Assembly (NCBI RefSeq): GCF_025943985.1
Contig: NZ_JAPCWE010000015.1
Span: 1-64,000, forward strand
Length of the DNA: 64,000 nucleotides
Reading direction: 5' to 3'
Origin: Anaerorudis cellulosivorans
Lineage (GTDB): Bacteria; Bacteroidota; Bacteroidia; Bacteroidales; Dysgonomonadaceae
Positions 1 through 64,000 of the stretch are shown one piece after another. The notes under the pieces are model-generated. The model saw only the letters and a list, made by a program, of their open reading frames with translations, was not told where the DNA came from and searched no databases. Made by a program: the position numbers and the translations under genes. Positions within the stretch are counted from its first letter, which is position 1; each line of letters opens with the position of its first letter.

Positions 1-97
1 GAAATATAGATTAATATGCAAGCAAATAGGATACTGATTTTAGTGCATTTTTGAAAAATTTAAACCGTCCCTTCCGGGTGTCACTGAATTGAAAATA

Positions 98-114
98 AAA
101 AGTCAGAGACTTTT
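98..114. repeat. Perfect 17-bp inverted repeat
   Basis: Two 7-base arms, AAAAGTC and GACTTTT, flank the 3-base loop AGA. It lies upstream of the dapA promoter and is followed by a T-run at about 139-145, so it could belong to a terminator of a gene left of the window or be an operator. The rest of 1-207 has no gene that I can support. Confidence 0.35.
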
Positions 115-207
115 CGGAGTGGACTCAGCTTATTAAAATTTTTTTGTTAGTTGAGACTCGACAAATATAAAGATAAATTGCCTCATGTCAATATTTATGT
201 TTATATT

Positions 208-240
208 TTTGCGGTAAAAGCTTAAAATTTCATACCTTTG
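208..240 (+). promoter_or_regulatory. Bacteroidota-type promoter of dapA
   Basis: TTTG at 208-211 and TACCTTTG at 233-240 are separated by 21 bases, matching the known Bacteroides primary-sigma pattern TTTG-N19-21-TAnnTTTG. The start of transcription would fall near 247, giving a leader of about 80 bases before dapA. Confidence 0.65.
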
Positions 241-329
241 CTGCATATAAATAGAAATAAAAACAAGATAACGATATTTAGTTTAAATTCCCGGTAACTG
301 CTGAGAAAAATGTAAGAATACATCATTTT

Positions 330-1217
330 ATGTTGCGAAATAAATTTTCGGGGATGGGTGTAGCTTTGGTTACCCCGTTCAAAAAAAATAAAGAAGTCGA
401 TTTTGAAGCTCTTCAACGGTTAATAGATTACCAGCTTTCAAACGGTACGGATTATATCGTGGCATTGGGAACAACCGCTGAAACACCAACATTGAAAGAA
501 AAAGAACGTGAAGAAATCGTTCGTCGTGTTGTAAAACAAGTTGATGGTGAAATACCGATAATCATGGGAGTTGGAGGTAACAATACGGCTCAACTGGTTC
601 ATACGCTCAACACATTTGATTTTACCGGTGTAAGTGCCATACTTTCGGTTACTCCATATTATAATAAACCTACACAGGAGGGGCTTTTTCAACATTATCG
701 GGCGTTGAGCGAGGCTTCTCCTTTACCGATTATTCTTTATAATGTACCGGGGCGTACGGGGGTAAATCTTTTGGCTGAAACTACATTGCGTATTGCACGT
801 GAGTGTAAAAACGTGATAGCGATCAAGGAGGCATCCGGCAATATGGAGCAAATAAATCGGATTATAGCGGATAAACCCGAGGGATTTTCGGTTATTTCGG
901 GTGATGATTCCATGACTCTACCTATTATTAAAGCCGGTGGTATAGGTGTAATATCGGTGTTGGGTAATGCATTTCCTAAACAATTTGTTAAGGTTGTTCA
1001 TTCGGCCTTAAATGGCAACATGAAGGAAGCAGAGCAAGATGCTGCAGTTTTTTCCGAAATGATCCGATTACTGTTTGTGGATGGGAATCCGGCAGGCGTA
1101 AAATGCATGCTTTATGAAATGGGCTTTATCGAAAACGAGCTGCGTTTGCCATTGGTACCCGTAAGTGATGAAACTGCCGTTTGTATCAGAAAAGAAATAA
1201 GTACCGTTGAAGAATAA
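330..1217 (+). CDS. dapA: 4-hydroxy-tetrahydrodipicolinate synthase
   Basis: Condenses pyruvate with aspartate semialdehyde, the first committed step of lysine and diaminopimelate synthesis, in the cytoplasm. The 295-residue length and the (beta/alpha)8 layout are normal for the family. Visible landmarks are GTTAETPTL at about residues 47-55 (substrate-site threonines T48/T49), the tyrosine pair in TPYYNKP (109-115), Y137 in LYNVPGRT, and the Schiff-base lysine K166 in IAIKEASGN. The ATG at 330 follows a good Bacteroidota promoter. No other lysine gene is adjacent. Assignment within the DapA/NanA superfamily rests on the GTTxE motif and the lysine context; I am confident of DapA. Confidence 0.95.
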   Translation: MLRNKFSGMGVALVTPFKKNKEVDFEALQRLIDYQLSNGTDYIVALGTTAETPTLKEKEREEIVRRVVKQVDGEIPIIMGVGGNNTAQLVHTLNTFDFTGVSAILSVTPYYNKPTQEGLFQHYRALSEASPLPIILYNVPGRTGVNLLAETTLRIARECKNVIAIKEASGNMEQINRIIADKPEGFSVISGDDSMTLPIIKAGGIGVISVLGNAFPKQFVKVVHSALNGNMKEAEQDAAVFSEMIRLLFVDGNPAGVKCMLYEMGFIENELRLPLVPVSDETAVCIRKEISTVEE

Positions 1218-1276
1218 TATTAATGGGGTACTTTCTGTGATACTTAGGTTATCATCATTATTGTAGAATAAATTTG

Positions 1277-1284
1277 TACATTTG
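1277..1284 (+). promoter_or_regulatory. Putative -7 element before the M13 peptidase gene
   Basis: TACATTTG fits the Bacteroidota -7 consensus TAnnTTTG. No convincing -33 TTTG is seen at the right distance. A transcript starting near 1291 would carry the ATG at 1317, which argues against the in-frame TTG at 1296 as the start. Confidence 0.4.
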
Positions 1285-1316
1285 CATATCTGATTTTGAA
1301 AACATTTTTTATTATA

Positions 1317-3356
1317 ATGAACCGCATTCCTTTTTTGTTTATTATATTGTTTATGGTCTTTTTAACCGGTTGTTCGCAACAAAAGTCGTCAAATAATAAG
1401 GTGCATTCTACTCTTGATATAGCCAATTTGGATACTACCGTTGCTCCAGGGACCGATTTTTATCGGTACGCCACAGGTGGTTGGCAAGTTGCAAATCCGC
1501 TTCCTCCCGAATATTCGCGTTATGGCTCATTTGAAAAATTGGCTGAAGAAAACCGTAAACAAATTCAAAGTCTGATTGAAGAGCTTGGTAATCAACAGAA
1601 TCCAAAAGGTTCGAATGCTCAGAAGGTTGGTGATCTTTATAAGATAGGTATGGATAGTTTAAAGCTGAATGCAGACGGAGCAACTCCCATAAAGCCTTTT
1701 CTTGAAGAGATTGTTGCAGCAAAAGATAAAAAAGAGATTATTCGCTTGATGACAAAAATTAGCAAGTATGCTTCCGGTCCCTTTTTCGGTTTTTATGTTG
1801 GGCCTGATGACAAAAATAGTTCGATGAACATTGTGCATCTTTCCCAAGGGGGGTTGGGCATGGGCGATCGCGATTTTTATCTCGACCGGGATGATCGTTC
1901 CAATAGGCTTCGTCAAGAATATGTAAAACTCATGGAAACCCAGTTTCAAAATGCCGGTTATATGGAAGAAAATGCCCGAAAAGCAGCAGAGACAGTGATG
2001 AGGATCGAGACGGAATTGGCAAAATCTCATGTAACAAAAGAGATGCGACGTATACCTGAGTTGAATTACCATAAATTTATGGTGAGTGAACTTGATTCGA
2101 AAGTCGCCCCATTTGATTGGGAATACTATTTTGATCAAATGGGTGCAAAGGAGATTGACAGTTTGAATGTATCTCAGATTGAACCTATTCGTACCTCGAT
2201 TTCGATTATTGACAGTGAACCCATTGAAAATCTTCAGCAATATTTGTGTTGGAAAGTAATCAATTCGGCTGCCGGTTATTTGAGCGATGATTTTGTGAAT
2301 GCCAATTTTGAATTTTACGGAAAAGTAATGAGCGGAAGCAAAAAGCTCAAACCCCGTTGGAAAAGAAGCATCGATGTTGTAAATAGTGCTTTGGGTGAAG
2401 CAGTTGGCCAGTTATATGTTGAGAAATACTTTCCTTCTGCAGCCAAAGAGCGCATGGTGGAATTGGTAGATAATTTGATGGAATCGCTTGGCGAACGCAT
2501 CGATAAGTTGGAATGGATGAGTGAAACTACTAAAGCAAAGGCTCAGGAAAAATTATCCGCCTTTACCGTTAAAATCGGTTATCCCGATAAATGGAAAGAT
2601 TACTCGACATTAGAAATTGAAAACGATTCGTACTGGGCGAATATAATGCGTTGTTCTGATTTCGAATATAACGATATGATTAAGGATCTTGGTAAACCGG
2701 TTGACAAAAGCAAATGGTACATGTCTCCCCAAACTGTGAATGCCTATTATAATCCTTCGTCCAATGAAATATGTTTTCCTGCCGGAATTTTGCAACCCCC
2801 TTTCTTTTATATGGATGGTGATGACGCAATTAACTATGGAGGTATTGGAGTTGTTATCGGCCATGAAATGACGCATGGTTTTGATGATCAAGGGAGGAAA
2901 TACGATAAGGTTGGAAATTTAAATGAGTGGTGGACAGAAGATGATGCCAAGCGATTCGAAGAAAGAGCCCGTGTTTTGGTGGATTATTTTAACCAAATTA
3001 TCGTGTTGGATACGGTACATGCCAATGGAACATTTACGTTAGGAGAAAACATTGCCGATCACGGTGGACTTCAAATTGCTTATCATGCCTTTTTGAAAAC
3101 GCCACAAGCAAAGTCGAAAGGGAAAATTGACGGCTATACTCCGGCTCAGCGTTTTTTCCTTTCCTATGCAACGCTTTGGGCGGCTAACATCCGTGATGAG
3201 GAGATTCTGCGTTTAACCAAGCTTGATCCTCATTCGCTTGGCAAGTGGCGCGTGAATGGTGCTCTTCCACATATCGATGCATGGTATGAGGCTTTTGATA
3301 TTCGACCTACAGATCCCATGTATCTTCCAAAAGAAAAGCGAGCTTCTATTTGGTAG
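1317..3356 (+). CDS. M13 family zinc endopeptidase lipoprotein (PepO/neprilysin-like)
   Basis: A 679-residue oligopeptidase of the neprilysin/PepO family, predicted to sit in the periplasm or on a membrane as a lipoprotein: the N-terminus is a hydrophobic stretch ending in the lipobox LTGC. The gluzincin motif HEMTH is at residues 516-520 (H516 and H520 zinc ligands, E517 catalytic) and the third ligand is in ENIAD at 577-581. The family signatures NAYY (substrate-binding) and a C-terminal tryptophan (here ending SIW) are present. I chose ATG 1317 rather than TTG 1296 because it gives a normal lipoprotein signal and follows the -7 element. It digests peptides up to about 5 kDa in known relatives; the physiological substrate here is unknown. 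Confidence 0.93.
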   Translation: MNRIPFLFIILFMVFLTGCSQQKSSNNKVHSTLDIANLDTTVAPGTDFYRYATGGWQVANPLPPEYSRYGSFEKLAEENRKQIQSLIEELGNQQNPKGSNAQKVGDLYKIGMDSLKLNADGATPIKPFLEEIVAAKDKKEIIRLMTKISKYASGPFFGFYVGPDDKNSSMNIVHLSQGGLGMGDRDFYLDRDDRSNRLRQEYVKLMETQFQNAGYMEENARKAAETVMRIETELAKSHVTKEMRRIPELNYHKFMVSELDSKVAPFDWEYYFDQMGAKEIDSLNVSQIEPIRTSISIIDSEPIENLQQYLCWKVINSAAGYLSDDFVNANFEFYGKVMSGSKKLKPRWKRSIDVVNSALGEAVGQLYVEKYFPSAAKERMVELVDNLMESLGERIDKLEWMSETTKAKAQEKLSAFTVKIGYPDKWKDYSTLEIENDSYWANIMRCSDFEYNDMIKDLGKPVDKSKWYMSPQTVNAYYNPSSNEICFPAGILQPPFFYMDGDDAINYGGIGVVIGHEMTHGFDDQGRKYDKVGNLNEWWTEDDAKRFEERARVLVDYFNQIIVLDTVHANGTFTLGENIADHGGLQIAYHAFLKTPQAKSKGKIDGYTPAQRFFLSYATLWAANIRDEEILRLTKLDPHSLGKWRVNGALPHIDAWYEAFDIRPTDPMYLPKEKRASIW

Positions 3357-3454
3357 AATGCAGAACTTGTTTCAGCGAATTCGTGCAAATCGTTTTTTGA
3401 AGGAGTATAGGTGTATATTTGAAAAGTTTTTGAATGAATAAAGATTAAATAATT

Positions 3455-4060
3455 ATGTTTTCGGGAATTATTGAAGAAGCGGCTACTGTTGTCGCTTTAA
3501 ACAAAGAAAAAGGGAATCTGCATATCACATTGAAATGTTCCTTTGTTGATGAATTAAAAATTGATCAAAGTATCTCGCATAACGGTGTTTGTTTAACGGT
3601 TGTCTCTATCGATAGAGACACGTACACGGTTACAGCCATTAAAGAAACGTTGGATCGTTCAAATCTCGGTTTACTGAAAGTGGGAGATAAGGTGAATTTG
3701 GAACGCAGCATGCTGATGAATGGCCGGTTGGATGGACATATCGTGCAAGGGCATGTGGATCAAACGGCTGTCTGTACCGAAGTAACAGAGGCTGATGGAA
3801 GTTGGTATTATTCTTTCGAATATAAATTTGACAAAGAAATGGCCAAAAAAGGTTATCTGACAGTCGATAAAGGATCGGTGACAGTTAACGGTGTGAGCCT
3901 GACGGTAGTTGAACCAACCGATAATACGTTTAAGGTAGCTATTATTCCGTATACGCATGATGTGACCAATTTTTGCCAGATTGAGAAAGGGTCAGTCGTA
4001 AATATCGAGTTTGATATTATCGGCAAATATATCAGCCGATTAATGGCATTATCTGAGTAG
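3455..4060 (+). CDS. ribE: Riboflavin synthase, alpha subunit
   Basis: Catalyses dismutation of two 6,7-dimethyl-8-ribityllumazine molecules to riboflavin. The N-terminus MFSGIIEE is the hallmark of the family. Two lumazine-binding repeats are visible, about residues 1-87 and 98-185, each with a VSLTV/VCLTV-type strand (NGVCLTVV and NGVSLTVV). Length of 201 residues is typical. The gene abuts the nitroreductase gene with no spacer (TAG ends at 4060, ATG starts at 4061), so the FMN supply enzyme and a flavin-dependent enzyme are co-transcribed. A possible -7 element TATATTTG lies at 3414-3421. Confidence 0.95.
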   Translation: MFSGIIEEAATVVALNKEKGNLHITLKCSFVDELKIDQSISHNGVCLTVVSIDRDTYTVTAIKETLDRSNLGLLKVGDKVNLERSMLMNGRLDGHIVQGHVDQTAVCTEVTEADGSWYYSFEYKFDKEMAKKGYLTVDKGSVTVNGVSLTVVEPTDNTFKVAIIPYTHDVTNFCQIEKGSVVNIEFDIIGKYISRLMALSE

Positions 4061-4615
4061 ATGGATTTTGTTGAATTTGTGAAAACACGACAGAGCGATC
4101 GGGCGTTTGATCCCGCACGGCCTGTTGAAAAAGAAAAGATCGACCGAATTATCCGGACAGTGCAATTGGCTCCTTCGGCGTGCAATGCTCAACCATGGCA
4201 TTTGATTGTGGTTGACGATCCGGAGTTAAAAAATAAAGTGGCAGATGCTACTTCTTCTCGAATCTTAGGAATAAATCATTTTACCAAGCAGGCTCCGGTT
4301 CATATTTTGCTCGTTGAGGAAAAGGTGAATCTGATGTCGGGAATTGGGGGATGGGTTAAAAATAAGGATTATGCCCAGATCGATTTGGGTATTGCGGCTG
4401 CTCATCTCGTATTGGCTGCTCATGCTGAAGGATTGGGTTCGTGTATATTGGGTTGGTTCGATGAGGACAAAATGAAAGAATTGTTAGCTATTCCTCAATC
4501 AAAACGAGTTTGGCTCGATATTGTTATTGGTTACAGTACTCAACCTCTTCGAGATAAAAAGCGAAAGCCTATAGATGAAATCGTGTCTTTTAATGGATAT
4601 GTCAAGACAAAATGA
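4061..4615 (+). CDS. Nitroreductase family protein
   Basis: A 184-residue FMN-dependent oxidoreductase of the nitroreductase fold. The N-terminal FVKTRQSDRAFDP matches the conserved R-x-S-x-R-x-F FMN phosphate-binding segment, APSACNAQPWH (around residues 37-47) the flavin loop, and GLGSCILGWF (about 125-134) the C-terminal flavin-binding loop. Family members reduce nitro compounds, quinones or enones with NAD(P)H; the real substrate here cannot be told. It directly follows ribE without spacing, and a terminator lies 34 bases after its stop codon. Confidence 0.88.
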   Translation: MDFVEFVKTRQSDRAFDPARPVEKEKIDRIIRTVQLAPSACNAQPWHLIVVDDPELKNKVADATSSRILGINHFTKQAPVHILLVEEKVNLMSGIGGWVKNKDYAQIDLGIAAAHLVLAAHAEGLGSCILGWFDEDKMKELLAIPQSKRVWLDIVIGYSTQPLRDKKRKPIDEIVSFNGYVKTK

Positions 4616-4649
4616 AGTTTTCTCTTTATTTTACCGATTTTTTTTGTTT

Positions 4650-4678
4650 CCTTTGACACTTCAAAGGTTATTTATTTT
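4650..4678 (+). terminator. Stem-loop with T-rich tail after the nitroreductase gene
   Basis: Arms CCTTTGA (4650-4656) and TCAAAGG (4661-4667) are perfectly complementary around a 4-base loop and are followed by TTATTTATTTT. This looks like an intrinsic terminator for ribE-nitroreductase. The stem is short and only moderately GC-rich. Confidence 0.55.
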
Positions 4679-4787
4679 GTATGCCTGTGGCGTATTTAAA
4701 TAGAAATAAGAGTTGAATTTTGTAAAAGGATTGGACTTTAAAAAATCGAACTTTAGTCTTTTTAACATGAAGAAGATAAGCTATTTG

Positions 4788-4818
4788 TTGGTTACAATGC
4801 AAAAATATGTCATCTTTG
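4788..4818 (+). promoter_or_regulatory. Putative promoter of the envelope gene block
   Basis: TTG at 4788-4790 and CATCTTTG at 4811-4818 are separated by 20 bases. The -7 element has C instead of T at its first place, so it is a near match to TAnnTTTG. Transcription would begin near 4825, leaving a leader of about 55 bases. Confidence 0.45.
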
Positions 4819-4880
4819 CAATTTCAAATCAATCTCGTGAAAGTTAATGAACTAAAGTTTGTTGATTAGATAGAAACAGA

Positions 4881-6203
4881 ATGGAAAAAAGGAGAAAGCG
4901 TTTCTTTTCATCGGTAGTTTTATTTACCGTTACCCTTGTCGCTCTTGCCCAGCAAGTAGGTTCTAATTCGCCTTACGGCCGATATGGTTACGGATTATTA
5001 TCCAATCCATCTATTGGAGCCTCTGAAACTATGGGCGGCATCAGTTACGGTTTAAGAAGGAGTCAACAGGTTAATCCGGGTAATCCTGCTTCATATTCTA
5101 AGCTTGATACACTTACCTTTATTTTCGATATGGGTGTTTCGGGTCATTATGCAACGTATGATGATGGAATAGGCAAACAAAATTTTTATAATGGCAACTT
5201 GGATTATGTAGCAATGCAGTTTCCTCTTATGCGGAAAATAGGTGCCAGCATCGGATTGCTTCCTTATTCTAAAGTCGGTTATACCTTCGGTCGGGCACGA
5301 TCCTCATCCGATATTGCTTATAGTGAAATATATAGTGGATCAGGTGGCTTAAGCGAGATATATGGCGGAATAGCTTATGAGCCCTTTAAATATTTATCTT
5401 TGGGAGTAAATGTGGCTTATTTTTTTGGGAATATCGAACACGACAAGCAACTGCCTTCCATCGACAATACTGCTTTAGCGAGAATATCGACCACTAAATT
5501 TTCAATTCGGGATATTAAATATGATGTAGGAATTCAGCTGACGTATCCTATTGACCGAATGCAGTCGGTGACGCTGGGATTGGTATATACTCCAAAAATA
5601 AATGCAGAGGCAACCATTTATCCTTACGATCGGTTATTGGATAGTAATGGAAATATTGCACAAATTCTTAAAAGTGATACGCTGGTATCACAGGCTTTTT
5701 GTTTTCCCAATTCTTTCGGGATAGGAGTGACTTATTCTAACCAGAATTTGTTAGTAGGAATGGATGGTACCTTTCAGAAATGGAAAGGAATAGAATATCC
5801 TGCGGCCTTGGACGAGATGGATTCGGATATGCGATTTAATAACCGGTATCGGATTGGAGCCGGAGCAGAATATGTGATCGATCCGCTAAGTCGCGATTTT
5901 TTCAGCCGAGTTCGTTTTCGTGGTGGCTTTTCTTTTGCCAATTCATATCATAATGTCAATGTATATGATCCTACTACCAATTCCTATTTAGGAACCGGAG
6001 GCTATAAGGAATATGGAATTAATGTTGGTTTCGGTTTGCCGTTTAGGGATTCGTATAGTGGTCGTGTTTCTTTTTTAAATATCGGGTTTGGCTATTCGCT
6101 GCTTCATCCTGACAAAGATTATATGATTAAGGAAGAGATGTTTAAAATTACATTAAATATGAATATCAATGAATTTTGGTTTTTTAAACGTCAATTTGAG
6201 TGA
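4881..6203 (+). CDS. Outer-membrane beta-barrel protein, family not identified
   Basis: A 440-residue protein with a signal peptide (basic MEKRRKR, hydrophobic core, cleavage around ALAQQ). The remainder alternates polar and aromatic residues, with repeated glycine-rich turns and strand patterns such as SPYGRYGYGLL, YLSLGVNVAYFF and RVSFLNIGFGYSLL, which is what an outer-membrane beta-barrel looks like. I do not recognise a named family with certainty; it resembles the uncharacterised membrane proteins that precede TPR and LptC genes in other Bacteroidales. Context (TPR protein, LptC, PpiD-type foldase downstream) suggests a role in outer-membrane assembly, but that is inference. Confidence 0.75.
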   Translation: MEKRRKRFFSSVVLFTVTLVALAQQVGSNSPYGRYGYGLLSNPSIGASETMGGISYGLRRSQQVNPGNPASYSKLDTLTFIFDMGVSGHYATYDDGIGKQNFYNGNLDYVAMQFPLMRKIGASIGLLPYSKVGYTFGRARSSSDIAYSEIYSGSGGLSEIYGGIAYEPFKYLSLGVNVAYFFGNIEHDKQLPSIDNTALARISTTKFSIRDIKYDVGIQLTYPIDRMQSVTLGLVYTPKINAEATIYPYDRLLDSNGNIAQILKSDTLVSQAFCFPNSFGIGVTYSNQNLLVGMDGTFQKWKGIEYPAALDEMDSDMRFNNRYRIGAGAEYVIDPLSRDFFSRVRFRGGFSFANSYHNVNVYDPTTNSYLGTGGYKEYGINVGFGLPFRDSYSGRVSFLNIGFGYSLLHPDKDYMIKEEMFKITLNMNINEFWFFKRQFE

Positions 6204-6305
6204 ATAGCGTGTTTTTGTAAGCAACGATAAAAAAGAAAATTAAACTTTTATTTTAATAAATCGTCCAATCAATATATCAAACATTATAATTTAAACATCG
6301 ATAAA

Positions 6306-7670
6306 ATGAAAAAAATAGTATTATCCGGTTTTCTTGCTTTGGCAACAATTATGGGGGTTGAAGCGCAAAAAGCAGGTTATGATCCTGTTAAAGCGCCATT
6401 TGGACATGGTGAGGATAGTGTGAATTGTCGGGTGAACTTAAGTCTTATGTCAACAGCAGCAAAGGCTGAGTCATACAAAGATGCCGTAAAGCCGTGGGAA
6501 TATGTTTATGAAAACTGCCCGGCTTCCAGTAAGAACATTTATATTTACGGTCCCCGTATCTTTAAATTTTTGCATGCTCAGGAGACAGATCCTGCCAAGA
6601 AAAAAGCCTATGTGGAGAAGGTTTTGGAAATTTATGACAATCGATTGAAATATTTTGGTAATGGTGATTCCAAAGGTACAATTTTGGCATATAAAACATA
6701 TGATTACATGGAAATGATGGGTGATGAGGCCGATACCAAATTAATCTATGAATGGTTGAAAGAAGCCATTACTGAAATGAAAGATAAAATGGATCCACCC
6801 GATGCATATGGTCATTTCATGGTAGCTTCTTTAACGGAATACCTAAAAGATAATTCCAAAAAAGAGCAATATCTACGTGATTATTTTACAGTTACAGGAT
6901 ATATCGATCAGGCAATAGCCAATGCTAAGGCACGAAATGATGAAGAAAGTGTTAATTATCTTGCTGCAGTTAAAGAGGGTATTGTTCAAGGTTTTATAAG
7001 CAGTGGTGCAGGCGATTGCGATACACTGGTTGAATATTATGCTGATAAGATTGAGCCAAATAAAACAGACAAAGATTTCTTAAATAATGTAGTTAGTGCT
7101 TTAAAGACCGTAGGTTGTACAGAGTCTGATGTTTATTTTACTGCTTCTGAATATCTATATAAACTTGAACCATCGGCCAATGCAGCTATCGGATTAGCTA
7201 ACCGTAGTTTGAAGAATAAAGATTATGATACGGCGATCAAGTATTATGAAGAAGCTGCTAAATTAGAAGAAGACAAGAAAAAAGCTTCCGAATATTTGTA
7301 TGCTTTAGCTACTATTTTGTCTTCTCAGGGAAATTACACCAAGGCAAGACAAGTGGCTTACAAGTCCTTGGAATATGACCCGAATAACGGTAAAAACTAT
7401 ATTCTTATTGCACAAATGTATGCTGCTACTGCTGCAAACATTTTTCAGGAACCCGAAAAACGTGGTTTGGTATATTGTGCAGCAGTAGATAAATTGCTAA
7501 AAGCCAAATCTGTTGATCCAAGCGTAGCTGCAGAGGCTAACGAGTTGATCAACAAATATTCTGCCTACTTTATGGATACCGAATCAGCCTTTATGATGGG
7601 TATTAAAGAAGGAGATTCTGTTTATATCCCGGGTTGGATTGGTGAAAATACAATAGTCAGACTTAAATAA
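6306..7670 (+). CDS. Exported tetratricopeptide-repeat protein
   Basis: A 454-residue periplasmic protein with signal peptide (cleavage around GVEAQ). TPR-like helical pairs are clearest at residues about 275-380, for example ANRSLKNKDYDTAIKYYEEA and ATILSSQGNYTKARQVAYKS, with the typical small-residue and aromatic spacing. The N-terminal half is helical too (tetratricopeptide-like). It lies between a beta-barrel gene and lptC, so it may act as a scaffold in envelope assembly. No catalytic motif is seen. About 100 bases separate it from the preceding gene; lptC follows 17 bases later. Confidence 0.8.
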   Translation: MKKIVLSGFLALATIMGVEAQKAGYDPVKAPFGHGEDSVNCRVNLSLMSTAAKAESYKDAVKPWEYVYENCPASSKNIYIYGPRIFKFLHAQETDPAKKKAYVEKVLEIYDNRLKYFGNGDSKGTILAYKTYDYMEMMGDEADTKLIYEWLKEAITEMKDKMDPPDAYGHFMVASLTEYLKDNSKKEQYLRDYFTVTGYIDQAIANAKARNDEESVNYLAAVKEGIVQGFISSGAGDCDTLVEYYADKIEPNKTDKDFLNNVVSALKTVGCTESDVYFTASEYLYKLEPSANAAIGLANRSLKNKDYDTAIKYYEEAAKLEEDKKKASEYLYALATILSSQGNYTKARQVAYKSLEYDPNNGKNYILIAQMYAATAANIFQEPEKRGLVYCAAVDKLLKAKSVDPSVAAEANELINKYSAYFMDTESAFMMGIKEGDSVYIPGWIGENTIVRLK

Positions 7671-7687
7671 TTTTTTTACTCAATTAA

Positions 7688-8332
7688 GTGACAGAATTGT
7701 TTGATAAGCAAAATAATAACAAAAAAATTCGGCACATAGCAACTGCTTTTATAGCAGTTGTTATGTTGCTTTTTGTCGGATCGTGCCAAAACAAAACAGA
7801 AGATTTGGTCGATATCATATTCAATCCTGACATAGTTCCTACGATGACAACCGACAGTGTTGTTACTCTGATTTCCGATTCAGGGGTTACTCGTTATAAG
7901 TTGATAGCAAAAAAGTGGCAGGTTTTCGATCGAGCAAAAGAGCCTTATTGGTTTTTCCCTGAAGGTATTTATCTTGAGCGTTTTGATTCTCTATTTCATA
8001 TTGAAGCCGTTATTTATGCCGATACTGCATGGAATTATGTCAATAAACGGTTGTGGAGACTAAAAGGTAATGTAAATGCACAAAACATGAAAGGGGAAAA
8101 GTTTTTGAGCGATGAGCTTTTCTGGGATCAACGTAAACAACGCATTTATTCCGATAAATTTATCGAAATACAAAAAGGAGAAACCGAATTAAAAGGATAT
8201 GGATTTGAATCGAATCAGGAAATGACGGAATACCGTATATTTAATCCGCATGAGGGGCGCATTCCGTTCAATGAAAATCCTGTAAATCCCGATACGCTTC
8301 AGAACAATAATTCCAATATTGTCACAGAATAA
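7688..8332 (+). CDS. lptC: LPS export ABC transporter periplasmic protein LptC
   Basis: A 214-residue lipoprotein-like LptC, the bitopic or lipid-anchored component that passes lipopolysaccharide from LptB2FG to the periplasmic LptA bridge. The conserved Bacteroidales segments TDSVVTLISDSGVTRYKL, AKEPYWFFPEGIYLERFD and YGFESNQEMTEYRI are all visible. The N-terminus has a hydrophobic stretch ending in VGSCQN, a lipobox. The start is a GTG at 7688; the first internal ATG would remove most of the signal sequence, so I keep GTG (a TTG at 7697 is also possible). The next gene begins one base after its stop codon. Confidence 0.9.
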   Translation: MTELFDKQNNNKKIRHIATAFIAVVMLLFVGSCQNKTEDLVDIIFNPDIVPTMTTDSVVTLISDSGVTRYKLIAKKWQVFDRAKEPYWFFPEGIYLERFDSLFHIEAVIYADTAWNYVNKRLWRLKGNVNAQNMKGEKFLSDELFWDQRKQRIYSDKFIEIQKGETELKGYGFESNQEMTEYRIFNPHEGRIPFNENPVNPDTLQNNNSNIVTE

Positions 8333-8333
8333 T

Positions 8334-9611
8334 ATGGTTTCATCAACAGCAATAGTTTGGTGGCTCGTTTTCCTTGTTTTGTCTGCATTTTTTTCGGGCA
8401 TGGAAGTGGCATTTGTTTCATCCGATAAACTTCGTTATGCGCTCGATAAAAAAATTAAAGGTCCTTTTAATTATATTCGTAATACTATTTATGGGCATTC
8501 GCGTCAATTCTTGCTTGTTTTATCGGTAGGAAATCTTTTAGCCCTGGTTCTGTTCGTTTTTTTTACTCTTTTAAATTTTTATCCGTTGGTTGAAAAGTAC
8601 ATAACGGGATTTCCTGTTCTTAATTATCTGATTTTAATTCTGACATCTACTCTTATTATTTTATTTACGGGAGAGTTTTTCCCACGGGCTTTTTTGGGGA
8701 GAAATCCTGACCTTTGGGTAAAAATTTTAGCTATTCCGGCTTTCTTCTTTTATGTATTGCTTTACCCAATAATGAAATTATTAGTTGCTATTTCTCGCTT
8801 TTTTTTGGGCATATTCGGATGCAAAACCATTATGTCTGAGGAAAAAATGCTAGATAGGAACGATTTGGATTTGTATGTAAAACAGAGTATTGATGAGATG
8901 CCGGATGAAGCAGAGGTGGATTCAGAGGTGAAAATATTTAGGAATGCACTTGATTTCTCTACTCTTAAAGTAAAGGATTGCATGGTCCCTCGCGCGGAAA
9001 TTGTTGCGGTTAGTAGGGATACTGATATAGATGCGTTGAAAGAAAAATTTATTGAAACAGGATTATCACGTATTTTGGTATATGAAGATAATATCGATAA
9101 CATCATTGGTTATATTCATATTTGGGAAATGTTTGATAATCCGACTGATTGGACAAAGAAGATAGCTCCGGTTTCCTTTGTCCCCGATAGTATGCCTGCA
9201 TCTAAGCTCATGAATGAGCTTATGCAGGAACATAAAAATATAGCTGTGGTAGTTGATGAATTTGGAGGAACCTCCGGTATAGTAACGTTGGAAGATCTCG
9301 TAGAAGAGATATTTGGAGATATCGAAGACGAATACGATGTAGAGTCACGATTTGCCAAACAAGAAAATGAAAATGAATATGTGATTTCCGGAAGAATGGA
9401 GATCGATCAGCTCAACGAAATGTTTGGATTGGATTTACCTGAATCGGAAGATTATTCCACAGTTGCCGGACTGATATTGCATTATACTCAGCGTTTCCCT
9501 AAAACATATGAAACGGTTGATATTGGAAAATTTACTTTTAAAATATTAAAAGTTTCTGCACGAAAAATTGAGGTGGTGAAGCTTATTGAAAACAATACAT
9601 CGGATAATTGA
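8334..9611 (+). CDS. Hemolysin-family CNNM/CBS/CorC_HlyC membrane protein
   Basis: A 425-residue inner-membrane protein with the DUF21/CNNM transmembrane domain (residues about 5-160, several hydrophobic helices, LVLSAFFSGMEVAFVSS at the start), two CBS domains (about 195-315; CMVPRAEIVAV and VVVDEFGGTSGIVTLEDL) and a C-terminal CorC_HlyC domain (about 330-415). Related proteins are magnesium/cobalt transport-associated; gliding Bacteroidota have a homologue called GldE. No gliding genes are nearby, so I would not use that name. ATG 8334 is preferred to the upstream TTG at 8319, which lies inside lptC. Confidence 0.9.
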   Translation: MVSSTAIVWWLVFLVLSAFFSGMEVAFVSSDKLRYALDKKIKGPFNYIRNTIYGHSRQFLLVLSVGNLLALVLFVFFTLLNFYPLVEKYITGFPVLNYLILILTSTLIILFTGEFFPRAFLGRNPDLWVKILAIPAFFFYVLLYPIMKLLVAISRFFLGIFGCKTIMSEEKMLDRNDLDLYVKQSIDEMPDEAEVDSEVKIFRNALDFSTLKVKDCMVPRAEIVAVSRDTDIDALKEKFIETGLSRILVYEDNIDNIIGYIHIWEMFDNPTDWTKKIAPVSFVPDSMPASKLMNELMQEHKNIAVVVDEFGGTSGIVTLEDLVEEIFGDIEDEYDVESRFAKQENENEYVISGRMEIDQLNEMFGLDLPESEDYSTVAGLILHYTQRFPKTYETVDIGKFTFKILKVSARKIEVVKLIENNTSDN

Positions 9612-9747
9612 AAATTGTTGTCCTATTAAAAAACGTATTCTTTTCTTTTAAAAAGAAGGAATATCTCTTTTATTTTTGCTAACTTCGTGCCCTTGTTGGA
9701 AAGAAAATTTTTTAATAATCAAATCTATTAAATATTGATTAGCATAA

Positions 9748-11883
9748 ATGGCTACTTTACAAAAAATTAGGAATAAAGCTGGATTTCTTATCGCGGTCAT
9801 TGGTATCGCTTTGTTGGCGTTTATATTGGGAGATTTATTGACATCGGGGAGTACTCTTTTCCGTAAATCTCAGGATAAGGTTTTTGAAGTCAACGGGAAA
9901 GTCATTTCGACTGAAGAATATTTTACCCGTGTAACGGAATGGGAAAATTTTCAAAAAATGATGAGCGGCGAGAGTTCATTGGATGAAAATGCTTCTCTTC
10001 AAATTAAGGAGCTGGTTTATCAGCAGATGGTTAGAGAATGCATACTGGATGATCAGGCCAAAAAGCTTGGGCTAACGGTTTCGAAAGAAGAAATAAATGA
10101 CCTTGTGCACGGTGAAAACATATCTCCTCTTCTTCAGCAATTGCCTCTTTTTGTTGATCCGAAAACAGGAATTTATGACAGGGAAGCCTTGACAAATTTC
10201 TTTACGGCCATTAATACTCCTACAGCGTCGCTTCAACCTGAAGAGAAAGCTCTTGTTCAACAATATAAGTCAATGTGGCTGTTTATCGAGAATTTGATCA
10301 AATATCAACGTCTGGAAGAAAAATATCGAACACTTTTGGCAAGTGCAGTCATGGTAAATGATATGGAGGCTAAAACTTCATTTGATTTATCGCAGCAAAA
10401 TGCCGATTTAACGTATGTTGTGCAGAACTATTATACCATTCCCGATACATTAGTAACAGTTGAGGATAGCGAAATACGGGCATTTTACGAGAAACACAAG
10501 AAGAATTTCAAGCTGAATACTCCTATTGCAAAGATCACTTATTTTATTCGTGAAATAGCACCGAGTGATGAGGATTTTGCCGAAGTCGAGGCTCAGGCAA
10601 TGGAAGCAGCAAAAAAGCTCGCTGAGTCAACCAATCCATCAGCCGTTGTTGCCGATTATTCCGAAACACCTTACCATGATGTATATTTGGCCGCCAATGT
10701 GTTGACTGAAAGTCAACGTTCTTTTGTTTCTTCTGCTAATATTGGCGATATGTACGGTCCGGTTCGAGAAGGTAATTCCTTTCAGATTTATAAACTGATC
10801 GATAAAATTGTAGCTCCCGATTCGGTTCGTTTGCGGATGATTGTTGTGCCTACTGCAGGTGCAGGTGAACAAGATTCGTTGGTAAGACATTTTGTCGATA
10901 GTGTCTTCACTGTGATTAAAGGTGGAAAACCTTTCGCTCAAGTAGCAAACGAATTAAATCCCCAATCCAATGGAGGAGATGCCGGATGGGTAAGGGAAAT
11001 CGATATTGCTTCGGTGGGGAATGATTTTGTTCAAACGGTTTTTTCTATGCAGGTTGGAGAAGTGAGGAAGATATCGGTCCCGGGTCAGTCTATTATTGTG
11101 CAAGTGGAAGAAAAAACGAAACCCGTAACAAAATATAAATTGGCTGTGATTAATATGCCTGTAGTGGTAAGTGAACGAACATCTAACAATGTGGATAATG
11201 AATTGAATCAATTTTTATCCCTTCCGGATGTCGGCAAAAAATTTACTGAATTGGCGAAACAGAAAGGATATGCTGTTGTTCCCAATTACACAATTTCTTC
11301 AACCGATTTTTCTATTGCTCAAATACCCGGTTCTCGTCAGGTAATTCAGTGGGCATTTAACGAAAAGGAGAAAGGTGCCGTTAAAAAGTTTGATTTGACT
11401 AATTTGCGAATTGTAGCACGATTGGATAATGTTATTCCGGCGGGAACAGCTCCTTTATCAGAGGTGGCAACGGTGATTCGGAGTCAACTTGTACGTGAGA
11501 AAAAAGCTGAAAAAATCATTACCGAATTGAAATCAAAAAATTTGTCTTCTTTAGCTGATTATGCCGAGGAAATGAATACCCAGCCCGATACGGTAAGGTT
11601 CGTTAACTTTAATACCCGTAATATTGCAGGATTGGGTTTCGAACCTGTGTTAAATGCTTATTCGGCTTTCGCTCCACTTCATAAACTAATGGGGCCGGCG
11701 AAAGGAAATATGGGCGTATTTGTTGTCAATGTGGATAATCGTACGCAGGGCACAGAAACATACGATCCCAAAATACAGAAGAACAGCATGCAGAGTGAAA
11801 TTACTTATCGCTTGCAGATGCAGTCGATGGAAGTGTTGAAAGATAAACTGGAAGTTAAAGATAATCGTTATCGTTTTTATTAG
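9748..11883 (+). CDS. PpiD/SurA-type periplasmic peptidyl-prolyl isomerase
   Basis: A 711-residue membrane-anchored foldase. One transmembrane helix lies at residues about 12-32 (AGFLIAVIGIALLAFILGDLL, preceded by basic residues, no cleavage site), followed by a SurA_N-like chaperone region (about 40-210), a long helical linker, and a parvulin (PPIC-type) rotamase domain around residues 345-465 containing GGDAGWV and the MQVGEVRKIS strand. PpiD-type proteins help outer-membrane proteins leave the Sec channel and fold. Position after the envelope block fits. The gene is followed by a strong bidirectional terminator. Confidence 0.9.
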   Translation: MATLQKIRNKAGFLIAVIGIALLAFILGDLLTSGSTLFRKSQDKVFEVNGKVISTEEYFTRVTEWENFQKMMSGESSLDENASLQIKELVYQQMVRECILDDQAKKLGLTVSKEEINDLVHGENISPLLQQLPLFVDPKTGIYDREALTNFFTAINTPTASLQPEEKALVQQYKSMWLFIENLIKYQRLEEKYRTLLASAVMVNDMEAKTSFDLSQQNADLTYVVQNYYTIPDTLVTVEDSEIRAFYEKHKKNFKLNTPIAKITYFIREIAPSDEDFAEVEAQAMEAAKKLAESTNPSAVVADYSETPYHDVYLAANVLTESQRSFVSSANIGDMYGPVREGNSFQIYKLIDKIVAPDSVRLRMIVVPTAGAGEQDSLVRHFVDSVFTVIKGGKPFAQVANELNPQSNGGDAGWVREIDIASVGNDFVQTVFSMQVGEVRKISVPGQSIIVQVEEKTKPVTKYKLAVINMPVVVSERTSNNVDNELNQFLSLPDVGKKFTELAKQKGYAVVPNYTISSTDFSIAQIPGSRQVIQWAFNEKEKGAVKKFDLTNLRIVARLDNVIPAGTAPLSEVATVIRSQLVREKKAEKIITELKSKNLSSLADYAEEMNTQPDTVRFVNFNTRNIAGLGFEPVLNAYSAFAPLHKLMGPAKGNMGVFVVNVDNRTQGTETYDPKIQKNSMQSEITYRLQMQSMEVLKDKLEVKDNRYRFY

Positions 11884-11910
11884 TATTATTCGCGGTAATG
11901 TTAGATATAA

Positions 11911-11941
11911 AAAAAAGCGGGAAATTCAATCCCGCTTTTTT
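11911..11941. terminator. Bidirectional intrinsic terminator between convergent genes
   Basis: An 11-base perfect stem, AAAAAAGCGGG (11911-11921) and CCCGCTTTTTT (11931-11941), with a 9-base loop. The A-run on one side and T-run on the other let it end transcription from both the PpiD-type gene (plus) and the PPi-PFK gene (minus), whose stop codon is only 5 bases away. Confidence 0.9.
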
Positions 11942-11945
11942 ATTG

Positions 11946-13613
11946 CTATAGAAATGTCATTTGAATTCCTTTTTGTTCTAGTTGGAGGGTCTTTGTAGGT
12001 TGATCACAAACTTCAACAGGTCCGAAATATTGAATGGGACCGGGATAAACATAATCTGTTTCAATTGCCCATTTTCCCCGTTGGCTTTTAAAATATCGGA
12101 ATGGAGCACCTTCCAACTCAACCAATGCTTTCCTGATAACCGGTTTCATTTTTCCGCTGCGGCGTTCCATGTTCATCATCATAGTGATAGGGATTCCGCC
12201 GGCTATCCATTTGTCGGCAGGAGCTGTAGTATTGCGCACGGATGCCATATAGCCTGTTTTTCCACCTGCAATAAGCATGGAAGCTGTGTACCCCAATGAA
12301 TAGCAATAATCGGCATCGTAGTTTGAGGGAGCAGCTGAACGACCTTCGTATCCAAAGAAATGATGGATCGCCGAAAATTTTCCTTTGTATTTTCCCTCGT
12401 TTGTCCATTCATCTAGTTTTTTTCCTACCATTTGCGACAGCAATTCCTCCGTCTGAATCATGGAAACTTGCACATTGCCGTGAGGATCACGATCAAGTGC
12501 CAATTGTTTTGCTACTTTTTCGGGGAGGCTTGCGTATATTTTTGCATTTTCAGGAGAAAGTTTACTGATGATATAGTCACGCTGTTGTGAACGACGAACC
12601 AAATTAAACTCATCTGATGAATGTGCAAAGAAATCGTTCAGTTCTTCGATAAGTTTTTTTATTGCCGGAATAAATTCGATTAATCCTTCAGGTATGATGA
12701 TTGTTCCAAAGTTAAGTCCTTGTTCTGCCCGGTTTGCTATAATTCCTGCGATGTATTCAACTATGTCGTCGAGTGACCATTTCTTTGCTTCAATTTCTTC
12801 GGAAATAATGCAGATGTTGGGATGGGTTTGTAAAGCACATTCCAGAGCGATATGCGATGCTGAGCGTCCCATCACCTTTATGAAGTGCCAGTATTTGCGC
12901 GACGAATTGCAATCGCGTTCAATATTACCGATAAGTTCGGAATAAACCTTGCATGCTGTATCGAATCCGAAAGATGTTTCGATTTGTTTGTTCTTTAAAT
13001 CCCCATCAATCGTCTTAGGGCATCCGATTACCTGAACGCCTGCATTAATTGATTGATAGTATTCTGCCAAAACACATGCATTGGTATTTGAATCGTCGCC
13101 ACCGATAATAACCAGAGCCCTGATATCAAGTTTTTTCAGGATTTCCAAACCTTTGTCAAATTGTTCTTTGGTTTCCAATTTAGTGCGGCCGGAACCAATA
13201 ATATCGAAACCGCCGGTATTGCGGTATTCATCAATGATATCGCCCGTCAGTTCTTTGTATTCATGATTGATTAATCCCGAGGGTCCCAAAATAAAACCGT
13301 AGAGACGACTTTCGGAATGTAGGCGTTTAATCCCATCATAAATTCCGGCTATTACATTATGTCCGCCGGGTGCTTGTCCGCCCGAAAGTATCACTCCAAC
13401 ATTTATCGGGTCTTTCATCCCCGGCTGACCTTCATCTGCTACAAAATCGAGGATAGGCAACCCGTAAATGTTAGGAAAAAGTTTTTTTATTTCTTCCTGA
13501 TCGCCAGCTGATTCGGTTGCTGTCCCTTCTTTAATACGAATGTTGCCTTTTAATACTTCAGGCATTTTGGGCTTATAACTTGCCCTTGCAATTTGTAAAG
13601 CACTTTTAGTCAT
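11946..13613 (-). CDS. pfp: Diphosphate--fructose-6-phosphate 1-phosphotransferase
   Basis: Reversible, PPi-dependent phosphorylation of fructose 6-phosphate in glycolysis and gluconeogenesis. The 555-residue length is that of the long clade II enzymes found in Bacteroides, spirochaetes and plants. The N-terminal phosphate loop is GVILSGGQAPGGHN (residues 73-86). GGDDSN at 171-176 carries the second Asp that in this family replaces the ATP-site Gly and imposes PPi specificity, and PKTIDGDLKN (199-208) carries the catalytic aspartates. The start is the ATG at 13613. It reads leftward after metA with a 170-base gap, so it probably has its own promoter, which I could not define. Confidence 0.95.
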   Translation of the reverse strand: MTKSALQIARASYKPKMPEVLKGNIRIKEGTATESAGDQEEIKKLFPNIYGLPILDFVADEGQPGMKDPINVGVILSGGQAPGGHNVIAGIYDGIKRLHSESRLYGFILGPSGLINHEYKELTGDIIDEYRNTGGFDIIGSGRTKLETKEQFDKGLEILKKLDIRALVIIGGDDSNTNACVLAEYYQSINAGVQVIGCPKTIDGDLKNKQIETSFGFDTACKVYSELIGNIERDCNSSRKYWHFIKVMGRSASHIALECALQTHPNICIISEEIEAKKWSLDDIVEYIAGIIANRAEQGLNFGTIIIPEGLIEFIPAIKKLIEELNDFFAHSSDEFNLVRRSQQRDYIISKLSPENAKIYASLPEKVAKQLALDRDPHGNVQVSMIQTEELLSQMVGKKLDEWTNEGKYKGKFSAIHHFFGYEGRSAAPSNYDADYCYSLGYTASMLIAGGKTGYMASVRNTTAPADKWIAGGIPITMMMNMERRSGKMKPVIRKALVELEGAPFRYFKSQRGKWAIETDYVYPGPIQYFGPVEVCDQPTKTLQLEQKGIQMTFL

Positions 13614-13783
13614 TTACTTTCGATTTTTATGTTATTTATTACAATTCTTTACAGAAAGTTTTTAGGAACTTCAAATTTCGCAAATTTTTTTGAGATACAG
13701 AAATGAAAATATTTTTTCACTGTTTTTTCTTTTCAGAAGAAAGAAACGGTTCCTTTGTTTATGCAGATAGGGTAGGAGCAATA

Positions 13784-14719
13784 TTACAACTCGCCCAATT
13801 CTTGAATTTTCTTTATATCGAAAGGCGTAGCCTGATAAACAAAATAGTTGAGCCAGTTGATAAACAGCAAATTGGCGTGGCTTCTCCATAATACAATGGG
13901 GGGTTGGGCAGGATCGTTGTTTCGGTAATAATTTATGGGAAGTTCCACCGACTTCAGTCCTTTTTTCACATCGCGCATGTATTCATTATGGAGAGTTAAT
14001 GGCGAGTATTCTGAATGCCCGGTTACGTAAAATTCTCGTCCGCCACGTGAAGAAACAATATAGACACCGGCTTCATCGGATTGCGATAAAACGGTTAATT
14101 CAGGATGTTCGTTTATTTCCTCAATAGAAACTGTGGTATGTCTGCTGTGAGGAGCATAGAATTCATCGTCGAACCCCCTGAAAAGAGGGAAAGAAGGGTC
14201 GTTTATTTTATGTTTGAATACACCGAACAATTTCTTTTCCAATGGATATTTATTTATTCCGTAAAAATGGTACATAGCTGCTTGGGCAGCCCAGCATATG
14301 TAGAAAGTAGATGTTACATGGGTTCTAGCCCAATTGAAAATATCGGTCAGTTCTTGCCAGTAGTTTACTTTTTCGAATGGCAATAATTCAACAGGTGCTC
14401 CGGTAACGATAAACCCGTCATAAAAATTATTTCGGATTGAGGAAAAAGGCTTATAGAATTCCAAGAGATGTTCGATAGGTGTATTTTTCGGAAAATGGGT
14501 TTCCAGCTGAACAAAGTCGATCTCTATCTGTAAGGGAGAATTGGAAAGAAGCCTTATCAAATCGGTTTCTGTTGTTATTTTTAGCGGCATCAAGTTGAGA
14601 ACCGCGATTTTAAGCGGGCGAATATCCTGGGTAGAAGCACGCAAATCATTCATCACAAAGATATGTTCTTTGCTTAAAATTTCTATTGCAGGTAAGTTAT
14701 GAGGTAAATTGAGAGGCAT
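13784..14719 (-). CDS. metA: Homoserine O-acyltransferase MetA (acetyl-CoA user predicted)
   Basis: Acylates homoserine at the entry to methionine synthesis. The 311-residue MetA-type glutamine-amidotransferase fold shows the triad exactly at the canonical places: C142 in YICWAAQAA, H235 and E237 in VTGHSEY. The residue at 111, in TGAPVELLPF, is Glu. From published work on MetA enzymes, Glu111 goes with acetyl-CoA use and Gly111 (as in E. coli) with succinyl-CoA use, so this enzyme is expected to make O-acetylhomoserine despite the usual 'succinyltransferase' label. Start ATG at 14719. No other methionine gene is next to it. Confidence 0.93.
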   Translation of the reverse strand: MPLNLPHNLPAIEILSKEHIFVMNDLRASTQDIRPLKIAVLNLMPLKITTETDLIRLLSNSPLQIEIDFVQLETHFPKNTPIEHLLEFYKPFSSIRNNFYDGFIVTGAPVELLPFEKVNYWQELTDIFNWARTHVTSTFYICWAAQAAMYHFYGINKYPLEKKLFGVFKHKINDPSFPLFRGFDDEFYAPHSRHTTVSIEEINEHPELTVLSQSDEAGVYIVSSRGGREFYVTGHSEYSPLTLHNEYMRDVKKGLKSVELPINYYRNNDPAQPPIVLWRSHANLLFINWLNYFVYQATPFDIKKIQELGEL

Positions 14720-14775
14720 AGTTTCAGACAGATTGATGTAACGAAATTTATTTTAATCGGATAACTTGTTCGTGT

Positions 14776-15354
14776 TTACTTTTTTGTTTTCTTCTTTTTT
14801 TGGACACTCCATCCGAATTTGCCGATAAGTCGTCCTAAGCCGTAATAATTGCCATGTACGTAAATAAGTGGTTTAGTACGTTCCAGATCAAATTTTTCGG
14901 TTTTAGGGTCAAAATATTTCTCATCGGCTTTAATGTTGACCACCTCAGATATAAACATGTCGTGCGACCCCAATGGGATAATTTCTTTCACCCGACATTC
15001 AATCGATAGCGGGGCTTCTTCAATAATTGGAGCATTCACTATAGTGGCTTTACCCGGTGTGAGTTGCATTTCTTTGAATTTATTGTAATTCTTCCCCGAA
15101 CGAACACCGCACCAGTCAGTAGCTTTTGCCAACTCCTCCGTTGTTAGATTAATCACGTATTCTTTGTTTCGTTTGATGATATCGTGTGAGAACCTTTCGG
15201 GGCGTATAGATATATAGCACATGGGTGGATTGCTGCAAATGGTTCCCACCCAGCTTACGGTGATTATGTTGTATTCTTCGGGAGTACTTCCGCAACTGAT
15301 CATCACTGCCGGAAGCGGATAAATCATTGTACCCGGTTTCCAATCCTGTTTCAT
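14776..15354 (-). CDS. Flavin reductase-like FMN-binding protein
   Basis: A 192-residue protein of the flavin reductase-like split-barrel family (DIM6/NTAB type). Recognisable parts are the N-terminal LPAVMISCG strand, [13 protein letters not shown] (substrate/flavin loop, about residues 33-45) and [12 protein letters not shown] with the conserved RxxRxS/T-like segment. FMN is the likely cofactor. Its start ATG overlaps the stop of pyrI by the ATGA arrangement, so it is translationally coupled to the pyrimidine genes, although no direct link with pyrimidine synthesis is known to me. The C-terminus ends in a lysine run. Confidence 0.85.
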
Positions 15355-15803
15355 TTCAGAATGATGTCCTCTTTTTTGATTTTTATTTCACAATAGTGGC
15401 ATTGCAGTTCAACTTTCTCTTTATCGACAATATGAAAACGGGTTTTCATCGGTTCGTTGTTACTAATGCACTTCGGATTATTGCATTTTACGATTCCGAT
15501 GATTTCGTCCGGTAAGGTCACTTTTTTCTTTTCGATTACTTCAAAATCTTTTATGATATTAAGTGTTACGTTGGGAGCAATTAAGGCGATTCGGTTGATT
15601 TCGTCTTCTTTAAAAAATTTGTCGGCAACCTTAATAATGCCTTTTTTCCCTATTTTACTGCTCCTAAGATTATTTCCGATAGTAATCCGATTATTGAGTT
15701 GTTGCAACTGTAATAACGATACCACTTTAAATAAAGCTTGTGGCGGAATGTGATCAATGGCCGTACCATTTTCCAGAGCAGCTACTTGCAATTCTTTTCT
15801 CAT
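15351..15803 (-). CDS. pyrI: Aspartate carbamoyltransferase regulatory chain
   Basis: The 150-residue allosteric subunit of ATCase. The N-terminal nucleotide-effector domain (about 1-95) begins with [15 protein letters not shown], as in other PyrI proteins. The C-terminal zinc domain has C107, C112, C135 and C138 with the expected C-x4-C...C-x2-C spacing, which holds the contact with the catalytic chain. It follows pyrB after 30 bases and overlaps the flavin reductase gene by 4 bases. Presence of an intact zinc domain and effector domain predicts ordinary nucleotide control. Confidence 0.96.
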
Positions 15804-15833
15804 ATGTTTTTTATTTAAACTTTTTTCTGTGTA

Positions 15834-16766
15834 TTATACCACCTCGATCCCCATCAAATCACAAATTACGGCTTGGCGTGTAAACATGCCGTTTCTTGCT
15901 TGTTGGAAATAATATGCTTTAGGGTTATCGTCCACATCCTGATCAATCTCTTTGACTCGTGGAAGCGGATGCAACACTTTTAAGTTGTCTTTTGAATCTT
16001 TCAGCATATCGTTATAGAGCACATACACATTTTTTACCTTTTCGTATTCCATAAGATCGGTAAAACGTTCACGCTGTACGCGTGTCATGTACAGAATATC
16101 GGCACTGTTGATGGCTTCGGAGGAGAAATCCGAAAATTCATTGTATCGAATGCCTTTTTTATCGCAAAATGTTTTATACTTTTCAGGGATTTTAAGCTCT
16201 TCCGGAGCTACAAAATTGAAGGTTGGATGGAAGAAAGACAACCCCTCAATTAACGAATGAACTGCACGACCATATTTGAGATCACCTACAATAGTGATGG
16301 TAAGATTTTCCAGCGTTTCCTGTGTTTCGTAAATGGAAAACAAATCAAGCAACGTTTGAGTAGGATGCTGATTGGAACCGTCACCTGCATTGATAATGGG
16401 AACGGGCGAGATTTCTGAAGCATATCGTGCCGATCCTTCCAAATAATGTCGCATGATGATCAGATCGGCATAATTGCTGACTATCATTATGGTATCTTTC
16501 AATGTTTCGCCCTTGGTCAGACTGCTGGTGGCTGTGTCGGAGAAACCGATAACTCTTCCATGGAGGCGATTGATTGCTGTTTCGAAACTCAGACGTGTAC
16601 GTGTGGAAGGTTCGAAGAAGAGCGTTGCACATACTTTTCCTTTTAAAAAATCCCGATTGGGATTGGCTTTGAATTTAGCAGTATTATTAAGGATGCGCAA
16701 AATATCTTCTTTGTCGTAATCGTTAATGTCAACCAGACTTTTGGGTTTTATAGGATGTATTTCCAT
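15834..16766 (-). CDS. pyrB: Aspartate carbamoyltransferase catalytic chain
   Basis: Forms carbamoyl aspartate from carbamoyl phosphate and aspartate in pyrimidine synthesis. The carbamoyl-phosphate loop [13 protein letters not shown] has STRTR at residues 54-58; [16 protein letters not shown] is the second substrate motif and [10 protein letters not shown] the aspartate loop. The 310-residue length is standard. Start ATG at 16766, with a -7 element a short distance upstream on the minus strand. Forms an operon with pyrI and the flavin reductase gene. Confidence 0.97.
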
Positions 16767-16787
16767 TGAAGTGGATTTTATCGATCA

Positions 16788-16795
16788 CAAAAATA
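16788..16795 (-). promoter_or_regulatory. Putative -7 element for pyrB
   Basis: On the minus strand this reads TATTTTTG, a match to TAnnTTTG, about 22 bases before the pyrB start. No TTTG is found at 19-21 bases upstream, so the -33 element is poor. Without it pyrB could be reached only by read-through from the upstream regulator gene. Confidence 0.4.
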
Positions 16796-16850
16796 GGAAA
16801 AAAGAGGGTGTATAAAAAGTCGCAATTTATTGAATAAATAATATTTAACA

Positions 16851-17627
16851 TTACCGGTCTCTCGATGTGTGATTTTGAGGTTTGTTTTTTTGCGATACAA
16901 ATCGGTTATTTGCATTTTCAATTTCTTTCATAAAATTCTGCCTGTATGTTTTTCCTATGGGAATTTCTTTTCCGTTAACTGTCAAACGATTTTTGTTGAT
17001 GCTTCCTATTTTGTTTTTCTTTACGATAAAAGAACGATGAATCCGGATGAAGTAGTCTGCAGGAAGAGCCTTCTCCATATTTACCATTGTCATGAGTGTG
17101 ATGATGGGCTTAGGACGTTTTTCCGTAAAAATTTTAATATAATTTTTCAGTCCTTCCACATAGATTATGTCTTCAAACAGCACATGGATAATTTTGTAGT
17201 CGGCTTTTACGAAGATACCTTCCACCGCGTCTTCTTTTTTCGACATGGAGTTGTCTTTCGGTTGCACGGTTTCATGCCAAGTAAGTGCTTTTTTGGCGGC
17301 AGTTAAAAAATTGGCATATGAAAATGGTTTCAATAAATAATCGATAGCATTTACTTTATATCCGTCAATGGCATAGTCTTTAAAGGCTGTGGTAAAGATG
17401 ATTTTTGTGCTTTCGTTAATAATTTGGGCAAATTCCAATCCGTTTATATAAGGCATTTGGATATCCAGAAATATGACATCCGGTGTTTGATTTTCCATTT
17501 CTTTCATAGCCGCTTTTGCTGATGAAAATTTCCCGGTCAACTTTAGAAAAGGTGTGTTGTTTACGTAAGATTCCAACAGGCTCAAAGCCAATGGTTCATC
17601 GTCCACTATCCAACAGTTAAGCGTCAT
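16851..17627 (-). CDS. LytTR-family response regulator
   Basis: A 258-residue two-component regulator. The receiver domain (1-120) has acidic D9/D10 and the phosphorylated aspartate D55 in IFLDIQMP, with K103 region LLKPF as the conserved lysine. The C-terminal LytTR DNA-binding domain (about 140-240) contains FIRIHRSFIVKKNKI, typical of the family. It overlaps the histidine kinase gene by 11 bases, so the two are a cognate pair. Regulated genes are probably the efflux operon it sits in, by analogy with other such arrangements. Confidence 0.93.
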   Translation of the reverse strand: MTLNCWIVDDEPLALSLLESYVNNTPFLKLTGKFSSAKAAMKEMENQTPDVIFLDIQMPYINGLEFAQIINESTKIIFTTAFKDYAIDGYKVNAIDYLLKPFSYANFLTAAKKALTWHETVQPKDNSMSKKEDAVEGIFVKADYKIIHVLFEDIIYVEGLKNYIKIFTEKRPKPIITLMTMVNMEKALPADYFIRIHRSFIVKKNKIGSINKNRLTVNGKEIPIGKTYRQNFMKEIENANNRFVSQKNKPQNHTSRDR

Positions 17628-18720
17628 CGTTTTCAGTGTTTAAAGTGTTAATGATCAGTATTGTAGTATAGAAATTGTCTTCTATTTCGGTATGCCACAA
17701 ATAACGTCCGTGATAAAGCAGATCGAGTCGTTTTTTAACCTGTTGTAATCCGATTCCGCTTCCACTTTTGTCGGAGTTGGTTTTAGGGAAACACGTATTT
17801 CTGCAAAGAAAATAAATTTCGCCGTTTTCTTTTTCCGACAGGTTGAATTCGATTATAGAAGGTTCATCATTGCTTACTCCGTGTTTAAAGGCATTTTCTA
17901 TAAGCGAAATATAAATTAAAGGGGCAACCATTGTATTGCTTTTTTCTGAAATATCGAAAGTTGTGTAAACTTTCACATTATCCGTCAGCCTTAAATGCAT
18001 CAATCCGATGTAGTTCCGGATAAAATCGACTTCTTCGCGCAGTGGAACATATGTTTTATCATTGTCATACAATACATATCGGAGCAATTCGCTCAGCTCC
18101 AGAATAGCAGACGATGATTTTGGCGGATCAAACTGTGAGAGCGCATAAATATTATTCAGCGTGTTAAGCAGAAAATGAGGATTGATTTGATTCTTCAGAT
18201 TTTTAAGTTCGGCTTCCGTCATAGCTTTTTCCATCTCTTTTTGCTTTGTTTGCATTTGCGACAAACGCAAGGTGATTTTGATGGCGATGCTTAATATTGC
18301 CACAATGGTAAGTGAGGATATATCACGGATAATGAATGCAATTTTAGGTAATTTGTTTTCACCGGGGGGAGGAAATTTTTTTGTGATCATTAACGATTGC
18401 TCCATTTCATGCCAGAGATGCAACATTAAAGCGATTCCTATAATTAATCCGATGTTTATGAGGATGAACTCGGTAATTTTACGTTTAAACAACAGCTGTT
18501 CGGTAAGATAAAAATAGTTGGCATAAAAGGTAATCATGAAGGAAATCGGTATCGGGAGGAAGGAAAAGAAATCTTGCCAATTGAAAAATCCGCCCCGATG
18601 TGCAAAATAGGCAGGTAAACCGAAAACAAAGCACCAACCCAGGATATGAACAAACACATTATCCTTGCGTTCTGTAGAAATTGTGTTTTGTCTTTTCATT
18701 GTTGCTGTAAACGAATTCAT
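17617..18720 (-). CDS. LytS-type sensor histidine kinase (His_kinase family)
   Basis: A 367-residue inner-membrane kinase with four predicted transmembrane helices (residues about 24-40, 52-75, 85-103, 130-150), a short coiled linker and the PF06580-type kinase core. The phosphorylated histidine is H182 in QINPHFLLNTLNNIY. The ATPase part has SLIENAFKHGVS (N box) and GSGIGLQQVKKRL (G box). The upstream TTG at 18780 would extend into the preceding gene, so I prefer ATG 18720. No periplasmic sensor domain of note; the signal is probably membrane-borne. Confidence 0.92.
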   Translation of the reverse strand: MNSFTATMKRQNTISTERKDNVFVHILGWCFVFGLPAYFAHRGGFFNWQDFFSFLPIPISFMITFYANYFYLTEQLLFKRKITEFILINIGLIIGIALMLHLWHEMEQSLMITKKFPPPGENKLPKIAFIIRDISSLTIVAILSIAIKITLRLSQMQTKQKEMEKAMTEAELKNLKNQINPHFLLNTLNNIYALSQFDPPKSSSAILELSELLRYVLYDNDKTYVPLREEVDFIRNYIGLMHLRLTDNVKVYTTFDISEKSNTMVAPLIYISLIENAFKHGVSNDEPSIIEFNLSEKENGEIYFLCRNTCFPKTNSDKSGSGIGLQQVKKRLDLLYHGRYLWHTEIEDNFYTTILIINTLNTENDDA

Positions 18721-18757
18721 TTTCCCGTTTTTTTTTTTATTTATTCGCTGGTTGATT

Positions 18758-19981
18758 TTATTCGTACCGAAGTGCCTCAATGGGATCTAGTCCTGCTGCT
18801 TTTCTGGCAGGATACCAGCCAAAAAAGATTCCGATTGCAGAGCATACAACAAACGAAAGGGCCACACTCCACGGCTCGATAAAGACCGGCCATCCGGCAA
18901 AGAATTTTACGCCATAGGAGGAGAAGAACCCGAATATTACCCCTATCAATCCGCCCGTTATGCTGATAAGAATGGATTCGATGAGAAATTGCATCAAGAT
19001 GTCTTTTTCTCGGGCACCCACGCTCATGCGCAATCCAATTTCCTTGATTCGTTCAGTTACCGAAACATACATGATATTCATTATTCCAATGCCGCCCACA
19101 AGCAAACTTATGCCTGCCACACATGCCAACAGGATGGTCATCATATCGGATGTGGATGTCAGCATCTCACTTAATTCTTCCTGAGAACGGATTTCGAAAT
19201 CGTAATCGTCCGGATTGTCAATATTATGGTTGTTAGCTAATATTTGAGTGATGCTTTCTACTGCTTTTGGTGCCAGATCTTCACTTTCGGCAGAGCAAAA
19301 AATACCATGCAAATAATCAATGGCCAGAATGCGTTTCTGTACAGCAGTATAGGGAGCCAGCACAATTTCATCCTGATCCATTCCCATCGAATTGTAACCT
19401 TTGCTTTCCAATACGCCAATGACCTGAAAAGGTATGGAATTGAAACGAATGATTTTTCCCACCGGATCTTCGCCTTTAGTAAACAGATTGTCTGCAATGG
19501 TTTTACCGATAACACATACTTTATTATACCTTTTCACATCAGAATCGGTAAACATGTGGCCCGATTTTATTTTTAATTGACGAATTTCAAGATACGACGG
19601 AGCCACACCGGAAATGCTTGCAGGATAATTGTTGTTTTGATAGATAAATTGGCCACTGCTGCTTACATAAGGCGAAACGTCTTTTACATATTGAGCCTTA
19701 TTACGGATATCTTCACAATCCTTGATTTTAAGTGTTTGTACGTTTGAAGCACTCATGCGTATGCCGCCCACGGCTTTATTATCGTACGGCATAATCATGA
19801 TCATATTAGCGCCCATTTCCGAAATTTGTTTTTCGATGCTTCGTTTCGACCCTTCTCCAATGGCTAGCATAGCGATCACAGAGGCTACCCCGATGATAAT
19901 TCCTAACATCGTAAGAAAAGCCCTCATTTTATTTTTTTTCAATGCACGCCACGCAATTCTAAACAAATTGGACAAATTCAT
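18758..19981 (-). CDS. MacB-type ABC transporter permease
   Basis: A 407-residue inner-membrane protein of the MacB/FtsX class. One transmembrane helix near the N-terminus (residues about 21-41, MLGIIIGVASVIAMLAIGEG with the following mechanotransmission motif), a large periplasmic MacB_PCD domain (about 45-245) and three C-terminal helices (about 280-395), finishing with GWYPARKAAGLDPIEALRYE, the family's end signature. The ATPase is a separate gene, overlapping by the ATGA arrangement. With the adaptor and TolC-like protein it forms a tripartite efflux or lipoprotein-handling pump; substrate unknown. Confidence 0.93.
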   Translation of the reverse strand: MNLSNLFRIAWRALKKNKMRAFLTMLGIIIGVASVIAMLAIGEGSKRSIEKQISEMGANMIMIMPYDNKAVGGIRMSASNVQTLKIKDCEDIRNKAQYVKDVSPYVSSSGQFIYQNNNYPASISGVAPSYLEIRQLKIKSGHMFTDSDVKRYNKVCVIGKTIADNLFTKGEDPVGKIIRFNSIPFQVIGVLESKGYNSMGMDQDEIVLAPYTAVQKRILAIDYLHGIFCSAESEDLAPKAVESITQILANNHNIDNPDDYDFEIRSQEELSEMLTSTSDMMTILLACVAGISLLVGGIGIMNIMYVSVTERIKEIGLRMSVGAREKDILMQFLIESILISITGGLIGVIFGFFSSYGVKFFAGWPVFIEPWSVALSFVVCSAIGIFFGWYPARKAAGLDPIEALRYE

Positions 19982-20742
19982 ATTACTTCCTCCTCTTCAT
20001 TTTCCTCTTTTGGTAATCGTTCCAACGCTTCGGCTGCTGAAAGGATAGTTTGGTTATAGGTGTCACTTATAATTTTTCCATCGCGTAACACAATATTTCG
20101 TTCGCTAAACGAGGCAATTTCATTGTTGTGCGTTACAAAAACGATGGTCTTGCCTTCCCTATGAAGCTCTTGAAACAGTTTGAGAATACTGTACGATGTC
20201 CTGGTATCCAAGTTTCCCGTGGCTTCATCGGCAAGAATAACGGCAGGATTATTTACCAGCGCCCTGGCAATTGCTACACGTTGCATTTGCCCACCACTCA
20301 TTTGGTTACTTTTGTGATATAGTCGGTCTCCCAACTCAACGACCTTCAATGCTTCGATGGCTCTTTTTTGCCGTTCCGAAGTTGATACCTCAGGGTTATA
20401 CATTAAAGGTAGCTCTACATTTTCGATTGCCGTAGTATTTGGCAGCAAGTTGTAATTCTGGAAAACAAATCCGATTTTGCGGTTCCTCACCCTTGCCCGT
20501 TGATCTTTGTTCATGGATTGTACCAACGAACCGTCCAGCAGATAAGTTCCTGAAGTGGGTGTATCCAGGCAACCCAAGATATTGAGTAACGTACTTTTTC
20601 CGCTACCCGATTTTCCCATGATGGTTACAAACTGTCCCTCTTCAATCGAAAACGAAATGCCTTTTAATGCATGAACGATTTCGGTTCCGACTTCAAAATT
20701 ACGTTTAATGTTTGTAAGTTCGATGATTTTTCTTTTCTCCAT
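19978..20742 (-). CDS. MacB/LolD-type ABC transporter ATP-binding protein
   Basis: A 254-residue ATPase. Walker A GKSGSGKST lies at residues 43-51, the signature is MSGGQMQRVAIARAL, Walker B is VILADEATGNLD, and the H-loop FVTHNNE follows. The longer reading frame begins at 20943 inside the adaptor gene, but MEKRKIIELTNI at 20742 is the natural family start, 10 bases after the stop... of the preceding adaptor gene's reading direction. It drives the MacB-type permease encoded next. Confidence 0.94.
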   Translation of the reverse strand: MEKRKIIELTNIKRNFEVGTEIVHALKGISFSIEEGQFVTIMGKSGSGKSTLLNILGCLDTPTSGTYLLDGSLVQSMNKDQRARVRNRKIGFVFQNYNLLPNTTAIENVELPLMYNPEVSTSERQKRAIEALKVVELGDRLYHKSNQMSGGQMQRVAIARALVNNPAVILADEATGNLDTRTSYSILKLFQELHREGKTIVFVTHNNEIASFSERNIVLRDGKIISDTYNQTILSAAEALERLPKEENEEEEVI

Positions 20743-20752
20743 TGTTTGTTTT

Positions 20753-21985
20753 TTATCTTGATCCACCACCGTTTCCACGTCTTGCAGGCGGTTTGGGCAT
20801 GAATGGACTGTCATTTTGAGCGTTCTCTGTTGTATCCATATGTTGAGGAGTAATTCCGGAAGTTGATCCGATGACCACTTTTTCACCTTCCGAAAGACCG
20901 GAAACGACTTCTGTGAGTGTGCCGGATTGATTTCCGATTTCAATTTCTTTTGGAATAATCGTATCTTCCTTTACTACCCAAACTGTACGCTTATTTTCGT
21001 TTTGAATATTTATTTGTGAAGCGTTTTCAGGAGCAAACGTAAGAGCCTCAGAAGGAATGGTTAATACTTCATTTTTCTCCAGAGTATAAATAGAAACCGT
21101 GGCCGTCAATCCGGGTTTCAACTTCAAATCGGGGTTAGGGGCATTAATTACCACTTCATATGTTACCACGTTGTTGGTGATAGTGGCAGATTGTCTCACC
21201 TCGGTAATTTCTCCTTGAAATTCTTGATCGGGATAAGCATCAACCGTGAAAGTAACACGCTGCCCTTTCATCACATTTCCTATATCGGCTTCATCTACAT
21301 CGGCAATGACACGCATTTTGGTCAGATCGTTTGCAATGATGAAAAGGGTAGGAGTGGAGAAACTTGCTGCTACTGTTTGTCCTTCTTCAACTTCACGACT
21401 TAGTACTACGCCATCTATTGGAGAATAGATTTTTGCATAACTTAGGTTAGTATGTGCTATTCGATAATTATTGAGGCTTTCGTTATAGTCGTTCGTTGCT
21501 TTTTCGTAATTGTATTGCACCGATTCGAAATCAGCTGTACTGACCAATTGCTTCTCATACAGTGTTTTATAACGTTCGTAGTTTTTCTTTTGAAGTTCCA
21601 TTTGGCTTTTTGCCGATGCCAGTGAACTTTCTGCCGATGAAAGATTGGCAGAAAGTACGGTTTGATCGATTTCGGCCAGTAAATCTCCTTTTTTAACTTC
21701 GCTATTATAATCCACATAAATGGTTTCAATCCTTCCGCTGACTTGGGTACCCACCTCAACTTCGGTAATCGGTTCGAGTGTGCCTGTGCAAGTGACAATG
21801 TTAGAGATGCTCTCTTTAGTTACTGTAGCAGTAATCCATTTTTCTTCCGTTTTTTTGTTCTTTTTGCAGGATGATATTCCCAACATCACGAGGAGGGCTG
21901 CACCTGCTCCCAGCAAAATGATTTTACTCTGTTTATTTAAATTGATTTTCATAGAGTTGTATTTGTTTCGTGTTTCATATTTCAT
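20753..21985 (-). CDS. MacA/HlyD-family periplasmic adaptor protein
   Basis: A 410-residue membrane-fusion protein linking the MacB-type permease to a TolC-like channel. A hydrophobic N-terminal segment ends in GISSCKK, a possible lipobox, so it may be lipid-anchored. The two lipoyl half-motifs (TQVSGRIETIYVDYNSEVKKG and YSPIDGVVLSREVEEGQTV regions) flank an alpha-helical hairpin (about residues 105-175), followed by beta-barrel and membrane-proximal domains. The C-terminus is proline/glycine-rich. ATG 21985 overlaps the tolC stop by 4 bases; ATG 21952 would give a shorter, more normal signal sequence and is a good alternative. Confidence 0.92.
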   Translation of the reverse strand: MKYETRNKYNSMKINLNKQSKIILLGAGAALLVMLGISSCKKNKKTEEKWITATVTKESISNIVTCTGTLEPITEVEVGTQVSGRIETIYVDYNSEVKKGDLLAEIDQTVLSANLSSAESSLASAKSQMELQKKNYERYKTLYEKQLVSTADFESVQYNYEKATNDYNESLNNYRIAHTNLSYAKIYSPIDGVVLSREVEEGQTVAASFSTPTLFIIANDLTKMRVIADVDEADIGNVMKGQRVTFTVDAYPDQEFQGEITEVRQSATITNNVVTYEVVINAPNPDLKLKPGLTATVSIYTLEKNEVLTIPSEALTFAPENASQINIQNENKRTVWVVKEDTIIPKEIEIGNQSGTLTEVVSGLSEGEKVVIGSTSGITPQHMDTTENAQNDSPFMPKPPARRGNGGGSR

Positions 21986-23319
21986 ATCAAACCTTGATAG
22001 TAATCCAATACTTTTCGGCTCAACAAAGCCATGTATTTTGCTTGAAGCAACTCATGTTGAGCGTTGATCAACGTATTTTTTTCTGTTAATAATTCGATGG
22101 TATTTCGAAGTCCCAATCTAAATTGTTCGTCCAACACATTATAGCTTTCCCTGCTGCTTTTCACTTTTTCTTTGGCGGCCATATATTGCGATTGGGCATT
22201 GATGGCGTTCAGATAAGCCGTTTCGATGTTGGCATACAGCTCTTTTTGGATGCTCAACCCATTCAGTTTAGATGTTTCCACATTTATTTGCGCTTTTTCT
22301 ACTGCACTTTTCACTTCACGATTCGAAAAAATGGGGATGTTTACGGAAATTCCGATCGTGTTGTTCCAATTATTCTTCAACTGTGTACCGAAATCGTATG
22401 TTGAATGATTATATATGTTACCTGTCACGGCTCCTGCTTGAAGGCTTATTTTGGGCAGATAACCTGCTTTGGCTTTAGCAATTCCCAATTCGGAATACTC
22501 TGTTTCCAGTTTACTGCTTTTGATTTGCGGCATCACATTCATGGCTGTTTGGTAAATGAAATTTTTATTGGGAAGCAGCGTTAAAACTTCTTCTTCTTCG
22601 GGTTCGATAATGACAATATCCATGGTCTCCAGCGTATCCAACTCTAAAAGTTGTTTGAGTTGAAGCTTGTAGTTTTCCAATGTGACTTTGGCATTAGTTA
22701 ATTGGTATAAGTCCGATGCATGTTGAGATTCCCATTGTGCCACATCGCTTTTAGTTACGGTACCGGTTTGCAATTTCTCCTTATTGCTCTCCAACTGCTC
22801 AGCACTCAACTCCACTGCATTTTCGCAAGTTTTCACCACTTCATCGGCATAGAGAATTTGCAGATAGTTTTGGATAATGGATAGTTTGATGTTGTTTTTG
22901 CTTTCCTCGATGTTCAATTGGGCGATCTCATTGTTTATATCTGCTTGCTTGATGTTGTTTGTACGAGCTCCTCCATCGAATATTTGCCATGATGCATTTA
23001 TGCCATAATTCCCTGTTGCTGAAGAAGATGAGGAGTTGTCCGTTGGAAAAGGATAATTGCTCAGATTCTGATTGATCGATGCCGATAAAAAAGGTAGTAA
23101 AGCTGCTCGTGCCAGTTTGGTATCTACCTTGCTGCTTTCTTTTCCTGCAACTGCCTGTTTCACCTGAATGTTGTTTGCCAGTGCATAGTCGATACACGTT
23201 TGCAAATCCCATTGTTGCGGAAGCAAATTTTGTTGAGAAAATAGCATTCCTGCATTGAGGGTTAGGGATAAGAACAAAATATATTTTCGTATCCTGTTTT
23301 TACTTTTGTCTCTTTCCAT
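21982..23319 (-). CDS. TolC-family outer-membrane efflux protein
   Basis: A 445-residue outer-membrane channel with signal peptide (cleavage around LFSQQN). Two outer-membrane efflux protein repeats of long coiled helices with strands are visible: WDLQTCIDYALANNIQVKQ opens the first and YSELGIAKAKAGYLPKISLQ the second; the last helices carry SREAYNVL-like and NTIELLTEKNTLINAQ motifs. It is the first gene of the efflux and two-component operon and has a good promoter just upstream. Confidence 0.93.
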   Translation of the reverse strand: MERDKSKNRIRKYILFLSLTLNAGMLFSQQNLLPQQWDLQTCIDYALANNIQVKQAVAGKESSKVDTKLARAALLPFLSASINQNLSNYPFPTDNSSSSSATGNYGINASWQIFDGGARTNNIKQADINNEIAQLNIEESKNNIKLSIIQNYLQILYADEVVKTCENAVELSAEQLESNKEKLQTGTVTKSDVAQWESQHASDLYQLTNAKVTLENYKLQLKQLLELDTLETMDIVIIEPEEEEVLTLLPNKNFIYQTAMNVMPQIKSSKLETEYSELGIAKAKAGYLPKISLQAGAVTGNIYNHSTYDFGTQLKNNWNNTIGISVNIPIFSNREVKSAVEKAQINVETSKLNGLSIQKELYANIETAYLNAINAQSQYMAAKEKVKSSRESYNVLDEQFRLGLRNTIELLTEKNTLINAQHELLQAKYMALLSRKVLDYYQGLI

Positions 23320-23637
23320 CTTTTTTAGTATTTATTTTTCAGCAAAAATAATTTGAGAAAAAGTCGCGAACAAATGAAAAGGACAAAGGGGAAAGATGTA
23401 TCGACGAACAGGGCTGTTTTTTATACAAAGTGCAGTGTTATTTTTAACAATGAATAAAATAGGCATCATCTATTGAATTACAATCCTCGATGTTTTAGCA
23501 TAACGTTGTATTTAGGATTGATATGTTGGCGTGTGAGAAACATTTTAATTGGTGTATAAAACTTAACGATAATGTAATTTTTTCTTAATGGGTTTGTAAC
23601 AATAAAAATAGAGCTTTGCAGCATAAAAAAAGATTGA
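23320..23637. other. Divergent intergenic region between tolC and TonB-receptor genes
   Basis: 318 bases without a gene. The tolC-side 60 bases hold the efflux-operon promoter. The remainder is AT-rich and contains no open frame I would support. No clean TAnnTTTG promoter could be placed for the receptor gene; a TTTG at 23593-23596 and a CTTTG at 23614-23618 are too close together. Confidence 0.6.
23343..23374 (-). promoter_or_regulatory. Promoter of the tolC-macAB-kinase-regulator operon
   Basis: On the minus strand, TTTG (23374-23371) and TATTTTTG (23350-23343) are 20 bases apart, an exact fit to the Bacteroidota TTTG-N19-21-TAnnTTTG pattern. Transcription would begin about 15-17 bases before the tolC ATG at 23319. 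Confidence 0.72.
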
Positions 23638-26370
23638 ATGGTTAAGAGAAAGTCAGCATTATCGAAATTATCTGTCCTTGTATTATGTTTTATTAGTGTG
23701 ACAGACATTTTTGCTCAAACCGGAATCATTAAAGGGAAAATTATCGATTCCAAAACGAATGAACCGCTGATAGGCGCTTCGATTCTTGTCGAAGGTACTA
23801 CAAATGGTACAGCATCCGATCTGGATGGCAACTTTGTTATTCGTAATGTGCGTGTAGGAAAGGTGAGGCTAAAGGCATCGTATGTAGCATACCGGCCCCA
23901 AATTAAATCCGATGTAATTATCGAACAAAATCGGGAAACGATTGTAGATTTTGCATTGCTTCCGGACGAATATGCGCTGAGTGAAGTGGAAGTGGTGGCA
24001 AAAGTCAACCGGGAAAGCGAGAATATCTTATTGCTGGAACAAAGAAAGGCGTTGGTTGCTACTCAGGCTGTGGGTGCAAGAGAGCTATCGCGCAAAGGTT
24101 TGGGAAACGCAGAAGCAGCAGTTACTGCCATATCCGGAATATCGAAACAAGAGGGGGTAAAGAATGTTTTTATACGTGGTTTGGGTGACCGATATAATTT
24201 TACTACACTCAACGGTTTCCCTGTTCCATCTGAAGATCCTGAATACAAAAACATATCTCTCGATTTTTTCGGGAAGGATATTATTCAAAACATCGAAGTG
24301 AATAAGGTTTTCACAGGAGGTAATTATGCCGATGTCGGCGGTGCGATTATCGACATATCCACCAAAGAGTTGATAAACGATGGAGCGTTTTCTTTTGATA
24401 TTTCGGGAGGCATTAATACCAAAACCATCGGCTCTGGTTTTCTAAAACAAGACGGTGTGAATTATTTCGGAATAGCTAATAAAAAACAGCCTTCGACAAA
24501 TTTACAGGTTTATGATTTTTCCAATAGCCTTGATCCTTCTTCGCTCACGTCACCACTGAATCATAGTTATGGCTTCGCAGGAGGCAAAAGATTTATGTTG
24601 GGGGACAATCACAATCCATTTTCGTTTTTTGTGACAGCGGTTCATAGCTCGGATTACTCCTATACCGATGAAACGATAAGGAATACCACGTCAACGGGAG
24701 TTGTTTATCAGGATATGGGAGGTAACAAATCATCGCAAAACATCAATCAGCTTATGCTTGCCAATATGAATCTTGAACTCGCCAAAAAACATCAATTGAC
24801 CTATAACTTCATGCTGGTGCACGACAATGATCAATATGTTGGGAATTATTTGGGTATTTATACCGATAAATATCAGTCAGGAGGTATTTACGATTCGCAG
24901 GGATATCTCAGAAGACAGCAGTCGAACGACAATTTGCTCATTACAAATCAGTTAATGGCAAACAGTAAACTTACCGATGTCCTCACCATAGATGCCGGGA
25001 TTTCGTATAACAATGTTAAGGGAATAGAGCCGGACAGACGATTAAACAATTTGTATCGAAAGACAGAAACTACTTATGAATTATTGGCCGGTACAGGGAA
25101 TCAACAGCGATATTTTTCGACATTGAAAGAGAACGATATAAATACAAAAGTAGGATTAATATATAAATTCTCTTCTAAGTTTGCCAATGATGCGTCAATG
25201 TTGAAAGTGGGTTACAACGGGCGGTTTGTCGGGGATGATTTTGAAGCTGTCGAATACGACATGACCGCTATTAGAGATGAAGCCGTTTCGTTGGATGCTA
25301 TTCATCTTGATGAGCTGTATAATCAGCAGAATCTTACCAACGGCTTATTTAGTTTGGACAGAAATATCGATCGGTATGAAGTTACGAAAAATATGCATGC
25401 AGCTTATGCCGAAGTAACCTATCAGTTTTCACCGTTCTTCACGGGAAATCTTGGGCTGAGATTTGACGATGTTTATCTCTTGGTGGCTTACAATGTCGAT
25501 CGTGGCGGAACTCGCGGTCAAGCAAAAATTGATAAGTCATATTTCCTTCCGATGTTGAATTTGAAATACGATTTTAGCGATAAGCAAATTCTTCGTTTAG
25601 GGATAAGTAAAACGTATACTTTACCACAATCTAAAGAAATATCGCCTTACAAATACATCGGTATAAACTTCAAGAGTCAGGGTAATCCCGATTTAAAACC
25701 ATCGGACAATTACCATGTCGATCTCAAGTGGGACTACTATTTCAGTCCTTCCGAACTGATCTCCTTTGCAGGTTTTTACAAGTATATCCACAATCCGATT
25801 CTGCGTATTGAAGCCAATAATGCCGGAGGTTATCTTACCTACAAAAATATAAGCGACTATGCAATGGTTGGAGGTATCGAAATGGAAATGAGAAAAAATA
25901 TATTTAACAGAGTAAGTACCGCTGTCGAAAAGACAAATCGATTATCAATCGGACTCAATGCTTCCTATATTTATTCCCATCTGAAAGTAACGAATGTTGA
26001 AAATACGCCCGAAAAGAATTCCAAACTCGAAGGAGCGGCTCCTTTTCTTTTGAATGGGGATATTTCCCATACGTATGTTTATCGCAACAAGGTGTTTACC
26101 AATTCGTTGGTATGTGGGTTTTTTAGTGACAGAATATATACCATTGGTACTACCGGATTTCAGGATATTGTGGAACAGGGAATCCTTACCTTGGATTTTG
26201 TGTCTTCAACCCGATTTAATCGGAATTTTGAGTTCAAATTGAAAGCCGGTAATATATTGAATCCGGCCTACAGATTAACACGCCACGGCAATAATGGCGG
26301 AGGAAACGTGATTTTAAGCGAATATAAGAAAGGCGTTGATCTGAGTTTAGGGCTGACATACGATTTTTGA
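23638..26370 (+). CDS. TonB-dependent receptor with carboxypeptidase-regulatory-like domain
   Basis: A 910-residue outer-membrane receptor. Signal peptide (cleavage around DIFAQ), then a CarboxypepD_reg-like beta-sandwich (residues about 28-105, GIIKGKIIDSKTNEPLIGAS), a plug domain (about 130-245, with VFIRGLGDRYNFTTLNG) and a 22-strand-type barrel ending in LSLGLTYDF with the C-terminal phenylalanine expected for barrel insertion. It is not accompanied by a SusD gene, and its size is below usual SusC proteins, so I do not call it SusC. The beta-helix lipoprotein gene follows 61 bases later and may be its surface partner. Ligand unknown. Confidence 0.92.
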   Translation: MVKRKSALSKLSVLVLCFISVTDIFAQTGIIKGKIIDSKTNEPLIGASILVEGTTNGTASDLDGNFVIRNVRVGKVRLKASYVAYRPQIKSDVIIEQNRETIVDFALLPDEYALSEVEVVAKVNRESENILLLEQRKALVATQAVGARELSRKGLGNAEAAVTAISGISKQEGVKNVFIRGLGDRYNFTTLNGFPVPSEDPEYKNISLDFFGKDIIQNIEVNKVFTGGNYADVGGAIIDISTKELINDGAFSFDISGGINTKTIGSGFLKQDGVNYFGIANKKQPSTNLQVYDFSNSLDPSSLTSPLNHSYGFAGGKRFMLGDNHNPFSFFVTAVHSSDYSYTDETIRNTTSTGVVYQDMGGNKSSQNINQLMLANMNLELAKKHQLTYNFMLVHDNDQYVGNYLGIYTDKYQSGGIYDSQGYLRRQQSNDNLLITNQLMANSKLTDVLTIDAGISYNNVKGIEPDRRLNNLYRKTETTYELLAGTGNQQRYFSTLKENDINTKVGLIYKFSSKFANDASMLKVGYNGRFVGDDFEAVEYDMTAIRDEAVSLDAIHLDELYNQQNLTNGLFSLDRNIDRYEVTKNMHAAYAEVTYQFSPFFTGNLGLRFDDVYLLVAYNVDRGGTRGQAKIDKSYFLPMLNLKYDFSDKQILRLGISKTYTLPQSKEISPYKYIGINFKSQGNPDLKPSDNYHVDLKWDYYFSPSELISFAGFYKYIHNPILRIEANNAGGYLTYKNISDYAMVGGIEMEMRKNIFNRVSTAVEKTNRLSIGLNASYIYSHLKVTNVENTPEKNSKLEGAAPFLLNGDISHTYVYRNKVFTNSLVCGFFSDRIYTIGTTGFQDIVEQGILTLDFVSSTRFNRNFEFKLKAGNILNPAYRLTRHGNNGGGNVILSEYKKGVDLSLGLTYDF

Positions 26371-26431
26371 AACAATATAATTTAAACTATTGATTATGAA
26401 TTTGTTTTTTTATCAATTAAATTTTATCAAG

Positions 26432-27601
26432 ATGAAAAAAATTTTTTTACGTATCGCATTTTTCGTTGCTTTTGTAGCCTTCTTTGGCTTAGTTTCTTGT
26501 AGCAGCGATAGTGATGAACCGTCTTCTGTGGTAGATAATGAGTTATCAGGATCTATTTCAGGAACGCGCACATTAGATCCTTCTGTGGAATACAAATTAA
26601 CCGGAACGTTGATTGTTGAAGAAGGCGGCGTGTTGAATATTCCCGCCGGAACAGTGATTAAGTCACAAAAAGGCTTTAGTAACTATATTTTGGTATTGCA
26701 GGGTGGCAAGATCTTTGCAAAAGGAACAGCTGAAAAACCCATTGTGATGACTGCTGATGTTTCCAATGCCGGTTCAGGTTACTGGGGAGGATTAGTCATT
26801 AACGGGAAAGCCAAAATTTCCGGCGTTGCCGGTAAGACTGCCACAGGGACAACCGAAATTAACTCTGCCTATCTTTACGGAGGCAACAATGATGAGGATA
26901 GCTCAGGCGAACTTACTTATGTCAGGTTGGAATATTGTGGTGCACGTTCGAGTGCTGAGATCGAACATAATGGGCTTACATTGAACGGCGTGGGCAGTGG
27001 GACAATAGTCGAAAATATTTATATTTTGGAAAGTGCCGACGACGGGATCGAATTTTTTGGTGGTGCAGTTCACGTAAAGAATTTATTGGTTGTAAATCCG
27101 GATGACGACATGTTTGACATGACACAGGGCTATTCCGGTGGAATTGAAAATTGTTACGGTATCTGGGAAACAGGCTATACAAGTACTGAGAGTGATCCAC
27201 GAGGCGTAGAAGCTGATGGAAACCTCGACGGGAAAACGCCGGATGATGTGAATCAATCCAATTTCCAAATTACCAATATGACCATCGATCTTAAATTACT
27301 CGCAAGCACCAATTCAAACGCCATTATGCAGGATGTAATCAAGATACGCCGAGGTGCTACTGCAACCATTACCAATGCATTGGTAAAAGGGACGGGTACT
27401 GTTCAGGATTTGGTCGACTGTACCGATGGAGCAGGTGATGCCAATGGCGCAACCAGCATTAGCTTAACAAGTCAATTGAGCACCCCTATTACGGGAACTG
27501 ATGCCAAGCCGGGAGCAAATAATGCGACAATCAGTATCGGAGGCAACAATTCGGGTTGTCCCACTTCAATTTTTTCTTGGACAGACTATTCCAAGTTTTA
27601 A
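26432..27601 (+). CDS. Beta-helix-like surface lipoprotein
   Basis: A 389-residue lipoprotein (lipobox LVSCSS after a hydrophobic segment). The body has regularly spaced short strands with LTGTLIVEEGGVLNIPAG, VLQGGKIFAKGTAEKPIVM, GGLVINGKAKISG, NGLTLNGVGSGTIVENIYI and GIEFFGGAVHVKNLLVV, the pattern of a right-handed parallel beta-helix or of the glycine-rich repeats seen in Bacteroidota proteins often mislabelled 'multidrug transporter'. The 26390 TTG and 26396 ATG give untypical N-termini; ATG 26432 (MKKIFLRIAFF) yields a clean signal. Its place after a TonB-dependent receptor suggests ligand capture at the surface (inference). Confidence 0.8.
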   Translation: MKKIFLRIAFFVAFVAFFGLVSCSSDSDEPSSVVDNELSGSISGTRTLDPSVEYKLTGTLIVEEGGVLNIPAGTVIKSQKGFSNYILVLQGGKIFAKGTAEKPIVMTADVSNAGSGYWGGLVINGKAKISGVAGKTATGTTEINSAYLYGGNNDEDSSGELTYVRLEYCGARSSAEIEHNGLTLNGVGSGTIVENIYILESADDGIEFFGGAVHVKNLLVVNPDDDMFDMTQGYSGGIENCYGIWETGYTSTESDPRGVEADGNLDGKTPDDVNQSNFQITNMTIDLKLLASTNSNAIMQDVIKIRRGATATITNALVKGTGTVQDLVDCTDGAGDANGATSISLTSQLSTPITGTDAKPGANNATISIGGNNSGCPTSIFSWTDYSKF

Positions 27602-27694
27602 TGAAATTGTGGAAATTTTTGTCATGCATGATATAACCTAAGGGAATGGCATGGTGTTTATGAATAAAATGAATAGAATATTGAATTTAAAGGG

Positions 27695-28189
27695 ATGAAG
27701 GATATCGGATTTGTGCTCTTGTTTATTATTGCGAGTATCTTTGAGATTCAGGCACAAAACGGTGTCCGGATCCAAGAACAGCAGAAAATTTATTACAGCA
27801 ACGGCTTTTATTACACAGATAAACAACAGACGGAACTCTATAATGGAGATTACAGGGAATATTACGATAATGGAACGGTACGTTTGGAAATGCAAATCAG
27901 AAACGGGGTCCCTGAAGGAACTTATGTGGTTTATTTTGAAAATCGAAGGCCAAAAGAAATTCGTTCTTACGATGAAGGGAAATTGCACGGTTTGTGGCGT
28001 ACATACGATGTTTCCGGACAACTGATTTCTGAAGCGGAATATAAAAACGGCCAAAAAAACGGAACGTGGCGAATTTGGGACGAACTGGGCACATTGCGTT
28101 ATGAAATGCATTATCACGAAGGGAAAAAAACCGGCGTTTGGCGCATGTGGGACGAGAATGGGAAGTTGGTTGATGAAAAAAGATTCTGA
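27695..28189 (+). CDS. Exported MORN_2-repeat protein
   Basis: A 164-residue protein with signal peptide (cleavage around EIQAQ) followed by about five MORN_2 repeats of roughly 23 residues, such as NGDYREYYDNGTVRLEMQI, EGKLHGLWRTYDVSGQLISE and NGQKNGTWRIWDELGTLRYE. Such proteins are commonly labelled 'YwqK family antitoxin', but the signal peptide and the absence of a toxin partner make that name misleading here. Role unknown; it lies between the lipoprotein and the small carboxypeptidase-regulatory-like gene. Confidence 0.8.
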   Translation: MKDIGFVLLFIIASIFEIQAQNGVRIQEQQKIYYSNGFYYTDKQQTELYNGDYREYYDNGTVRLEMQIRNGVPEGTYVVYFENRRPKEIRSYDEGKLHGLWRTYDVSGQLISEAEYKNGQKNGTWRIWDELGTLRYEMHYHEGKKTGVWRMWDENGKLVDEKRF

Positions 28190-28317
28190 ATCACGCGTCT
28201 CGCAGGCATTTCAGAACTGAAAAATTCATAAAATCTTAACCAAAACGTAGTCGTTCCGTAACAAGAATCCCCCATCTTTGTGATCGAAAAAAGGTTTAAC
28301 AATTAATAATAAGTTGA

Positions 28318-28671
28318 ATGATGAAAACTATGCTGCTATTTTTTATGGCGTTCGTTCTTTCGGTTTCAGCCTATGCCGAGAACGAAAATAACGGGAAGAA
28401 TGCCAAAACCGCTGAAAAAACAGAAGAACAAGCTGTGGTGAAAATCAGCGGAAATGTGATTGATGAAGAGAGAAACGAAACGTTGGCGGGTGCTGCCGTT
28501 TATATCGACAATCAAAAAGTGTATTCCGATTTGGATGGGAACTACATTCTTACGAATGTTGTACCGGGTAAACATCGGTTGAAAGTGGAACTCATTTCGT
28601 ATAAAACGTTGGAAAATGAAATTGAAGTTTTCCAGGATAGTAAAATTCCTATTCGTCTAAGTCAGGAATAG
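28318..28671 (+). CDS. Small exported carboxypeptidase-regulatory-like protein
   Basis: A 117-residue protein: signal peptide (cleavage around AYAEN), a charged linker, then one CarboxypepD_reg-like domain (about residues 40-117; KISGNVIDEERNETLAGA, YSDLDGNYILTNVVPGKH, LKVELISYKT). This is the same domain that opens the TonB-dependent receptor at 23638, but here it stands alone. ATG 28318 or 28321 can serve as the start. Function unknown; it could bind the receptor or another surface protein. Confidence 0.78.
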   Translation: MMKTMLLFFMAFVLSVSAYAENENNGKNAKTAEKTEEQAVVKISGNVIDEERNETLAGAAVYIDNQKVYSDLDGNYILTNVVPGKHRLKVELISYKTLENEIEVFQDSKIPIRLSQE

Positions 28672-28824
28672 CTAACTTAGGCTTTCTAATAATGTATCCC
28701 GGTTATTGCAGTATAGAGGTATCACGTCCGCTTCATGCTTGCATCAAGGCAGGGACAAAAAAGTCGGATTCTGTAGATTTATTGTAAAAACCACCTCTGT
28801 ATTTGCAGTAAAAAAAGCAAAATC

Positions 28825-28879
28825 TTGGAGCAGCGTTGGAGCGAGGATGGTGCAGCCTTGGTACGGACTTGGTGCAGTC
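28825..28879. repeat. Array of five degenerate 11-bp tandem repeats
   Basis: Units start at 28825, 28836, 28847, 28858 and 28869: TTGGAGCAGCG, TTGGAGCGAGG, ATGGTGCAGCC, TTGGTACGGAC and TTGGTGCAGTC. The rough consensus is TTGGTGCAGnC. A sixth, poorer unit may be ATGCTCGCTCC at 28880. The array lies between the 3' ends of two convergent genes. Confidence 0.7.
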
Positions 28880-28890
28880 ATGCTCGCTCC
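28838..28890. terminator. Possible stem-loop between convergent genes
   Basis: GGAGCGAG (28838-28845) and CTCGCTCC (28883-28890) are perfect inverted repeats with a 37-base loop, followed by TGTTTATTTT. It overlaps the tandem repeat array. It may end transcription from the plus-strand gene at 28671; the long loop lowers confidence. Confidence 0.35.
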
Positions 28891-28913
28891 TGTTTATTTT
28901 CCTGTATTTTGTC

Positions 28914-30116
28914 TTACACTTCCAAATCGATATCGAAGAGTTCGTGCCAGGGAAGTCCCTGTTTGTTGAGTTGATCCATAAACGGATCGGGATTAAATTC
29001 TTCCACATTGAAAACACCCGGTTTTTTCCAGATGCCTTGCAGGAACAGCATGGCACCAATAGTTGCCGGTACACCGGTAGTATAACTTACCCCTTGCGCT
29101 CCCGTTTCGCGGTATGCCGCCTCATGGCTGCAATTGTTGTAGATATAATAGGTGCGTTCTTTGCCATCTTTTATTCCGCGGATACGGCATCCGATGGATG
29201 TTTGACCGGTATAGTTTTCGCCCAGTTCTCCCGGGTTGGGAAGAACCGCTTTTAAAAACTGAATGGGAACGATTTTCTGACCGTTAAATTCCACTTCGTC
29301 TATACGTGCCATTCCGATATTTTGAATTACCCGCAGGTGAGTGAGGTATTCCTCGCTGAACGTCATCCAGAAACGTGCACGTTGCAGGGAAGGAAAGTTT
29401 TTTACCAGCGATTCGAGTTCTTCGTGGTAAATCACATACGATTCTTTGGGCCCGATTTCGGGATAGGTCAGTGGTTTATGAATTTCGTGAGGCTCGGTTT
29501 CGATCCATTGGCCATTTTCGTAATATTTGCCTTTTTGGGTCACTTCCCGAATGTTGATTTCGGGATTGAAGTTTGTGGCAAAAGGTTTATGATGATCGCC
29601 CGCATTGCAATCCACGATGTCGAGATAGTGAATTTCGTCGAAATGGTGTTTTGCTGCATATGCCGTAAACACGTTGGTTACGCCGGGATCGAAACCACAC
29701 CCCAGAATAGCGGTTAAGCCTGCTTCGCGAAATTTATCCTTATAAGCCCATTGCCAGCTGTATTCGAAATGGGCTTCGTCTTTCGGTTCATAATTGGCCG
29801 TGTCCAGGTAATTTACGCCACATTCGAGACACGCATCCATGATGGTCAAATCCTGATAAGGCAATGCAACGTTGATCACTATTTCCGGTTTGAATTCATC
29901 AAACAGTTTTACCAGTTCCGGAACACTGTCGGCATCCACCTGTGCCGTTTGGATGCTGACCCCGGTACGACGTTTAACATCTTCGGCAATATCGTCACAT
30001 TTGCTCTTGGTGCGGCTTGCCAGTATGATTTCCGTAAATACGTCGTTGTTTTGGGCAACTTTGTTGGCAACTACTCTTCCCACGCCTCCGGCACCGATAA
30101 TCAATACTTTCCCCAT
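28914..30116 (-). CDS. Carboxynorspermidine synthase (saccharopine dehydrogenase family)
   Basis: A 400-residue NADPH-dependent enzyme that condenses aspartate semialdehyde with a diamine (putrescine or diaminopropane) to carboxy(nor)spermidine, for spermidine synthesis in many gut Bacteroidota. The Rossmann loop GAGGVG is at residues 8-13; ILASRTKSKCDDI, GCGFDPGVTNVFTAYA and ETGAQGVSYTTGVPA are typical of the family. The partner decarboxylase is not in the window. A TATTTTTG element on the minus strand (30164-30157) may be its -7 site. Lysine-pathway saccharopine dehydrogenase is the alternative but less likely. Confidence 0.88.
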   Translation of the reverse strand: MGKVLIIGAGGVGRVVANKVAQNNDVFTEIILASRTKSKCDDIAEDVKRRTGVSIQTAQVDADSVPELVKLFDEFKPEIVINVALPYQDLTIMDACLECGVNYLDTANYEPKDEAHFEYSWQWAYKDKFREAGLTAILGCGFDPGVTNVFTAYAAKHHFDEIHYLDIVDCNAGDHHKPFATNFNPEINIREVTQKGKYYENGQWIETEPHEIHKPLTYPEIGPKESYVIYHEELESLVKNFPSLQRARFWMTFSEEYLTHLRVIQNIGMARIDEVEFNGQKIVPIQFLKAVLPNPGELGENYTGQTSIGCRIRGIKDGKERTYYIYNNCSHEAAYRETGAQGVSYTTGVPATIGAMLFLQGIWKKPGVFNVEEFNPDPFMDQLNKQGLPWHELFDIDLEV

Positions 30117-30432
30117 TTCTTTTTCTTTATAAAGATTTATAATTCAACTTTTTCCACAAAAATACAACAATTCTTCCAAATTTTGCCGATTTTCCCGTTC
30201 ATTTTGTAAATCGCAGATTCGACTACAATGGTGCTGTTGTTGAGAAAGGGGTAAATAAATTGGCAGTATTTGTTTATTACCTATGCTGCAATATTCGCTT
30301 TGAGTACATATTGCTATTTTTATCGTCTTTTATGTAATTGCGTTGATTGTTATTGGCACCAAGTATTGAAACATCATGCGTGTTTTTTCATTATCAAGGT
30401 ATCAAAAGTCAAAAATAGTAAGGTAAAAGTTT
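30117..30432. other. Intergenic region before the glycan operon
   Basis: 316 bases between the divergent carboxynorspermidine synthase gene and the first glycan gene. The left end has the possible -7 site of the minus-strand gene (30157-30164). I found no clean TTTG-N20-TAnnTTTG promoter for the plus-strand operon, nor an operator that I can name. The region likely carries the operon's regulated promoter. Confidence 0.5.
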
Positions 30433-33168
30433 ATGAACAAAATACGAAATGCTTTTTTTCTCTTGTCACTCTTAATTTTTGTTTCCTGTGAAAAGGAATT
30501 GCTCACCGTTGTGACTTTACCCGGTTCGTCTCAACAATTGCAGTTTGGTGTTGAATATTTAAAAAAATCGCTGCTTGAAAAAGATTACCGTTTTTCGGAA
30601 AAAGCATTCGATTTCGGCCATTTGCCCGATAAAGGGAAAATGGTAATTGTCCTTGAAGAAAGGGATTCCCTTTTGATGAAAGATTTTTGTAAGAAATACG
30701 ACATAACTATTCCCGAAGAGATTGGGAAAGAAGGATTTTATATTACCACTAAAAAAAATGTGACGCTTTTGTGTGGAGGAGACCCATCAGGAGCATTGTA
30801 CGGCTGCTATGAATTGGCCGATTGGTTAAAAGAGAAGAATACTTTTCCGGAAGAAATAAGGGATGTACCCGAAATGGTTTTGAGAGGAGCATGCGTCGGG
30901 CTTCAAAAACCCTATTTGTTGCCGGGAAGAGGAGTATATGAATATCCTTATACCCCCGAAAATTTTCCATGGTTTTATGATAAAAATCTCTGGATCAGGT
31001 ATCTGGATATGTTGGTGGAGAATCGCATGAATACGCTGTATTTGTGGAACGGACATCCGTTTGCCTCGCTGGTGAAGTTGGAAGATTATCCTTTTGCGGT
31101 GGAAGTCGACGAAGAGACCTTTAAGAAAAACGAAGAGATGTTTGCTTTTCTTACAGAAGAAGCCGGCAAAAGGGGGATATGGGTGATTCAGATGTTTTAC
31201 AATATCATAGTCTCTAAACCCTTTGCGGAACATTACGGCATAAAAACGCAGGATAGAAACCGACCGATTACGCCCCTGATATCCGATTATACCCGAAAAT
31301 CGATAAGTGCCTTTATCCGGAAATATCCGAATGTTGGATTACTTGTTTGTCTGGGAGAAGCAATGGCTACTTATGAAGACGATGTCAGATGGTTTACGGA
31401 AACGATTATCCCTGGGGTAAAAGACGGATTGCAAGCTTTAGGGCGTACGGATGAGCCGCCCATTATTCTTCGTGCTCACGATACGGATTGTAAAATGGTG
31501 ATGGAGAAAGCGCTTCCCCTTTACAAGAACTTGTACACCATGCATAAATACAACGGCGAATCGTTGACGACCTATGAACCACGAGGCCCATGGTCTGAGA
31601 TTCATCGTGACCTGAGTGCATTGGGATCGGTACATATCGATAATGTGCATATACTGGCTAATCTGGAACCTTTTCGTTATGGTTCTCCCGATTTTATCCG
31701 GAAAAGTGTACAGGCCATGCATCGTGTTCATGGTGCCAACGGGTTGCATTTATATCCCCAGGCATCGTATTGGGACTGGCCGTATACCGCCGACAAGTTG
31801 CCTAACGGAGAACGGTTGTTGCAGATAGACAGGGATTGGATATGGTATAAAAGCTGGGGTCGTTACGCATGGAAAGCCGATCGTCCGGCGGATGAGGAAG
31901 AAGCATATTGGATAAAGCAATTGGGTGATTTTTACGGCTGTGGGAAGGATGCTGTACATATTCTGGAGGCATATGAACAGACCGGAGAGATTTCTCCGAA
32001 ATTAACCCGTCGTTTTGCTATTACCGAAGGTAATCGCCAGACGTTTCTTTTGGGAATGTTCATGAGTCAATTGGTTAATCCGTATAAATACAAAATCTAT
32101 CCCGGATTTTACGAATCGTGTGGTCCGGAAGGAGAAAAACTGATCGAATATGTGGAAAAAAAATGGAAAAAAGAGCCGCATGTAGGCGAGTTACCATTGG
32201 ATATTGTGGCTCAAGCAAAGGAACATGGCGATAAAGCTGTTACTGCAATTGAGAAAACAGAAAAAAAAGTCACGAAAAACAAGGATGAATTTTCGCGATT
32301 AAAGAATGATGTCCATTGTTATCGTGAATTTGCGTATTTTTTTGGTGCAAAAGTACGGGCAGCGGAACGTGTGCTCGATTATCAATACAGCAACAACATT
32401 GACGATCTGGAAGCAGCTATTCCCTTTATGGAAGAGAGTTTGAAACATTATAGGAAATTGGTTTCGTTGACCAGAGATACCTATCTGTATGCCAACAGCA
32501 TGCAAACGGCTCAACGGCGAATTCCTATTGGCGGAGATGACGGAAAATATAAAACCTGGAAGGAGCTTTTTCCGCTTTACGAACATGAATTCAAAAATTT
32601 TAAAAAGAATCTCCGGATACTGAAAACAGGCGGAAACGAAAAGGGCATCGAAACAATTTCCCCACTTGTTCCTGCTGAAGTAATCTTGATGACACCCAAT
32701 GCAGAATGGAAGCCTTTGGTGAAAGGTCGACACGTGATTCCGGGAATAGACTCGCAATTAAAGGAAATTGCTCCGGAGCTGAAAAACATGAAGGTGTTGA
32801 AGCTTGAAGCCGAATTTCAAAAAAAGAAAGGAACGGTGATCGAATTTGAAACGCACGATTCGGTAAAACTGTTGGTAGGCTATTTCCGTACGGATCAAAA
32901 GGGGTATGCAATGGCGCCTGTATTGGAAACGAATGCTTCGGCCAATCAATATGGTCAAGCCGAACCTGTATTGATGAACGCGTTGGCGATTGAAAACCAA
33001 CCGGCAGTTAATATACATGCCTATTCTTTTCCTGCCGGAAGGCATATGGTCTCACTCGGCAAAGGAATATGTTTGATATTAGGTTTCACGCAATCCGACA
33101 TCGAATTTCGTAATGTAGGTTTAATGGATGATGATTTTACGGCATCCGTCGATTGGTTGTTTTATTAA
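30433..33168 (+). CDS. Glycosidase-like lipoprotein with GH20/GH67-type N-terminal domain
   Basis: A 911-residue lipoprotein (MNKIRNAFFLLSLLIFVSCEK). Residues about 25-150 look like the alpha/beta domain that precedes the barrel in GH20, GH67 and GH84 enzymes (FGVEYLKKSL, GFYITTKKNVTLLCGGDPSGALYGCYELADWL). A TIM-barrel-like part follows (about 160-520; MLVENRMNTLYLWNGHPF, YPNVGLLVCLGEAMATYED, RAHDTDC, NGLHLYPQASYWDWPYT), then a helical region and a C-terminal beta-rich part. I cannot assign a known GH family. It is the first gene of the glycan operon, so it may act on the outermost sugars. No substrate is implied by sequence. Confidence 0.78.
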   Translation: MNKIRNAFFLLSLLIFVSCEKELLTVVTLPGSSQQLQFGVEYLKKSLLEKDYRFSEKAFDFGHLPDKGKMVIVLEERDSLLMKDFCKKYDITIPEEIGKEGFYITTKKNVTLLCGGDPSGALYGCYELADWLKEKNTFPEEIRDVPEMVLRGACVGLQKPYLLPGRGVYEYPYTPENFPWFYDKNLWIRYLDMLVENRMNTLYLWNGHPFASLVKLEDYPFAVEVDEETFKKNEEMFAFLTEEAGKRGIWVIQMFYNIIVSKPFAEHYGIKTQDRNRPITPLISDYTRKSISAFIRKYPNVGLLVCLGEAMATYEDDVRWFTETIIPGVKDGLQALGRTDEPPIILRAHDTDCKMVMEKALPLYKNLYTMHKYNGESLTTYEPRGPWSEIHRDLSALGSVHIDNVHILANLEPFRYGSPDFIRKSVQAMHRVHGANGLHLYPQASYWDWPYTADKLPNGERLLQIDRDWIWYKSWGRYAWKADRPADEEEAYWIKQLGDFYGCGKDAVHILEAYEQTGEISPKLTRRFAITEGNRQTFLLGMFMSQLVNPYKYKIYPGFYESCGPEGEKLIEYVEKKWKKEPHVGELPLDIVAQAKEHGDKAVTAIEKTEKKVTKNKDEFSRLKNDVHCYREFAYFFGAKVRAAERVLDYQYSNNIDDLEAAIPFMEESLKHYRKLVSLTRDTYLYANSMQTAQRRIPIGGDDGKYKTWKELFPLYEHEFKNFKKNLRILKTGGNEKGIETISPLVPAEVILMTPNAEWKPLVKGRHVIPGIDSQLKEIAPELKNMKVLKLEAEFQKKKGTVIEFETHDSVKLLVGYFRTDQKGYAMAPVLETNASANQYGQAEPVLMNALAIENQPAVNIHAYSFPAGRHMVSLGKGICLILGFTQSDIEFRNVGLMDDDFTASVDWLFY

Positions 33169-33197
33169 TAAGAAGGTTATTTATTGTATTATAAACT

Positions 33198-33887
33198 ATG
33201 AAGAAGGTGTTGAACTCCGGTAAATTTGTTCTATTGGGATGTTTTCTTCTTTTCCTATCCTGTAAGTCGACGACTGAACGTACGCCTTCAATTTTGGAGG
33301 TTGTAGACACACGATCTTTTATACCAAAGGAAGAAATCATTACATTTTGCAGTGAATATCAAATAGATTCCCATTCGATATACTGTTGGAAAAATCATTG
33401 GCTTATCTATGCCAACCCCCACGCGATTAATAAGTTGAAAGAAGCAATCGAAGAGCAGTATCCCGATAGCGAAATCAACCTTTACGAAAAGCCCTTTTAT
33501 TGTTTCAGCAGAGAAGAGCATTGCAACGATAAACCGGTGCGAAGCTGGGATCATGTGATTATGACAGCAAATTTGGTAGAAGATGAAGCAATGCAGCAAG
33601 CATATATGGAATACCACCGGACACAATTCGAAAAATGGCCTGAAGTTGCAAAAGGTTTTTGCAACGCCGATTTTCAGCAGGTTCTTGTTTTTCGCAACGG
33701 AAGACAACTTATGCTCGTCATCAGTATTCCCAAAGGAAAAAGTTTGGAAGAATTGAATCCGAAAACGGTTGAGCATAATCCACGTGTGGAGGAATGGAAT
33801 GCGATTATGAACAACTATCAGGAAGGGTTAGCAGATGCTCCTAACGGTAGCACATGGATTACCTTTGAAAAAATAACAGAGGAATAA
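33198..33887 (+). CDS. L-rhamnose mutarotase-like lipoprotein
   Basis: A 229-residue lipoprotein (hydrophobic segment ending FLSCKS). Residues about 115-225 resemble the RhaM/PF05336 ferredoxin-like fold: MEYHRTQFEKWPEV, QQVLVFRNGRQLMLVISIP, and NPRVEEWNAIMNNYQEGL. Residues 36-100 look like a second, weaker half of the same fold. RhaM is a cytoplasmic mutarotase; here the signal implies periplasmic location. The position of the RhaM catalytic His (RRHNPIWPEL in E. coli, from memory) is occupied by Gln (EYHRTQFEKWPEV). Thus it may be a sugar-binding or altered enzyme. It follows the first gene by 29 bases, and GH31 comes 15 bases later. Confidence 0.68.
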   Translation: MKKVLNSGKFVLLGCFLLFLSCKSTTERTPSILEVVDTRSFIPKEEIITFCSEYQIDSHSIYCWKNHWLIYANPHAINKLKEAIEEQYPDSEINLYEKPFYCFSREEHCNDKPVRSWDHVIMTANLVEDEAMQQAYMEYHRTQFEKWPEVAKGFCNADFQQVLVFRNGRQLMLVISIPKGKSLEELNPKTVEHNPRVEEWNAIMNNYQEGLADAPNGSTWITFEKITEE

Positions 33888-33895
33888 TATAAGAC

Positions 33896-33901
33896 AGGAG
33901 G
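33896..33901 (+). promoter_or_regulatory. Shine-Dalgarno-like AGGAGG unusually near a start codon
   Basis: AGGAGG ends one base before the GH31 ATG at 33903, closer than the usual 5-9 bases. The same arrangement occurs before the esterase gene at 55028. Bacteroidota rarely use such sites, so its effect is uncertain. Confidence 0.4.
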
Positions 33902-33902
33902 T

Positions 33903-36116
33903 ATGAAACAAACCAATTATCAGCTTTTCGATTTTTTGGATTTTGATGTTAACTTGGATGGAGGAGAACGTCTCTGGAGAGCATGTTTGCCTATGGATAT
34001 TAGGGAGGAAGATGGAGATATTTTTCTTACCATTCCTTTTCAAAAGCAGTGCAATTCAAACGAAATAAGGCCTGATTTTTCCGAGCCTAGAAAAAATTAT
34101 ATGTTACGAATACGAGCATTGGGATCAACGATTTTACGTATTTCTTTGGCGATAGATCATCCTTTCATGGAGGATTCCGAAATGCTTTGTTTGAGTTCCG
34201 ATCTGGGGAAAACACCTTTGACTTATCGGAAAGACGAAGAGGAATGGATGATTCGGGATGAAAAAGGAAATACAAGAGTGAAGGTGCTTTTTCCTAAACC
34301 TCAGATCGATTGGTGGAGCGATTTGCAGCCCAAACCGGAGGAAACCCTGTTTTTACGTTTTTCCCCCGATGGGAAAAAAGAGATTCCTCTTTCGGCTTAT
34401 GATATGTTTTCGCCTGCGCGTCACGATGCTTTTGCGTTGGCTTTTGTTGAAAAGAACGGTCAGGCCAATCGGGTCACCTTTTCGTTGGAAGCTAAACCCG
34501 ATGAGTGTTTTTTTGGTACCGGCGAACGCTTTGCCAAAATGGACCTTTCCGGAAAAACTTTCCGGATGCGTAATCAGGATGCGCAGGGAGTAAACAACCG
34601 GAGAGCCTACAAAAACGTACCATTTTATCTTTCTTCCGAGATTTACGGCCTGTTTCTCCATACGTGTTCGTTTGCAAAATTTTCGCTAGCCGATCATTCC
34701 ACACGTTCGGTTCAGATAATGGCAGAAGAGCCCTTTATCGATTTTTTTTTAATCGGTGGCGACACGTTGGAAGAGGTTTTGTTCGGTTATCGTCAGTTGA
34801 CGGGATTTCCGCCCATGCCCCCACTTTGGAGTTTCGGGATATGGATGAGCCGCATGACTTATTTTTCGGCAGAAGAGGTGAATGAAATTTGCGAGAGGTT
34901 GCGCAAGGAAGATTATCCGTGTGATGTTATTCATTTGGATACAGGTTGGTTTGAAACCGATTGGCTTTGCGAATGGAAATTCAACGAAAAACGCTTTCCT
35001 GATCCTGAAAAATTTATTCGGAATCTCAACGAAAAAGGGTTTCGCATCAGTCTGTGGCAACTGCCTTACATTTCTTATCATGCCATGCAGTATAAAGAGG
35101 CCGACGAGAATCGGTATATCGGCAAGGGGATTCGACAGCTTTCCGGAGCATCGAATTTCAGTGTGCAGGATTTTGCCGGAACGATAGATTTTACATACGA
35201 TAAAGCTGTGGAGTGGTATAAAGACTTGTTGCGGAATCTGCTGAAAATGGGAGCGAGTTGCATTAAAGCCGATTTTGGTGAAGATATTCATTTGGATGCG
35301 GAATATCAGGGCATGCCGGCCGAAAAATTGCAGAACATCTATCCCCTTTTGTATCAGAAAACCGTATATGAAGTAACGAAAGAAGTTACCGGTGAGGGGA
35401 TTATCTGGGCTCGAGCCGGATGGGCGGGTTGCCAGCGATATCCGGTTCACTGGGGAGGCGATGCTGCTTGTTCGTGGCACGGTATGGCCGGTTCACTGAA
35501 AGGAGGATTACATTTGGGTTTGTCGGGTTTCGGATTTTGGAGTCACGATATTCCCGGATTTCATGGTGTGCCCAATTTTATGAATTCCGTCATACCGGAC
35601 GATCTTTATGTTCGATGGACACAGTTTGGCGTTTTTACATCGCACATGCGCTATCACGGTACTCATAAGCGCGAACCGTGGGAATATCCCCATGTTTCGG
35701 AGATTGTCCGTAAATGGTGGAAATTGCGATACCGGTTAATCCCCTATATCGTCCAACAGAGCGAAAAAACGACCCAAACGGGTTTTCCCATGATAAGGGC
35801 ATTGATTTTACATCATCCCGATGACAGGACCTGTCGTCACATCGATGATCAATATTATTTCGGCGACTATATGATGGTGGCACCGGTGATGAATTCCTCA
35901 GGCAGGCGCGATATCTATTTGCCCGAAGGGAAATGGGTTCACTTTTTCACCCGTGAAATTTTTGAAGGGCCGCTTTGGTTGAAGGATGTAGTGGTCCCTT
36001 TGGAAGAGATGCCTGTTTATGTGAAATACGGAGGATCTATCCCTATGTATCCTGAAGATGTGAGTTGTACGGATGAAATGGATATGAAAAAAGTTGTCGA
36101 AGTTGTATTTGATTAA
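33903..36116 (+). CDS. GH31 family alpha-glycosidase (alpha-xylosidase-like)
   Basis: A 737-residue retaining glycosidase of family GH31, close to YicI-type alpha-xylosidases. The N-terminal beta-sandwich (about 1-290) precedes the barrel. The catalytic nucleophile is D457 in IKADFGED and the acid/base is D520 in HWGGDAACSW; YPCDVIHLDTGWFETDW is the substrate motif. No signal peptide is seen, so it is cytoplasmic, in contrast to most neighbouring glycosidases. It therefore probably works on an oligosaccharide or glycoside that has been imported. Lies 10 bases upstream of the UroD-like gene. Substrate could be alpha-xylose, alpha-glucose or a methylated relative; sequence does not decide. Confidence 0.88.
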   Translation: MKQTNYQLFDFLDFDVNLDGGERLWRACLPMDIREEDGDIFLTIPFQKQCNSNEIRPDFSEPRKNYMLRIRALGSTILRISLAIDHPFMEDSEMLCLSSDLGKTPLTYRKDEEEWMIRDEKGNTRVKVLFPKPQIDWWSDLQPKPEETLFLRFSPDGKKEIPLSAYDMFSPARHDAFALAFVEKNGQANRVTFSLEAKPDECFFGTGERFAKMDLSGKTFRMRNQDAQGVNNRRAYKNVPFYLSSEIYGLFLHTCSFAKFSLADHSTRSVQIMAEEPFIDFFLIGGDTLEEVLFGYRQLTGFPPMPPLWSFGIWMSRMTYFSAEEVNEICERLRKEDYPCDVIHLDTGWFETDWLCEWKFNEKRFPDPEKFIRNLNEKGFRISLWQLPYISYHAMQYKEADENRYIGKGIRQLSGASNFSVQDFAGTIDFTYDKAVEWYKDLLRNLLKMGASCIKADFGEDIHLDAEYQGMPAEKLQNIYPLLYQKTVYEVTKEVTGEGIIWARAGWAGCQRYPVHWGGDAACSWHGMAGSLKGGLHLGLSGFGFWSHDIPGFHGVPNFMNSVIPDDLYVRWTQFGVFTSHMRYHGTHKREPWEYPHVSEIVRKWWKLRYRLIPYIVQQSEKTTQTGFPMIRALILHHPDDRTCRHIDDQYYFGDYMMVAPVMNSSGRRDIYLPEGKWVHFFTREIFEGPLWLKDVVVPLEEMPVYVKYGGSIPMYPEDVSCTDEMDMKKVVEVVFD

Positions 36117-36126
36117 AAAAGAAAGC

Positions 36127-37191
36127 ATGCATACCTGGAAATCGAATTTTGAAGAAACAAAACAACATTATCTGGATTGGTGGAATCATAAAGGTATCGT
36201 TTTGTCCATGTGGGAACACATTCCGAAAGAGGGTGATCCCTATGAAAATGTTTTACCGCCACCCCCCTGCAAAGATTGGAATCAGTTTTGGTTTGATCCC
36301 GAATGGAGGTCGGCTTATCTGCATCACACCATGTCGAGAAATTCGTATCTTGCGGACATTCTTCCCATTGCCAACACGCAATTGGGCCCCGGTTCTCTTG
36401 CTGCCATTTTGGGATCTGAGCTGGAAGCCAGAGAGGATACCATTTGGATAAGAGAAAAGCCGGATTTTGACGGTCGGATTGTTTTTGATGAAAACAACAA
36501 ATGGTGGAAACTGCACAAAGACCTGTTAAAAGCATGTAAAGCGAAATCGCAAGACAGATATCTTGTCGGTTGTCCCGATTTGGTGGAAGGATTGGATGTG
36601 TTGGGCAGTCTTAAAGGATCGGATAATGTGCTTATGGATCTGGTGATGAATCCGGAGGAGACCCTTCGCCAATTGCATGAGATCAATACGGTTTATTTCA
36701 GGGTTTTCGATGAAATTTACGATATCATCAACATCGATGGGGAAATGGGCTTTTGTTATTTTTCTCTGTGGGCACCGGGGAAAGTGACAAAACTACAAGC
36801 AGACTTGTCCATCATGATTTCGGAAGAAGACTACCGTACTTTTTGTCAACCGTTTTTACGTGAACAATGCAACAACATAGACTACACGCTCTATCATTTG
36901 GATGGGGTTGATGCTATTCGTCATTTGGATGCCGTTTTGGAAATTGAAAATCTCAAGGCAGTTCAGTGGACTCCGGGTTATGGCCAACCTCAGGGAGGAA
37001 ATCCTCAATGGTATCCTTTGTATAAGCGGATTCTTTCAAGCGGAAAATCCGTGATGATAAACTGGGTAACATTGGATGAAATAGCGCCCTTGATCGATAA
37101 TATCGGAAATCAGGGATTACATATCAATGTCGATTTCAAATCGGAAAAAGACATAGAAAAAGCATTAAAAATCGTGGAACGATACCGATGA
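36127..37191 (+). CDS. Divergent uroporphyrinogen decarboxylase-like protein, methyltransferase candidate
   Basis: A 354-residue cytoplasmic protein of the UroD/MtaA/CmuA superfamily by overall layout (WWNHKGIVLSMWEHIP at the N-terminus, TQLGPGSLAAILGSELE, LVGCPDLVEGLDVLG, GEMGFCYFSLWAPGK, LYHLDGVDAIRHLD). Where MtaA has His-x-Cys, this protein has H257-L-D-G (YHLDGVD) without a cysteine, so a classic zinc-thiol site is not evident. It is not heme-pathway UroD. The downstream symporter gene overlaps it by 4 bases, and the corrinoid genes follow; I infer that it may be the substrate-specific methyl- or sugar-handling enzyme of the cassette. I use ATG 36127; the upstream TTG at 36094 lies in the GH31 gene. 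Confidence 0.75.
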   Translation: MHTWKSNFEETKQHYLDWWNHKGIVLSMWEHIPKEGDPYENVLPPPPCKDWNQFWFDPEWRSAYLHHTMSRNSYLADILPIANTQLGPGSLAAILGSELEAREDTIWIREKPDFDGRIVFDENNKWWKLHKDLLKACKAKSQDRYLVGCPDLVEGLDVLGSLKGSDNVLMDLVMNPEETLRQLHEINTVYFRVFDEIYDIINIDGEMGFCYFSLWAPGKVTKLQADLSIMISEEDYRTFCQPFLREQCNNIDYTLYHLDGVDAIRHLDAVLEIENLKAVQWTPGYGQPQGGNPQWYPLYKRILSSGKSVMINWVTLDEIAPLIDNIGNQGLHINVDFKSEKDIEKALKIVERYR

Positions 37192-38771
37192 TTTTATACC
37201 CGAAAAAAGAGATGGAAAACTTAATTCATTTATCTACTGCTGATGTTGTCGTTATTCTTGTTTATGTCGTTGTCCTGATAGGCATTGCCTGCTGGGCAGG
37301 TTTTGCGAAGAAAAACAGGAGCGATGATCTTTTCCTTGCCAATAAATCGTTGGGATGGTTTGCCATCGGACTTACGATGTGGGGGACCAATGTCGGTCCT
37401 TCCATGTTGATAGCCAACGCCAGCAGCGGCTATGAAAGCGGCATTGTGGCAGGAAATTTTTCCTGGTATGCCTTTCCGTTTATATTGATGCTGGCTTTTG
37501 TTTTTGCACCCCGTTATTTGGGTGCAAAAGTAACCACCCTGCCCGAATATATGGGAAAGCGTTTTGGCGAAACCACGCAACGATATATTGCTTGGTATTC
37601 CATTCTGACGATTTTGATATCGTGGTTGGGATTAACCTTGTTTTCCGGAGGGATTTTTATGGCACAGCTTCTGGATTTTCCTTTGTGGGGTTGCATCGTT
37701 ATTCTGGTTACGATTTCGGCATTGTTTGTCGTGATTGGAGGTTTAAAGTCGATTGCCTATACTAATGTCTTTCAAATGCTTCTATTGATCGGCGTATCGG
37801 TTTTACTGGTGGTGATGTCTGTCCACAGGGTAGGGGGAATAGGGGAAGTGATCGAAGCAACACCTTCTTCCTATTGGAAATTGTTTCAACCTTTGAGCGA
37901 CAAGGATTTTCCATGGTTGGCTATTCTTTTGGGATACCCGGTTATGGGCATTTGGTTTTGGTGCACCGATCAGTCGATGGTGCAATCGGTTTTGGGTGCA
38001 AAGAGTTTGGAAGAAGGACAGAAAGGGGCAAATTTTACGGCATGGTTGAAACTGATCGATATTCCTCTTTTTATTCTTCCCGGCATATTGGCCTATCTGC
38101 TTCTTCCCGGTCTGACAAATTCGACCGATGCTTACTTGAGATTGGTAAAAGCGGTTTTTCCTTCCGGATTATTGGGTTTGGTTGTTATTGTGATGATGGC
38201 GGCTCTGATCAGTACCATCAGCTCGGCTCTTAATTCGTTGAGTACGGTTTTTACGATGGATATATACATTAAACGTTACAAGCCTGATGCCCAAAGCAAA
38301 GAAATAAAAAAAACGGGACGGTTGGTGGTGTTGGCAGGCACTTTTCTTTCTATTTTTTTGGCCATTGGAATATCTTTTATTCAGGGATTAAGTTTTTTCA
38401 ATATTTTTCAATCGGTTTTAGGATTTATAGCACCGCCTATGTCAGTAGCTTTCTTGTTTGCCGTATTGTGGAAAAAGACGTCGCGCAAAGCCATAAATCT
38501 TGTGCTTTCGTTGGGGACAGTTTTCAGCTTGGGTATCGGTATTCTGTACTACACTAATCTTATTTTTAATGGTGTCCATTTTTTATATGTCTCTTTCCTT
38601 ATCTTTGTTTTGTTGTTGGTTTTTGTGTGGCTGTTTTCTTTAATTAGCAAGGAATCAGACGAGTCTGTTCCGATATTGAATTACAAACCGGTAAAAGTAC
38701 ATAGGCCGGTAATAATTTCCTGGAGTGTTTTAATTGTTGTAATGATCGGGATGTATATTCTATTTAATTAA
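37188..38771 (+). CDS. Sodium:solute symporter family transporter
   Basis: A 527-residue inner-membrane transporter of the SSS/SGLT family, with 13-14 hydrophobic helices. Typical segments are GLTMWGTNVGPSMLIANASS, YMGKRFGETTQRYIAWYSIL, KSIAYTNVFQMLLLI, STISSALNSLSTVFTMDIY (the conserved Na2-site serine-rich region). It overlaps the UroD-like gene by 4 bases (ATGA); ATG 37212 is an alternative start. No other inner-membrane importer is in the operon, so it is the likely carrier for the product sugar or methylated glycoside. Substrate unproven. Confidence 0.9.
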   Translation: MILYPKKEMENLIHLSTADVVVILVYVVVLIGIACWAGFAKKNRSDDLFLANKSLGWFAIGLTMWGTNVGPSMLIANASSGYESGIVAGNFSWYAFPFILMLAFVFAPRYLGAKVTTLPEYMGKRFGETTQRYIAWYSILTILISWLGLTLFSGGIFMAQLLDFPLWGCIVILVTISALFVVIGGLKSIAYTNVFQMLLLIGVSVLLVVMSVHRVGGIGEVIEATPSSYWKLFQPLSDKDFPWLAILLGYPVMGIWFWCTDQSMVQSVLGAKSLEEGQKGANFTAWLKLIDIPLFILPGILAYLLLPGLTNSTDAYLRLVKAVFPSGLLGLVVIVMMAALISTISSALNSLSTVFTMDIYIKRYKPDAQSKEIKKTGRLVVLAGTFLSIFLAIGISFIQGLSFFNIFQSVLGFIAPPMSVAFLFAVLWKKTSRKAINLVLSLGTVFSLGIGILYYTNLIFNGVHFLYVSFLIFVLLLVFVWLFSLISKESDESVPILNYKPVKVHRPVIISWSVLIVVMIGMYILFN

Positions 38772-38784
38772 GTTGAATGATAAA

Positions 38785-39459
38785 ATGAAATCGGAATTAT
38801 TGAATAAATTGTTTGAATGTGTAGAATTTGGCAAAATCAATCTTGAATCGCCTTACCCACCTCAAATGAAAGGGATGCCGGGTGCTGATGAAATTACCCG
38901 CGAGGCTCTTGAATCGGGGATAACACCTGATGAGATATTAAATAAAGCTCTTATTGCGGCGATGGATAAAGTGGGGCAAAAATTTTCTGAAAAAAAGATT
39001 TTTGTTCCTCAAATGTTATTGTCTGCAAAAGCAATGAATGTATCCATGGAACATTTAAAACCTTATTTTGCAGATGGTTCCGTGAAACGTAAGGGTGTTT
39101 TTATTTTAGGGACGGTCTTTGGCGATTTGCATGACATCGGTAAAAATTTGGTGGGAATGATGATTGAAGGAGCAGGTTGGGAGGTAGTCGATTTAGGGGT
39201 AGACGTAAAAATCGATACATTTGTAAACAAAGTTAAAGAATATCCTGATGCCCCTGTGGGTATTTCTGCATTACTCAGCACAACCATGATCAATATTAAG
39301 CCTGTTATTGAGGCTATTAAAACGGTTTCCCCAAAAACAAGAGTCATTGTTGGAGGTGCGCCCCTTTCTGCAGAGTTTGCTGCATCGATCGGAGCAGATG
39401 CATATGGAAAAAATCCGCAGGAAGGAATAAAATGGTTGGAATCGATATATCGTTCATAA
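38785..39459 (+). CDS. Stand-alone corrinoid (cobalamin-binding) methyl-carrier protein
   Basis: A 224-residue corrinoid protein of the MtaC/MtmC/MtvC type. A helical cap domain (about 5-88, with EILNKALIAAMDKVGQKFSE and VPQMLLSAKAMNVSMEHL) precedes the B12-binding Rossmann domain (about 90-222). The classic DxHxxG motif is D114-L-H116-D-I-G in GDLHDIGKNLV, with H116 as the lower axial ligand; S161 in ISALLSTT and G190-G191 in VGGAPLS complete the set. It carries the methyl group between methyltransferases. ATG 38785 replaces a TTG at 38773. It lies 13 bases after the symporter and 23 bases before the MtaA-type gene. Confidence 0.94.
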   Translation: MKSELLNKLFECVEFGKINLESPYPPQMKGMPGADEITREALESGITPDEILNKALIAAMDKVGQKFSEKKIFVPQMLLSAKAMNVSMEHLKPYFADGSVKRKGVFILGTVFGDLHDIGKNLVGMMIEGAGWEVVDLGVDVKIDTFVNKVKEYPDAPVGISALLSTTMINIKPVIEAIKTVSPKTRVIVGGAPLSAEFAASIGADAYGKNPQEGIKWLESIYRS

Positions 39460-39482
39460 CATTAGGAAAAGAAAAACAGAAA

Positions 39483-40463
39483 ATGAAAAAATGCATGGCT
39501 TTGCCCTTTATCACTCACCCTGGAATCGAATTGATCGGAAAAACGGTAAAGGATGCTGTCTCTGACGGAAAAATTCAATATGAAGCAATGAAAGCAGTAT
39601 CGGATGAATTTGACACCTCAGGCTGTACGGCTATTATGGATTTAACGGTAGAAGCAGAAGCTTTTGGTGCTGAAATCAGTATGCCGCAAGATGAGATACC
39701 TACCGTTAAGGGCAGATTATTGAAAAGTGCTGCTGATGTAGAAAAGTTGTCTGTTCCCGATTTAGGACAAGGTCGTTTAAAAGAATTTTTAAAAGCCAAT
39801 AAATTGGCTGTAGAAAATATTACGGCTAAACCGGTGTTTTCGGGATGTATAGGCCCTTTTTCCCTTGCGGGTAGATTATACAATATGTCTGAAATCATGA
39901 TTTCGATATACACTGAACCCGAAACGATTTTGTTGTTGCTTTCAAAATGTACGGAATTTTTGATCCGGTATTGTACAGAGCTGAAAAAAACAGGTACGGC
40001 CGGTGTCGTTATGGCTGAACCTGCAGCAGGATTGTTATCTGATGAGGATTGTAATATGTATTCGTCAGATTTCGTGAAAAAGATTGTAAATGCTGTGCAG
40101 GATGATGATTTTACAGTTATTCTACACAATTGTGGGAATATGGGTCAGTGTACACATGCCATGATCGCAAGTGGTGCGAATGCTTTGCATTTTGGCAATG
40201 CAGTGAATATGGTGGAAGTTTTACAGGAATGTCCTTCCAATAAAATTGTAATGGGGAATATAGATCCGGTTCGTGTTTTCAAACAATCCGATCCGAATAC
40301 GGTTCAAGAAGTTACTGCACATTTACTGGAACGAACAAAAAATTATGCCAATTTTGTAATTTCAAGTGGTTGCGATATTCCCCCTCATACGCCTCTTGAA
40401 AATATTCGCGCTTTTTTTGAAGCCGTAGCGAGATATAATGACAAAATTATGGGGAGTTGTTGA
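39483..40463 (+). CDS. MtaA/CmuA-type corrinoid methyltransferase
   Basis: A 326-residue methyltransferase of the UroD/MtaA family. Its zinc site is complete: H215-N-C217 (ILHNCGNMG) and C297 (ISSGCDIPPHTP), the H-x-C...C pattern known from MtaA. Other family motifs are CIGPFSLAGRLYNMSE, AEPAAGLLS and ALHFGNAVNM. In methanogens MtaA moves a methyl group from the corrinoid protein to coenzyme M; bacteria usually lack coenzyme M, so here the partner could be tetrahydrofolate or the enzyme may act on the methyl donor. I use ATG 39483; the TTG-like start at 39432 is inside the corrinoid gene. The next gene overlaps by one base (TGATG). Confidence 0.93.
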   Translation: MKKCMALPFITHPGIELIGKTVKDAVSDGKIQYEAMKAVSDEFDTSGCTAIMDLTVEAEAFGAEISMPQDEIPTVKGRLLKSAADVEKLSVPDLGQGRLKEFLKANKLAVENITAKPVFSGCIGPFSLAGRLYNMSEIMISIYTEPETILLLLSKCTEFLIRYCTELKKTGTAGVVMAEPAAGLLSDEDCNMYSSDFVKKIVNAVQDDDFTVILHNCGNMGQCTHAMIASGANALHFGNAVNMVEVLQECPSNKIVMGNIDPVRVFKQSDPNTVQEVTAHLLERTKNYANFVISSGCDIPPHTPLENIRAFFEAVARYNDKIMGSC

Positions 40464-41164
40464 TGACCGGTTCATTTCAGCATTTTCGGTTTTCTTTTCG
40501 TGAAGTGGCCCCAACGATAAATGAGGTTCTCGAGTATGTTCGATCCTCAGGATTGGACAAAGAACATCCGGCAGTAGTATTTACTGACCAGGTTCTTAGA
40601 CAATTGGATAACTTTCAAGGCATCTGTGGGGGATACCACATAAAGAAAAATGAACCGGTATTACCAACAGCAGGGGTAGTAAAAATTGATGATTTTGCCT
40701 TGCATGTCGGAAAGCAAATTTCAAGGTACCTGAAAGAGGCTTCGTATATGGCGCTTTTTCTTTGCACTGCCGGTCCCGATTTTTCCGAAATAGCCGGAAA
40801 ATTGAATCACGAAGGTAATTGGATGGAGGCATACCTTGTGGATGCGATTGGTTCGTTGACTGTAGAAAAGGCGATGAATATCATCTGGAGCAATCTCGAA
40901 GAATCGATGGATAAAGAAGAATTGAAAATCAGCAACCGTTATAGTCCGGGTTACTGCAATTGGGATGTATCGGATCAGAAGATATTATTTTCACTGATCG
41001 GAGATAATCCAACAGGAATTGCTCTCAGTGAAACGTGTCTTATGTCACCGGTAAAATCGGTAAGTGGTATTATCGGAATCGGTAAAAATCTGAAAAGGTA
41101 TAAATATGGATGCAAAATATGCAATAATCAGACATGCATTTATAGAAAGTTAATTCATGAATAA
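40463..41164 (+). CDS. Methionine-synthase activation-domain protein (corrinoid reactivation)
   Basis: A 233-residue protein resembling the vitamin B12-dependent methionine synthase activation domain (PF02965): RYSPGYCNWDVSDQKILFSLIG, GIALSETCLMSPVKSVSGIIGIG carry the conserved R-x-S-P-G-Y and P-x-K-S-V-S-G signatures that bind S-adenosylmethionine. The C-terminus adds GCKICNNQTCIYRK, a C-x2-C-x4-C motif that could bind iron-sulfur. Such stand-alone proteins accompany corrinoid methyltransferases and are thought to return oxidised cob(II)alamin to the active state. It overlaps the upstream gene by 1 base and the downstream glycosidase gene by 8 bases. Confidence 0.9.
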   Translation: MTGSFQHFRFSFREVAPTINEVLEYVRSSGLDKEHPAVVFTDQVLRQLDNFQGICGGYHIKKNEPVLPTAGVVKIDDFALHVGKQISRYLKEASYMALFLCTAGPDFSEIAGKLNHEGNWMEAYLVDAIGSLTVEKAMNIIWSNLEESMDKEELKISNRYSPGYCNWDVSDQKILFSLIGDNPTGIALSETCLMSPVKSVSGIIGIGKNLKRYKYGCKICNNQTCIYRKLIHE

Positions 41165-44100
41165 AGGAAGAATACATTTAAGAGTAGTATTTGCTAGTTG
41201 GTTTTTTACGATTTGCGGTTTTTTGGCTGCACAATCTACAGTTTCTCAATCTAAAATGGAAGAGATCTATGAAGAAATCAAAACACCTTACAAGTACGGT
41301 TTAGTCATTGCTCCATCCGCCAATAATTACAAAGTAGATTGCCCATCGGTGTTTCGTCATGGCGATAAATGGTATATGACATATCTGGTTTACAATGGCA
41401 AAACGGGTAAAGATGGAAGAGGATATGAAACGTGGTTGGCAGAGAGCGATAATTTGTTGCGATGGGAAACCTTGGGTAAAGTTCTTTCTTTTCGGGAAAA
41501 AGGATGGGATAAAAACCAACGAGGCGGTTTCATTGCATTGGAAGAAAATACGTGGGGAGGCAGTTATACGCTTAATACTTTTAAGAATAAATATTGGATG
41601 ACATACATCGGTGGAGACAAACCCGGATACGAGACTGTGCCTTTGAAAATTGGGCTGGCTTTTACGGAAAAGAACCCTTCCCGACCTCATGAATGGAAGA
41701 GTTTGGATAAACCCATCCTTTCACCAGACGATAAAGATGCACAGTGGTTTGAGAAGATTACCCAATACAAGAGCAGCATGTTTTGGGATAAGTCCAACAC
41801 ATTAGGCAAGCCTTTTGTTATGTTTTACAATGCAGCCGGTATTCATCCGGAAACAAAAGTTAAGGCAGAGCGGATAGGTATTGCGTTGTCGGATGACATG
41901 ATACATTGGGAACGCTATAAAAATAATCCTGTTTTTTCTCACGAGGAGGGGATCTCGGGGGATGCCCATATTCAAAAAATAAACGATGTATATGTGATGT
42001 TTTATTTCGGAGCTTTTCACTCATCGAGAAGATATAAGGCATTCAACACCTTTGCCTGTTCATATGATTTGGTCAACTGGACAGACTGGAATGGAGACGA
42101 TCTCATTATCCCTTCAAAAGATTATGATAATCTGTTTGCTCACAAGTCGTCTGTTATAAAACATGATGGGGTAGTTTATCATTTTTATTGTGCGGTGAAC
42201 GAATATGATCAACGGGGTATTGCCTTGGCTGTTTCCAAACCTATGGGAAAATCAAAAGTTCATTTCCCGGAACCTGATCAAAAAGGTAAACGGGAAATTG
42301 TTTCGCTAAACAACGATTGGTACTCTGTTGCTTCCTATGAAAACAGCAATGAATACGATACCTTTGTTGTTGATGGCAATTGGGAAAAAGTGAATATTCC
42401 CCATAATTGGGATGATTATGGAGGGTATCGACAATTGGTACATGGTAACAGGCATGGAAATGCATGGTACAAAAAAACTTTTTTTCTACCCGATTACAAT
42501 GCCGACAAGCGTTTTTTTATTCGTTTTGAGGGAGTGGGAACTTATGCGACTGTTTATATGAACGGCGAAAATCTAGGTCGACATCTAGGTGGAAGAACTA
42601 CTTTTACAGTGAACGTGACAGACGCTATAAAAACAGGAGCAGAAAACGTGATCGCTGTTAAGGTAGAACACCCTTCTTTCATTACCGATATGCCTTGGGT
42701 TTGTGGTGGATGCTCATCTGAATGGGGATTTTCTGAAGGGTCGCAGCCGTTTGGAATATTTAGGCCTGTAACACTGGAAATCACAGACAAAATTCGCATA
42801 GAACCTTTCGGCGTCCATATTTGGAACACCGATACCTCATACTTGCATATCGAAACCGAGATTAAAAATTATGGTAACACACCCGAAACTTTTGAATTGG
42901 TTAGCAAACTAAACGATGATAACGGTATTGCCGTTTTTCGACTTTCAGATACCATTACGCTTCAACCGGGAGAAAGCAGGATAGTAAAGCAAATCAGTCC
43001 GGAGATTAAAAATCCACATTTGTGGTCGAACGACGATCCTTACCTCTATCAATTGGCATCTATGATAAAAAGAAGTGGAAAAACTACCGATGAACTCACC
43101 ACTCCTTATGGGATTCGAACGATCAGTTGGCCGCTCCACGGAAAAGATAAAGATCCAACGTTTAAACTTAATGGGGGAAAGGTGTTTTTAAACGGCATTT
43201 GCGAATATGAGCATCTATTTGGTCAATCGCATGCTTTTTCAAAAGATCAGATTCTTTCGCGGGTGAAACAAATCAAAAGTGCGGGCTTCAATGCATTTAG
43301 AGATGCGCATCAGCCTCATAATTTGTTATATCAGCACTATTGGGATAAAACCGGTATTTTGTGGTGGCCACAATTTTCAGCCCATATTTGGTATGACACT
43401 CCTGATTTTAGAAATAATTTTAAAGCACTGCTTCGTCAATGGATTAAGGAGAGGCGCAATTCTCCTTCCATCATCATGTGGGGATTACAGAACGAAAGTG
43501 TTTTACCCAAAGAATTTGCGGAAGAATGTGTTGAGATTATTCGAGAGATGGATCCCACTGCTTGTAATCAACGGATCATAACCACGTGCAATGGCGGAGA
43601 GGGAACAGACTGGAATGTGCCTCAAAATTGGTCAGGAACCTATGGTGGTGATCCCGACAAGTATGACGATGAACTAAAGAAGCAGTTGTTGAATGGTGAA
43701 TACGGTGCTTGGCGTTCCATCGATTTGCATTCAGAAGGGGATTTTGATCCTCAGAACATATGGAGCGAAGATAACATGTGTTTGTTGTTGGAGAAAAAAA
43801 TCCGTTTGGCTGAATCGGTAAAAGACAGTTGTTGTGGTCACTTTTTATGGCTTTTCAATTCACACGATAATCCCGGCAGGAAACAACCTGATGAAGGGTA
43901 TCGCCTTATCGATAAGATAGGTCCTGTTAATTATAAAGGTCTATTAACTTCCTGGGGAGAACCCGTCGATGCTTATTACCTTTACAAGGCGAACTATATT
44001 TCGGCTAATAAGGATCCAATGGTGTATATTGTATCTCACACATGGACGGATCGGTGGAAAACGCCGGGAGTCAAAAGTGTGATCAGGGTTTTTTCGAATT

Positions 44101-45368
44101 GCGATGAAGTGGAGTTATTTAATGATGTACGATCGGAATCGCTGGGAAGATTGAAAAAAGGTCCGATAGGTACGCATTTTGAGTGGAATAATGTAACTAT
44201 TAAATACAATGTACTTTATGCAGTGGGTTACGTGAATGGAAAACCTATGGCCGAAGATTATATCGTGTTGGATCATTTACCAAAATCTCCCCGTTTCGAC
44301 CAATTTTATCAAGATTTGAAGCCTTTATTGGCACCTCAAGAAGGATATAATTATATTTATCGAATAAATTGTGGAGGAGATCCGTATGTAGATCAATATG
44401 GCCAACGATGGGAGGCCGACAGAGCAAAAGCAGATACCAATGTGTGGAGGTCAACTTCATGGGCTGACGATTACGAAGGGGTCAATCCTTATCAAGCAAG
44501 TCAGCGTTATACAAAAGATCCGATAAAAGGAACGAAGGATTGGGACTTATTTGGCAGTTTTCGCTATGGACGACATAAGTTAGCTTATTATTTTCCGCTT
44601 CCCGATGGGGAGTATCGTGTTGAACTTTATTTTGTGGAACCTTGGTATGGAGCAAGCGGAAACACTGATTGTGAAGGATATCGGATTTTTGATGTTGCAA
44701 TAAATGATTCAGTTTATATTGATGATTTGGATATTTGGGCTGAAGCTGGACATGATGCTGCATTCAAACACGTGGTACAGGTCCGGATTGATGGAGGAGT
44801 GATGAAAATATCTTTTCCTGAGGTAAAAGCGGGCCAGGCTGTAATTTCGGCTATAGCAATCGGTTCCAAAAATCGCGATATTCAACTTCAGATTCCATCT
44901 TCTACAAGCGATTGGTCATGGAAGAACATAAAAAGAGTGGTCAAGACCCCTCTTGATGCATTGCCTGAAGGAAAAGAGACACGGCCTGCCACAATCTATC
45001 GGGCAGAACAAGCCAAAGTAAACGGTCGTAACAAAGAAAAAATAGTTAAGGATCAGACATTTTTTTTCTTTTTGGATAACAAACAGGGAAGCATTGAATG
45101 GGATATTTCGGTAGGTGTTGCCAACAAATATGCACTGAGATTTGATTTTATGAATGTAAATGATTGTCCCATTGACGTAAAAATCAGAGTTATCGATTCG
45201 GACGGCATTGTACATAAAGAGGATACCATTACCTTCCCGGTAGCCAGTGAAAAAAGAAGAATGTTGAGCACAGATACCGGTGGATACATTAATGCAGGAC
45301 ATTATAAGATTCAACTTTCGGCAGAGAATATGAGCGGTTTATGGTTGAGTAATTTAACCGTGCAATGA
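41157..45368 (+). CDS. GH43-like propeller / GH2 / malectin multi-domain glycosidase
   Basis: A 1403-residue exported enzyme with signal peptide (cleavage around FLAAQ). Domains in order: a five-bladed beta-propeller of GH43/GH117/GH130 type (about 40-380, VDCPSVFRHGDKWYMTYLV and FAHKSSVIKHDGVVYHFYCAV); GH2 sugar-binding and sandwich domains (about 395-690); GH2 barrel (about 690-1000) with acid/base E780 in WGLQNES and probable nucleophile E848 in NGEYGAW; a malectin-like domain (about 1063-1240, YRINCGGDPYVDQYG); and a C-terminal carbohydrate-binding-like module (about 1275-1403, TIYRAEQAKVNGRN). Its ATG overlaps the corrinoid-reactivation gene by 8 bases. The catalytic residues of the propeller are not certain. 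Confidence 0.85.
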   Translation: MNKGRIHLRVVFASWFFTICGFLAAQSTVSQSKMEEIYEEIKTPYKYGLVIAPSANNYKVDCPSVFRHGDKWYMTYLVYNGKTGKDGRGYETWLAESDNLLRWETLGKVLSFREKGWDKNQRGGFIALEENTWGGSYTLNTFKNKYWMTYIGGDKPGYETVPLKIGLAFTEKNPSRPHEWKSLDKPILSPDDKDAQWFEKITQYKSSMFWDKSNTLGKPFVMFYNAAGIHPETKVKAERIGIALSDDMIHWERYKNNPVFSHEEGISGDAHIQKINDVYVMFYFGAFHSSRRYKAFNTFACSYDLVNWTDWNGDDLIIPSKDYDNLFAHKSSVIKHDGVVYHFYCAVNEYDQRGIALAVSKPMGKSKVHFPEPDQKGKREIVSLNNDWYSVASYENSNEYDTFVVDGNWEKVNIPHNWDDYGGYRQLVHGNRHGNAWYKKTFFLPDYNADKRFFIRFEGVGTYATVYMNGENLGRHLGGRTTFTVNVTDAIKTGAENVIAVKVEHPSFITDMPWVCGGCSSEWGFSEGSQPFGIFRPVTLEITDKIRIEPFGVHIWNTDTSYLHIETEIKNYGNTPETFELVSKLNDDNGIAVFRLSDTITLQPGESRIVKQISPEIKNPHLWSNDDPYLYQLASMIKRSGKTTDELTTPYGIRTISWPLHGKDKDPTFKLNGGKVFLNGICEYEHLFGQSHAFSKDQILSRVKQIKSAGFNAFRDAHQPHNLLYQHYWDKTGILWWPQFSAHIWYDTPDFRNNFKALLRQWIKERRNSPSIIMWGLQNESVLPKEFAEECVEIIREMDPTACNQRIITTCNGGEGTDWNVPQNWSGTYGGDPDKYDDELKKQLLNGEYGAWRSIDLHSEGDFDPQNIWSEDNMCLLLEKKIRLAESVKDSCCGHFLWLFNSHDNPGRKQPDEGYRLIDKIGPVNYKGLLTSWGEPVDAYYLYKANYISANKDPMVYIVSHTWTDRWKTPGVKSVIRVFSNCDEVELFNDVRSESLGRLKKGPIGTHFEWNNVTIKYNVLYAVGYVNGKPMAEDYIVLDHLPKSPRFDQFYQDLKPLLAPQEGYNYIYRINCGGDPYVDQYGQRWEADRAKADTNVWRSTSWADDYEGVNPYQASQRYTKDPIKGTKDWDLFGSFRYGRHKLAYYFPLPDGEYRVELYFVEPWYGASGNTDCEGYRIFDVAINDSVYIDDLDIWAEAGHDAAFKHVVQVRIDGGVMKISFPEVKAGQAVISAIAIGSKNRDIQLQIPSSTSDWSWKNIKRVVKTPLDALPEGKETRPATIYRAEQAKVNGRNKEKIVKDQTFFFFLDNKQGSIEWDISVGVANKYALRFDFMNVNDCPIDVKIRVIDSDGIVHKEDTITFPVASEKRRMLSTDTGGYINAGHYKIQLSAENMSGLWLSNLTVQ

Positions 45369-45372
45369 ATAA

Positions 45373-48660
<3,288 letters not shown>

Positions 48661-48738
48661 CCTGGTTTATGATATCGTGGTTTTTTTGGGTACAAAATTG
48701 CGTATAGGGCGTCTTTTTTATAATAAAAAGGTGAAAAG

Positions 48739-51627
48739 ATGAAACGAAAAAACCTTAGGTGTAAAAACATATTTGTTATTTTGTTCGGTGTTATTTTTGG
48801 TGTAAAAGCTCAACAAGAGTTGATACCTGCTACCGTTGTCCATTATCTTTCAGGAAAAGGTGCCGATGATTCGGTTTATTGGGATTTTTATTGTACAGAG
48901 GGATTAAATTCCGGTAAATGGACGAAAATTAAAGTTCCTTCTTGTTGGGAAACGCAAGGTTTTGGCCAATTTCAGTATGGTATCGAATTTTACGGGAAAC
49001 CCTTTCCCGAAGGTATTGCCAAAGAAGAAGGTCTGTATAAATATGAATTTGATGTACCCGATTCCTGGAGAAATCATGCGATATGTTTAGTATTTGATGG
49101 ATCCATGACAGATACTGAAGTCAGAATGAATGGATTGAAAGCAGGTGAAAAACACCAAGGTGGGTTTTATCGGTTTTCTTACGACATAACAGATCTTTTG
49201 AAGTTCGGAAAGAAGAATCTATTAGAGGTTACCGTAAAAAAAGAATCGGAGAATGCAAGTGTCAATTTAGCAGAACGGCGAGCCGATTATTGGAATTTTG
49301 GTGGCATCTTCCGACCGGTATTTTTGGAAATAAAACCGGTGATCCATATTGACAGGGTTACTATTGATGCTAAGGCTGACGGTTCATTTTACGCCTCTTG
49401 TTATTTAGGAAGGGCTGCTTCGGAAAATTTAAGTGTAAAGACGGAAATTCTTGATCGAAGAGATAATAAAGTAGCAGAGGGTACCTTTCCCATAAAAAAA
49501 GGAAGCAACTGGACGATGATTTCCCTGAATGCGGGTTACCCCGATTTATGGACCGCTGAAACGCCAAATCTGTATAACGCGAAATTTACGTTGAGTAAAG
49601 AAAACAGCAAAGCGGTTCACCAGATCACCGAAAAATTCGGATTCAGAACAATTGAGGTTAGGGAAAGCGATGGTCTTTACATCAACAGTGTTAGGGTAAA
49701 TATCAGAGGGGTAAATCGGCATAGTTTCCGTCCGGAAACAGGGCGTACCTTAGATCGGTCAAAAAATTACGAGGATGTTCATTTGATTAAGGAGATGAAC
49801 ATGAACGCCGTTCGCTTGTCGCATTATCCTCCCGATCCCGATTTTTTGGAAGCCTGTGACGAGTTGGGCCTCTATGTGATGAATGAACTGGGCGGATGGC
49901 ACGGAAAATACGATACACCTACAGGGAAAAAGCTGGTGAAGGAAATGGTTACGCGCGATGTGAATCATCCTTCGATTATTTGGTGGAGCAACGGGAATGA
50001 GAAAGGATGGAATACCGCTCTAGATGAGGAATTTCATCGCTGGGATCTGCAAAAACGACCTGTCCTTCATCCCCAAGGGAATTTTGGAGGATTCGAAACT
50101 ATGCATTACCGTTCGTATGGAGAAACGCAGGCATATATGCGTTTGCCGCAAATTTTTATGCCTACTGAATTTCTACATGGATTATATGATGGGGGGTTGG
50201 GTGCCGGTTTGTATGATTATTGGGAAATCATGCGCACGCACCCTCGTTGCGCCGGTGGTTTTTTATGGGTTTTTGCTGACGAAGGCGTAAAAAGGGTTGA
50301 CTTGGATGGGTGTATCGATACGCGCGGCAATTACGGGGCCGATGGCATAGTGGGGCCTCATCACGAAAGAGAGGGGAGTTTTTACGCCATAAAAGAAATA
50401 TGGTCGCCCGTGCAGATCATGAACGATAAAATCGATCGGGATTTTGATGGTAATTTTATCGTTGAAAACCGCTATGATTTTCTTTCGCTCAATACTTGTT
50501 TTTTTACGTGGGAACAGGTTTCGTTTCCTTCGTCATTAAGTTTGGATGGGAAGAAAAAGATACTGAAAAAAGGAGAAGTGAAAGGAAGCGACATCGCTCC
50601 GCATAAAAAAGGCATCTTGCATATCGATATGCCTGCTTTTTCGGATGATGTGAACGGTTTATTTCTGACGGCAAAAGATGTTTATGGACATGAGTTGTGG
50701 CGCTGGAGTTGGAAAATCGATGAAAAAAATGTTTATAAGAAAAACAACGATGAAAAGAAAGCTGCAGTGAAAAAAAATGCACCCACTTATGAAGAAGATG
50801 CCGATCACATAAAAGTGAAGGTAGGTAATAAAAGTTATGTTTATGACAAAAAAGACGGCTTCCTGAAGCATGTGACGGTAAATGACCGGAAAATATCTTT
50901 TGGAAATGGGCCTCGATTTGTTGCAGCCCGGAGAGCGGATAGGTCGTTGGATCAGTTTTTTAACCATGATGATCCCGATGCCAAGAAGCTGGATAGAACC
51001 TATAAGGATTTTGTCGATTTGGCCGTTGTGGACAGCATATTTATTCGAGAAGACGAAAATCGGTTGACGGTGAACGTTGTTTACAAATTGGGCAACATGC
51101 AGAGATCGACATGGACGGTACATCCGGATGGCTTACTGGAATTGACATATGTTTATCGTTTTGATGCGGTGGTTGATTTGATGGGTATTCGATTCGATTA
51201 CCCTGAAGACAAGGTGATCGGAAAGCGTTGGCTGGGTGACGGTCCCTATAGAGTTTGGCAGAACAGGATTCATGGTGTAACCTATGATGTTTGGGAAAAT
51301 GAATATGATGATCCAATGCCAGGTGAGACGTTCATCTATCCCGAATTTAAGGGTTATTTTTCGAATTGTTCCTGGATGAACATCGAAACACAGGAGGGTT
51401 TGATATCGATTGTTAATGAAACTCCAAATACCTATATTGGAATTTATCAACCTCGCGATGGAAGAGATGCCCTATTGTACACTTTACCCGAAAGTGGTAT
51501 TTCCGTTATGGATGTGATACCGCCAGTTAGAAATAAAGTCAATGCAACCGACTTGATAGGACCTTCTTCTCAGCCTCCCTGGGTGAAAGGTGAAAAAAGA
51601 GGAAAACTTATTTTTCGTTTCCAATAA
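48739..51627 (+). CDS. GH2 family glycosidase with C-terminal mutarotase-like domain
   Basis: A 962-residue exported GH2 enzyme (signal peptide ending GVKAQ). Sugar-binding domain about 40-200, immunoglobulin-like domain about 205-300, barrel about 305-590. Acid/base is E421 in WWSNGNEKGW; the nucleophile is probably E477 in MPTEFLHGL. The barrel motif GVNRHSFRPE resembles the Lac[10 protein letters not shown], but the substrate-site HxH is changed. The C-terminal 270 residues are beta-sandwich-like (GPRFVAARRADRSLDQFF, GPYRVWQNRIHG). It could be a galactosidase, glucuronidase or L-sugar glycosidase; I cannot tell. Lies 78 bases after the LacZ-type gene. Confidence 0.88.
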   Translation: MKRKNLRCKNIFVILFGVIFGVKAQQELIPATVVHYLSGKGADDSVYWDFYCTEGLNSGKWTKIKVPSCWETQGFGQFQYGIEFYGKPFPEGIAKEEGLYKYEFDVPDSWRNHAICLVFDGSMTDTEVRMNGLKAGEKHQGGFYRFSYDITDLLKFGKKNLLEVTVKKESENASVNLAERRADYWNFGGIFRPVFLEIKPVIHIDRVTIDAKADGSFYASCYLGRAASENLSVKTEILDRRDNKVAEGTFPIKKGSNWTMISLNAGYPDLWTAETPNLYNAKFTLSKENSKAVHQITEKFGFRTIEVRESDGLYINSVRVNIRGVNRHSFRPETGRTLDRSKNYEDVHLIKEMNMNAVRLSHYPPDPDFLEACDELGLYVMNELGGWHGKYDTPTGKKLVKEMVTRDVNHPSIIWWSNGNEKGWNTALDEEFHRWDLQKRPVLHPQGNFGGFETMHYRSYGETQAYMRLPQIFMPTEFLHGLYDGGLGAGLYDYWEIMRTHPRCAGGFLWVFADEGVKRVDLDGCIDTRGNYGADGIVGPHHEREGSFYAIKEIWSPVQIMNDKIDRDFDGNFIVENRYDFLSLNTCFFTWEQVSFPSSLSLDGKKKILKKGEVKGSDIAPHKKGILHIDMPAFSDDVNGLFLTAKDVYGHELWRWSWKIDEKNVYKKNNDEKKAAVKKNAPTYEEDADHIKVKVGNKSYVYDKKDGFLKHVTVNDRKISFGNGPRFVAARRADRSLDQFFNHDDPDAKKLDRTYKDFVDLAVVDSIFIREDENRLTVNVVYKLGNMQRSTWTVHPDGLLELTYVYRFDAVVDLMGIRFDYPEDKVIGKRWLGDGPYRVWQNRIHGVTYDVWENEYDDPMPGETFIYPEFKGYFSNCSWMNIETQEGLISIVNETPNTYIGIYQPRDGRDALLYTLPESGISVMDVIPPVRNKVNATDLIGPSSQPPWVKGEKRGKLIFRFQ

Positions 51628-51640
51628 ATGACGATATGAT

Positions 51641-54600
51641 ATGAAGCGATATAGGATTGGCGTAGCAGTGATATTGTTTTCTGTTTTCGTAGGCAGTGGC
51701 TTGGCACAGAAAACTTCATTAGAGGAGCAATTTCGCAATCCTGTTTCTGAAGAAGCTTCTCCTTGGTCTTTTTGGTATTGGATGTATGGTGCTGTTTCGA
51801 AAAAAGCTATCACGGCCGATTTGGAAGCCATGAAGGAAATTGGTTTGGGTGGAACTTATTTGATGCCTATTCGAAGCCCGTCCGACAACACTTCTTTCGT
51901 TTATTCGCCTGCCTATGAACAATTGACACCTGAATGGTGGGAGTTGGTTCGATTTTCCATGGAAGAAGCCGATCGATTGAAACTCAAATTGGGAATGCAC
52001 ATTTGCGATGGTTTTGCCTTAGCAGGTGGGCCATGGATTACACCCGAAAAATCGATGCAGAAAGTGGTGTGGAGTGATACTGTTATTTCGGGAGGGGAGA
52101 TAAAATGCCTACGCCTCCCCCGTCCGAAAACTTTCGAGAATTTTTATCGTGAAATCGCACTGTATGCTTTGCCTGTTGCCGATTTTTTTACGACAGATTG
52201 TTGCATGCCTCACGTTACCTCAAGTACCGAAGATCGGTTTCCTGTATATTTGGTGGATAGGTCGGCTTCCGGCACTTTCAGGAGTTCGTCGTATTGTTGG
52301 ATACAATATGCTTTTGAAGAACCTTTCACTTGTAGATCAATAAAAATTGTTCCGGGCGGGAATAATTATCAAGCACAACGATTGTGTGTTTATGCAAGTG
52401 ATAATGGAGTTGATTTCAAAAAAATAAAGCAACTTGTTCCTCCTCGACATGGATGGCAGAATACCGACGAAAATTTCACCTACAGCATTCCTGCAACTAC
52501 TGCCCGCTACTTCAGATTTTATTGGGATCCCGCTGGTTCTGAACCGGGTTCAGAAGATCTGGATGCAGCAAAATGGAAACCCATTTTAAAAATCAATAAG
52601 ATTTTTTTATCGAGTGAGGCGCTTATTGATCAATTGGAAGGGAAAAACGGATCAGTTTGGAGGGTAAGCAAAAGAACTCTCGTTGAGGAGTTGCCTGATG
52701 AAGATTGTGTGAAATTATCCCAAATCATCCGTTTAGATCCTTGCTCGTTAAACGGTGATGAGTTGAATACTGTTTTGCCCTCGGGTAAATGGAAGATTGT
52801 AAGGTTAGGGCATACATCAACAGGACATAGAAATGAGACCGGCGGAACAGGAAAAGGGTTGGAATGCAATAAATTTAGCAAAGAGGCAGTTAAACTTCAG
52901 TTTGAGAACTGGTTTGGGGCGGCTTTCAGAAAAACTGATCCTGTTTTGGCCAGGCGCGTTTTAAAATTTTTGCATGTAGACAGTTGGGAATGTGGTTGCC
53001 AGAACTGGTCGGATAATTTTCTTGATGAATTTGAAAAAAGAAGAGGCTATGATCTTTCTCCTTATTTACTCGTGTATTCCGGTATTCCTATAGAAAGTGC
53101 CGAACAAACGGAATCTATTTTGCATGATATTCGACAAACCATTGCCGAGTTGGTCGTAGATGTTTTTTATCAAACACTTGCCGAATTCTCCGGAACGTAC
53201 GGTTGTAAATTTTCTGCGGAGTGTGTTGCCCCAACGATGGTAAGTGATGGGATGCTACATTATCAAATGGTTGACAGACCGATGGGGGAGTTTTGGTTGC
53301 AAAGCCCCACACATGATAAATTCAACGATATGCTCGATGCCATTTCCGGTGCTCATGTTTATGGGAAAAATATTATTCAGGCCGAGGGTTTCACCCAGTT
53401 GCGTATCATGTGGAATGAGAATCCTCGCATGATGAAACCGTTGCTCGACCGGAATTTCGCTTTGGGAATGAATAAATTGTTTCATCATGTTTATGTACAT
53501 AATCCTTATCTTAACAAAGCTCCGGGTGTGACACTTGATGGGATTGGACTATATTTTCAAAGGGATCAACTGTGGTGGAGATATGCTAAAGCATGGGTGG
53601 AGTACATCGGTCGTTGTCAGACCTTATTGCAGTTTGGACATCCTGTTGTGGATATCGCAGTGTTTACCGGAGAGGAGACCCCTCGGCGGGCGATTCTTCC
53701 CGATCGATTGGTCAATTCCCTTCCGGGAATTTTTGGAGAAGAAAGAGTACAGACAGAAAAGAAAAGATTGGCCAACGAGGGCCAACCGCTCAGGATGATG
53801 CCGGTTGGTGTAACCCATTCCGCCAATCTTACTGATGCAAGTGACTGGATTGATGCGCTAAATGGTTATATATACGATTCGTTTAACCGCGATGCGTTGC
53901 TTCGATTGGCTGAGGTGAAAGATGGAAGATTGGTTTTGCCTGGTGGGATGTCTTACAAAGTGCTGGTTCTTCCAAAGCCTCACCCCATGTCTCCCGAGAG
54001 CAAGTATATGAGCAAAGAAGTTGCTGAAAAAATTAGAAAATTTCAACAGAAAGGACTAGTGGTTTTGTTGGGTGATAAGCCGGAGCTAGTTCAGGGTTTT
54101 TACAAGAAAAATCAATTTTCAGAAGCACTCAAAGAAATTGCCGAAGAAATATGGTCTGTATCTTCCGAATACTTGTTACCTTACCAACACGAAGATTTCA
54201 GCCAATTTGGATTGGAAAGGGATATTGATTTTAATGGAGAGAAGGATATTGCGTGGACACACCGTGCGGAAGAAGATACGGATATTTATTTTATTGCCAA
54301 TCAACAGGAAGAAGAACGTCATGTGTGCATCTCATTTCGTTGTTTGGATCGAATTCCCGAACTTTGGGATCCCGTCACCGGGGAAATAACCGAAGCACAA
54401 GAATGGAGTATCCATAACAGGAGAACCCATGTTAAATTGAATTTGCATAAAAGTCAATCGGTTTTTGTGGTTTTTAGAAAACCAACCACAATAAAATCTT
54501 CAAAAAAATCATTTTCTTTGCCAAAAAGGAGAGTGTTGTCCGATTGTGAGTGGCGTATTTCTTTTGGAGAGGATTCTTCGGAAAATTTAATCTCATCGCA

Positions 54601-55000
54601 ATTGTTCGATTGGAGCGAAAATGAGAGTAATACTATCCGCTATTATGCCGGCGAAGCGATCTATGAAACTCATTTCACATGGGATAACGATTTTTCCGAT
54701 GATGCAGTTTATTTGCATCTTGGAGAAATAAATGTAATGGCCGAAGTTTTTTTGAACGATACGAATTGTGGCATTGTATGGACTTCACCAACCCATGTAA
54801 ATATAGCCAAAGCAATGAAAAAGGGGAATAATAAACTGCAAATACGAGTTGTCAATACATGGGCAAATAAAATAAAAGGAGTTTATGAGAAGCATATCGT
54901 AGACGATAATGTATGGACTAATGCTCCTTATCGCTTGGAAAGTCAGCCTCTTCAGTCTTCGGGATTGTTGGGACCTGTAACTATTGAATATTTCGAATAG
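51641..55000 (+). CDS. GH106-type alpha-L-rhamnosidase
   Basis: A 1119-residue exported enzyme (signal peptide ending GLAQK). It shows the conserved N-terminal SPWSFWYWMYGAVSKKAI and DLEAMKEIGLGGTYLMP barrel start, AEGFTQLRIMWNENPRMMKP, HHVYVHNPY and FGHPVVDIAVFTGEETPRR, and the C-terminal GLLGPVTIEYF end, all typical of GH106-like glycosyl hydrolases. A discoidin-like insert (about 180-320; SSYCWIQYAFEEPFTCRSIKI) and a GH2-type sandwich near the end are seen. GH106 enzymes release alpha-L-rhamnose from pectic or other polysaccharides. Gap to the GH2 gene is 13 bases; to the esterase 27 bases. Confidence 0.86.
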   Translation: MKRYRIGVAVILFSVFVGSGLAQKTSLEEQFRNPVSEEASPWSFWYWMYGAVSKKAITADLEAMKEIGLGGTYLMPIRSPSDNTSFVYSPAYEQLTPEWWELVRFSMEEADRLKLKLGMHICDGFALAGGPWITPEKSMQKVVWSDTVISGGEIKCLRLPRPKTFENFYREIALYALPVADFFTTDCCMPHVTSSTEDRFPVYLVDRSASGTFRSSSYCWIQYAFEEPFTCRSIKIVPGGNNYQAQRLCVYASDNGVDFKKIKQLVPPRHGWQNTDENFTYSIPATTARYFRFYWDPAGSEPGSEDLDAAKWKPILKINKIFLSSEALIDQLEGKNGSVWRVSKRTLVEELPDEDCVKLSQIIRLDPCSLNGDELNTVLPSGKWKIVRLGHTSTGHRNETGGTGKGLECNKFSKEAVKLQFENWFGAAFRKTDPVLARRVLKFLHVDSWECGCQNWSDNFLDEFEKRRGYDLSPYLLVYSGIPIESAEQTESILHDIRQTIAELVVDVFYQTLAEFSGTYGCKFSAECVAPTMVSDGMLHYQMVDRPMGEFWLQSPTHDKFNDMLDAISGAHVYGKNIIQAEGFTQLRIMWNENPRMMKPLLDRNFALGMNKLFHHVYVHNPYLNKAPGVTLDGIGLYFQRDQLWWRYAKAWVEYIGRCQTLLQFGHPVVDIAVFTGEETPRRAILPDRLVNSLPGIFGEERVQTEKKRLANEGQPLRMMPVGVTHSANLTDASDWIDALNGYIYDSFNRDALLRLAEVKDGRLVLPGGMSYKVLVLPKPHPMSPESKYMSKEVAEKIRKFQQKGLVVLLGDKPELVQGFYKKNQFSEALKEIAEEIWSVSSEYLLPYQHEDFSQFGLERDIDFNGEKDIAWTHRAEEDTDIYFIANQQEEERHVCISFRCLDRIPELWDPVTGEITEAQEWSIHNRRTHVKLNLHKSQSVFVVFRKPTTIKSSKKSFSLPKRRVLSDCEWRISFGEDSSENLISSQLFDWSENESNTIRYYAGEAIYETHFTWDNDFSDDAVYLHLGEINVMAEVFLNDTNCGIVWTSPTHVNIAKAMKKGNNKLQIRVVNTWANKIKGVYEKHIVDDNVWTNAPYRLESQPLQSSGLLGPVTIEYFE

Positions 55001-55019
55001 CGAGTAAAATATAATGTTT

Positions 55020-55026
55020 AGGAGGG
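55020..55026 (+). promoter_or_regulatory. Second Shine-Dalgarno-like site next to a start codon
   Basis: AGGAGGG ends one base before ATG 55028. It repeats the unusual spacing seen before the GH31 gene at 33903, in the same operon. Confidence 0.4.
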
Positions 55027-55027
55027 T

Positions 55028-56458
55028 ATGAAAAAGATAATAAAATTGTTTTTCTTGGTATGTGTTTTTTTTGTTTTTCCGTATGCTATGCATGCAAAAA
55101 TTTCTTTGCCCGCATTTATTTCAGAGGGGATGGTACTTCAGCAGCAAACGAGTGCTTCACTATGGGGAAAAGCTTTGTCGGGTAAGACAATAACGGTACG
55201 AGCATCGTGGGACAATATGAATTATTCGACAAAAGCTGATAAAGAAGGTCGATGGCGAATTCAATTAAAAACGCCTCAAGCAGGTGGACCATATTTCATC
55301 GTTTTTTCTGAAGGAAACGATTCACTTACTTTGCACGATGTGTGGGTAGGTGAAGTGTGGCTTTGTTCCGGCCAGTCGAATATGGAAATGCCGATGAAGG
55401 GATTCAAGAATCAGCCGGTTGAAGGCTCTAACATGGATATATTGAAATCCACAAATTCCCAATTGCGACTTTTTACGGTTAAACGCCATTCTACCTTGGC
55501 AGCGCAGGAAGATGTAGAAGGGGAATGGCAAACTGCAAATCCGGTATCGGTGAGTGAATTTAGCGCAACTGCTTATTATTTTGGGCGTTTGCTTCAGGAA
55601 ATTTTAAAGGTTCCAGTCGGGCTTATCTGTTCATCGTGGGGTGGTTCTCCCATCGAATCATGGATGGACCGGGATATGTTGCAGTCGTTTCCCGGAATTA
55701 AATTACCTCAAACCGAAGAAGATATCAAAGAAAAGAATAGAACACCTACTACGCTTTTCAATGGCATGATTGCTCCTTTGGTGGGTTTTGCCATAAAAGG
55801 AGTGATTTGGTATCAAGGAGAATCCAATTATGATCGCTATACCTCTTATGCAGATTTGCTTGTTGCGATGGTCAATGGATGGCGGATGAAATGGAATCAA
55901 GGCGTTTTTCCATTTTATTATTGCCAGATTGCCCCTTACGATTATAGGTTAATTACCCCGCATGGAGAAGAGGTTATCAATTCAGCTTATCTTCGAGAGG
56001 CTCAGTTGAAAGCAGAAAACAGAATTGAAAATTCCGGAATGGCCGTTTTGTTAGATGCCGGTCTTGAAAAAGGTATTCATCCTCCTAAAAAACAGATAGC
56101 CGGTGAACGGTTGGCATTATTGGCTTTTGCAAAAACCTATCGGATTGGTGGTATTGTTGCTGATTCGCCCGTTTATAAAGACATGACCATTAAAGGGGAT
56201 ACTGCGATATTGAGTTTTGACAGAGCCGAAATGTGGCTCACTGCACCGAAGGGGGATCTGGAAAACTTTAAAATGGCAGGGTTGGACAAAAAATTCTATC
56301 CGGCGGATGCTTGGATCAACAGAAGCAAGGTATATGTTAGATCTGAAGCTGTTAAGCATCCGGTTGCTGTAAGATATGCTTTTGAAAATTATGTTGAAGG
56401 GGATCTTTATGGAACGGAAGGATTACCCGTTTCTTCTTTTAGAACAGATGATTGGTAA
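55028..56458 (+). CDS. Sialate O-acetylesterase-type SGNH esterase
   Basis: A 476-residue exported esterase (signal peptide, cleavage around AMHAK). A short beta-domain (about 25-105; SEGMVLQQQTSASLWGKA) precedes the SGNH domain: GQSNME carries nucleophile S117 and GIHPPKKQIAGERLA is the C-terminal catalytic block with His. Family members remove O-acetyl groups from sialic acid or other sugars (xylan, pectin, rhamnogalacturonan). Given the plant-type glycosidases next to it, O-acetyl plant glycan is more likely than sialic acid. The next gene begins in its stop codon (TAATG). Confidence 0.87.
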   Translation: MKKIIKLFFLVCVFFVFPYAMHAKISLPAFISEGMVLQQQTSASLWGKALSGKTITVRASWDNMNYSTKADKEGRWRIQLKTPQAGGPYFIVFSEGNDSLTLHDVWVGEVWLCSGQSNMEMPMKGFKNQPVEGSNMDILKSTNSQLRLFTVKRHSTLAAQEDVEGEWQTANPVSVSEFSATAYYFGRLLQEILKVPVGLICSSWGGSPIESWMDRDMLQSFPGIKLPQTEEDIKEKNRTPTTLFNGMIAPLVGFAIKGVIWYQGESNYDRYTSYADLLVAMVNGWRMKWNQGVFPFYYCQIAPYDYRLITPHGEEVINSAYLREAQLKAENRIENSGMAVLLDAGLEKGIHPPKKQIAGERLALLAFAKTYRIGGIVADSPVYKDMTIKGDTAILSFDRAEMWLTAPKGDLENFKMAGLDKKFYPADAWINRSKVYVRSEAVKHPVAVRYAFENYVEGDLYGTEGLPVSSFRTDDW

Positions 56459-58755
56459 TGACAAATAAAATACTGCTTTTCGCATTTTCATTTTTATCTT
56501 TGATTCTTTGTCATTCGGTTTTTGCGAATAATAGCCGAGTTGATCGTTACAACCTCTTGTGGACATCTCAAAGTAAAGGTTCACATGAGTCTATGCCTTG
56601 CGGAGGAGGAGATATTGGTTTGAATGTTTGGGTTGAACAAAACGATGTGCTGTTTTATTTTTGTCGGAGCGGATCGTTTGACGAAAACAACAGTTTTCTG
56701 AAATTCGGACGGATTCGGATAAAATTATCACCGAATCCTTTCGGTAGTCGAGATTTTGCACAAGAGCTGAAACTCGAAAAAGGCTGTGTCGAAATCAAAG
56801 GTGGAGGAACAGAAATGCAGATATGGGTAGATGTTTTTCGTCCGTTGATTCATGTGGAAATAGCCGGTGTTACTCCCTTTGATATCGAGGTTTTTTATGA
56901 AAACTGGAGGTATGAGGATCGGCCTATAAGAAAAGGAGAGGGGAATGCGACTTCATATAAATGGGTTATTCCCGAAGGACTGGTTACCCGAAAAGATAGT
57001 GTCGTTATTGAAAACGACGCTGTTTGTTTTTTTCATAAAAACGATTCCCCGAATATTTTCGACAAAACTGTTGCTCAACAAGGGTTGGAAGCCGTCAAAA
57101 GTACCTTGTATAATCCCCTGGAAAAACTTATATTTGGAGGAAAATTGTGGGGTGATTATTTAGAATACAATCGATCGGGAACAGGCAGATATGCAGATAC
57201 AGATTTCAAGTATTGGTCGTTGAAGAGCGTTAAATCTTCGACTTATCATCATGTGTATATTGCCTTACATACTGCTCAGGAGAATTTTTTAAGTGAATGG
57301 AAAGAAGATTTGGATTCAATACTTGTCGAGGCATACAATCCTTCGGCAAAAAGAGAAACTCAACAATGGTGGAGTGATTTCTGGGAGAGGAGTTTCGTTT
57401 TGATTGACAAGGATAATCAAGATTTTTCCCCATGGAAGATAGGGAGAAATTATCAGCTTTTTCGTTATATGTTGGGTTGCAATGCTTATGGCTCGTATCC
57501 CACAAAATTTAACGGTGGATTATTCACCTTCGATCCTTGTTTTGTCGATACCGCTCAATTTTTTACGCCTGATTATAGAAAGTGGGGAGGTGGTACTTTT
57601 ACCGCTCAAAACCAACGTTTGGTGCATTTTCCGATGTTGAAAAGTGGCGATTTCGACATGATGAAGCCTCAATTCGATTTTTATTTGCGCCTACTCAAAA
57701 ATGCAGAAACAAGGACCAAGATCTATTGGGGACATGAAGGTGCCTGTTTTACCGAACAATTGGAAAATTTTGGACTTCCCAATCCAACAGAATACGGATG
57801 GAAAAGGCCCGAATATTTCGACAAAGGAGTCGAATACAATGCGTGGTTGGAATATCAATGGGATACGGTGCTTGAATTTTGTTTGATGATCCTGGAAACG
57901 AAAAGATATTGTGATGCAGACATTGCTGCTTATCTGCCCCTAATAAAAAGTTGTCTCACTTTTTTTGATGAGCATTATCGATGGCTGGCAGAAAGACGAG
58001 GAATAAAATCGCTTGATCAGAACGGCCATCTTGTGCTATATCCGGGCTCTGCCTGCGAGACCTATAAAATGGCGTATAATGCATCATCCACTGTTTCGGC
58101 CTTGAAAGTCGTTCTGGAAAAGATGATTGATTTATCGGAGGATTTGGAAGAAAAGGATAGATGGACGAAGATGTTGTCGCGCATCCCTCCATTATCCTTA
58201 ACAACAAGAAATGGAAAAAAAATGATTGCCCCGGCGAAATTGTGGGAAAGGATAAACAACGAAGAATCACCACAGCTGTATCCGGTTTTTCCCTGGCGCG
58301 TCTATAGTATAGGGAAGGAAGATTTGGATGTGGCTGTCAATACCTATTATCATGATCTCGACGTTGTGAAATTTAGGAGTCATGTGGGCTGGAAACAGGA
58401 TAATATTTTTGCTGCTTGTCTGGGCTTAACTGAAGAAGCTAAAGAACTCACTCTTTTAAAGATGGCAGATGGTCCTTTTCGGTTTCCTGCTTTCTGGGGA
58501 CCGGGTTTCGATTGGGCTCCCGATCACAATTGGGGAGGAAGTGGTATGATCGGTTTGCAGGAAATGTTGGTGCAAACTGTTGAAGATAGTATTTATCTGT
58601 TTCCCGCGTGGCCTAAAGAATGGGATGTGCACTTCAAATTGCATGTAGATAAAGGCACAACCGTAGAAGCCCGCCTGGTTGACGGAAAATTGCACAACCT
58701 GATTGTTTCTCCTTCCTGCAGATCAAAAGATATCGTAAACTGTATTCAAAATTGA
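56458..58755 (+). CDS. DUF5703-type alpha/alpha-barrel glycosidase-like protein
   Basis: A 765-residue exported protein (signal peptide ending SVFANN). An N-terminal beta-sandwich (about 25-280; LLWTSQSKGSHESMPCGGGDIGLNVW) is followed by a six-helical-hairpin barrel (about 310-640; FRYMLGCNAYGSYPTKFNGG, YWGHEGACFTEQLENF). This pattern fits the DUF5703/GH95-like group, whose well-known GH95 members are alpha-L-fucosidases and alpha-L-galactosidases. I see no exact GH95 catalytic motif, so the activity is open. ATG 56458 overlaps the esterase stop by one base; the TTG at 56452 was not used. Confidence 0.75.
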   Translation: MTNKILLFAFSFLSLILCHSVFANNSRVDRYNLLWTSQSKGSHESMPCGGGDIGLNVWVEQNDVLFYFCRSGSFDENNSFLKFGRIRIKLSPNPFGSRDFAQELKLEKGCVEIKGGGTEMQIWVDVFRPLIHVEIAGVTPFDIEVFYENWRYEDRPIRKGEGNATSYKWVIPEGLVTRKDSVVIENDAVCFFHKNDSPNIFDKTVAQQGLEAVKSTLYNPLEKLIFGGKLWGDYLEYNRSGTGRYADTDFKYWSLKSVKSSTYHHVYIALHTAQENFLSEWKEDLDSILVEAYNPSAKRETQQWWSDFWERSFVLIDKDNQDFSPWKIGRNYQLFRYMLGCNAYGSYPTKFNGGLFTFDPCFVDTAQFFTPDYRKWGGGTFTAQNQRLVHFPMLKSGDFDMMKPQFDFYLRLLKNAETRTKIYWGHEGACFTEQLENFGLPNPTEYGWKRPEYFDKGVEYNAWLEYQWDTVLEFCLMILETKRYCDADIAAYLPLIKSCLTFFDEHYRWLAERRGIKSLDQNGHLVLYPGSACETYKMAYNASSTVSALKVVLEKMIDLSEDLEEKDRWTKMLSRIPPLSLTTRNGKKMIAPAKLWERINNEESPQLYPVFPWRVYSIGKEDLDVAVNTYYHDLDVVKFRSHVGWKQDNIFAACLGLTEEAKELTLLKMADGPFRFPAFWGPGFDWAPDHNWGGSGMIGLQEMLVQTVEDSIYLFPAWPKEWDVHFKLHVDKGTTVEARLVDGKLHNLIVSPSCRSKDIVNCIQN

Positions 58756-58759
58756 AAAT

Positions 58760-61381
58760 ATGAAATCTCATTTTATTATTTTTATCTTGGCTTTAATAGG
58801 ATTGTTTTTATCTCATGTTCAGGTGAATGCCTATAATCCTGAAATATCAATAGCCGGATTTTTTGAATTACCGGGTAGCGGAAGGATGATCTCTAATTTT
58901 AATCCCGGTTGGCGTTATTTTAAAGGGGATGTAAAAAATGGTGAATCGCCCGATTTGGATGATTCCGGATGGGAAATCGTTTCTACTCCTCACACTGTAT
59001 CATTGATCCCTGCCGAAGGCAGCGGTGGAAAGAACTATCAGGGACCTGTATGGTATAGAAAGCATTTTATCTTGGATAAATCCTTGAAAGAGAGAGATGT
59101 ATCTTTGTATTTTGAGGCGGTAATGGGGAAATCCACTGTGTATATAAACGGCAAAAAGATAAAAACCCATTTAGGAGGATATTTACCTTTTAGTGTTTCA
59201 CTTACAGATGCCGGAGTGCAGGGTGGCGATACTTGTCTGATTGCCGTTTTTGCCGATAATAGTGATGATGGTAGTTATCCGCCCGGAAAGCCTCAATATG
59301 CCCTCGATTTTGCGTATCATGGCGGTATTTATCGGGATGTATGGCTTATTGCAAAATCTCCCGTAGCTATTACAGATGCCATTGAAGCCAATAAAGTGGC
59401 AGGAGGAGGTGTATTTGTTCACTACGACAATATCAGCGAGGAAAGTGCTGATATTTTTATCGATACGGAGATAAAGAATTCCGATAAGAGCAAAAGGGAC
59501 GTTTATCTGATAACTGAACTTTGCGATCATTCCGGGAAAATGATAAAAAAAGAAAAAAAACGATTAACCTTAGGGAAAGGCGAAACAAAAACCGTTTACC
59601 AAAAAATGAGAGTGCGACATCCACATTTATGGTCTCCACGTGATCCTTATTTATATCGCCTGAATTTACGGGTAATGGAGGGGGAAAACTCGTTGGATGG
59701 AGGCACTCTGAGAATCGGGATACGAAAAGCGGAGTTCAGAGGAAAGGAGGGATTTTATCTGAATGGAAAACCTTATGGACAGTTAGTAGGAGCCAATCGT
59801 CATCAAGATTTCGGTTATGTTGGGAATGCGCTTCCAAATTCTCAGCAGTGGAGAGACGCCAAAAAGTTGCGTGATGCCGGTTGCGAAATCGTACGCTCGG
59901 CTCATTATCCCCAAGATCCGGCTTTCATGGATGCTTGTGACGAATTGGGTATGTTTGTTATCGTGGCTACACCCGGTTGGCAATATTGGAACAAAGATCC
60001 CGAATTTGCACGGCTTGCAAATGAGAATACACGTCAGATGATCCGAAGAGACCGTAATCATTCTTCCGTTTTGGTTTGGGAGCCTATTTTGAATGAAACC
60101 CGCTTCCCCCTTGATTTTTCTTTATCTGCTTTGCAAGCCACCAAAGAAGAATATCCTTATCCTGGTGCCCCGGTAGCTGCCGGCGATTTGCATTCGGCAG
60201 GTATAGCGGAACATTACGGATTGGTCTATGGATGGCCGGACGACGAGGGGAAAGTCGAACAATGTATTTTTACCAGAGAATTCGGTGAGAATGTAGATGA
60301 TTGGTATGCCCATAATGCCAATAATAGGGCATCGCGCAATTGGGGCGAGCACCCCCAGTTGGTGCAAGCACTTTCTTTGGCACAGTCTTATGGGAATATG
60401 TTTAGAACCACCGGTCAATTTATCGGTGGAGCGCATTGGCATCCTTTTGACCATCAACGGGGCTATCATCCCGATCCGTATTGGGGTGGAATATATGATT
60501 GTTTCCGTCAACCCAAGTACGCTTTCTATATGTTTAAAAGTCAGGTTGATGCCAAAGCTGTTCATCCCGTGGCAGATGTAGGTCCGATGGTTTATATTGC
60601 ACACGAAATTACTCCTTTTTCTGATTCCGATATTGTTGTCTTTACCAATTGCGATTCGGTTCGTTTAATTTCTTATGAAAAAGATACACTGATTCAGAAA
60701 GTTATTCATGAAGAAAAAGGCATTCCAAACGTGCCTGTTGTGTTTAAGGATGTTTTCGATTTTTGGGAAATGAGAGAATATACGTATGTACAAAAGAATT
60801 GGCAAAAGGTGAATTTTGTTGCCGAAGGAATCATAAATGGAAAAGTTGTGGCAACACATAAGCGGATGCCATCAAGACGTTCGACAAAACTTCGATTGAT
60901 ATTGGATCATGAAGGACAATCGTTGATTGCCGACGGGTCGGATTTTGCTGTAGTCATAGCCGAAGTTACTGATGATAATGGAAATGTAAGAAGATTGGCC
61001 AAGGAGAATGTTCTTTTTTCGGTTGAAGGCGAAGGTACCATTATCGGTGATGCTCAGATAGGTGCTAACCCGCGAGCAGTGGAGTTTGGTTCTGCGCCGG
61101 TATTGATTCGCTCAACCAAAAAAGCCGGAAAAATAACCGTAAAGGCACGTCCTCTCTTTGAGGGTGTACACACGCCGGCATCGGCAGAGATTGTTATTGA
61201 AAGTGTGCCTCCTAAACAGGTTTTATGTTATCTGGAGGATAATGAGAATTTTATGTTGGATGACAAAAGCCATTCTCCCGAAGATGGTAAGCAGCAACTT
61301 ACACCAGAGGAAAAAGAAAAGGCATTAAAGGAAGTTGAACGACAACAAAGAGAGTTTGGAGAAAAATTCAAAAAGGAATAA
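58760..61381 (+). CDS. GH2 family glycosidase with C-terminal Ig-like domain and charged tail
   Basis: A 873-residue exported GH2 enzyme (signal peptide ending VNAYN). Sugar-binding domain about 40-200, sandwich domain about 205-320, barrel about 325-600. The acid/base is E446 in EPILNETRF, differing from the usual W-x-x-x-N-E by the preceding E441-P pair; nucleophile probably E507 in FTREFGEN. GANRHQDFGYVG replaces GVNRHEH. A C-terminal Ig-like domain (about 700-810, LIADGSDFAVVIAEVTDDNG) is common to DUF4982-type GH2 proteins, and the last 40 residues are a charged helix. Starts 4 bases after the DUF5703-type gene. Confidence 0.86.
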   Translation: MKSHFIIFILALIGLFLSHVQVNAYNPEISIAGFFELPGSGRMISNFNPGWRYFKGDVKNGESPDLDDSGWEIVSTPHTVSLIPAEGSGGKNYQGPVWYRKHFILDKSLKERDVSLYFEAVMGKSTVYINGKKIKTHLGGYLPFSVSLTDAGVQGGDTCLIAVFADNSDDGSYPPGKPQYALDFAYHGGIYRDVWLIAKSPVAITDAIEANKVAGGGVFVHYDNISEESADIFIDTEIKNSDKSKRDVYLITELCDHSGKMIKKEKKRLTLGKGETKTVYQKMRVRHPHLWSPRDPYLYRLNLRVMEGENSLDGGTLRIGIRKAEFRGKEGFYLNGKPYGQLVGANRHQDFGYVGNALPNSQQWRDAKKLRDAGCEIVRSAHYPQDPAFMDACDELGMFVIVATPGWQYWNKDPEFARLANENTRQMIRRDRNHSSVLVWEPILNETRFPLDFSLSALQATKEEYPYPGAPVAAGDLHSAGIAEHYGLVYGWPDDEGKVEQCIFTREFGENVDDWYAHNANNRASRNWGEHPQLVQALSLAQSYGNMFRTTGQFIGGAHWHPFDHQRGYHPDPYWGGIYDCFRQPKYAFYMFKSQVDAKAVHPVADVGPMVYIAHEITPFSDSDIVVFTNCDSVRLISYEKDTLIQKVIHEEKGIPNVPVVFKDVFDFWEMREYTYVQKNWQKVNFVAEGIINGKVVATHKRMPSRRSTKLRLILDHEGQSLIADGSDFAVVIAEVTDDNGNVRRLAKENVLFSVEGEGTIIGDAQIGANPRAVEFGSAPVLIRSTKKAGKITVKARPLFEGVHTPASAEIVIESVPPKQVLCYLEDNENFMLDDKSHSPEDGKQQLTPEEKEKALKEVERQQREFGEKFKKE

Positions 61382-61404
61382 CGAATTAGGTAAGGAGTAA
61401 ATTT

Positions 61405-62337
61405 ATGGAATACAGGTCATTGGGCAAGACAGGGATGAAGCTGTCCGTTTTGGGTTTTGGAGCCTCATCGCTTGGAGGAGTTTTCCATTCGTTAAAAGAA
61501 GAAGAAGGCATCCGGGCTGTACATACGGCACTCGATAACGGGATCAATTTTATCGATGTTTCACCCTATTACGGTTATTACAAAGCCGAACAGGTGCTGG
61601 GCAAAGCTTTGAAAAACATTGAACGGTCGCGTTATTATCTTTCCACCAAAGTGGGCCGATACGGTGATGACGGCAAAAATTACTGGGACTATTCGGCTAA
61701 AAGAGCGCAAGAAAGCGTATACGAAAGCATGGAAAGACTGCATGTGGATTATATCGACTTGATCAACGTGCACGATATTGAGTTTGCCGATTTGGAAATG
61801 GTGTGCAACGAAACTCTTCCCGCGTTGGTGGAATTGAAAGGGAAAGGCATCGTTAATCATGTGGGGATCACCAATCTGACGCTTCGTCATTTTGTGTACG
61901 TGATCAATCATGTACCGGCCGGAACGGTAGAAAGTGTTTTGTCTTTCTGCCATTATACCTTGCAGGATGATTCATTGGCTGATTATCTCGATTTTTTTGA
62001 GGAACACGAAGTGGGTGTCATCAATGCCTCCCCTTTTGCTATGGGGCTGTTGACCGAAAGAGGAGCACCGGCATGGCATCCTGCACCCAAACCGCTGCAA
62101 GATGTATGCAGAAAAGCGGCAGAATATTGTAAGAGCAAAGGGAAAAGTATCGAAAAACTGGCCATTCAATATGTCGTTTCCAATCCAAGAATAACCACCA
62201 CTTTATTCAGTACTACACGTCCTTCGGCGGTACTTGATAATATTCGCTGGATTGAAGAACCCATGGATGAGGAATTACTGGAGGAGGTAAGAAAAATACT
62301 GGAACCCCGTTTTCGGGATACCTGGTTAAACAGTTAA
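61405..62337 (+). CDS. L-galactose dehydrogenase-like aldo/keto reductase
   Basis: A 310-residue cytoplasmic aldo/keto reductase. The tetrad is D51, Y56, K82 and H123 (DVSPYYGYY, STKVGRYG, INVHDIEF). Overall it resembles plant-type L-galactose dehydrogenase and bacterial L-fucose dehydrogenases: VLGFGASSLGGVFHSL, GTVESVLSFCHYTLQDDS, INASPFAMGLLTERGAPAWHPA are near-identical blocks. Expected reaction: NAD(P)-dependent oxidation of L-galactose or L-fucose at C1 to the lactone. It stands before an alcohol dehydrogenase gene and an amidohydrolase gene, a set seen in non-phosphorylative L-sugar catabolism. A normal-spacing AGGAG lies at 61393-61397. Confidence 0.85.
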   Translation: MEYRSLGKTGMKLSVLGFGASSLGGVFHSLKEEEGIRAVHTALDNGINFIDVSPYYGYYKAEQVLGKALKNIERSRYYLSTKVGRYGDDGKNYWDYSAKRAQESVYESMERLHVDYIDLINVHDIEFADLEMVCNETLPALVELKGKGIVNHVGITNLTLRHFVYVINHVPAGTVESVLSFCHYTLQDDSLADYLDFFEEHEVGVINASPFAMGLLTERGAPAWHPAPKPLQDVCRKAAEYCKSKGKSIEKLAIQYVVSNPRITTTLFSTTRPSAVLDNIRWIEEPMDEELLEEVRKILEPRFRDTWLNS

Positions 62338-62340
62338 AAG

Positions 62341-63363
62341 ATGAACAAGATGAAAGCAGTGCACATTTCCGGAAACGGAAAAGTTTCCCTTATAGAAAAA
62401 GAAAAGCCTGTTCTCCAAAAAGGAGAGGTATTACTGAAAATTCGTTATGTTGGTTTTTGCGGATCCGATTTGAATACTTTCCTGGGGAATAACCCCATGG
62501 TAAAATTACCCGTGATTCCCGGTCACGAGATCGGAGCTGTAGTGGAAGAAGTAGCGGAAGGCGTTCCGGATGTTATAAAGAAAGGGATGGCTTGCACAGT
62601 AAATCCATATACTCATTGCGGGTATTGTTCTTCTTGCCGCAACGGAAGGCCTAATGCCTGCAGGTATAATCAAACTCTTGGCGTTCAACGCGACGGAGCC
62701 ATGTGCGAATACCTTGCCGTGCCATGGGAAAAGATCATTGCGGACGATAAAATTAACGTACGTACCCTGGCGTTGGTGGAACCTATGAGCGTGGGGTTTC
62801 ATGCCGTATCGAGGGCAGAAGTTGCCGATACCGACACCGTGATGGTTATTGGTTGCGGTATGGTCGGCATGGGAGCGATAGTGCGGTCGGTCATCCGGGG
62901 AGCACGTGTGATAGCTGTTGATGTGGATGACGAAAAACTGGGAATTGCCAAAAAGTTGGGAGCAGGATATGGTATCAACTCTAAATCGGAGAAGGTGCAT
63001 GAACGGTTATCGGATATCACACAGGACATGGGCGCCGATGTGATAATCGAAGCCGTAGGATCGCCGATAACTTACCGGATGGCTGTCGATGAAGTTGCTT
63101 TTACGGGAAGAGTCGTTTGTATTGGATATGCCAAATCGGAGGTCGCTTTCGATACAAAATATTTTGTATCGAAGGAATTAGACATCAGGGGATCGCGCAA
63201 TGCCTTACCCGTTGATTTCAGGGCTGTGGTTCAATATTTCAAACGTAACAACATATCTGAAACCTTCATCAGCGCCATTTATCCGCCCGAAAAAGCCGGT
63301 GAAGCTTTGGAATACTGGGCAACAAATCCCGGTAAAGTCTTTAGGATACTAATCGAATTTTAA
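62341..63363 (+). CDS. Zinc-dependent medium-chain alcohol dehydrogenase
   Basis: A 340-residue MDR dehydrogenase. Catalytic zinc ligands are C40 (GFCGSD) and H62-E63 (GHEIGAVVEE). The structural zinc lobe is C93-x2-C96-x2-C99-x7-C107 (THCGYCSSCRNGRPNAC). The Rossmann loop is IGCGMVGMGAI. Similar enzymes oxidise polyols or sugar acids (sorbitol, L-threonine, L-idonate, L-fuconate type). Position directly after the aldo/keto reductase (3-base gap) suggests a later step in the same sugar route, but the substrate is unknown. Confidence 0.9.
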   Translation: MNKMKAVHISGNGKVSLIEKEKPVLQKGEVLLKIRYVGFCGSDLNTFLGNNPMVKLPVIPGHEIGAVVEEVAEGVPDVIKKGMACTVNPYTHCGYCSSCRNGRPNACRYNQTLGVQRDGAMCEYLAVPWEKIIADDKINVRTLALVEPMSVGFHAVSRAEVADTDTVMVIGCGMVGMGAIVRSVIRGARVIAVDVDDEKLGIAKKLGAGYGINSKSEKVHERLSDITQDMGADVIIEAVGSPITYRMAVDEVAFTGRVVCIGYAKSEVAFDTKYFVSKELDIRGSRNALPVDFRAVVQYFKRNNISETFISAIYPPEKAGEALEYWATNPGKVFRILIEF

Positions 63364-63369
63364 AACAGG

Positions 63370-64000
63370 ATGGATTATACGATAATTGATGCCCATGCGC
63401 ATCTTTGGCTTAGACAGGATACGGAAGTAAATGAACAGAAGATTCAAACTCTGGACAACGGTAAATCGTTGTTCATGGGCGAAATCCGTCAAATGTTGCC
63501 ACCTTTCATGATAGACGGGCGGAATACGGCGGAAATTTTTTTGTCGAATATGGATTATGCCCGGGTGTCGGCTGCCGTTATCACACAAGAATATATCGAC
63601 GGACTTCAAAACGATTATTTATGGGAGGTTCAACATAAGTATCCTGACCGTTTCCTTTGTTGCGGCATGGTTGATGTCCGCAAGAAAGGGTATTTGGAAC
63701 ATGCACGAGCACTCATCGAAAAAGGATTCAAAGGAATCAAACTACCGGCTAATCGTTTTTCATTGCCTGGGGGAAGAATATTCTTGACTGCGGACGAGAT
63801 GATGCAGATGTTCAAACTGATGGAAGAGAAGGGCGTTTTTCTTTCGATAGATTTGGAAGAGGGAACATCACAAGTTGGGGAGATGAAGGAAATCATCGGC
63901 GAATGTCCCGACTTGAAAATAGCCGTAGGCCATTTCGGGATGGTCACCTATCCCGACTGGCAGGAACAGATCAAGTTGGCAAGGAACAAAAATGTGATGA
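63370..64000 (+). CDS. Amidohydrolase family 2 protein, probable sugar lactonase (partial)
   Basis: The first 210 codons are visible and the window ends before the stop. ATG 63370 lies 6 bases after the dehydrogenase stop. The N-terminus IIDAHAHLW has the metal-binding H9-x-H11; later FKGIKLPAN, and VGHFGMVTYPDW with the second conserved His. The amidohydrolase 2 family includes L-fucono- and L-rhamnono-lactonases and decarboxylases. Next to an L-galactose dehydrogenase-like enzyme, a lactonase that opens the sugar lactone is the best guess. Confidence 0.78.
   Translation, partial: MDYTIIDAHAHLWLRQDTEVNEQKIQTLDNGKSLFMGEIRQMLPPFMIDGRNTAEIFLSNMDYARVSAAVITQEYIDGLQNDYLWEVQHKYPDRFLCCGMVDVRKKGYLEHARALIEKGFKGIKLPANRFSLPGGRIFLTADEMMQMFKLMEEKGVFLSIDLEEGTSQVGEMKEIIGECPDLKIAVGHFGMVTYPDWQEQIKLARNKNVM

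Follow-up and report, generated by a model that had tools for sequence, protein, structure and literature searches.

A tight run of six genes in the genome of Anaerorudis cellulosivorans likely encodes a corrinoid-dependent O-demethylase for a methyl-ether sugar of side chain A of rhamnogalacturonan-II (RG-II). The genes, all on the plus strand, code for a GH31 glycosidase, a UroD-like protein (UroDx), a Na+ symporter, a corrinoid protein, an MtaA-like protein, and a MetH-type activation domain. In the window, the whole 64,000-nucleotide stretch of DNA that was analyzed, the following features were identified:

30433..33168, + strand, GH138 alpha-D-galacturonidase of RG-II chain A, exported lipoprotein-like (NF049878, 1487 bits, cut-off 1300)
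33198..33887, + strand, rhaM-type sugar mutarotase with lipoprotein-like N-terminus (PF05336)
33903..36116, + strand, GH31, YicI-type alpha-xylosidase relative without signal peptide (PF01055)
36127..37191, + strand, UroDx, UroD-like, proposed methyl-sugar:corrinoid O-demethylase, MT1 (AlphaFold model, H257-x-D259, fusions elsewhere)
37188..38771, + strand, SSF Na+/solute symporter, proposed importer of a methyl-sugar disaccharide (PF00474)
38785..39459, + strand, corrinoid (methyl-carrier) protein, ATG start (PF02607, B12-binding_2, and PF02310, B12-binding; DLHDIG)
39483..40463, + strand, MtaA-like UroD-family protein, ATG start, proposed MT2 (PF01208, His-Cys-Cys Zn site)
about 40463..41164, + strand, stand-alone MetH-type activation domain (PF02965 above cut-off, RYSPGY)
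41157..45368, + strand, GH137-GH2 beta-L-arabinofuranosidase/beta-glucuronidase of RG-II (NF049877, 2476 bits, cut-off 1800)
45385..61381, + strand, remaining RG-II locus: LacZ-like GH2, GH2, GH106, SASA esterase, DUF5703 protein, GH2 (Pfam/NCBIfam)

Since the flanking GH138 and GH137-GH2 both exceed curated NCBIfam cut-offs, the locus is identified as an RG-II utilization locus. The second of these proteins had been labeled a GH43-like/GH2 chimera in the first-pass annotation, a name that its assignment to the RG-II family NF049877 replaces. RG-II, a pectin, contains two methyl-ether sugars, 2-O-methyl-xylose and 2-O-methyl-fucose. A weak GH67N match of the first gene had suggested 4-O-methyl-glucuronate as the substrate, a candidate that was dropped as the gene is GH138. 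In some genomes, GH138 is adjoined by a separate UroD pair.

The GH31 stop and the UroDx start are 10 bp apart. UroDx overlaps the symporter gene by 4 bp with a start at 37188; the true start is probably later, near 37212, because the orthologues are 519 aa long. Gaps of 13 bp and 23 bp follow the symporter and corrinoid genes, respectively, the MtaA-like and activation-domain genes overlap by 1 base, and the latter overlaps GH137-GH2 by 8 bp. The single run with short junctions described earlier was thus recovered, with all genes found on the plus strand. A promoter and terminator scan yielded no more sites than shuffled sequences. The arrangement is not due to chance, since the same gene order recurs across many genera.

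We propose UroDx as the methyl-sugar:corrinoid O-demethylase (MT1). Its AlphaFold model (pLDDT 95) has a UroD fold, with Z scores of 20 to HemE and 19.7 to MtaA, and its identity to any solved UroD protein is only about 10%. No match was obtained in a sequence profile search against PDB or in comparison with the MtaB, MttB, and MtmB families. Profiles of UroDx and the MtaA-like protein could not be compared usefully with each other, their alignments being too shallow, and it was the fold prediction that settled the matter. No Pfam family matched UroDx, and its UroD nature rests on the predicted structure; the original description of the protein as UroD-like is borne out for its fold and has no Pfam counterpart. 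The motif H257-x-D259, lacking a second cysteine, was invariant (46/46). Replacement of the thiol-type H-x-C by H-x-D is a published mark of O-demethylases, and His-Cys-Cys is the S-methyltransferase pattern (PMC10418091). Judged from an alignment of very divergent proteins, the Zn site of UroDx matches the published O-demethylase signature. The first-pass annotation had listed an MtaA-type methyltransferase; the donor-side enzyme is now read as UroDx and not as this protein.

The corrinoid protein contains the DxHxxG motif as DLHDIG and is MtgC/MtbC-like. The MtaA-like protein matched PF01208 (E = 1e-56), is related to MtbA/MtaA and PDB 4ay7, and has the invariant HxC...C residues (LHNCG ... 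SGCD). We propose that it is the methylcorrinoid:thiol (homocysteine) methyltransferase (MT2), and the methyl acceptor is probably homocysteine. Between 30433 and 63360, no tetrahydrofolate methyltransferase (PF00809) was found, the thiol-type MtaA-like protein being present instead, and tetrahydrofolate was set aside as the acceptor, the locus having no such gene. The activation-domain protein, whose RYSPGY SAM motif was invariant (7/7), is read as a SAM-dependent reductive reactivator of the corrinoid. It had correctly been called a corrinoid-reactivation protein, and its type could be specified as a SAM-binding MetH activation domain (PF02965), not the ATP-dependent RACE/RamA reactivator, which was absent there.

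Fusions join these functions in other genomes. UroDx is fused to the corrinoid domain in 9 loci (Bacteroides/Phocaeicola) and to homocysteine methyltransferase (Hcy) and corrinoid domains, in the order UroDx=Hcy=corrinoid, in 19 Prevotella-type loci. In the Prevotella-type fusion of 950 aa, UroDx occupies about residues 1-354, the Hcy domain (PF02574, 4e-81) has Zn cysteines in GINC and GGCCGT, and no folate-binding domain PF00809 was found; we read this protein as a probable methionine synthase in which UroDx stands in for the folate module. About a quarter of the full loci have no corrinoid gene beside UroDx. Among 21 genomes checked, in which none was seen there or the contig was short, 19 had a stand-alone corrinoid gene; the corrinoid matches in the L056 and L057 genomes were weak.

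Stand-alone homocysteine methyltransferases occur in the L045 and L046 clusters, both without MtaA, which is absent from these genomes. Simple replacement of MtaA by a homocysteine enzyme was only partly supported, as both coexist in Prevotella-type genomes. Because MtaA coexists with the Hcy domain in many of the latter, the enzyme acting on homocysteine may be a different one. Possibly, if somewhat doubtfully, MtaA is a second donor-side methyltransferase acting on, for example, a methyl-thioether or another methyl sugar, and homocysteine receives its methyl group from MetH or from a distinct Hcy domain. This would fit its occurrence alongside the Hcy-containing triple fusion and the proposal that MtaA-like proteins elsewhere demethylate methyl-S/Se compounds (PMC10418091), but full-length MetH was the sole further homocysteine methyltransferase found in the window genome, and MtaA is missing from the L045 and L046 genomes, whose clusters have a separate Hcy enzyme.

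UroDx was present in 7 of 295 Bacteroidales genomes, spanning six families, and all seven are among the 12 genomes with GH138 (Fisher p = 2.2e-11). In line with the earlier expectation for their neighborhoods, homologous cassettes adjoin RG-II glycosidases in many genera, not methanol, amine, or aromatic genes. The RG-II neighbors, the confinement of UroDx to GH138 genomes (n = 295), and the Zn-site signature support the previously suggested methyl-ether sugar as the donor.

The GH31 protein scored 1109 bits to PDB 5f7c and 385 bits to YicI, has a KADFGE motif, and is closest to alpha-xylosidases, and none of its 58 orthologues has a hydrophobic N-terminus. We propose it as a cytosolic alpha-(2-O-methyl)xylosidase. 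The GH31 gene lies directly upstream of UroDx in 48 of the 67 loci that had enough upstream sequence to show it; for Prevotella-type and other loci, where it was mostly not seen beside UroDx, GH31 was found in 17 of 19 genomes tested. GH141 is adjacent to the cluster in 24 of 52 full loci and is encoded elsewhere in the window genome, and the SSF symporter lies inside the cluster in 47 of the 52. The GH141 enzyme BT1002 was reported to release 2-O-methyl-xylose-alpha-1,3-fucose (PMC10154630).

Since GH31 and GH141 are conserved partners, 2-O-methyl-D-xylose is favored over 2-O-methyl-fucose; 3-O-methyl-rhamnose, the third sugar suggested earlier, received no support. The same chemistry directed at 2-O-methyl-L-fucose of side chain B is unlikely: both methyl-ether sugars occur in RG-II and the cluster lies within an RG-II locus, but the conserved partners do not include the 2-O-methyl-fucosidase family GH139, and the UroD pair beside GH138 in some genomes is a better candidate for a second methyl donor.

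It is very doubtful that the cassette is a mere passenger in the glycan locus that demethylates methanol, methylamines, or aromatic ethers. Methanol would come from pectin methyl esters, MtaB genes occur in the L045 and L058 clusters, and the Bacteroides thetaiotaomicron literature uses the label "methylamine/trimethylamine methyltransferase corrinoid proteins" (PMC8941943). However, the methanol enzyme MtaB is a separate extra gene in these clusters, UroDx matched none of the MtaB, MttB, and MtmB families, its linkage to GH31 and a sugar-type Na+ symporter is tight, and it is perfectly nested in GH138 genomes. The low identity of UroDx to solved UroD proteins and its lack of a Pfam family would allow a non-methyltransferase, such as a sugar isomerase-like or binding protein on a UroD barrel, but this is highly improbable, as UroDx shares a polypeptide with corrinoid and homocysteine-methyltransferase domains across 28 loci.

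The preferred reading, demethylation of 2-O-methyl-D-xylose, draws on gene set and order, RG-II context, co-occurrence, Zn-site residues, and fusions, all read from sequence. Periplasmic RG-II glycosidases, including GH141, would release the disaccharide 2-O-methyl-D-xylose-alpha-1,3-L-fucose, which the Na+ symporter would presumably import. Cytosolic GH31 would split it, possibly before demethylation. UroDx would then move the methyl of the sugar ether onto the cob(I)alamin carried by the corrinoid protein, with xylose as the predicted remaining product, and the MtaA-like His-Cys-Cys enzyme would pass the methyl group to a thiol, most likely homocysteine, yielding methionine. Oxidized cobalt would be restored with SAM by the MetH-type activation domain. 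In Prevotella-type relatives, the demethylation and homocysteine steps would be performed by one polypeptide (UroDx-Hcy-corrinoid).

Anaerobic methoxy-aromatic O-demethylases of three components (OdmB/VdmB of Acetobacterium, MtoB-type) likewise have a UroD-family donor enzyme with a non-Cys Zn site, a small corrinoid protein, and a reactivator, whereas the cassette lacks a PF00809 methyltransferase and an ATP-dependent RACE and is embedded in an RG-II locus that also encodes glycosidases and a sugar-type symporter. The chloromethane methyltransferase CmuA combines UroD and corrinoid domains in one chain, as do the UroDx fusions, but it has another substrate, and the methyl group goes to folate via CmuB. 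Homocysteine, B12, and activation domains are shared with MetH, the Prevotella-type fusion having Hcy and B12 in one chain and a separate activation protein; UroDx takes the place of the folate domain, so that the predicted methyl donor is a sugar methyl ether. MtgB/MtgC/MtgD of marine bacteria also employ one corrinoid protein both to make methionine and to demethylate a compound from the environment, but with glycine betaine as the donor, another enzyme family (pfam06253), aerobically, and outside a glycan context (PMC12478193). The mlp gene clusters share an MtaA-like His-Cys-Cys protein, a corrinoid protein, a reactivator, and the lack of a folate methyltransferase; they differ in having several MtaA-like proteins, a RACE reactivator, and a sulfur/selenium context, and are mostly from Firmicutes (PMC10418091). 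P450 demethylation of 6-O-methyl-D-galactose in marine Bacteroidota also takes O-methyl off a polysaccharide-derived sugar, but requires O2, releases formaldehyde, and involves unrelated proteins (PMC10033563).

A literature search found no description of oxygen-independent, B12-dependent O-methyl removal from sugars. On genomic grounds, RG-II-digesting gut- and sediment-type bacteria appear to demethylate a rare O-methyl sugar without oxygen via a B12 system. Judging from published annotations (BT_0338, GH141; BT_0339, alpha-xylosidase; BT_0340/0342/0343, corrinoid-methyltransferase proteins), B. thetaiotaomicron appears to carry the same cluster. Reportedly, this species does not cleave one of the RG-II linkages and does not use four of the sugars, which counts against the best explanation, since the bacterium seems to have the cluster yet leaves the linkage uncut. 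We consider about evenly balanced the wider reading that these are sugar-ether-demethylase methionine synthases (UroDx-Hcy-B12 in Prevotella-type genomes, split with MtaA here) directly converting dietary pectin methyl ethers to methionine, with GH31 as the missing alpha-(2-O-methyl)xylosidase for the uncut linkage. If true, B12-dependent sugar demethylation without oxygen would explain the use of a methylated RG-II sugar by anaerobic gut and sediment Bacteroidota, supply a candidate enzyme for the linkage reported uncut, provide a role for those B12-binding proteins that are now labeled methylamine in B. thetaiotaomicron, and connect the supply of methionine with vitamin B12 and dietary pectin.

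Among 20 orthologues of the rhaM-type mutarotase encoded between GH138 and GH31, 19 have a hydrophobic N-terminus. The enzyme may interconvert the anomeric forms of the disaccharide set free, which ends in L-fucose.

UroDx, the UroD-like protein proposed to be a methyl-sugar:corrinoid O-demethylase, is encoded in a plus-strand gene run on contig C15. The genome is 2.8 Mb in size and 98% complete; it was searched as a member of the Bacteroidales, and its nearest named relatives are the Bacteroidales MAGs UBA4179 and UBA1410. The first-pass annotation had described a tight cobalamin methyl-transfer cassette among glycan-degradation genes; this is confirmed, and all the junctions it gave proved correct. 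The arrangement is as follows.

28914-30116 (-): carboxynorspermidine synthase-like saccharopine dehydrogenase gene, directly upstream, with no relation to the rhamnogalacturonan II (RG-II) locus
30433 to 63360 or beyond (+): the run, beginning with GH138, rhaM-type mutarotase and GH31
36127-41164 (+): the cassette, namely UroDx (36127-37191), SSF symporter, corrinoid protein, MtaA-like protein and MetH-type activation protein
downstream of the cassette (+): GH137-GH2, LacZ-like GH2, GH2, GH106, esterase, DUF5703 protein and GH2
61405-63363 (+): aldo-keto reductase and Zn-alcohol dehydrogenase, closing the run

The flanking GH138 and GH137-GH2 scored above the curated cut-offs of NF049878 (alpha-D-galacturonidase) and NF049877 (beta-glucuronidase/beta-L-arabinofuranosidase), respectively. 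These are RG-II enzymes, and they decide the substrate. RG-II contains two methyl-ether sugars, 2-O-methyl-xylose in side chain A and 2-O-methyl-fucose in side chain B (PMC12168206, PMC12282258). The former is most likely the substrate of the predicted demethylation. Past the terminal reductase and dehydrogenase lie genes for an amidohydrolase, a DHDPS-family protein, a second SSF symporter and a hybrid two-component sensor. Homologues of these two closing enzymes (62-65%) occur upstream of UroDx fusions in three other loci (L080, L096, L107).

Three congeners and three further genera of the family share the order GH31-UroDx-SSF-corrinoid-MtaA-activator, in every case with RG-II enzymes around the cassette. 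UroDx relatives numbered 262 across 84,980 scanned species genomes, and the best 80 of them were read. Where the contig reached far enough to show it, GH31 was immediately 5' of UroDx (48 of 67 loci). A further count covered the 52 full loci (at least 6 kb on each side of UroDx): the symporter was present in 47, GH31 in 45, the corrinoid protein in 40, the activator in 33, MtaA in 30, GH141 in 24 and a homocysteine methyltransferase domain in 15. Nineteen genomes, chiefly Prevotella-type and some with truncated contigs, were tested because GH31 was mostly unseen beside UroDx; 17 of the 19 encode this GH31, at 59% identity or more. Among 295 genomes sampled evenly across the order, 7 had UroDx, all within the 12 carrying GH138 (Fisher p = 2.2e-11). 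The cassette is therefore part of RG-II degradation, not of methanol, amine or aromatic metabolism.

Several loci showed variations. A Gfo/Idh/MocA oxidoreductase sits between UroDx and the symporter in L060 (11069-12130), L063 and L066. One genome of the Bacteroides sample has UroDx broken across two frames (G194:C1:1833323-1834382), perhaps a decaying copy. GH141 and UroDx, in L070 with GH31 in between, were found on contigs labelled Sedimentisphaerales and Phycisphaerae (Planctomycetota; L070, L078), which suggests inter-phylum transfer or MAG contamination.

UroDx had no Pfam match. Its AlphaFold model (pLDDT 95) has the UroD fold (Z 20 to HemE, 19.7 to MtaA 4ay7), followed by MetE (Z 12-13). 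According to Kountz and Balskus, S-methyltransferases of the UroD superfamily have a His-Cys-Cys zinc site, while O-methyltransferases have lost one or both cysteines or swapped them for carboxylates (PMC10418091). When five UroD families from these loci were aligned, UroDx showed H-L-D-G instead of the H-x-C-G of the others and lacked the second cysteine; its H257 and D259 were invariant in 46 of 46 sequences. The MtaA-like protein retains H-C-C. This pattern argues that UroDx acts on a methyl ether and MtaA on a thiol, a good but not final assignment, as very divergent proteins were aligned.

Gene fusions, together with stand-alone homocysteine methyltransferases in two loci, mark UroDx as the enzyme that serves the corrinoid protein on the donor side and point to homocysteine as the probable, and likeliest, methyl acceptor. 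Among the loci read, UroDx and the corrinoid protein form a single protein in nine Bacteroides/Phocaeicola loci (600 aa in Phocaeicola vulgatus ATCC 8482, L085), and 19 Prevotella-type loci encode a UroDx-homocysteine S-methyltransferase-corrinoid protein of about 950 aa, whose PF02574 domain retains the zinc cysteines. This triple fusion reads as a methionine synthase in which UroDx occupies the place of the folate domain, except that the activation domain is a separate gene close by. Loci L045 and L046 carry a homocysteine methyltransferase as a gene of its own between the symporter and corrinoid genes, and MtaA was not found in these two genomes. The window genome has no PF01208 match besides the MtaA-like protein and, as a further homocysteine methyltransferase, showed only full-length MetH. 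A weak point of the acceptor assignment is that MtaA is also present in genomes with the triple fusion, and thus may have another role there. Context, co-occurrence, residue pattern and fusions all support the sugar demethylation predicted earlier, narrowed here to RG-II; the system would represent a variant form of corrinoid O-demethylase/methionine synthase.

A stand-alone corrinoid protein (44-76% identical) was present in 19 of 21 genomes checked because the gene was unseen beside UroDx or the contig was truncated; matches were weak in two related MAGs (L056, L057). Its neighbours were mostly a homocysteine methyltransferase, an MtaA-like or other UroD-family protein, a CobW GTPase or an activation protein. 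Such clusters look like a shared hub supplied by several donor-side enzymes. Hub clusters of this kind that are unlinked to UroDx (L108, L110, L112, L115-L120) combine the corrinoid protein, CobW GTPase and activation protein with either a homocysteine methyltransferase or a protein of the UroD family; one of these carries a fused thioredoxin domain.

The GH141 BT1002 of B. thetaiotaomicron frees 2-O-methyl-D-xylose-alpha-1,3-L-fucose (PMC10154630), and the window's own genome encodes a GH141 on a different contig. An exported N-terminus was found in 0 of 58 GH31 orthologues, 12 of 13 GH138 and 19 of 20 rhaM proteins. The window GH31 is YicI-like (385 bits), with PDB 5f7c, presumably B. thetaiotaomicron BT_0339, as the closest match (1109 bits). 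The simplest route consistent with the GH141 product, the unexported GH31 and the genome's own GH141 is that GH141 would work outside the cell, the symporter would carry its product in, and cytosolic GH31 and then UroDx would act on it.

Published work on B. thetaiotaomicron gives BT_0338 as GH141, BT_0339 as alpha-xylosidase, and BT_0340, BT_0342 and BT_0343 as "methylamine/trimethylamine methyltransferase corrinoid proteins," assignments that agree with how the genes are arranged in P. vulgatus. In co-culture, BT_0338 increases together with the RG-II genes BT_0984 and BT_1002 (PMC8264420). Therefore, B. thetaiotaomicron probably carries the cassette under a misleading label. The main difficulty is that this species is nevertheless reported to leave one RG-II linkage uncut, a linkage we take to be the 2-O-methyl-xylose-fucose bond; missing induction or missing B12 in that work is a possible cause.

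Other candidate methyl-donor systems were seen in RG-II loci. A second UroD-family pair, of 362 and 374 aa and each member carrying H-x-C, adjoins GH138 and an MFS transporter in L060 (539-2751), L034, L061 and L062, and possibly serves the other RG-II methyl sugar, 2-O-methyl-fucose. L045 (6250-7626) and L058 carry an MtaB methanol:corrinoid methyltransferase gene (PF12176, 533 bits) close to GH31-UroDx within the RG-II cluster; its product could pass methanol from pectin methyl esters to the same corrinoid protein.
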